Shown piece after piece: positions 1-29,836 of a stretch of 29,836 nt of DNA (its first letter is position 1; every line of letters starts with the position of its first letter). The stretch is taken from IMG/VR virus record IMGVR_UViG_3300009431_000096, positions 1 through 29,836 of that record. One strand, 5' to 3'. Made by a program: the position numbers and the translations under genes. The stretch is from a virus. Below the pieces are notes generated by a model that saw nothing but the letters and a program-made list of their open reading frames with translations, was not told where the DNA came from and made no database searches.

Positions 1-5
1 AGCAT

Positions 6-144
6 GTGAGTTTTTTCTCAGGGGTAGATTTTCTACGAGTATGTGAGTTTTTTCTACGAGCATGTGAGTTTTTTCTCGGGGGTAGATTTTCTAGAGAGTG
101 AGTTTTTTCTACGAGCATGGTACTTTAACTTGTGAGTTTTTTCT
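6..144. repeat. Five-copy T-rich 13-base direct repeat array upstream of the terminase operon
   Basis: The unit GTGAGTTTTTTCT occurs exactly at 6-18, 43-55, 64-76, 98-110 and 132-144, so start-to-start distances are 37, 21, 34 and 34. A second element, GGGGTAGATTTTCTA, occurs at 21-35 and 79-93 between the units, and ACGAG(C/T)ATG joins several of them. The array lies in non-coding DNA just before the first promoter and the putative small terminase gene. Repeats near terminase genes often bind the small terminase at cos or pac sites, so a packaging-recognition role is possible. An operator role or a sequencing-end artefact (the array touches the window edge) is also possible. The repeats are seen directly; the role is inference. 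Confidence 0.8.
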
Positions 145-145
145 A

Positions 146-173
146 TTGACTTTTATCAATATATAACTACAAT
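146..173 (+). promoter_or_regulatory. Sigma70-like promoter P1
   Basis: A TTGACT -35 box (146-151) and a TACAAT -10 box (168-173) are separated by 16 bases, within the accepted range for sigma70 and with five of six matches to each consensus. Transcription would start near 180, only about 22 bases before the terminator at 202-243. Unless terminated or antiterminated, it would read into the terminase operon. Confidence 0.6.
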
Positions 174-201
174 AAACATACTCTTTTTGTTTGTGTAGTT
201 A

Positions 202-243
202 GAGGCTCCTATGGTTGTGCAACCGTAGGAGCTTTCTTTTTTT
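202..243 (+). terminator. Strong rho-independent terminator between promoters P1 and P2
   Basis: A near-perfect hairpin pairs 205-216 (GCTCCTATGGTT) with 221-232 (AACCGTAGGAGC), with one U-G wobble and a GTGC loop. It is followed by TTTCTTTTTTT. This is a textbook intrinsic terminator on the + strand. It would stop transcripts entering from upstream and those made by P1. Confidence 0.85.
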
Positions 244-244
244 C

Positions 245-273
245 TTGACTTTACATCCTTATAGTTATATTGT
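245..273 (+). promoter_or_regulatory. Sigma70-like promoter P2 for the terminase operon
   Basis: TTGACT (245-250) and TATTGT (268-273) are separated by 17 bases; an overlapping TATATT (266-271) could serve as the -10 box with a shorter 15-base spacer. The predicted start near 280 gives a short leader before the ATG at 305. Its place right after the terminator makes it the likely main promoter for the genes that follow. Confidence 0.5.
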
Positions 274-304
274 ATCTGCCTAACGGAGAAAAAAAGGACA
301 TATC

Positions 305-1540
305 ATGGAAGCACAGCTTCAGGATACTAATAGCTTTAGTATTGTCCAACAGAGTAATTCGATAGGTCTTACAGAAGATCAGATAGTCGAGACAGTAAAC
401 TCTGAGGAACAATCTGAGATGGTTTCTATTGCATCAGCGGTAGATAGCGGTAGTGTCGTGCCCACAGTTCAGTCGGCATACGGCAGGTCGGAACTCAGAC
501 CCTCTTCAGTTACCAAGATGAAGAGCTCAGGTATTCTACCACTGTCACGGGCTACATATCAGGATAAAGCAAAGCTTAGAGCAAACAAATCACTAGGGGA
601 AAAGCTGCAGTTATCGGGAATGAACTACGAGGAGACCAAAGGGTTCAGAGTACGATTGGCATATCGCCTTATAAGATTCATGGCAAGGATACGAGGAGAG
701 GTTCCAGGGTTTTCAAGACTGACCTCTTGTCTTCACTCCGCATGGACAACTCCACAGAAGTTCGATCCTTTTGTAGGGTACGCTGTAGGGACAAGGGGAA
801 TAAGATCCATGCTATATACATGGAGCAATTCAGAAAACACTTTTACATACCACAACGGAAACAGAATAAAGACCGTTAAGGGAATCACCTACCTACCCCC
901 ACAGATACCGGATTCGTTTTATATTGCAGACGGGGCGGAGTCAATAGAAGAGATATGGCACATGAGAGCCACGCAGCACGTTCCACATAACTACGATCCG
1001 AACGAGGACGAGGCATTGGCCTATTATTGTTATTCGATGGAGATGCTCGCAGACAGATTGAGCGTTCACGAGGGTACGACACTAGAACCAGATTCAGGGG
1101 TTCTGGGATTGGCAGGACTGCTTTCACCTAGAACAGCAAGGATCACATGGCCTACAGTAGATGAGCTGACAATGTTCGAAGATGAGTTGATATTATACAT
1201 ATATGATGAGATCATCGGTAGTTTTGGTACTATGAAAATAGAGAAAGAAATAATGGAAAGGTTCGGAGTAGAGAGGCAAGAAGCTACGGACTTATATAAG
1301 ATGGCTCAAGAAGTAGGATCGATACTGTACAGGGAAGATATGGAGCAGGCGCGATCCACAATGATCCATCGTTTGGGAGAGATAGCAGATCACGCAAAAC
1401 CGTTCGACATCCGGACAAGCTTAAAGGCGATGAACGATCAGGCCAAGCTGAGAGGGTTGACAAGGACGGAAGAGACTTCGGAGATGGAAGAGCTCCGGTC
1501 ATTCGCAACGAAAGCAGTAGAATTTAACGAGAGAGACTGA
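305..1540 (+). CDS. Putative terminase small subunit-like protein with a long N-terminal extension
   Basis: The 411-residue protein starts at an ATG with AAGGA six bases upstream. The C-terminal third (about residues 300-385) is helical and resembles a DNA-recognition plus oligomerisation region of small terminases. A helix-turn-helix-like stretch with I317, FGVERQEA (320-327) and MAQEVG (333-338) is followed by an amphipathic helix rich in E and R and the segment SLKAMNDQAKLRGLTR (372-387), recalling the family's L-x-A-L-x-x-x-A-K-L-x-G-L ending. The gene is first in the operon that carries the large terminase, where a small subunit normally sits. At 411 residues it is roughly twice the usual length; residues 1-285 are not recognised and contain a low-complexity acidic/Ser start. 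The call rests on position and the C-terminal pattern only. Confidence 0.4.
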   Translation: MEAQLQDTNSFSIVQQSNSIGLTEDQIVETVNSEEQSEMVSIASAVDSGSVVPTVQSAYGRSELRPSSVTKMKSSGILPLSRATYQDKAKLRANKSLGEKLQLSGMNYEETKGFRVRLAYRLIRFMARIRGEVPGFSRLTSCLHSAWTTPQKFDPFVGYAVGTRGIRSMLYTWSNSENTFTYHNGNRIKTVKGITYLPPQIPDSFYIADGAESIEEIWHMRATQHVPHNYDPNEDEALAYYCYSMEMLADRLSVHEGTTLEPDSGVLGLAGLLSPRTARITWPTVDELTMFEDELILYIYDEIIGSFGTMKIEKEIMERFGVERQEATDLYKMAQEVGSILYREDMEQARSTMIHRLGEIADHAKPFDIRTSLKAMNDQAKLRGLTRTEETSEMEELRSFATKAVEFNERD

Positions 1541-1541
1541 C

Positions 1542-2006
1542 ATGGAGAACGAATTAAAGCTGGAGAAATTTCCAGTTGACCGGGAAGCAATTCTGGAGAA
1601 GTGCAGAATATGCCGGGCGAATCAAAAACTGACGGAGATGGAAAAGCGCCTCAATGACGGGGATAAGCGATTCCGCAAGATCGAAGACGAACTGAAAGAA
1701 AACAGCAGAGTCACAAAAGAGAATAACGACATGGTCAAGGAGATGCATGAATTCTTCTTCAAAGACACAGCGGACAGGAACAGCATTCAGACAACGCTGG
1801 TACTGAACTCCACGCAACTGAAATGGCTATGGACTCTGGCAACAACTATTATTGTAGGACTCGCCGGCATAGGATTCGCTCTTATCCAGAAGAACCTGGA
1901 ACCTCCGGAAAAATCACCTAAACGGAAGTACGAGACGATTTACATGGCGGCACCTAGGGAAGATCGTCCCTATTTCGTAAACGGAACCAAGAAGGACAAA
2001 AAGTAA
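1542..2006 (+). CDS. Coiled-coil protein with one membrane segment, XhlA/holin-accessory-like
   Basis: This 154-residue protein begins one base after the previous stop, so it is probably translated by coupling; its own ribosome site is weak. Residues 10-75 are charged and helical, with a C-x-x-C pair at 21-24. The single membrane span is about residues 95-115 (WLWTLATTIIVGLAGIGFAL). The tail after the span is basic and proline-containing. A charged coiled coil followed by a K-W-L-W membrane helix is the layout of small phage membrane proteins such as XhlA-type haemolysins/holin accessories, although those lack the C-terminal tail. It could have a lysis or superinfection-exclusion role; function is not established. 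Confidence 0.6.
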   Translation: MENELKLEKFPVDREAILEKCRICRANQKLTEMEKRLNDGDKRFRKIEDELKENSRVTKENNDMVKEMHEFFFKDTADRNSIQTTLVLNSTQLKWLWTLATTIIVGLAGIGFALIQKNLEPPEKSPKRKYETIYMAAPREDRPYFVNGTKKDKK

Positions 2007-2024
2007 ACGCAGAGGAGAAAGCAG

Positions 2025-2183
2025 ATGGAGGAAAGGAAACAGATGGTATGCAGTAAAGCGGAAGAGTGCAAATGTCATTGCACTCTTAAAAGGCCACATA
2101 ACTATATCCCCGAAGTCTGCGATAGACCCTGTGAATGGCCCGAAGGAGTCATAGGAGCAGTTTGCGAAGAGGTAAAGGACTAA
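2025..2183 (+). CDS. Small cysteine-rich protein, 52 residues
   Basis: An ATG at 2025 with AGGAG at 2012-2016 opens a 52-codon frame that stops at 2181-2183, one base before the large-terminase start. The protein has seven cysteines (residues 9, 15, 17, 19, 32, 36, 47), including a C-x-C-x-C cluster with a histidine (CKCHC, 15-19) and a C-x-x-x-C pair, so metal binding is plausible. It fills the gap between two operon genes with proper spacing on both sides. I do not recognise a family. Possible roles include a terminase or replication accessory; none is shown by the sequence. Confidence 0.7.
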   Translation: MEERKQMVCSKAEECKCHCTLKRPHNYIPEVCDRPCEWPEGVIGAVCEEVKD

Positions 2184-2184
2184 T

Positions 2185-5115
2185 ATGTTATTCGAAGAGA
2201 TAGGAACTAAAGACCAGGTAATAGACCGCCTTGTAGAGACGCGAGGATACGCGGAAGAGGTGGAGCTATCGTTCACTGGGACCGGTACAGCTGAGGTAAA
2301 ACTTAAGATAATCTTTCCGAACCTCAAGATAGACGAAGAAGGGGACGAGGACTTAAACTTCGACGAACTCTCTCAGGAAGAAATAGACGAATGCTATAAC
2401 TACGAGGAATACAAGGACAGTAAGAGGTCCAAGGCTTCTGAGAAATACTACAAAAACACTATGTCCATGTTTCGGGACACGGCAATGGACGGCGCGGACA
2501 GCCCTCTACAACACTTCTACAACGAAGTCATAGGAGATGTTAACAAGTTTGTACAGGCACTGAGAGTCAAACCTCACCACCAGCAGCAACAGCTTTTAGA
2601 TGCTTATCAGGACGGAGAGACTAATATTGCGTGTAGATCCGGGCAGGGACCCGGAAAGTGTAGCAAGGCAGATAACATCCTTATAGACAGGAACTTAGGA
2701 AGAATCAGAGTCGGCGATTCTGAGGGTAAAAAGCTACGTCTTCTTTCATTAAATGAATCGTCTGGAAAGATGGAATGGAAGACATCTACGTGCAATAAAA
2801 ACCTTGTAAAGAACTGCCACGAGATCTCAACAAGATCAGGGAACACACTTGGTATGAGTTCCGACCATCCTGTCTATACGCAAAGAGGATGGGTAAACGC
2901 AGGAGAAGTAATGCCCGGCGACCTCATGGTAAATCCACGAGGAAACTTCGACCTGAAAGACGATGAAAGTATTTCAGAGGACGATGCGTATCTTTTAGGG
3001 GCTATGATTGGCGACGGATGTACTTCTACGGAGACAGGAGCACAGTTCTCCCAGCCAGACAACACGGTACTTGAAGAGGTTACACGAATAATAAGATCCA
3101 AGGGCGGAGAAGTTAAAAAGCACAGAAAGTACACCTACGGCATATCTAAAATGCTTCCATTCTTCAGAGAGCACGATCTCATGGAAAAAAAGTCAGTAGA
3201 CAAAAACGTACCAGCATCGATATATACGAACGGCAAGAGAGGTGTTCGTAAATTCCTACAAGGACTATTCGACTGCGACGGATATAGGACAAAAGACGGT
3301 TTCGGAATATGCCTATCGTCACGTAGACTCATAGAGGACGTACAGTTTTTGTTAGAGGCACTGAACATACCTACCAACATAAAGTACAAAAGATCTAAAT
3401 GTAACGGGAAATACTTCGACGCATGGAGACTTGAGATTTGCGGAAGCGAGAATCTGCATAATTGGATGGAGGAGATAGGAGACCTTAAGGAGAGAGAACC
3501 ACTGCCTCAAAGCCTCTTGAGCAGAACAAGCAACTCTAACGACGACATTGTTCCGATAAAAATAGAACAGTGGAAGGAGATTGCCGAGGAGCAGGGAGTA
3601 AAAATAACATCATACCGCAAAAAAGGATTCCGAGCTAGGAAGGACAGTTACCTGACTCGTAAAAAATTCAACGAGTTCTGTGAAGAGTTCAAATACACGG
3701 GCAAGTACTCACATCTGGCAAACTCAGACATGAGATGGACATTAGTAGAGGCAGTAGAAGACAAGGGAAGAATACAGACGTACGATATATCCGTTGAGGA
3801 TAACCACAATTACGTATGTAACAACCTTGTAGTACATAACACCTTCGTGAGCTGCATAATATGGCTTCACTGGCTTCTCTCCAACCCTTATGGACTTCTT
3901 GTTGTCACAGCTCCTACAATGAGGCAGTGTAAGGATGTATGGCTGGCTCAGGCACGTCAGATGATACAGGAAGCAGACCCGAGGATCAAGGCCGCTTACG
4001 AGTTTACAAATACCGGTATAAAGATGTTCGGGCACAAGGCGTCAGACTGGGGAGCCTACCTAGCCACAGCCAGCAAGCCTGAGAACTTTCAGGGTATACA
4101 CAGAGAAAGACTCGGAATTCACTGCGAAGAGGCGTCAGGGCTGGATAGAACGATCATAGAGACCATACAGGGAACACTGTCAAATGCAGAAGGCACGTAC
4201 CTATGGCTTCAAATAGGAAACCCCAACACAAGAGATTGCGCTTTCTACGAGTGCTTCTTCGGAATAGCGAGTAAAAACTGGCACACGCTACACTGGAATG
4301 GGGAAGAAACCCCTGAGACACCGTTTTTCAGCCAGCGGCGTAATAAAGAGGTAGCTGACGAGCACGGAAGAGACTCGGACGTATACAGAGTTCGCGTACT
4401 CGGAGAATTCCCATCTCTGGACCCATCCTCTATGGTAAGTTTGGAAGATTTGATAGCTTGTACGAAATCAGACGTGCTGATCACAGCTACGAAGATAAAT
4501 GCAAGGGCAAGAGCCCAAGGAAAGCTCAGAAGGCACTTGGGAATAGACTTGGCACGATTCGGTGGAGATGAAAACACGATTGTACCGTTCGAAGGGAACA
4601 TACAGCTAAGACATGTAGAAGCCCACTCCAGAATAGACCCGAATGACGCCATAGACAGGGCGGTTTTGATCCAGAATGAGCTTGATTGGGACAACAAAGA
4701 CACGTTATACATCATAGATACGTCAGGAATGGGTGAAGCAGCGGTCGGAAGAGTCGGTCAAAAGAAGAGAATGGGCAAAAGAGTACACGAGTTTTACTCC
4801 CAGAATAGCGCAAATGACGGTACAAAGTACGCAAATAAGATCACAGAAGCATGGTGTTTGTTCTGTAAAGCAGTGAGAAAAAAGGAGATTTACCTCAAAT
4901 ACGACAAGAAAACCTTCGATCAGCTGTCAAAAAGACGCTATTCTGTCGATAAAAGAGGCCGAATTAAGATAGAAAGTAAGGACGATTATAAAAAGCGCCA
5001 GAAGGGAGGGGATGTCGGAGAATTAGGTAAATCACCTGACCGGGCAGACGGGACTTTGCTTGGATTTTTCCCGGTAGCAGAAGAAAGTACCCGAATCGCG
5101 GCATACGAAGCTTGA
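2185..5115 (+). CDS. terL: Terminase large subunit (packaging ATPase/nuclease), interrupted by an intein
   Basis: This is the motor that cuts concatemeric DNA and pumps it into the prohead. The 976-residue precursor holds a 394-residue intein at 159-552; the spliced protein would be 582 residues, a normal size for the family. The P-loop is split: CRSGQGPGK ends at K158 and resumes with T553. A Walker-B-like strand LGIHCEEA lies at 643-650 with E648/E649 as catalytic candidates, and an IGNPN coupling motif follows. The RNase H-like nuclease domain shows GIDLARFGGDE with D788, LYIIDTSG with D845, and the late acidic motif SPDRAD with D952/D955. The ATG lies one base after the preceding stop, with AAAGGA upstream. 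Function depends on protein splicing, because the intein breaks the ATP-binding loop. Confidence 0.95.
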   Translation: MLFEEIGTKDQVIDRLVETRGYAEEVELSFTGTGTAEVKLKIIFPNLKIDEEGDEDLNFDELSQEEIDECYNYEEYKDSKRSKASEKYYKNTMSMFRDTAMDGADSPLQHFYNEVIGDVNKFVQALRVKPHHQQQQLLDAYQDGETNIACRSGQGPGKCSKADNILIDRNLGRIRVGDSEGKKLRLLSLNESSGKMEWKTSTCNKNLVKNCHEISTRSGNTLGMSSDHPVYTQRGWVNAGEVMPGDLMVNPRGNFDLKDDESISEDDAYLLGAMIGDGCTSTETGAQFSQPDNTVLEEVTRIIRSKGGEVKKHRKYTYGISKMLPFFREHDLMEKKSVDKNVPASIYTNGKRGVRKFLQGLFDCDGYRTKDGFGICLSSRRLIEDVQFLLEALNIPTNIKYKRSKCNGKYFDAWRLEICGSENLHNWMEEIGDLKEREPLPQSLLSRTSNSNDDIVPIKIEQWKEIAEEQGVKITSYRKKGFRARKDSYLTRKKFNEFCEEFKYTGKYSHLANSDMRWTLVEAVEDKGRIQTYDISVEDNHNYVCNNLVVHNTFVSCIIWLHWLLSNPYGLLVVTAPTMRQCKDVWLAQARQMIQEADPRIKAAYEFTNTGIKMFGHKASDWGAYLATASKPENFQGIHRERLGIHCEEASGLDRTIIETIQGTLSNAEGTYLWLQIGNPNTRDCAFYECFFGIASKNWHTLHWNGEETPETPFFSQRRNKEVADEHGRDSDVYRVRVLGEFPSLDPSSMVSLEDLIACTKSDVLITATKINARARAQGKLRRHLGIDLARFGGDENTIVPFEGNIQLRHVEAHSRIDPNDAIDRAVLIQNELDWDNKDTLYIIDTSGMGEAAVGRVGQKKRMGKRVHEFYSQNSANDGTKYANKITEAWCLFCKAVRKKEIYLKYDKKTFDQLSKRRYSVDKRGRIKIESKDDYKKRQKGGDVGELGKSPDRADGTLLGFFPVAEESTRIAAYEA
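2659..3840 (+). mobile_element. Full-length intein with LAGLIDADG homing endonuclease domain in the TerL P-loop
   Basis: The insert starts at Cys159 and ends VVHN at residues 549-552, followed by Thr553, giving the expected Cys1, penultimate His, terminal Asn and a hydroxyl +1 residue for splicing. N-terminal block B is present as GNTLGMSSDHPV, with Ser where Thr is more usual two residues before the D-H pair. Block F/G is TYDISVEDNHNYVCNNLVVHN-like near the end. Two LAGLIDADG helices are visible: LLGAMIGDG (270-278, acidic D277) and FLQGLFDCDG (357-366, acidic D365), so the homing endonuclease looks intact. About 80 residues between the second motif and the C-terminal splicing blocks may form an extra DNA-recognition domain. 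Insertion between K and T of the Walker A motif targets one of the most conserved codons in the gene. Confidence 0.95.
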
Positions 5116-5140
5116 AGTTAGGGAGGGTAAAAGGTATACT
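5112..5140 (+). promoter_or_regulatory. Promoter-like sequence at the end of terL
   Basis: TTGAAG (5112-5117, overlapping the terL stop) and TATACT (5135-5140) are separated by 17 bases. The -10 box matches five of six consensus bases and the -35 box four of six. The start would be near 5147, right in front of the hairpin terminator at 5151-5175, so any product would be very short unless readthrough occurs. Confidence 0.35.
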
Positions 5141-5150
5141 ACACATACAA

Positions 5151-5175
5151 AAGCATCGCTAGGTGCTTCTGTTTT
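5151..5175 (+). terminator. Candidate + strand terminator after terL
   Basis: AAGCATC (5151-5157) pairs with GGTGCTT (5162-5168) through one G-U wobble around a GCTA loop, followed by CTGTTTTC. It is a modest hairpin with a short T run displaced by three bases. It lies 36 bases after the terL stop and faces the reverse-strand terminator just beyond. Confidence 0.45.
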
Positions 5176-5183
5176 CTCCGAAA

Positions 5184-5209
5184 AGGGTCCAGGGTCGCGC
5201 CTGGACCCT
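5184..5209 (-). terminator. Reverse-strand terminator for the inverted paralog gene
   Basis: GGGTCCAGG (5185-5193) pairs perfectly with CCTGGACCC (5200-5208) around a GTCGCG loop, with an extra A-T pair outside. Read on the minus strand, the hairpin is followed by TTTTC. It lies ten bases past the stop of the minus-strand gene at 5219-5566. On the plus strand it has no T run, so it is primarily a minus-strand terminator. Confidence 0.7.
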
Positions 5210-5218
5210 CCTTCGGTA

Positions 5219-5566
5219 TTAAGAAGAGGCAATCCACCCTTTTGCCCGTAGATCCACCAATAAACCGTTGTAGGCAACTAAAACATCGTTTAAAGTAGCC
5301 GTTCCGGGGTTTAAATCGGCTATGAAATCAAGATTTTCATGATCCGTTTCTATCCAATTAACTCCGTCCGAGACATACAATATCTCTCCAAAGACGCCTA
5401 TACACTGGTCAAAAAGCCGTGCATCTTGATCAAATATACCAGGTACGGCCTGAGTGAGCACAGGAAAAGGGAAAGGAGCATCGTAGAGCTTCTCAAAGTT
5501 GTCGTTAATCTTGCCCTTCCAGCCCGAAAGCCTCATATCTACGCTGTCTAATACAGGTCTAGCCAT
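5219..5566 (-). CDS. Inverted paralog of the tail-tip-adjacent small protein
   Basis: This 115-residue protein is clearly homologous to the product of 24174-24509. Both begin MARP, share NFE(K/Q)L-x-DAP-x-P near residues 22-33, a DQC(I/L)-x-x-x-G-x-x-LY(V/I)SDG-x-x-W core, and end with N-x-LL-x-x-L-x-x-x-G. I chose the ATG at 5566 rather than the longer in-frame start at 5638 because GGAG lies six bases upstream and because the paralog starts with the same MARP. It is the only reverse-strand gene between terminase and head genes and has its own terminator. Function is unknown; as the paralog follows the gpJ-like tip gene, a tip or fibre accessory role is possible. Presence on the opposite strand suggests a separately expressed, later-acquired copy. 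Confidence 0.75.
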   Translation of the reverse strand: MARPVLDSVDMRLSGWKGKINDNFEKLYDAPFPFPVLTQAVPGIFDQDARLFDQCIGVFGEILYVSDGVNWIETDHENLDFIADLNPGTATLNDVLVAYNGLLVDLRAKGWIASS

Positions 5567-5672
5567 AGTTTTCTCCACTTTTTTGCAATTTTTATTACCG
5601 AGGTGTACTTTAAGTGCTTGTATCCCATAATATAGCATCTAAATTGAAGAAACTACTATTGGAGAAGCGAAA

Positions 5673-6950
5673 ATGCCTAAATTCAAAGATAAAGGAATCG
5701 GACCGGCCCTAAACATGGCTAAGTTGACTCCTGAAGGCGTAACTTCCCGTTTCGAAATCACCCAGAACATTATTAAGGCCAAGAACTCTACGGAATACGA
5801 CCGAAACGTAGCCGTTATTGATATTGAAGGGCCTATAGGGTGGGAATTTGAGAAATGGTGGAACGACGAGCCGCAGGACACGACAGGAAAGGTCGTTCGA
5901 GACAAGATCGCAGAGATTAACGCACTTAATGTGGACGAAATCAAGGTAAACATCATCGAAAGTCCCGGAGGCGTCATAGAGGACGGCATCGCAATCTACG
6001 AAGCACTAAGAAAACAGGAAGTTCCGGTAACTACAGAAGTGATCGGGTACGCCGCATCAATGGCAACAACTATCATGTTGGCAGGAGATGTTCGAAAAGT
6101 AAGTGCAAATGCAGTAGGACTGGACCACAGTGCGATGGTTCCAATGCCTTACCACTACATGAACTCCACAGAATTGCGCACAGCACTAGATGAGGCTGAG
6201 ATGCTTGATCGCAGAATCAACGCAATCAAGGAGAAGCACGGAGTAGACCTGAACTACACTAAGCCGTTCAGAGAGGCAGACAACGGAAATGGTAAGTGGA
6301 TGAATGCAGAGGAACTTGTGGAAGCAGGTTTGGCTACAGAAATCTTCGAACCGTATTCACAGAGGGCAGTAGCATCGGTAAACATCGATAAGTTCAAAGC
6401 AGTGGCAAAGACCTTCGGACTACCTAAACTACCTCCTCAACCAAAAAACGTACAAGTAAACGGGCAGGAGCCCATAAACCATAATGCTGACAATAAGGAG
6501 GAACCATTTATGGCACTCTCAGCAGAAGATAAACAGGACATCGCGGAAATCTTCGCTCAGGGCTTCGCAGCCATGAACAAGACGAAAGAAGATGCCACTG
6601 TTCAGACACCGGCGGCTCCGGCGAAGACGGCACAGCCCGTTAACGAAGTCGAAGTAGCATTCGAGGGAGATCCTACGAATCAGGAAGATCTTGACGATCA
6701 CGTCAAGAAAATTGAAATGGCACAGCTAAAACAGGCTACCAACTTCAACGACATCGACTCGGTACGCAAGTACCAGAAGGCAGTCAACGAAGTAATGGGA
6801 CGCACTGCATCGAAGGCAAACCCTAGTACAAACTCAAGTCTTGTACAGGATCCTATCAAGCCAGAAGGCAACGATGAAAAGGCCATCAACAAAAAAGACA
6901 CTCGTGAAGCGATGAAGGCTATCAATAAACGAGACAACAAGGAGGGGTAG
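5673..6950 (+). CDS. ClpP-like prohead maturation protease fused to a C-terminal scaffold domain
   Basis: The 425-residue protein starts at an ATG with GGAGA upstream. Residues 45-225 form a ClpP/SppA-like serine protease: NIIESPGG (94-101 region) builds the oxyanion loop, GYAASM (125-130) carries the candidate nucleophile Ser129, and GLDHSAM has the candidate His152. The segment KWMNAEELVEAGLATEI (209-224 region) matches the usual end of the fold. In lambda-like and many other phages this protease matures the prohead by degrading the scaffold and portal-associated proteins. Residues 250-279 are a proline/Asn-rich linker, and from residue 280 the protein is charged and helical like a scaffold. 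An internal ribosome site makes the C-terminal part a separate product too, the arrangement of lambda C/Nu3. Confidence 0.9.
   Translation: MPKFKDKGIGPALNMAKLTPEGVTSRFEITQNIIKAKNSTEYDRNVAVIDIEGPIGWEFEKWWNDEPQDTTGKVVRDKIAEINALNVDEIKVNIIESPGGVIEDGIAIYEALRKQEVPVTTEVIGYAASMATTIMLAGDVRKVSANAVGLDHSAMVPMPYHYMNSTELRTALDEAEMLDRRINAIKEKHGVDLNYTKPFREADNGNGKWMNAEELVEAGLATEIFEPYSQRAVASVNIDKFKAVAKTFGLPKLPPQPKNVQVNGQEPINHNADNKEEPFMALSAEDKQDIAEIFAQGFAAMNKTKEDATVQTPAAPAKTAQPVNEVEVAFEGDPTNQEDLDDHVKKIEMAQLKQATNFNDIDSVRKYQKAVNEVMGRTASKANPSTNSSLVQDPIKPEGNDEKAINKKDTREAMKAINKRDNKEG
6495..6501 (+). promoter_or_regulatory. Internal ribosome binding site for the nested scaffold
   Basis: AAGGAGG, nearly a perfect Shine-Dalgarno sequence, lies inside the protease coding region, eight bases before an in-frame ATG at 6510. 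It is stronger than the protease gene's own site, which fits the need for many more scaffold than protease copies. Confidence 0.8.
6510..6950 (+). CDS. Nested capsid scaffold protein (in-frame internal start)
   Basis: The ATG at 6510 is codon 280 of the protease gene and gives a 146-residue product beginning MALSAEDKQD. The protein is Ala, Glu, Lys and Asn-rich, lacks aromatic-rich core strands, and looks helical and soluble, all usual for scaffold proteins. Gene order (protease/scaffold, decoration, capsid) is that of lambda C-Nu3-D-E. In lambda the scaffold Nu3 is made from an internal start of C, so this gene very probably works the same way, filling the prohead and then being digested by the protease half. 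The nested start is read from the sequence; expression is inferred. Confidence 0.75.
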   Translation: MALSAEDKQDIAEIFAQGFAAMNKTKEDATVQTPAAPAKTAQPVNEVEVAFEGDPTNQEDLDDHVKKIEMAQLKQATNFNDIDSVRKYQKAVNEVMGRTASKANPSTNSSLVQDPIKPEGNDEKAINKKDTREAMKAINKRDNKEG

Positions 6951-6953
6951 AAA

Positions 6954-7367
6954 ATGGCTCTATATCCAGACACTTTGGTATGCGCAACTTCTGCGGACAT
7001 CAAAACAAATCAGTTGCAGATCGTCGTCCACGGTGAAGGAAAGACTACTGCATCATTCGCAACAGGTACAGCAGGTACAGTGCTTCCGGCAGGAACACCT
7101 CTAGTGTATGACGGCACAGACTACGAGAAGTTTACAGCGGCAGCATCTAGCGAGATGACAGCTATTGTATGGCCTAACGATGTTGTGCTCGACGATACAG
7201 ATAAAGCTACAGGCGTAGTCCTTCTTAAGGGTGAAGTTCGTAAGTTCTCTGAGATCAAGGCACTTGTTGCAACGGCAGATCAGGCAGCTCTTCTTGCGAG
7301 CTGTAAAGACAACGCGGCTAAGATCGGAATTCTTGTTCGCGGAATTTCTAACATTAACCAAGACTAA
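6954..7367 (+). CDS. Head decoration protein, lambda gpD-like
   Basis: The 137-residue protein follows an excellent AAGGAGG site. The sequence has the expected gpD pattern: a Gly/Thr-rich beta start with GTVLPAGTPLVYDGTDYEKF (residues 42-61), a central AIVWPNDVVLDDTDKATGVVLLKGEVR strand pair, and an Ala-rich helical end. gpD trimers bind the expanded shell at three-fold positions and stabilise it. Its place between protease/scaffold and major capsid gene is the lambda order. Family assignment is by pattern and position. Confidence 0.8.
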   Translation: MALYPDTLVCATSADIKTNQLQIVVHGEGKTTASFATGTAGTVLPAGTPLVYDGTDYEKFTAAASSEMTAIVWPNDVVLDDTDKATGVVLLKGEVRKFSEIKALVATADQAALLASCKDNAAKIGILVRGISNINQD

Positions 7368-7378
7368 GGAGGTAAAAA

Positions 7379-8458
7379 ATGGCTATCGATCCAATCGAAC
7401 TAGTTGACGACATCCGCGAGATGTCAGAAGTAATCAACGAACGTCTCGTACCTCGTAAACCACTTTCTCAGGTCCTAGGGGCCGGGGTTCGTGAGAAGAA
7501 CCTTACAAAAGAAGGTGTACAGGTAGAAACACTGGTAGGTGACTGGAAAATGGCTCCGTTCGTCAATAAAGACGGCGTAGCATCACCAATTACTCGTAAA
7601 AACTTCAATGCATACGTTATTGAGACTCCATGCATAAAAATCAAAGCACCCCTTACGGATTCTGATACTCTTCTTCAGCGTCGTGCAGGAAGCCTTGACT
7701 TTGCAAACGAGTCTGATGCAATGCGCCAAAACGCTCTAGAGCAGTTGGCAGAGGACATGGATGAAATGCTTGAGATGGTCGCCCTTCGTGAAGAGTGGCT
7801 ATGGTCTCAGTGGTTGACAGGAACTATTGCCTACGAAGATACAGATACTAACGTATCGTGGACTGTAGACACTAAGAAGCCTGCAGCTAATACTTTCACA
7901 GTTGGAACACTGTGGAGTCAGGAAGCAGCATCGATGGACGCGGATCTGTCCGCCGCATGTGACATCATTCAGAACACCCACCAAGGCCCTGCACCTAACA
8001 TCTGCCTATGTGGAGTAAACGCAGCACGTACTGTACGTAACCGCCTTGAAAAGGGATGGGCAACTGCAATGAAGACCGATTCAGGAATCCTGACGGGTAA
8101 CGCACAATTGATAGCTCAGTACAACGAGCTTGGAATGCGATACATCGGAATGATCCACGGATTCGAGTTCTGGGAAGTAAGCGGAACACTCACCGATGAT
8201 AAGGGAGTAGAAACTTCGATCATCCGTGACGACTATATCGAAATCTTCTCGAACGGACCACGTGCAGTTCGCGACCGTACTAAATACTACGGACGTAAAC
8301 GCGGAATCACAGGAACTCTCGACGGCACAGCCATCGGTAAAATGAGTTCACGTGCATGGGCTGACGACACTGCAGATGTATACTACCAAGAAGTTCAGAC
8401 TCGTCCGTTCTTCTGGGCCAAGCATCCTCAGTGGTACGTGTCGATGAAAGTAATCTAA
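7379..8458 (+). CDS. Major capsid protein, lambda gpE-like
   Basis: At 359 residues it has the length of the gpE family of HK97-fold capsid proteins. Matching features are the early stretch with APFVNKDGVASPITR (about residues 60-74), ETPCIKIKAPLTDSDTLLQR, an acidic LEQLAEDMDEMLEMVALREEW helix (residues 121-141 region, the spine helix) and a late GPRAVRDRTKYYGRKRGITG plus RPFFWAKHPQWYVSMKVI end. It uses AAGGAGG just before the start and lies directly after the decoration gene. Codons here are more regular (more CGT) than in the tail genes, as expected for a very highly expressed protein. Confidence 0.88.
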   Translation: MAIDPIELVDDIREMSEVINERLVPRKPLSQVLGAGVREKNLTKEGVQVETLVGDWKMAPFVNKDGVASPITRKNFNAYVIETPCIKIKAPLTDSDTLLQRRAGSLDFANESDAMRQNALEQLAEDMDEMLEMVALREEWLWSQWLTGTIAYEDTDTNVSWTVDTKKPAANTFTVGTLWSQEAASMDADLSAACDIIQNTHQGPAPNICLCGVNAARTVRNRLEKGWATAMKTDSGILTGNAQLIAQYNELGMRYIGMIHGFEFWEVSGTLTDDKGVETSIIRDDYIEIFSNGPRAVRDRTKYYGRKRGITGTLDGTAIGKMSSRAWADDTADVYYQEVQTRPFFWAKHPQWYVSMKVI

Positions 8459-8463
8459 TAACT

Positions 8464-8483
8464 GAGGGCTTCGGCCCTCTTTT
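8464..8483 (+). terminator. UUCG-loop terminator after the capsid gene
   Basis: GAGGGC (8464-8469) and GCCCTC (8474-8479) flank a TTCG tetraloop and are followed by TTTT. UUCG loops closed by C-G are exceptionally stable. It lies five bases past the capsid stop with no clear promoter following, so it probably acts as a partial terminator that keeps capsid message high relative to downstream genes. Confidence 0.85.
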
Positions 8484-8518
8484 ATAAAAACGAAGAGAAA
8501 ACAGAAAAGGTAAGAAAA

Positions 8519-8962
8519 ATGAGCAGCGAAAAACAAGTATACATTGTTGAGAATCCAGAGAACGACGGCAAGAAGCCGGGCGGATTCACGATGCGTAACA
8601 TGGGACCGGAAGACATCGTAGTACATCCGGGTGAGAAGATTCCAGCGGATTGGGTACACCCCCACACGTTGGAGACCTTGATGCGCGACGGACACATGGA
8701 GTATGTAGAAGAGGAGGTCAAAAAGCCTAAAAAGGCTAAGAAGAAGGCTTCTAAGAAATCTGCCAAAAAGCAGAAGGAAACTTTTACAGATGAAATGCGC
8801 CAGGAACACTGTATTTTTCCGGAGGTAACTCTTGAAGAACTATCAGACGACGAGATCAGCGAACTCTTAGCAGAGATTGCCGATAAGTCAGAAGTAGCGA
8901 TTCCTGAGCTCTCAACAAAAGAAGAAAAAATTGAATTCCTAAGTTCTGGAGTATCTGAATAA
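8519..8962 (+). CDS. Unknown small head-region protein with a lysine-rich linker
   Basis: This 147-residue protein has AAAGG upstream of its ATG. Three parts are visible: a folded N-terminal part (residues 1-62) with VVHPGEKIPADWVHPHTL, a linker (about 66-88) that is almost all Lys and Ala, and an acidic helical C-terminal part. Similar short proteins occur between capsid and connector genes in many siphophages, but I cannot give a name. The basic linker might bind DNA or the shell interior. It overlaps the next gene by one base (TAATG), indicating joint translation. Confidence 0.65.
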   Translation: MSSEKQVYIVENPENDGKKPGGFTMRNMGPEDIVVHPGEKIPADWVHPHTLETLMRDGHMEYVEEEVKKPKKAKKKASKKSAKKQKETFTDEMRQEHCIFPEVTLEELSDDEISELLAEIADKSEVAIPELSTKEEKIEFLSSGVSE

Positions 8963-9483
8963 TGGCAGTAGAGGCACTATTTAACGAAAGCTACATAGAA
9001 CTTCTTGAGCGTGTACGAATAGAGACAGCGACAGAAGACCAAACCGTTGCACTCGTGAATATGAGTGTCTCTGAAGTCAGAATCGGATTCTACAAAACAC
9101 TAGGGTCAGACAGAGTAGCTGAGATAATAAGTTATCCGCTCGTAGAAAATCCTTCAACAGATGAAGAGATACTCAGAGCGGATGCAGCAAATATCGAGGC
9201 ACTCTGGCTTACATATCTACTTATTCCGAGACTCCCCCAGTTATTTATGGCAGGGGGACACATGGTTAACCAGTTGTTTAACGAAGAGCCTCTTACAAGA
9301 GATGCAGAAGTGTCTCAGGAATTCCTTGACCGACTTAAAGAGCAGATAGACTCAGGCTTATCTGACTTGGTCGAAGATCCTGACGATTACCAGTCGCAGA
9401 CTATAAGAGCATCTTCAATAGGAGCTGACGAGCCATACCTTCTGAAAGATCAATACACAGCATTCGGAGTATTTGACCGATGA
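8962..9483 (+). CDS. Putative head-tail connector (adaptor) protein
   Basis: The 173-residue protein begins at the ATG that shares its A with the previous stop. It is mostly helical and acidic, with a repeated E-x-x-L-R-A-D-A pattern, a hydrophobic LIPRLPQLFMAG turn and a C-terminal DQYTAFGVFDR. Position between capsid and tail-completion/tube genes is where adaptor proteins that extend the portal ring are encoded. No decisive motif is seen, so the role is inferred from context. Confidence 0.45.
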   Translation: MAVEALFNESYIELLERVRIETATEDQTVALVNMSVSEVRIGFYKTLGSDRVAEIISYPLVENPSTDEEILRADAANIEALWLTYLLIPRLPQLFMAGGHMVNQLFNEEPLTRDAEVSQEFLDRLKEQIDSGLSDLVEDPDDYQSQTIRASSIGADEPYLLKDQYTAFGVFDR

Positions 9484-9905
9484 GTATAAAAGTAGCGATA
9501 CAGAAGAAGATAATAGAGCTCGTGGAGAGCGGGACATTCTATAAGGTGACTTATGAGAAACCTGATACGAATATTCCTGTTTTGGGAGATCCTGTAACAG
9601 GAGATGATCTTCCTAAGATCTGGGTCAACGAGACAAGTGCAAAACTAGATGACAGTTCTGCTTCAAGTAGTAGGGATCGCCAGTTTAATCTGATGTCTTG
9701 GAACTTTGAAGCTAGAATTATGTTCAGAGAGGAAGTAGATTGTAGTGAGTTCTTTACAAAAGAGCTTTCTAAGTTGTATATACAAGAGGATGGATACCTC
9801 ACTACAGTGGAGGCGGGAGGCTACAACGTGCAGCATCCAGTCACCGGAGGTAAACAAACAGGAACACATATATTATTGAACCTAACAGCTAACACCAGGA
9901 GGTAA
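9480..9905 (+). CDS. Putative tail completion/terminator protein
   Basis: The 141-residue protein overlaps the preceding gene by the ATGA junction and ends four bases before the tail tube gene. It starts with an amphipathic helix (IQKKIIELVES) and continues with beta strands (FYKVTYEKPDTNIP, FNLMSWNFEARIMFREEVD), ending GTHILLNLTANTRR. Small alpha/beta proteins immediately before the tube gene are usually tail terminators that cap the tube (gpU-like) or neck proteins. Assignment is by order and fold impression only. Confidence 0.45.
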   Translation: MSIKVAIQKKIIELVESGTFYKVTYEKPDTNIPVLGDPVTGDDLPKIWVNETSAKLDDSSASSSRDRQFNLMSWNFEARIMFREEVDCSEFFTKELSKLYIQEDGYLTTVEAGGYNVQHPVTGGKQTGTHILLNLTANTRR

Positions 9906-9908
9906 GCA

Positions 9909-10754
9909 ATGGCTATCAATAACAACGGAGTTGCCTCATCAAACGAGTACCTGCTAGGACGGGGATGCCTGTACCTTGCAGAACTTAACAGTGATGAAAC
10001 TCCACAATCGTACAAACAGGTAGGTAACGTACCTGAACTATCGGTTTCAGTGGATTCAGAACTGTACGAGCATTTCTCATCTAAGCAGGGACTTCGAGTT
10101 AAAGACCTGACAGTTGTGATCGAGCAGACAATGGACATGTCTTTCATTCTTGAGAATGTGAAAGATTTCGGAAATCTGAAATACTTCTTCTCTGGAGATG
10201 CATCTCAGTACACAAATCCTGCGGTTGGAGGGTTTACAGGAGCAGTTATTGCACAGGACGGTACCATTATCGCTAATGCTAACTACGCTCTCGTAGACAC
10301 TACAGGCGGTCCTGTATTCGAGATTGACAAGGCGAATCTCACAGTTGAGACTACTAACGCTACTCCAGTCACCCTTACAGAGGGTACAGACTATACTGTA
10401 GAAGAAGACACTGGTTTGATCTTCATCAAAGATACAGCGGTAGTGCAGACAGCCATCACCAACGGCGAAGGACTTACAGCAGACTATACAGCAGATGCAG
10501 ATGCTGGAGCAGTCACTAAAATGGAAGCTCAGACTCGCGCAACTACTACAGTCGCTCTACGTTTCATATCAATCGATGCGAAAGACGGCTCTAAGCAGGT
10601 ATACGAGTTCCACAAAGTCACAATCTCTGCGGATGGAGACTACAGCCTTATTTCAGATGAGGTTGCTCAAGCTCCGCTGGCAGGATCGGTGGAAAAGAGC
10701 GCGGCTTACGAAGGAACACTTACTATCTACGATCCAGTGGCTCGTACAGCATAG
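9909..10754 (+). CDS. Major tail tube protein
   Basis: The 281-residue, beta-rich protein (AGGAGG upstream) opens with a typical tube-protein start: YLLGRGCLYLAEL (residues 14-26), VGNVPELSVSVDSELYEHFSS (around 37-57) and GLRVKDLTVVIEQTMDMSF. The middle holds a Thr/Val-rich segment with a hairpin VTLTEGTDYTVEEDTGLIF, resembling an inserted Ig-like or loop domain. It is followed by a strong terminator and the G/GT chaperones, exactly as for lambda V. It polymerises into the tail tube around the tape measure. Confidence 0.85.
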   Translation: MAINNNGVASSNEYLLGRGCLYLAELNSDETPQSYKQVGNVPELSVSVDSELYEHFSSKQGLRVKDLTVVIEQTMDMSFILENVKDFGNLKYFFSGDASQYTNPAVGGFTGAVIAQDGTIIANANYALVDTTGGPVFEIDKANLTVETTNATPVTLTEGTDYTVEEDTGLIFIKDTAVVQTAITNGEGLTADYTADADAGAVTKMEAQTRATTTVALRFISIDAKDGSKQVYEFHKVTISADGDYSLISDEVAQAPLAGSVEKSAAYEGTLTIYDPVARTA

Positions 10755-10778
10755 TTACAGTTCTAAGCTTGAATATCA

Positions 10779-10817
10779 AAGAGCCACTGGTACAGTATCA
10801 GTGGCTTTTTTATTTTT
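10779..10817 (+). terminator. Terminator after the tail tube gene
   Basis: AGCCACTG (10782-10789) pairs with CAGTGGCT (10799-10806), extended by a G-U and two A-T pairs, followed by an almost unbroken T run to 10817. As no strong promoter is visible before the next gene at 10842, it is probably a partial terminator that sets high tube expression relative to the chaperones and tape measure. Confidence 0.85.
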
Positions 10818-10841
10818 ACGGAGAAAACAAAGGAGAAAACT

Positions 10842-11420
10842 ATGGAATTTTTAAAAAAGAGCAAAGTCACGGAGTACGAGGTCAACGGAATCGTAACGAG
10901 ATTTAAAGGAATCCCGTTGAAGACAATTTTCAAAATTCGCAATCTGGCCGAGGCTAACAAATCTATTTCCAAACTTCTGGCGCACTTCTTCACAGACAAG
11001 ACAAAAGATGCGGAAGTAATAAGCTCTCAAGAACTCGCCGATGCAGATAAAGCACTGTACAACACACACACACGAGTTGCAGCAATCGACACTCAACTGG
11101 CTACAATACGCCAGAGAGAGCTTGAATCAGGAATTGCCGGTATTCAGTCTTTAATCACATCTCCAGAGAGCCAAGAACTCTTTGCGGAGATTATATACTA
11201 TTCAGTCGCAGATCAGTGGAAAAATGATCAAGGAAAAATACTCAATCAGGAAGAAGCCATCGAATACATAAAGGGATTCAACGTCGCAGTGTCCATGGAA
11301 CTTCTAATAGGAGCGTTTAAAGCGTCTTCGGGAGTTGTGAAAGTTCTGGGAAAGCTGTTTCCCCAGATCCCCAAAAATATGGTAGACCTGGCGGAAGGAA
11401 AGATAAAGGATCTGGGTTAA
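10842..11420 (+). CDS. Tail assembly chaperone G
   Basis: The 192-residue zero-frame product has AAAGGAG seven bases before its ATG. It is helical, with a core of IPLKTIFKIRNLAEANKSI (residues 26-44) and a C-terminal VSMELLIGAFKASSGVVKVLG before the slip site. It lies between tube and tape measure, the invariant place for G-type chaperones. In lambda, G and the frameshift product GT coat the tape measure and recruit tube subunits, and are absent from the mature tail. Codons 169-171 contain the GGGAAAG slippery site. Confidence 0.85.
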   Translation: MEFLKKSKVTEYEVNGIVTRFKGIPLKTIFKIRNLAEANKSISKLLAHFFTDKTKDAEVISSQELADADKALYNTHTRVAAIDTQLATIRQRELESGIAGIQSLITSPESQELFAEIIYYSVADQWKNDQGKILNQEEAIEYIKGFNVAVSMELLIGAFKASSGVVKVLGKLFPQIPKNMVDLAEGKIKDLG

Positions 11421-11755
11421 AGAACCTCTCTCCTGAAGAGGAGAGGCAGTGGCTATGGACCATCATAGAGGATGCTATAACTATATGTGCTTCTTACGGA
11501 TATGATCCACAATGGCTTATAAAACTAGATTGCGAAAACTTCGCAGGGGTGTATAGTAGTGTTATGCGCGTTAAATCCCGTGACAGACTATGGGACCTAA
11601 ACGCAACTACCGTGGCTATGCATCCGGGAGGCAAGAAGGATAAAAACAGGAAAAACATTATCTCCGCGCTGGAGACATGGATACCTCTTGCAGAGTTGAA
11701 ACAGTCGATGGGAGATGCTAGCGGATTTAAGAATCTATTTAGTAAAGGCAGGTAG
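10842..11755 (+). CDS. Tail assembly chaperone GT, made by -1 frameshift
   Basis: Reading to AAG at 11352-11354 and slipping back one base continues without a stop to TAG at 11753-11755, giving about 304 residues (171 from G plus 133). The -1 frame is open from 11321 onward, so the slip site lies within the overlap with G. The T part holds SPEERQWLWTIIEDAI and YGYDPQWLIKLDCENFAG, and no ATG with a ribosome site precedes it; the only start-like codon (GTG at 11549) lies mid-domain. This matches the lambda G/GT system in which a few percent of ribosomes shift. The T domain binds tube subunits in lambda. Confidence 0.85.
11348..11354 (+). promoter_or_regulatory. -1 ribosomal frameshift slippery heptamer GGGAAAG
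   Basis: In the G reading frame the codons are CTG GGA AAG, giving G-GGA-AAG, the same heptamer used by lambda G/GT. It lies 64 bases before the G stop codon, inside the window where the -1 frame is open. Confidence 0.9.
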
Positions 11756-11757
11756 AA

Positions 11758-14700
11758 ATGACAACAGAAGGCGGAATAGATTACGATATCTCAATATCCG
11801 GAAATTTTGATACTAAAATTTCCGGATTTATAGCGTCTGTAAAAGAGCTTACAAAGGAAGTCAAGGGCCTAAGTAAAGGGACATCTGGATCAAGGGCATC
11901 GAGGAAAAATTCGGAGGCGCAAAAAGAGGCCGAAGCATCTAAGGAGACGTCCAAGAACCTTGAGACAGTAGAGAAGCAGGAAAAGGACATCCTGAAAATT
12001 CGCCAGACATCCACCAAGGAAACAGAAAAGCAGACAGCGGCTCAGAAATCTCAGGCCGCAGCAGTCAAGCAGGTAGAGAAGGCAGAGAAAAACATACTCA
12101 AACAAAAAGAGCTTGCCACCAAGCAGTCTAATATACAGGCACTAGCATCTGAAAAGAACGCAAGAGCAGCTGTACGTGTAAAAGTTGCAGAAGAGCAGGT
12201 AAGGCAGGCGAGGGAAGCAGGAATATCCAGCGCGAAAGAGATAGCTAGAGTAACCGGACTATCCGAAAGTGCCGTGAGGAATATCACAGGGGAGACCAAG
12301 AAGGCCACCAGCCAAACCAATAAATTACTATTGTCCTTTAAGCAAGTATTATTTACAGTTTTAAGATTTCAGATCGCCCGTAGAATATTTTCATTCATCA
12401 CAGAAAGTGTTAATGAGATGTCGCGATTTAGTGCTGAGATAGAAGGCGCTCAGATGTCTATGGCCTCAATCGTGGCAACGGTAGGAGAGGTAAGAACAGC
12501 GACAGGGGAACTGGCCGGAGGCGTCACAGCGTTCAACGCAGCACTGAGAATATCAGACGAAGTAATAAACCAACTGAGACTAGATGCAGCAAGAACAGAA
12601 GCAACTTTCGAGGGACTTATACAGGCGTACCAATTCGCGGTAGGGCCTGGATTGGAAGCAGGACTCAACCTTGACCAGATCAGACAAGCCACATTGAACC
12701 TTACTAGAGCCGCTACGCAAATGGGAGTTCCAGTAAGAGGACTAAATGAAGAGATCAGATCTATTCTACAGGGAACCATCAAAATACAAAACACTCGACT
12801 AGGAGTACTCTTCAACAATGAGGAGATTGCAAAAGCGAAAGAAGCAGGGAATTTATTTCAGCTACTTACAGACAGGCTAGGGGTATATAGCGAGACATCC
12901 GACCAGGTAGCAGATACATTCAATGTCCTTGCATCTAACATAAAGGATGCGACCAGCGTACTTCTGGCATCAGGGGCCGTGGAATATTTCGAGAGCCTTA
13001 AGCAACTGCTCAGAGATGTAAGAGGGGAATTGGTAGAGGAACGTGACGGAAAAGATGTACTGAGCGAGGACGCTCTTGAGATAGTTGAGAACATGTCGGA
13101 CGGACTACAGGATATAGTCAAAGCATTCAGTGACATAGTAAAGAATGAGAGCAACCTAGAGGCGTTGAAGGGGATATCCGAAGCAATAGGGGCAGCACTA
13201 TCAGCAGCCGGAGCTTCCATAGGAATAATATTTGAAATAGCCCTAGGAGTACTAGAAGACTTGTCCGGTATAGCGGAGGCGGTGGCGGAGGTGTTCGGGT
13301 CAATAGCCACAAGGGTAAACGGTATGGGCTCAGGCTTTAAAAGGGTTCTAACTTCGGCTATCTCGCTAGCTATAGTATCTAAGGCTTTATTGAGTACGTA
13401 TGTAGCCATCAGAGGAGCGTTACTACTCACAAGTAAGATAACCACTTTCATCACAGGCAAACAGAAGCTATCCGTCCTACTGGAGGCCCGTAGAAAAATC
13501 CTTGCAGATACCACGAACGCATCACTTGCAACACAATTAGGACTACTAACCGCCATAGCAGCCAAGTCGGCTCTTATCACAGGAGGACTAACCCTTGTAT
13601 TGGGAGCTTTAACGCTTTTCCTTGCAGACTTCATAACAGGATCAGATGAGGCGGTAGATAATCTGGGGGACCTGCAGGAAGAAGCAGAGAAGACGGCTAA
13701 GGCTGCGGAAGACTTAAAATCTAGCTTTGAACAGCTTCCTGTGAACATTTCAGCAGCCACTGAACTATCTAAGGAACTACAGAAGACACTGGAAAACGTA
13801 TCTAAGCAGATAGAGAAATCTCAAGCACAATTGAACGTAGCAGCGTCTGTAAGAGAGCTGTCAGGAGAAGCCCGTAAATATTCCAAGATAATAGCAGAGG
13901 GACAGGAAGAGGCTCGTAGAGGCTTAGAAGTAGATCAAAGAAAGATAAGACTGCTAGAACAGCAGATAGCCGGAGAGAAACAGCTCTTAGATTTCGACAC
14001 TCAGGCAGTGAACGAGAGAACAGCCAGACTAGTAGAGATACGCGACCTCATAGACCAGATAGACAAGAAAAGAAAGACAGGGAACGTAGACGAAGAAAGA
14101 AGAAACGAGCTAGTCAGAGAGTATAAGAGAATAGAGGAAGACATATCAACCCTTGTATCAGAAACTTCGGACGAGAACATCAGGGGAGCCAGAGAGTCAG
14201 TAAGGCAAGCACAGAGGGACTATCTGTTTTGGAAACGTAAAAGACTGGAGAGCGAAGAATCTCTTGTAGTATCCGAAAAGGAAGAGGTAGCTCTAGGTAA
14301 TTTAGAGAGCGCAGAGGAAAACCTAACCAACCTTATAGTGGAAAGGCGAAATCTGTCCGCAAAAATAGCAGCGGATGAGGAGGTTATTGCGGAACTCAAA
14401 AGACAAACATCAGAAGCAGAAGCAGCCATATTAAAGAGAACTCTTCTAAGAGTACGGGCAGAGAGGGCTAAAGAGGATAGCTTCAAAAGACAATTGGGAA
14501 TTCAGCGAGAACAGGAATCTATAATAGACGATTTCCTAGAACTGGAGCTGGAAAGACAGAGGACAATAGAAGGTGCCATCACAGCCGAGACCAACCTGCT
14601 GCAGCAGCGCATAGCAGCCAGACAACGAGAAGCGGAAATAGTCGGAGCTCAAAATGAGGCAGATCTAAATGCACTCAAAAACCAGCTAAAGGTCATAAAC

Positions 14701-16494
14701 GCGACCATAGATCGTAGAAACAGAGAGGGAGGACAGGAAGACCTTCTGGAACTATTTAAAGCTCGAAACTTTCTTGAACGCGAAATAGATAGCTTAAGAG
14801 ATAAGCAGGCAAGACAGGGAGCAGCTCTTGCATTGGAAATAGACAAATCTATCCAGAAGCAGGAAGAGTTCAATGAAAAAGTTCGAGAGCAATCAGGCAT
14901 CCGCGAAGACAATGCGGCGGTGCAGGGGCGTAAGACTTCTTTAGACTTAGCCAATAGAGAGCAGGAAATAGAGAGAATCAAACTACAAACCTCTCTGATT
15001 AACGCTCAAAGTAAAACTAAAGAGATAGCGTTGCAAAAACAACTTGTAACAGAACAGGAACGTCAGGTACAAGCTATCCAGGCTCAAGCGGCATTCGATA
15101 TAAAAAGACTGACTAAGCTTCGGGATACGAAGACCGAAGAAGAGGATATTCTGGAGATAAATAAAGAAATAGCTGAGGTAAATAAACAACTCCCTAGCCA
15201 AATAGGACTGGCTACGGCCAAGTTGGAGCAACAAAGAGCCAAGCTCAGAGAACTCCTTGGAGAATCTCAAGAATCTATAACGGGGGCTGTAGAGGCAGGG
15301 TTTAGAGAGTTCGCACTGGAAGCTCCCGGACTGGCAGATATAATAAGCAGTACAGTTAAGAAAGGCCTGAACGGAGTAGCAGATACTTTCGGAAGCCAAT
15401 TTAGTGCACTTATAGATCCTAGAAAGAATCCGGATTGGGAGAATGCATTTGCGGATCTATTTTACGGACTCGCTGGAGATTTCGCCTCAGAGCTGGCTAA
15501 ACAACTACTAGCATCTCAGATCTCAGGAATGCTGGGAGGACCTGCAGGAGATTCATCCCTAAGCACAGTGGTTAAAGGACTCACTACAGCTATGGGCGTA
15601 AATACGGTAGCAACTCAGACAGGTACGGCAGCAACTCAGGTTCAAACAATTGCTACACAAGCAGATACCGCAGCCAAGTCTACCGGAGCGGGAGCAGAAG
15701 CGGCTACAGGGGTATTAGGAGCCGGGACAGACTTAGCAGGAGGCGTAGTAGAAGGAGTAGGAAACGTAGCCATAGTAGGACTATTAACTACCATAGTGGC
15801 GGAGATAGCGGTACTTGGAGCACTCGTGGCACTGTCTGCAGGCGCAACACTGGCAAATACTGCAATAATGATAGGAAACCTCGCATTACTTGGGGCACTT
15901 TTAGCAGTAAACGTAGCAAACCTCGCAGCAAACCTTGCAGCTCTGCCTCTATTATCCACTATAGCAATATTTACCGTACTCGATGCTGTAGTCCCATTCG
16001 CCAAAGGTGGAATGGTGAAGCCTTTCGCTAAGGGAGGCAATGTACAGGGATTTGCAGGAGGGGGGTCAACTGCAGGACTGAGAACTTTTCAAAAGGCAAA
16101 CAGCATACCTAAATCGGATACGGTTCCGGCAATGCTGACACCGGGAGAGTTTGTACTAGTCCCTGATGCGGTTAAGAAATACGGCGCTGGATTCCTATCA
16201 GCATTAAATAAAGGAATAATAGACCCTTCTGCAGTCCTAGGAATGCCTGCAGCAGCGATAGCTACAGGATCAGGAACAGGAATAAAAGCTTTTGCCGATG
16301 GAGGAATGGTGTCGGAATCTACTACATCTTCTGCTAATGCGTCAAGAGGAGCAGGAACAGTAATTCGTCCGGTACTGCTTGCAGACAACACTACAATGCA
16401 ACAATTAACTTCCGGGGGCCGAGAAACATTTGAAAAAGGGGTGAATGGCACTAATATTACAGGAGACCCTAATAGATCTAAAGGATGGAACTAA
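11758..16494 (+). CDS. Tail tape measure protein
   Basis: At 1578 residues this is the largest gene and sets tail length; the usual rule of about 1.5 angstroms per residue would give a tail of roughly 230-240 nm. Residues 1-150 are charged coiled coil. Residues 152-178 look like a helix-turn-helix (EIARVTGLSESAVRN). A TP901-type tape measure core follows (about 220-420, with RLDAARTEATFEGL and GPGLEAGLNLDQIRQATLNL). Hydrophobic stretches occur near 610-635 and 1336-1415, and a long coiled coil spans about 660-1180. The C-terminus carries GGMVKPFAKGG and MLTPGEFVLVPDAVKKYG, typical of the family. Hydrophobic segments may insert in the host membrane during DNA ejection. Confidence 0.93.
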   Translation: MTTEGGIDYDISISGNFDTKISGFIASVKELTKEVKGLSKGTSGSRASRKNSEAQKEAEASKETSKNLETVEKQEKDILKIRQTSTKETEKQTAAQKSQAAAVKQVEKAEKNILKQKELATKQSNIQALASEKNARAAVRVKVAEEQVRQAREAGISSAKEIARVTGLSESAVRNITGETKKATSQTNKLLLSFKQVLFTVLRFQIARRIFSFITESVNEMSRFSAEIEGAQMSMASIVATVGEVRTATGELAGGVTAFNAALRISDEVINQLRLDAARTEATFEGLIQAYQFAVGPGLEAGLNLDQIRQATLNLTRAATQMGVPVRGLNEEIRSILQGTIKIQNTRLGVLFNNEEIAKAKEAGNLFQLLTDRLGVYSETSDQVADTFNVLASNIKDATSVLLASGAVEYFESLKQLLRDVRGELVEERDGKDVLSEDALEIVENMSDGLQDIVKAFSDIVKNESNLEALKGISEAIGAALSAAGASIGIIFEIALGVLEDLSGIAEAVAEVFGSIATRVNGMGSGFKRVLTSAISLAIVSKALLSTYVAIRGALLLTSKITTFITGKQKLSVLLEARRKILADTTNASLATQLGLLTAIAAKSALITGGLTLVLGALTLFLADFITGSDEAVDNLGDLQEEAEKTAKAAEDLKSSFEQLPVNISAATELSKELQKTLENVSKQIEKSQAQLNVAASVRELSGEARKYSKIIAEGQEEARRGLEVDQRKIRLLEQQIAGEKQLLDFDTQAVNERTARLVEIRDLIDQIDKKRKTGNVDEERRNELVREYKRIEEDISTLVSETSDENIRGARESVRQAQRDYLFWKRKRLESEESLVVSEKEEVALGNLESAEENLTNLIVERRNLSAKIAADEEVIAELKRQTSEAEAAILKRTLLRVRAERAKEDSFKRQLGIQREQESIIDDFLELELERQRTIEGAITAETNLLQQRIAARQREAEIVGAQNEADLNALKNQLKVINATIDRRNREGGQEDLLELFKARNFLEREIDSLRDKQARQGAALALEIDKSIQKQEEFNEKVREQSGIREDNAAVQGRKTSLDLANREQEIERIKLQTSLINAQSKTKEIALQKQLVTEQERQVQAIQAQAAFDIKRLTKLRDTKTEEEDILEINKEIAEVNKQLPSQIGLATAKLEQQRAKLRELLGESQESITGAVEAGFREFALEAPGLADIISSTVKKGLNGVADTFGSQFSALIDPRKNPDWENAFADLFYGLAGDFASELAKQLLASQISGMLGGPAGDSSLSTVVKGLTTAMGVNTVATQTGTAATQVQTIATQADTAAKSTGAGAEAATGVLGAGTDLAGGVVEGVGNVAIVGLLTTIVAEIAVLGALVALSAGATLANTAIMIGNLALLGALLAVNVANLAANLAALPLLSTIAIFTVLDAVVPFAKGGMVKPFAKGGNVQGFAGGGSTAGLRTFQKANSIPKSDTVPAMLTPGEFVLVPDAVKKYGAGFLSALNKGIIDPSAVLGMPAAAIATGSGTGIKAFADGGMVSESTTSSANASRGAGTVIRPVLLADNTTMQQLTSGGRETFEKGVNGTNITGDPNRSKGWN

Positions 16495-16495
16495 C

Positions 16496-17680
16496 ATGTC
16501 ATGGATTAAAGGAACAGCTACAGATTATCGTGAGGCACTGGAGAAGCTTCACGACTTCGCTACTATAACAACGAAGGCCAGTACATCGACTCCAGATGCA
16601 GGAAATACTGGAGACGGTAACATGGTGGGTGTATCAGCCACTCCATCCTCTGTAATTGAGAATTTTACTGTAACATGCACTTCTGCAGGTCCAGATGCTA
16701 CGTTTTCAGTGACCGGATCAGTATCTGGAGCACTGGCAGATGCGACAAGTAATTTACTTTACTCAGAGGCAGAGATATCTTTTATAGTATTGGACGGGAC
16801 CGTTGACTTTACCATAGGCGACGAGTTCACATTCTCTGTAGCTACAAAAACAGCAGACTGGACAGCAGAGAGATACGACAACACGCCCGGTAGTGAGTAT
16901 GAGCTGATCCTTAAGGGGATAGGGTATTCAGGACTGGAAGAGATATATACAGGATTTCAAACATACGAATCGGGGACCGACTACGGATGGAGAATTAACG
17001 GATTTACAGGATACAATCCAGGAGTAGAGTTTCTTAATCAGCCCGGTGCAGTCTCAGGAAATTCTTCTATATGGGATCATCACTTCATGCCTACTGTAGA
17101 TGTAGGGATTACATACTGGTTCTTCGTAAGTCCTCAGAGGATTATGGGGATTGTATTATCCGGAGCGGTATACACTTCATTCCACTCAGGATGGATTAAC
17201 TCGTATGCATCCCCGTCTCAATGGAATTACCCAATGATGGTAGGCAGTTGCGCATACAACATATTGCCGTACACCTCCACTGAGGATGGACTAAGAGCTT
17301 TCTGGAATACAACAGATGATGATAGATCTATAACGATGTCTATACTAGACAGTACTGCATGGAGGCCCACCAATCAGGACTATGGGATTATTGAGGGGTG
17401 TGTCAGGCTGTGGCCGCACCAGGCCGCTAGGGTAGAATCGTTCAAAGCGCAGCCTAATGGAGATCTCCCCAGCTTCAACGTTATAGTATCGATGTACTCC
17501 AATGGAGCATTCTCCGGGGTGTATGGAGAGATAGAGGGCGTTAAGTCGATATCTAACTTATCAGGCTCAGTAACACCCGAGGATATAATAACCTCAGGAG
17601 ACCTCAAAGCATCTATAGTAGTTCAGAACTGCTTTAGGGGAGATGAGCTAATAGCATTTACACTACAAGGAGATAACTAA
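16496..17680 (+). CDS. Tail tip/distal tail structural protein, first of two tandem paralogs
   Basis: I chose the ATG at 16496, one base after the tape measure stop, with GGA seven bases upstream; an in-frame ATG at 16445 would overlap the tape measure by 50 bases. The 394-residue protein begins MSWIKGTATDYREALEKLHDF, a common opening for this class. A beta domain at about 30-125 (ENFTVTCTSAGPDATFSVTG, then GDEFTFSV) seems inserted relative to the next gene's product. The shared core has NGFTGYNPGVEFLNQPG. It is probably a component of the distal tail; partner and exact position are unknown. Confidence 0.6.
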   Translation: MSWIKGTATDYREALEKLHDFATITTKASTSTPDAGNTGDGNMVGVSATPSSVIENFTVTCTSAGPDATFSVTGSVSGALADATSNLLYSEAEISFIVLDGTVDFTIGDEFTFSVATKTADWTAERYDNTPGSEYELILKGIGYSGLEEIYTGFQTYESGTDYGWRINGFTGYNPGVEFLNQPGAVSGNSSIWDHHFMPTVDVGITYWFFVSPQRIMGIVLSGAVYTSFHSGWINSYASPSQWNYPMMVGSCAYNILPYTSTEDGLRAFWNTTDDDRSITMSILDSTAWRPTNQDYGIIEGCVRLWPHQAARVESFKAQPNGDLPSFNVIVSMYSNGAFSGVYGEIEGVKSISNLSGSVTPEDIITSGDLKASIVVQNCFRGDELIAFTLQGDN

Positions 17681-18549
17681 TGGCATACCAGACAGGAACA
17701 TACCCAACACCCTCCGGACTTCTGAGCATCCTTAGCACCTTTGCTCAGGCAAACGGATGGACTCTTAATGACTACTCTATAGACGGAGACGGATACCGCC
17801 TCCACATCCAAAAAGGATCTCTGTATTTTAATTTCCGATCGTACGATACAGGAGGAGGTCATCCGAGGATTCATGTGAATGGGTCTACAGGATACAGTGC
17901 AGGTGACTCCGCTATGAATCAACCTGGTTCCATTGCAGGATCAAACGTAGCAGGAGGGATAACCAAAGTAAGCACATCTACGGCTTCTTACCACATGTTT
18001 ATACACGGAGATAGTATCACAGTATTTGCTGAAGGCACAGATAGATGGAAGCAGATGTCAGTGGGAGCCACATCTCTAGGGTACCCGTTCTATGCTTCGG
18101 GGACTACTTTTAGTGACTATCCCACTAGAAGCGGATATTTTCTTAAACATTCGGTATCAGGAAATCTAGACGACTATGCACATAGCGTGTATATAAACGG
18201 TACATGGACAGACGGGGCATCACCTGACGGTATATTCAATCCATGCACAGATTTCACAGCAGCTAACTACTCGAATTCTAGGTACATGTGTGAACCGTTA
18301 ATAACAATGTCTAAGAGTCAGCTGAGAGGTAATACCCTATTAATCCCTACCCATATGAGTATGACCGACACCTCTGATAATAAGGACGTTTACATAGGAG
18401 ATATACCGGGACTATACATACTGGACGCCACCAATTTTGTGGACGAAGACGAGTTAACGTACGGTGCAGATACCTACGTCATATCGAAACAGGCACCAGA
18501 CGCAACTCAAGCAGAGGCGTTCCTAGGAGTAGCTTGCTTAAAGGCTTAG
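17680..18549 (+). CDS. Tail tip structural protein, second tandem paralog
   Basis: The 289-residue product shares with its neighbour the N-terminal pattern TGT-x-x-T-x-x-x-LL-x-x-L-x-x-FA, the core NGSTGYSAGDSAMNQPG, and the C-terminal GDIPGLYIL (GEIEGVKSI in the neighbour). It lacks the neighbour's 95-residue beta insert. The start overlaps the previous stop as TAATG. Tandem paralogs here suggest a hetero-oligomeric ring or collar at the tail tip; no enzyme motif is seen. Confidence 0.6.
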   Translation: MAYQTGTYPTPSGLLSILSTFAQANGWTLNDYSIDGDGYRLHIQKGSLYFNFRSYDTGGGHPRIHVNGSTGYSAGDSAMNQPGSIAGSNVAGGITKVSTSTASYHMFIHGDSITVFAEGTDRWKQMSVGATSLGYPFYASGTTFSDYPTRSGYFLKHSVSGNLDDYAHSVYINGTWTDGASPDGIFNPCTDFTAANYSNSRYMCEPLITMSKSQLRGNTLLIPTHMSMTDTSDNKDVYIGDIPGLYILDATNFVDEDELTYGADTYVISKQAPDATQAEAFLGVACLKA

Positions 18550-18558
18550 GAGGCAAGC

Positions 18559-20295
18559 ATGGCAATTTATAGAGCGGCAACTGGAAAATCTGCGAAGCAG
18601 CAGACATCTAGCGAAAACCAGTTTACATCAAACTCGGTATATGACGCAGATCAAATACAGTCAGGGGCGTTTGATGCAATCAGATTTGACTCTTCTTTCG
18701 AACACGCATCTAAACACTTCATGCACAAATCCAGCAGTGTTATTGTAAGTACTGCCTTATCAGGACAGAGCTTCTCTGATATATTTTACGACAGTGTACA
18801 CTTCACGTATCAGGGATCTATAGTAGACGGTCAGATATTTGACCAGGGAATAGTCTCACAAGACAACGCATTAGTATTCGGTATATGGAACGCATTCTTC
18901 CACGAAAACACACTTGAAATAGTAGCGGCCACAGCGGGGCAGGGAGTGAACGTCACCACACCTAATCCAGGAACAGTTATACAGGGTCTTCAGGAGATCC
19001 CCCTAATTGTAGAGGTCAGTGCATCAGGTCCAGCCATCTTTACAGCATTAATATCTGTGAAACTTACAGGAAGGCCAGAGATCTACTCATTCACCATAAA
19101 AGGAACAAGACTTGCCATCCCCTATTTTCTTGACGCTGAGTGGGCTTCTGGGCTGGAAGTCACTAAAAGATATCTAACGGCAACCCACATAGCCCAAGAC
19201 AGATCAGAAAGTAGAGTATCTACACGAAGTAATCCTGTAAGGCAGGTAAGGGCTCCTATGTTCTTCACAGGCAAGAGAACCGCTCTACAAATGTGGACAA
19301 GTATACACAACGCAGCCACGTCGCAATTCGTTATGCCTTTTGTGCCCGACAGATCTTTTGTCAATGCCCCAGGCACCGTGGCTAAAACAATTTACATAGA
19401 TACTCAATACAAGAGATTTAACGCAGGAAACTACGCAGTAGCGGTCAGGCTCACTACAGACCTTAGAGTAGAATATCAAGAGGTTATACGAATAGCAGAA
19501 GTATACTCAGATAGGATAGTAGCCCAAGACGGTTTACTGTTCTCCTACGATCAGGGAGACTCGCTGTTCCCTGCTATGATATGTATGCCTGCAATATCCG
19601 GATCAAAATCTACACTATCGACAGACAGGGTAGGGTCGTTCACTCTGGAGGCCAGAGAAACGTACGGTAGTACACAATTAAATATAGAGAACTCGGAATA
19701 CACACCCTTAGAGCTGTCAGGGCACCCCGTATATCCTTTCGATATAAATTGGAAGGAAGCAGTAGAGAGCTCCATCGAGATAGGAGGAGCTATTACAACT
19801 TCAGGAAGCGGTAATCAGTTCTACACCCTTGGACCGTCTCCTTCCTACGCAAAGACGGTCACATCGGCATTTATCGGAAGAGAGCAGATGTGGGAAGGAC
19901 AGGGATTCTTTAACCATATAAGAGGAAGGGCTAAGTCCTTCTGGGCCAAGGGAGAGGAAGATCTATTTGAGGTAGTATCCATCGCAGGAGGAGGAGGCAC
20001 ACAGTTGATCATCCGCATAAACGACGACGTTAATACTATAGATTTATTAAGTATGGAATACCTGTGGCTGAAAGATGAGAACGACGTATTATACATCTTG
20101 AAAATAGAAGACCGGGTTGAAGCCGGAGGATTCTTGGATATATTAACAGAGACCACATCAGCGACATCTATAAAGGATATATTCCCAGCCATGCTGGTGA
20201 GGTTGACTTCGGACGAGATAACAGAAACATACCTGACCGATTCACTTTCGGAGATTCGGGTTACAATGAGAGAGGTTGTAAGCGGATATGAGTGA
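18559..20295 (+). CDS. Distal tail/baseplate-hub adaptor-like protein
   Basis: The 578-residue, beta-rich protein has a strong AGGAGG site. The centre contains MWTSIHNAATSQFVMPFVPD followed by repeating strands (YAVAVRLTTDLRVEYQEVIRIAEV, then DSLFPAMICMPA), a layout found in distal tail proteins that join tube to tip. The following three genes (hub protein, NlpC/P60, gpJ-like) have the same order as genes 13-15 of the Rhodobacter gene transfer agent and the L-K-J region of lambda, supporting a gene-12/gpM-like role. The match is by order and general fold, so the precise name is uncertain. Confidence 0.5.
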   Translation: MAIYRAATGKSAKQQTSSENQFTSNSVYDADQIQSGAFDAIRFDSSFEHASKHFMHKSSSVIVSTALSGQSFSDIFYDSVHFTYQGSIVDGQIFDQGIVSQDNALVFGIWNAFFHENTLEIVAATAGQGVNVTTPNPGTVIQGLQEIPLIVEVSASGPAIFTALISVKLTGRPEIYSFTIKGTRLAIPYFLDAEWASGLEVTKRYLTATHIAQDRSESRVSTRSNPVRQVRAPMFFTGKRTALQMWTSIHNAATSQFVMPFVPDRSFVNAPGTVAKTIYIDTQYKRFNAGNYAVAVRLTTDLRVEYQEVIRIAEVYSDRIVAQDGLLFSYDQGDSLFPAMICMPAISGSKSTLSTDRVGSFTLEARETYGSTQLNIENSEYTPLELSGHPVYPFDINWKEAVESSIEIGGAITTSGSGNQFYTLGPSPSYAKTVTSAFIGREQMWEGQGFFNHIRGRAKSFWAKGEEDLFEVVSIAGGGGTQLIIRINDDVNTIDLLSMEYLWLKDENDVLYILKIEDRVEAGGFLDILTETTSATSIKDIFPAMLVRLTSDEITETYLTDSLSEIRVTMREVVSGYE

Positions 20296-21091
20296 TTTTG
20301 ATTCCATAATAGCCACATGTGTGATTATAAATGTACCGGGATCTGGTACAGAACGATACACATCACATTACACGAACCTTACCATAGGCATAAATGAGTA
20401 TACAACTATGCAGGCTCTTGAAGCTAAAGGGGTTAACACGACCTCTGGTACCGATTCTAAAGACTGTACGATTAGCGGTCTGGAGCCTGTAGGACTTATA
20501 ATATCGGGACTGGCTAACCACCTCCCGTATGCTTCCGTGGAGGTAGAAGTACTTCTGTGTGAGGTAGATCCTAGCACAGACCAGGGTTCAAATATATCCT
20601 ATTTGTTTTCAGGTCTTGTATACAGAGCTATTCCCCAGTTTCCTTCTAGCTACATGACCCTTGAGTGTAAAGATAGAAAATACTATGCAGACCAGCCAGC
20701 AGGCATTCCTTGTACAGAACAGTGCGCAGCTCCATATTTCGGAGACCTTAGAATATGTAAGAAGGACGTAACCAAGAGATACTATACGATAGACACTGTG
20801 AACGGGAATCTGGTGACTGTACAAGATACAGTGACCGAACCGGACAGGGCATTCAATAAAGGATATATCTCGTTCGACGGGATAGTAATAGGTATAAAAT
20901 ACTGGTTAAACGGATCGACCTTCCAGACAAGAACGCCTGCGCCTAACTACTGGCAGGGGCAGGTAGCCGAATTCGCTTATGGGTGTGATCAAGCAAGATC
21001 TACGTGCATAAATATACATAATAATATCTCCCGATTCATGGGAGCCGGATATGGGATGATGGATTATGATCCGAAATACTCAACTTCTTAA
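20288..21091 (+). CDS. Tail hub protein, DUF2163/lambda gpL-like, with possible iron-sulfur cysteines
   Basis: The start overlaps the previous stop (ATGAGTGA). The 267-residue protein has an N-terminal beta half and a C-terminal domain with GIPCTEQC and LRIC (C142, C146, C157) and YGCDQARSTCINIHNNISRFMG (C233, C240). The closing motif G-C-D-x-x-x-x-x-C-x-x-x-x-x-N-x-x-x-F/R-x-G is the signature of DUF2163/gene-transfer-agent hub proteins. Lambda gpL and the gene-transfer-agent hub are known to bind an iron-sulfur cluster through C-terminal cysteines; the C-x6-C spacing of the last pair also occurs in gpL. Cluster binding here is inferred. Confidence 0.75.
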   Translation: MSDFDSIIATCVIINVPGSGTERYTSHYTNLTIGINEYTTMQALEAKGVNTTSGTDSKDCTISGLEPVGLIISGLANHLPYASVEVEVLLCEVDPSTDQGSNISYLFSGLVYRAIPQFPSSYMTLECKDRKYYADQPAGIPCTEQCAAPYFGDLRICKKDVTKRYYTIDTVNGNLVTVQDTVTEPDRAFNKGYISFDGIVIGIKYWLNGSTFQTRTPAPNYWQGQVAEFAYGCDQARSTCINIHNNISRFMGAGYGMMDYDPKYSTS

Positions 21092-21608
21092 GCTGGAGCC
21101 TCTTAATATAGAAGGCTTGACGCACGACCAAAACAGAGAACTAGAGCAACGCCTCTACAAGATCCTACTATCTTGGGAGGATACACCCTACTGTGCAGGC
21201 CAGCAATGCAGGGGAGTAGCGGTAGATTGCGTCAGGTTTGTTTCGGCTGTGTTGGATGAGATGCTATGCATGTCGAATAAAATGGAAAGGCTTCCGCAGG
21301 ATGCCTCGTTTCATAACCCTCAACTAGTCAAAAGAGGATTCCGTAAATTCCTTAAGAGGTACCCTTCAGTGAAAGTAGAAGGTGCCGTGCAACCCGGTGA
21401 TGTCCTGATAATGGGTCCGAAGAACGGTGGACCAGGGCATGCAGCTATTGTAGGGCTGAGAGGATACTGGCACTGTTTCCATACAGGAGTAACGATGGGT
21501 GGATTGGAAATGTCAGGAGGTGGGGTATATTCTTTTAAAGAAGCTCGTCGCGGCATAGACCGCCATCTATGGTATGATCTAATATTCGGAGAAGATAATG
21601 GGAAGTAA
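21066..21608 (+). CDS. NlpC/P60 cysteine peptidase of the tail tip
   Basis: The 180-residue protein overlaps the hub gene by 26 bases and the next gene by 11. It shows the NlpC/P60 fold signatures: TPYCAGQQCRGVAVDCVRF with candidate nucleophile Cys55, and QPGDVLIM (109-116) followed by GPGHAAIVG with candidate His125. A third polar residue could be His136 or His139. Such enzymes cut peptidoglycan stem peptides or process the tip during entry, as lambda gpK and the gene-transfer-agent gene 14 product. The active site looks complete. Confidence 0.88.
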   Translation: MIRNTQLLKLEPLNIEGLTHDQNRELEQRLYKILLSWEDTPYCAGQQCRGVAVDCVRFVSAVLDEMLCMSNKMERLPQDASFHNPQLVKRGFRKFLKRYPSVKVEGAVQPGDVLIMGPKNGGPGHAAIVGLRGYWHCFHTGVTMGGLEMSGGGVYSFKEARRGIDRHLWYDLIFGEDNGK

Positions 21609-24165
21609 AGGACCAGACGCACCTAAGCAGGATAAGAAACCTCTTGACGATAGTAAAACTAAGCCATCCGTACGAGGCACTCTAGCTCCGTACGTACTAG
21701 GAACGATAAGAGTAGGACCTATCTTTGGTGCAGTCTTTGGCAGGACTACATACGAGGTACAGATCTCCGAAGGAGGAGGAGGAGGCGGAGGTAAGGGCGG
21801 AAGCCCTCCAGAACCGGAACCCCAATTGGAGACTCGATATAGAGAAAAGGGATGGCATATAATATCGATAGGTAAAGGTAGAAGCATCCGTGTCATAGAC
21901 ACCGACGGAGTGGCTACGGGCGAGATCACCAGAGCTTCGTTTCCTTCAGGGTCTACAGTATCAGCTAACGCTTTAGGAAGCTTTAAAGTCTACTGGGGTG
22001 AGGACTCACAACCGGTCAATAATAGTTTAAGTAACTTCTTAGGAGTTGCTTCCACATGGCCTCACATGTTTTACTTAGTATGGGAGCCTAGAGAATTAGG
22101 TACGAGTGCCACATGGCCTTCTCAGGAATTCGAAATAGAGGTGGAGACACAATTCGATACTGTGGGAGGTAAGCCGGCATATATCCGTACAAACGGATAC
22201 GAGGAGACCGACATCTCTATGACCCACGCTGATAGTTCAGATCCTTTTTTCTATACAACTGATACAAGAGCAGCTGACTTCAGAGCAGGATACGTATTAT
22301 CTAATGCTTCGATAGGATATGAAGCAACTATTCAGAAGGTTGAAGTCAACGGTCCAGGGTGGGACGTATACACAGAGATATTCGCCCCTTTTACAGGTAC
22401 GAACGGGGATTACCAAGTTACAGGCAAGGCGAAATCAGGAGTCAATCCTGCTGCCGCACTTTGGCAGATGCTATTCGAGCCCTATCCGTTCGGGCTGGGA
22501 TGGAGTCAAGCCCTATTCGAGTTGTCCGATTTTACAACACTCGCAGAACTATTTGCTGAAGACGGAGACGAGCCTTATCCTTGTACACTCAACCTGTCAG
22601 CAGGAAAGAGCTTTAAAGACGGCATAGGCATGGTGATGGAAGATGCAGGTATTGGATGGTGGAAGGACAGTACAACAGGTAAATACAGGTTTTCAGCTAT
22701 AAGGGAGCAGGCGGACACATTTGAAATAACAGCCAGCCAATACTCAGCCAGCGACTTGGATCTATCTTACGACTACGCAACGCTGGCCCCTAAAAGCACA
22801 GTATATGCCTTTGACGATAGGAACAGGAAGTTCACAAGATCCACTATAAGGGAGAGTGATGACGGGGCTTATCAGTTTTCCGAGGACCCAAACACCGCGA
22901 AGGTCGATTTAGTGACCGCCACAGATTACAGTACAGCATCTATTATAGCATCGAGAAGAAGTCAGGAGAAGACGGATCAAGAAGAAATCCCTCTGAACCT
23001 TCCGCGAGAGCTAATAGACATAGATATGAATGGCCTATACCCTATAGAAGGTCTCCCCGGTAAATACAGGGTAAAGACAAAGAACTATGATTTAGGGTCA
23101 GGCACGGTTAAGTCTACTTTTATAAAAGATGTATATTCGATTAATAATCAGTTCGTAGAAATAGATCAAGATATAATACAGGCGGGACTTCTCGGACCGT
23201 ACCCAGATCCTCAAGTAGGTATATTCGAACCGAGCAGGATGGTTAACATAGACAAGAACGGTGTACTGGTCACGAAGACTAGAGCACATTCACTTATCAC
23301 AACCAGCGATCTTACAATGAGTCCGGATAACACCACTTATACGACCGTGGTAGGTAGCGGAGGGTACTGTACAGGAGGTAAGCTCTTAGACGATTTACCA
23401 GATACTGATCCCGTACTCATAGAGACCGGTCCCGTTATATCTAACGTAGGTCCAGACATCTTAAATGTGGCAGACTTGAGTTCCAGCGAAGAACTGTGGA
23501 GAACAGGATCTCAGATATGTATAATCAATGGCGAGGTATTCTACTTGAGAAACATGACAGTAATCTCTGAGGGACAGTACAGACTCGAAGGACTCATAAG
23601 AGCGAGAGCAGGAACATCTATAGGAGACCATGCCGCAGGAGATGATGTGTACATAATGCCGTCGAATCTCTTTGTAGCATCTAAACCTACTTTCCTTGTG
23701 AACGGATCTACGGTGTATGTAAAAACACTTCCTCGGACTTCAAGAGGTAGAATAGATTCAGATGACGTAACTCCTGTAAGTCTCACATATCAGGGAGGAG
23801 GATATAGACCTCTACCCGCTTCTAACCTGAACACCACCAATATGTCTAAGCATTGGATTGCAGGACAGGACGCCTCTCTTAGATGGAGCTATAAAAATGG
23901 AATCGCAGAGACCGGAGCAGGGAGACTGTTGCCAGGAGAGGTTGGAGTTCCTGCCACGTTTGAAGGAACTTTCACACTGATAATAACAGACGGTGTAGAT
24001 ATAAAGAGGACTGAATCGGGACTGACAGACCCTAACTACACCTATAGCAATGCAGATATTGTATCTGATTTCGGGGTGGAACCTCCGAGCTTTAATGCTA
24101 TAGTAATTAGCGAGTTAAATGGACTAACATCTACGCAAGTAGAAGTTACAATTACTAAGTACTAG
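21598..24165 (+). CDS. Tail tip protein J-like (central tip/receptor-binding fibre)
   Basis: The 855-residue protein starts inside the end of the peptidase gene. The N-terminal segment with PYVLGTIRVGPIFGAVFGR, a Gly7 loop and YREKGWHIISIGKGRSIRVI is typical for the gpJ/gene-transfer-agent gene 15 class. The middle (about 280-500) holds AALWQMLFEPYPFGLGW and GMVMEDAGIGWWKDSTTGKYRF, a phage-tail hub pattern. The end is beta-rich with fibronectin-like stretches (TFTLIITDGVDIKRT, TQVEVTITKY). It is shorter than lambda J (1132 residues), so a receptor-binding region may be reduced or located in the separate reverse-strand fibre genes. Confidence 0.8.
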   Translation: MGSKGPDAPKQDKKPLDDSKTKPSVRGTLAPYVLGTIRVGPIFGAVFGRTTYEVQISEGGGGGGGKGGSPPEPEPQLETRYREKGWHIISIGKGRSIRVIDTDGVATGEITRASFPSGSTVSANALGSFKVYWGEDSQPVNNSLSNFLGVASTWPHMFYLVWEPRELGTSATWPSQEFEIEVETQFDTVGGKPAYIRTNGYEETDISMTHADSSDPFFYTTDTRAADFRAGYVLSNASIGYEATIQKVEVNGPGWDVYTEIFAPFTGTNGDYQVTGKAKSGVNPAAALWQMLFEPYPFGLGWSQALFELSDFTTLAELFAEDGDEPYPCTLNLSAGKSFKDGIGMVMEDAGIGWWKDSTTGKYRFSAIREQADTFEITASQYSASDLDLSYDYATLAPKSTVYAFDDRNRKFTRSTIRESDDGAYQFSEDPNTAKVDLVTATDYSTASIIASRRSQEKTDQEEIPLNLPRELIDIDMNGLYPIEGLPGKYRVKTKNYDLGSGTVKSTFIKDVYSINNQFVEIDQDIIQAGLLGPYPDPQVGIFEPSRMVNIDKNGVLVTKTRAHSLITTSDLTMSPDNTTYTTVVGSGGYCTGGKLLDDLPDTDPVLIETGPVISNVGPDILNVADLSSSEELWRTGSQICIINGEVFYLRNMTVISEGQYRLEGLIRARAGTSIGDHAAGDDVYIMPSNLFVASKPTFLVNGSTVYVKTLPRTSRGRIDSDDVTPVSLTYQGGGYRPLPASNLNTTNMSKHWIAGQDASLRWSYKNGIAETGAGRLLPGEVGVPATFEGTFTLIITDGVDIKRTESGLTDPNYTYSNADIVSDFGVEPPSFNAIVISELNGLTSTQVEVTITKY

Positions 24166-24173
24166 GAGAAAGC

Positions 24174-24509
24174 ATGGCCAGACCGGAAAGAATCGTCATA
24201 ACAGACGGACAACAAGCATGGGACGGAGAAGTAGATCTCAATTTCGAACAGCTTACAGATGCCCCGATGCCTATGTATTTCGCGGCAGATCTAAGCTCTT
24301 TGAATACGGACTTCTCTCCTGCGAATTACGATCAGTGCCTCGCACTTATAGGTACAGTGCTCTACATAAGCGATGGAGCTACTTGGGAAGTATATCGTGA
24401 AGGTGTTTTTGTGGCCGACTCTACGGCAGCAACGGTATCTGAACTAGCAACAGACTTTAACACTTTACTTGCATCTCTACAAGGTGCAGGTATAATGGCT
24501 ATATCATAG
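24174..24509 (+). CDS. Small tail-tip-associated protein, paralog of the inverted gene at 5219
   Basis: The 111-residue protein follows the J-like gene with GGAGA upstream. It contains the motifs NFEQLTDAPMP, YDQCLALIGTVLYISDGATW and an Ala/Leu-rich helical end (ELATDFNTLLASLQGAG). All three recur in the reverse-strand gene at 5219-5566. It has no recognised enzyme motif. Following J immediately, it may attach to or help fold the tip; this is inference from order. Confidence 0.75.
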   Translation: MARPERIVITDGQQAWDGEVDLNFEQLTDAPMPMYFAADLSSLNTDFSPANYDQCLALIGTVLYISDGATWEVYREGVFVADSTAATVSELATDFNTLLASLQGAGIMAIS

Positions 24510-24519
24510 GAGGCGTCTA

Positions 24520-25950
24520 ATGAAGGCACAACACATAAATACATCAGGTGAATCTAGCAAAGATCCCAAAGGTACAAGAGCAGGGGTGTATTCTGCGCCT
24601 TCCTATGATCTTTTTAACGGAGCGACCCAGAACATCCTACAGGGGATAAATCAGGCAGAGCCTCCTGAAAGTAATCAGGGGAACAGCACAGGAATCAACA
24701 GGAACAACTACCAAGTAATTCCTCAACCCTTTTCATTCTGTAAAACAATTGCATTGAAGGATATAAGTACCCACCACGCAGCCTGTATCCAATCCAAGAA
24801 ATACTCTACCGTAGGATTAGGATTCTATGGAGAAGATGAGATCAGTGGCTCAGATACTACGATATCCGATTTAGAGAGCGAGATAGCTCAAGCTCAGAAA
24901 AATACTACGGTGAGAGATGTTGTAAGCTTACTTACAGGAAACCAGAAGGTCAATTCTAAAGTAGATGATTTACTGGACCCTCTTACATATTTCGGTTTCC
25001 AAAACGAACTCATGGACATGACTGAAGACTTCATGGACGTAGGTACTGGATATCTTGAAGTAGCACGAGACTCCGAAGAGAATATAACAGGAATACGCCA
25101 TGTACCCGTAGCTGACTTGAGGCCGGTTATTCAAGGCCCTAATCTGTTCTACCTATACAAGAATCCTAACGGCACAGATCGCTATTTTGCTATGTACGGC
25201 CAGAAGGATTGGCTAATGGCGAACTACCCAGGAGGAGGTACAGGCCAGATTACAAGGGAAGAGGTCTCAGAGATCATTCCTTTCTTGATGCCTTCGAACA
25301 GGGTTAAATTTTACGGATATCCGGACTGGCTATCAGCAGTTGTTGACATTGATCTAACCGCCATGTCCAAGCAATATAAGGCAGACTTCTACTCTAATCG
25401 TGGAGTGTTGGATTTCATGGTAAGTGTTACAGGAACGTCTATGGACGATAAACAGTGGAGTACTCTGGAGGGGATTGTGAAAGGGTCTGTGGGAGCAGGC
25501 AGGAACTTCAAGTCCGGAGTTCTTAACGTCTCTAATGAGAATGCTAAGGTACAAGTAGACAAGCTTGCGATGGATATGAATACTGAAGAGCAGTTCGCGA
25601 AAGACAATGAGGTTCTTTCTCAAAACATAGTATCAGCTCACCGTGTTCCGCCTCTTTTGGCGAACATCCTTATACCGGGAAAACTTGGAGCAAGTAATGA
25701 GTTTGTAAATGCTTTAATAGGCTATCAGCTTCTAGTGATCGGTCCCTATCAGCAAATCATCCAGAGCCAGCTAGGAAGGACTCTGGGGGATCAAGAACAC
25801 AACGGCGGACTTGATCTATCAGCAGACAGCTTTAGATTAAGAACACTCACTAGTCAGATTAATATAACAGGACTAGATGCAGTTAGCCGGTCAAGGTCGG
25901 AAGCAGTTACGGAGGAAGACAGAGACTTCAGCGAGGGAGTTCTCGAATAG
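24520..25950 (+). CDS. Portal protein, HK97/PBSX-like
   Basis: The 476-residue protein has AGGAGG overlapping the preceding stop. Portal signatures include DISTHHAACIQSKKYSTVGLG (about 82-102), GTGYLEVARDSEENITGI (about 175-192), the clip/stem run VKFYGYPDWLSAVVDIDLT and SVTGTSMDDKQWSTLE, and the tunnel-loop region SAHRVPPLLANI. Twelve copies would form the DNA channel on which terminase docks. The length and motifs fit the phage portal family. Its position after the tail tip genes, about 19 kb from terL, is unusual, as portal normally follows terminase. Confidence 0.88.
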   Translation: MKAQHINTSGESSKDPKGTRAGVYSAPSYDLFNGATQNILQGINQAEPPESNQGNSTGINRNNYQVIPQPFSFCKTIALKDISTHHAACIQSKKYSTVGLGFYGEDEISGSDTTISDLESEIAQAQKNTTVRDVVSLLTGNQKVNSKVDDLLDPLTYFGFQNELMDMTEDFMDVGTGYLEVARDSEENITGIRHVPVADLRPVIQGPNLFYLYKNPNGTDRYFAMYGQKDWLMANYPGGGTGQITREEVSEIIPFLMPSNRVKFYGYPDWLSAVVDIDLTAMSKQYKADFYSNRGVLDFMVSVTGTSMDDKQWSTLEGIVKGSVGAGRNFKSGVLNVSNENAKVQVDKLAMDMNTEEQFAKDNEVLSQNIVSAHRVPPLLANILIPGKLGASNEFVNALIGYQLLVIGPYQQIIQSQLGRTLGDQEHNGGLDLSADSFRLRTLTSQINITGLDAVSRSRSEAVTEEDRDFSEGVLE

Positions 25951-25971
25951 ATAACCATAAGGAGAAGTACC

Positions 25972-26220
25972 ATGAGTCAAAAATACCAGATTGGAGAAGA
26001 GTTGGAAGTACTCGGCAAGAAAGCCGTGATAGCAAAGATAGAGATGAGTCCTGATATGTCCGAAGTAAAGTATTATGCATGCGCTCCTACCCTAGAAGAG
26101 GCGCTGACAGATGGGCCTATGCGACTTATCGTATTCTCTCAGAAGGTAGATAATTGGGAACTACTAGCTGAGAATGCAGAGCTGTTCCTATCCAACCTAT
26201 CTAAGAAGGCCAAAGGATAA
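25972..26220 (+). CDS. Unknown small protein after the portal
   Basis: The 82-residue protein has AAGGAGA upstream and ends overlapping the next gene by one base (TAATG). It has an alternating beta start (EELEVLGKKAVIAKIEM), YYACAPTLEEAL and a helical Leu/Asn-rich end. I do not recognise it; its coupling to the portal operon suggests a head-assembly accessory role. Confidence 0.65.
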   Translation: MSQKYQIGEELEVLGKKAVIAKIEMSPDMSEVKYYACAPTLEEALTDGPMRLIVFSQKVDNWELLAENAELFLSNLSKKAKG

Positions 26221-26762
26221 TGAATCCTCGTAGACCGTTTCTACCACAATTCACGCCGTCCGCTCTTCGGGCGGCTTTAAACTACTGCAATACTGCCACG
26301 AACATCCCTAGCGACGATATAAGACTATCTATGAATCCGATAGAAGATGGACCCCTGCGAGGCAGGTTGAATGTCCCGCTCTATTGGGCTAAGTGGTACC
26401 ACGACGGAAGACGCGCCATAAGCCTGCCGAATAGTAGAGCTAAGGGCCCTATGATCTACTATAAGAATCCTCTGAACGATCCGAGGCTAGGGGGTTATGG
26501 GCCTTTTCGGTATCCCGTGACAGAGAAGACTAGAAGGAGGCTGACCTCGAAAGAGATAAGCAGAGACAGAAAGGCAGGTAAGATAGTTGTAACTTATAAG
26601 GTAGGAAAAACGGAAGGGAACCCCTTCTTTTCGGATACAGGGGGTATGCAGGGATTTGACAGGGAGCTCGATAAACTGGCTCAAAAAGAAACCGACAGCT
26701 ACGTTAGGGCTAAACTCGCAGGTGCCGGTATGTTAGATAAAAAGATTAAAGTAACTATTTAA
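26220..26762 (+). CDS. Unknown protein, possibly a neck/tail-completion factor of the HK97 gp10 type
   Basis: This basic 180-residue protein is the last + strand gene and overlaps the convergent lipase gene by 8 bases. Residues 54-68 read PLYWAKWYHDGRRAI, reminiscent of the Y-A-x-x-V-x-x-G core of gp10-like neck proteins, and NPFFSDTGGMQGFDREL (138-154 region) resembles their PF-x-x-P-A end. The match is loose. It could equally be an unrelated DNA-associated protein, given its Arg and Lys content. Confidence 0.5.
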   Translation: MNPRRPFLPQFTPSALRAALNYCNTATNIPSDDIRLSMNPIEDGPLRGRLNVPLYWAKWYHDGRRAISLPNSRAKGPMIYYKNPLNDPRLGGYGPFRYPVTEKTRRRLTSKEISRDRKAGKIVVTYKVGKTEGNPFFSDTGGMQGFDRELDKLAQKETDSYVRAKLAGAGMLDKKIKVTI

Positions 26763-27369
26763 GATTCAAGTTACGGGTCAGGTCTACGTAATTTGATATA
26801 CTGTGAGCAGACGCTGCAAATACTTTACAGTTCCATACTTTCTTTATATATTTCTTGGGTTTCGTATACCCAAAGAAAGGAACCCACGTCACTCGATCCA
26901 TTCCGTGTTCAACAAGAAGGAGCTTACCTCCTGTATCTGTAACAAGGTTCTGACAGAACTCTTTATCTCCTACCCTAGGAGATCCGAACGTGATGCAGGA
27001 ACAATCGCCATCATACATTGTTGCAAGGATCTGAGCCACGGCTCCTCCGAGACTGTGACCGGTAAATACTACAGGAACCTCCGTCTTAGCCAACTTGGAC
27101 ACAATCTGAGGAAAAATGCTCTCGCAACACTGTTTGAATCCTGAGTGGATGCCCCCTTCCGGAGTACTGGACTGAGTCCTCTTCAAGTCCTGTTTAACAT
27201 CCTTCCATGAACTGGTTCCTCTTACGGCCACTATAGTCTGTTTAGAGAAGTGCTCTATATATACCTCGGTATCAGTCTCCGTGTTTTTAAGGGAGTACTT
27301 TCTATAAGCATCCCTGGAGGCCTCCGCGCACCTCCTTACGGTCAGCGGAGTTATGTCTACGATACTCAT
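26755..27369 (-). CDS. Class 3 lipase-like alpha/beta hydrolase
   Basis: The 204-residue protein has the full class 3 lipase pattern: TIVAVRGTSSWKDVKQDL (oxyanion region, 45-62), GGIHSGFKQC (72-81), the nucleophile elbow FTGHSLGGAVAQ with Ser106, ITFGSPRVGDKEF (126-138), a likely acid Asp158 in HGMDRVTWVP, and His189 in AHSISNYVDL. The catalytic triad is therefore complete. No signal peptide is seen, so it would act in the cytoplasm or be freed at lysis. Its start overlaps the lipoprotein stop by ATGA (27366-27369). It may damage host membrane lipids during release, but it could also act on an unknown ester. Confidence 0.88.
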   Translation of the reverse strand: MSIVDITPLTVRRCAEASRDAYRKYSLKNTETDTEVYIEHFSKQTIVAVRGTSSWKDVKQDLKRTQSSTPEGGIHSGFKQCCESIFPQIVSKLAKTEVPVVFTGHSLGGAVAQILATMYDGDCSCITFGSPRVGDKEFCQNLVTDTGGKLLLVEHGMDRVTWVPFFGYTKPKKYIKKVWNCKVFAASAHSISNYVDLTRNLNLK

Positions 27370-27521
27370 TGTCCTACCTTGAATATACTTAGTTCTTTTC
27401 CTCCACTAAACTCATTAAACCCGTAATGTTCTTTAATGAGTTCTCCTGTCTCAGGGTCGTACTCTTTGTGTACACAACATCCAGACAGAAGTAGCAGAGA
27501 GAGTAGTGTTAGATATTTCAT
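27366..27521 (-). CDS. Small lipoprotein, o-spanin (Rz1)-like
   Basis: I chose the ATG at 27521 because it forms an ATGA overlap with the upstream gene's stop and opens a clean lipoprotein signal: MKYLTLLSLLLLSGC, lipobox L-S-G-C with Cys15. A longer in-frame start at 27557 would bury the signal. The mature peptide of about 37 residues is short and polar. A small outer-membrane lipoprotein encoded directly after a small single-span membrane protein resembles Rz/Rz1 spanin pairs, though proline richness typical of Rz1 is missing. The role is inferred from topology and order. Confidence 0.7.
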   Translation of the reverse strand: MKYLTLLSLLLLSGCCVHKEYDPETGELIKEHYGFNEFSGGKELSIFKVGQ

Positions 27522-27745
27522 AGCTCGACTGGCTCCTGATAATCTGCACTTATCCATTTTGCATGAAAAACTGACTTAGTAAGTGGCATAGCCCGTTGTG
27601 AATCGTTAAACTCTTTACGTAGTGTTTTGATCTCTTCAATCCCCGGATTGATCATAAGACTCGCGACGGTAAATGTTCCTGCTGCCCCCATCCCGAACAT
27701 GGTTAATATTAGCGCTCCCAACGCTATAAGGTTTGATGTTTTCAT
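27518..27745 (-). CDS. Small single-span membrane protein, possible i-spanin or holin
   Basis: The ATG at 27745 is preferred over 27772 because AAAGGAG lies just upstream. The 75-residue product has a basic N-terminus, one membrane segment (about residues 5-30), a short charged helix (IEEIKTLRKEFNDSQRA) and a C-terminal tail with PLTKSVFHAKWIS. That tail is encoded by a perfect 40-base repeat shared with the next gene upstream. The stop overlaps the lipoprotein start as ATGA. Topology fits an inner-membrane spanin partner or a holin; no family match is claimed. Confidence 0.65.
   Translation of the reverse strand: MKTSNLIALGALILTMFGMGAAGTFTVASLMINPGIEEIKTLRKEFNDSQRAMPLTKSVFHAKWISADYQEPVEL
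27549..27588. repeat. 40-base perfect direct repeat, copy 1
   Basis: This 40-base stretch is identical to 27810-27849 and in the same orientation. Both copies are read in the same frame on the minus strand and encode PLTKSVFHAKWIS near the C-terminus of two different proteins. Confidence 0.95.
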
Positions 27746-27775
27746 TCTCTTCTCCTTTTGTGGTTTTGGCACTTT

Positions 27776-28207
27776 TTACGGCTCCGTGGTTTGGTTTATG
27801 TATTTGTCGCTTATCCATTTTGCATGAAAAACTGACTTAGTAAGTGGCAGCCCGTGATCAGCGTTGAATTTCTTAACAGTCTCCCAAGGTGCTCCTTTCC
27901 AAGCACAATTGGGAGGGGTGTTCCTAACCACAGCACAACAACGAATAAGAACAGTTTCTCCGTCAAGAGATATTCGACTCACATTGCCTTCTGGAAAAGC
28001 ATCGCTGTATTTTTGGTCTTCGTTAAACATCTTATCATAATCAGCAACAGGAACTTCAACACCACCCAAGAAATTCTCAAGAGGTGTATCAGTTTCTAAA
28101 TGACCCTCAACAGAATGGTCGTCGTCACAAGTGCATTCAGATTTCAGCGATACTATTCTGCATTTATGCTCCACTTCTTCTATGTAATTCAGTTTTGAGC
28201 AATCCAT
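27776..28207 (-). CDS. Unknown 143-residue protein sharing a C-terminal tail with its neighbour
   Basis: AAAGGA lies eight bases before the ATG at 28207. The protein is acidic and Cys-containing (CRIVSLKSECTCDDDHS near residues 16-32, RCC at 89-91, C101). It has no signal peptide or membrane segment. The last 30 residues, KKFNADHGLPLTKSVFHAK and WISDKY, align with KEFNDSQRAMPLTKSVFHAK and WISADY in the membrane protein encoded downstream. I do not recognise the rest. Being in the same operon as lysis-like genes, it may regulate or bind the same partner through the shared tail. Confidence 0.65.
   Translation of the reverse strand: MDCSKLNYIEEVEHKCRIVSLKSECTCDDDHSVEGHLETDTPLENFLGGVEVPVADYDKMFNEDQKYSDAFPEGNVSRISLDGETVLIRCCAVVRNTPPNCAWKGAPWETVKKFNADHGLPLTKSVFHAKWISDKYINQTTEP
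27810..27849. repeat. 40-base perfect direct repeat, copy 2
   Basis: This is the second copy of the 27549-27588 repeat, 261 bases away. Flanking bases diverge at once on the 5' side of the plus strand; on the other side both copies run into a GCCCGT motif, offset by two bases. Confidence 0.95.
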
Positions 28208-28229
28208 TGTTTTGTCCTTTGTTTTATTA

Positions 28230-29117
28230 TTACGATGGTTGACCGATAGCCGCTAGAAACGCTGGAGAAAACTTGCTTTCGTCTACTAAAAGAATGTCCA
28301 AAGTAGACCATATATTCATACCTGTAGATGTACTTTCAACGCATATCCGAACATCTGTTTTAGCTGGAATTATATCAGGAAAGCTTCTAGTATCTTGATA
28401 TGTGGAAGAGCCATTAATGGACAGTGTTAGTTTTTTCTTTATCTTAAACACTTTGCCAAATCTTCGAGATTTATAACATAGATCTGCTAGTTCAGATGTT
28501 GTTGAGCCACCGCCCTCAAGCCCTGCACCAATCTCACCGCGATACAAAAAACCGACTTTACCGGCTGGTATAGTGTACAATGCCATGAGTGTTTGATTGT
28601 TCCCGTTTGTTATTATAGCTCTTCGTTCTGTTGTTGGTGGTACCCCGCCTACTGGTGCAGGATTTATACCTGCATAAACATTACCAACTATATCAACATT
28701 TCCTTCGTTTTCCATCCTGTAAACTCTCCACAATGCAGTGGGTAGTGTTACTGGTGTTTGACCTGTTAAGGTTACAGTTTGAACAACTTCAACTCCGTTT
28801 ATATCCAGTCCTGTGACAGAAACATCCATCGTGTCTGCAGTTGAACTAGATGACAAATAAGCAATAGGGTTAGTGCCGTCTAAATCATAAATATATTCTG
28901 TTTTATTTTCCCAAACATCAATAGGTGGATCGCCTGACCCAACATTACCTACCCAACCGAATTTATCGATAGCGCTTACACCATCTATTTCTCCTTGATT
29001 TATTGCAAGTTCATACAGTTTAGAAACGTTAACAAAATTATAAAAATCATCTTCTGTTTTTGTTGCTTCTATGTCCAGGTCGCTACCGAATGCATTTTTT
29101 ACTTTTATTGCTGTCAT
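28230..29117 (-). CDS. Beta-rich virion structural protein, possible head or tail fibre
   Basis: AGGAGA lies just before the ATG at 29117. The 295-residue protein has a helical start, then VSAIDKFGWVGNVGSGDPPIDVWENKTEYIY, TADTMDVSVTGLDINGVEVVQTVTLTGQTPVTLP and a late QTLMALYTIPAGKVGFLY. This succession (G-x-x-x-x-x-D-VW, then an x-V-x-G-L-D-x-x-x-x-E-x-x-x-T-V-T-L-x-G-x-x-P-V run, then M-A-x-Y-T-(V/I)-P-A-G-K) is one I associate with structural proteins of marine podo- and siphoviruses. It follows another fibre-like gene in the same operon. The exact particle location is unknown. Confidence 0.6.
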   Translation of the reverse strand: MTAIKVKNAFGSDLDIEATKTEDDFYNFVNVSKLYELAINQGEIDGVSAIDKFGWVGNVGSGDPPIDVWENKTEYIYDLDGTNPIAYLSSSSTADTMDVSVTGLDINGVEVVQTVTLTGQTPVTLPTALWRVYRMENEGNVDIVGNVYAGINPAPVGGVPPTTERRAIITNGNNQTLMALYTIPAGKVGFLYRGEIGAGLEGGGSTTSELADLCYKSRRFGKVFKIKKKLTLSINGSSTYQDTRSFPDIIPAKTDVRICVESTSTGMNIWSTLDILLVDESKFSPAFLAAIGQPS

Positions 29118-29125
29118 AATATCTC

Positions 29126-29836
29126 CTATGGTAGATACATTGAATTACTTGGTTTAGAAAAATCTAAGCTAGGGGGGGTAAAGTTAACAAAATCATAAAC
29201 TTTACCCAAATCATCTCCTGTTTGCGGTTCTTTGTATTTTACGAAGTTTTTAGTAAAGTTTTGGATTGATTTATCAGCAAAAGATGAATGCAACCCCTCT
29301 CTATCGACTGTTATAAGTTCCGTACTAAACGGTACTGGATCGTCACCAACAAATTCAAACTTAGTAGAGAACTGTTGTTCATGTTGCCGCAATTCTGGTG
29401 CAGCTGGATTTAACGCTTGAGTTTCCGATAGATCAGAAGCGTATTTTGTTGATCCTTCAATTTTGGCAACCCAGGTATACCCAGTGATAGTATCACCATC
29501 GGTTTTTACACTTTGTCCATCATCGGTGAGTCTTACACGCAGTGCGCTATTATCCGAATCTTTCTTCCATAGATCAAATCCGAACTGTTGATTGTAAGGA
29601 ACTTGATCATCAGCAGTTTGCCAGAAGTTGGTTAGGTCGCCCTTGACTGAGCCGTGTTTTCCGTTACCTGATACATCATATACAATAGATCCATTACATT
29701 CGCCGAAGTTGTAGTTGCATCCGTTGATTTCTGCATAATAAAGATCCATATCTACCCAAAACCCCGGTACCTGTGTACTTGAAGATAGAGCGCCTATATA
29801 AAGCATCGAACCACTTACGGAGATTGAACCACCAGT
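29126..29836 (-). CDS. C-terminal part of a fibre-like structural protein, cut by the window edge
   Basis: The reading frame stays open through the right end of the window: ten codons (TGGSISVSGS) precede the first Met at 29806, so that Met is probably not the true start. The visible 236 residues are beta-rich and include VYDVSGNGKHGSVKG, a pattern common in concanavalin/LamG-like carbohydrate-binding domains, and acidic, polar strands after it. No cleavage motif or chaperone domain is visible. It ends eight bases before the next gene's start. A receptor-binding fibre or spike tip is plausible. Confidence 0.6.
   Translation of the reverse strand, partial: TGGSISVSGSMLYIGALSSSTQVPGFWVDMDLYYAEINGCNYNFGECNGSIVYDVSGNGKHGSVKGDLTNFWQTADDQVPYNQQFGFDLWKKDSDNSALRVRLTDDGQSVKTDGDTITGYTWVAKIEGSTKYASDLSETQALNPAAPELRQHEQQFSTKFEFVGDDPVPFSTELITVDREGLHSSFADKSIQNFTKNFVKYKEPQTGDDLGKVYDFVNFTPPSLDFSKPSNSMYLP

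Follow-up and report, generated by a model that had tools for sequence, protein, structure and literature searches.

Two adjacent reverse-strand genes of an uncultured virus, encoding otherwise unrelated proteins, carry near their 3' ends a perfect 40-nt repeat that probably arose by the recent local copying of a short DNA patch from one gene onto its neighbor, and that probably serves no dedicated function. The window, by which we refer to the whole 29,836-base stretch of DNA analyzed here, is an uncultured virus record with tailed-phage genes, and a repeat finder run over its full length reports the two copies as 100% identical, with a spacing of 261 bp. The repeat and the genes around it are as follows (all on the minus strand):

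26755..27369, minus strand: class 3 lipase gene, at the downstream end of the same gene string (Lipase_3, E 1.8e-18)
27366..27521, minus strand: P0005 read from its second ATG, a 51-aa predicted lipoprotein (MKYLTLLSLLLLSGC...), o-spanin-like (translation; weak match to an Rz-like spanin PHROG)
27518..27745, minus strand: P0001, 75 aa (MKTSNLIALG...), one N-terminal hydrophobic segment, i-spanin-like (translation, hydropathy)
27549..27588, minus strand: repeat copy 1, 3' end of the P0001 small membrane-protein gene, encoding PLTKSVFHAKWI (exact 40-nt repeat and frame)
27776..28207, minus strand: P0002, 143 aa, soluble, with no visible signal peptide, an orphan (translation; no family, no homologue)
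27810..27849, minus strand: repeat copy 2, 3' end of the P0002 gene, encoding PLTKSVFHAKWI (exact 40-nt repeat and frame)

The repeat and the genes that carry it

Both copies are read in the same frame, in which the 40-mer specifies PLTKSVFHAKWI and supplies the first two positions of a following Ser codon, the peptide common to the two proteins being PLTKSVFHAKWIS. This peptide is sub-terminal, lying about 10 residues before the end of each protein, and is followed by ADYQEPVEL in P0001 and by DKYINQTTEP in P0002. The original prediction of a perfect repeat in two neighboring genes of otherwise unrelated sequence is thus borne out in both respects, since the copies match at 40 of 40 positions in one frame and the similarity between P0001 and P0002 is limited to a 26-residue alignment. 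A third copy of the 40-mer is absent from the window, even in degraded form (up to 16 mismatches in 40 allowed), and the repeat finder detects no other dispersed repeat of the same kind in it.

The hydrophobic segment of P0001 begins at residue 6 (maximum 19-residue Kyte-Doolittle mean of 1.84), and a structure model places a helix at residues 4-51 with low confidence; family scans, including PHROG, yield no match for this protein. Pfam and NCBIfam scans place P0002 in no family, none of its PHROG matches is credible, and its AlphaFold model (pLDDT 33) is uninformative. Downstream of P0001, the second-ATG start of P0005 shares 4 nt (ATGA) with the P0001 stop, and the P0005 lipobox was recognized by eye. 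A hydrophobic N-terminal segment followed by an overlapping lipoprotein gene, with a lipase downstream, is the layout of a two-component spanin. We do not claim membership, however, because the family matches are at noise level: P0005 aligns with phrog_6073 (Rz-like spanin) at E 0.034-0.051, and only over the signal-peptide part. The pair also departs from two-component spanins in its lack of a significant family match for either protein, in its short extracytoplasmic part and in having no endolysin recognized adjacent to it, and the shared 40-nt repeat is not in itself a spanin feature. Many spanin families are singletons (PMC6139136).

Relatives and comparable repeats in other viruses

Searches of IMG/VR, GenBank phages, PLSDB plasmids and GTDB representatives, whose reach extends to close relatives, brought up no relative of P0001, P0002 or their shared tail, and a PDB sequence search returned nothing. 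IMG/VR was searched by single-protein scans with P0001 and P0002, by a scan with a profile of the tail and by a degenerate DNA pattern, and GenBank phages by tblastn and blastn for the two proteins and the tail. Neighborhoods were also approached through profiles of P0003, a gene of the same minus-strand cluster, and of the portal protein, each of which led to 80 loci, the closest being L015 (51% over P0003) and L097/L098 (47% over the portal); no P0001- or P0002-like gene is present in the loci thus retrieved. The only sibling of the window, L003, is 99.5% identical to it and covers positions 49-12929, which do not include the repeat region. A literature search for C-terminal peptides common to several phage proteins, or for conversion in phages, yielded no usable paper.

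In order to assess how common such repeats are, we surveyed exact direct repeats of at least 30 bp against mechanically called ORFs of at least 40 aa in 175 records (2.2 Mb), which comprise the window, its sibling, lambda, a few complete phages and the 160 IMG/VR loci reached via P0003 and the portal, some of them near-duplicates. Fourteen repeats fall within one ORF, two are noncoding or unmatched, and six join two ORFs in one frame. Three of these last six are low-complexity arrays in L020, two belong to L023 and L024, and one is the pair in the window; no other exact repeat of this length joins two unrelated ORFs in frame, and the pattern is therefore rare among the 175 records. The L020 arrays lie in a small-gene cluster (13717-15582) built from AWSAA/ARSAA-type repeats, where the DNA repeats are exact over up to 85 bp.

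The closest parallel is provided by L024 (5221-6293) and L023 (1887-2959), two instances of the same locus type in which tandem genes, with 56% identity from end to end, share an exact 50-bp patch that is likely to be a gene-conversion tract. Short identical patches between neighboring phage genes do, therefore, arise. The window resembles these loci in its exact patch, its common frame, its adjacent same-strand genes and its diverged flanks, but it differs in that P0001 and P0002 align over only about 26 residues and have unrelated bodies. Diversity-generating retroelements likewise feature a pair of similar sequences located at the 3' ends of genes, but the copies in the window are identical, with no adenine-directed changes, and span only 40 bp; as no reverse transcriptase match was obtained among the window proteins scanned either, this candidate was rejected.

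Origin of the shared segment

Chance is excluded as the origin of the repeat (E about 8.5e-16 within the window, blastn-short). The copies show no difference at any site, synonymous sites included, and for 12 codons specifying the same amino acids, the probability that every codon choice coincides is about 8e-6 under the codon use of this phage. This figure points to copied DNA or to a DNA-level constraint instead of protein convergence, and excludes selection on the protein alone acting on old copies. It should be borne in mind that zero changes in 40 sites bound the divergence of the copies only at under about 7% (rule of three). Together with the sudden end of similarity at either border, the absence of synonymous differences supports the earlier suggestion of a recent duplication or gene conversion.

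The mechanism of copying, its direction and the tolerance of the patch we infer as follows. Forty nucleotides, and perhaps a few more upstream, would recently have been transferred as a copy from the 3' end of either gene to the adjacent one, through ectopic gene conversion or through template switching during replication across a distance of 261 bp, and the patch would have replaced or extended the C-terminus of the recipient. Homology that might have initiated conversion is not evident here, because the bodies of P0001 and P0002 are unrelated, unlike those of the L023/L024 paralogues. The patch may have survived by falling in its one stop-free frame at a protein end that tolerated the change: stop codons interrupt frames 0 and 1 of the 40-mer, and the open frame is the one used by both genes. 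Since the recipient escapes truncation only if the patch falls in that frame, a shared frame is expected even after harmless copying and constitutes weak evidence for a selected peptide. The likelier recipient would be P0001, with its i-spanin-like placement before the overlapping lipoprotein gene, given that i-spanin C-termini are variable and diverge at changes of architecture, and that a few random added residues have been argued not necessarily to affect i-spanin function (PMC6139136). If this reading is true, the window would offer a clean small example of a viral protein end replaced from an unrelated neighboring gene, and a possible route to C-terminal variation in small lysis-type proteins that does not depend on homology between their bodies. 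The repeat would then most likely be a curiosity of genome evolution, and would gain greater importance only if relatives showed the peptide to be kept by selection.

An unlikely alternative, which we rank second, is that both proteins possess a C-terminal module of greater age, about 26 residues long, the core of which was recently homogenized by gene conversion. The original prediction had argued for such a module from protein similarity extending beyond the identical bases. That extension is literally visible, with K-[EK]-F-N upstream of the core and Y three residues downstream in the same register of both proteins, and synonymous differences (AAA/AAG and TTT/TTC) occur in the stretch outside the 40-mer. 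The upstream protein similarity, however, is not significant (p = 0.07 against shuffles and 0.19 against random window segments), and the alignment needs a 1-residue gap. At the DNA level, similarity anchored on the repeat border reaches p = 0.012 to 0.03 upstream, mainly through ACGGGC at a 2-nt offset, and is nil downstream (score 0, p = 1). The upstream similarity fades within a few bases, leaving sharp borders of identity; it may mean that the copied tract exceeds 40 nt by a few bases, and it may leave room for a small older shared segment. An older module is thus unsupported by the protein comparison and weakly suggested, on one side, by the DNA.

It is rather improbable that the tail is an interaction peptide which the membrane protein borrowed from its soluble neighbor, both addressing one common partner, or else that the repeat pair acts as a switch by in-frame deletion. 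An exchange between the two copies would excise 261 bp without a frameshift and leave P0002 ending in the P0001 tail, a consequence of the repeat geometry and not evidence that the deletion occurs. Decidedly improbable, too, is a C-terminal tag for docking or targeting, its identity preserved because P0001 and P0002 share a binding partner, as had been proposed from the sequence. The common frame and an equal spacing to the stop of 22-23 residues, counting the core, would suit a tag, but the former is to be expected with a single open frame, and protein selection does not require the identity observed at all synonymous sites. Moreover, the P0001 C-terminus is predicted to lie outside the inner membrane, while P0002 bears no export signal, so a common partner seems unlikely. 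Tagged proteins were found nowhere else in the viral, phage, plasmid and GTDB sets searched, which hence provide no evidence of any function for the shared peptide. The amphipathicity of the core is ordinary (31st-58th percentile of helical moment), and an amphipathic docking helix was rejected on these grounds.

There is a very small chance that the 40-mer is a nucleotide-level element present twice, whether a recombination site, a protein-binding site or an RNA target. The perfect DNA identity, two small inverted repeats within the 40-mer (ACTTA-G-TAAGT and TTTT-GCATG-AAAA) and the spacing that permits an in-frame fusion would all be compatible with it. Neither strand, on the other hand, folds better than shuffled sequences (z 0.65 and 0.88), which led us to reject an RNA structure; segments of the 40-mer recur approximately no more than once in the rest of the window, scans for Rfam families and tRNAs return nothing, and no recombinase is present among the genes identified. 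With a single direct repeat pair as its material, the proposal of a recombination site or of RNA- or DNA-level selection finds no backing. A DnaA box at TTATCCA was also considered and rejected, as the match is at chance level. Finally, an assembly artefact is the least credible reading: the window is an uncultured virus record whose only sibling ends short of the repeat, but all four flanks differ and all remain within open reading frames, where an assembly duplication would normally be expected to leave longer identical flanks.

Other features of the viral window

The genes of the window include an intein-interrupted large terminase, a head protease, a capsid E-like major head protein, tail genes and a portal. 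The terminase is encoded by a 976-aa ORF (2185-5115, plus strand), residues about 554-961 of which match other phage terminases, and its intein consists of a splicing domain and a LAGLIDADG homing endonuclease. A 35-nt repeat (AGCATGTGAGTTTTTTCTC...) is present in four diverged copies within positions 1-127, at the start of the contig and upstream of the first gene. Two adjacent genes (16445-17680 and 17680-18549) both match phrog_687, a structural protein, and are therefore probably tandem paralogues. The portal gene (24520-25950) comes after the tail genes and is separated from the terminase by about 19 kb, which is an unusual order; its nearest counterparts, in L097/L098, stand beside replication genes.

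The minus-strand cluster at 27366-29836 looks as if it had been acquired separately, its third-position GC being mostly 0.25-0.40 versus 0.37-0.49 in the late genes sampled. Within this cluster, P0003 resembles cyanophage virion or fibre proteins, and the last ORF (29126-29836, minus strand), LamG-like by eye, is open to the contig edge and hence represents the C-terminal part of a longer protein.
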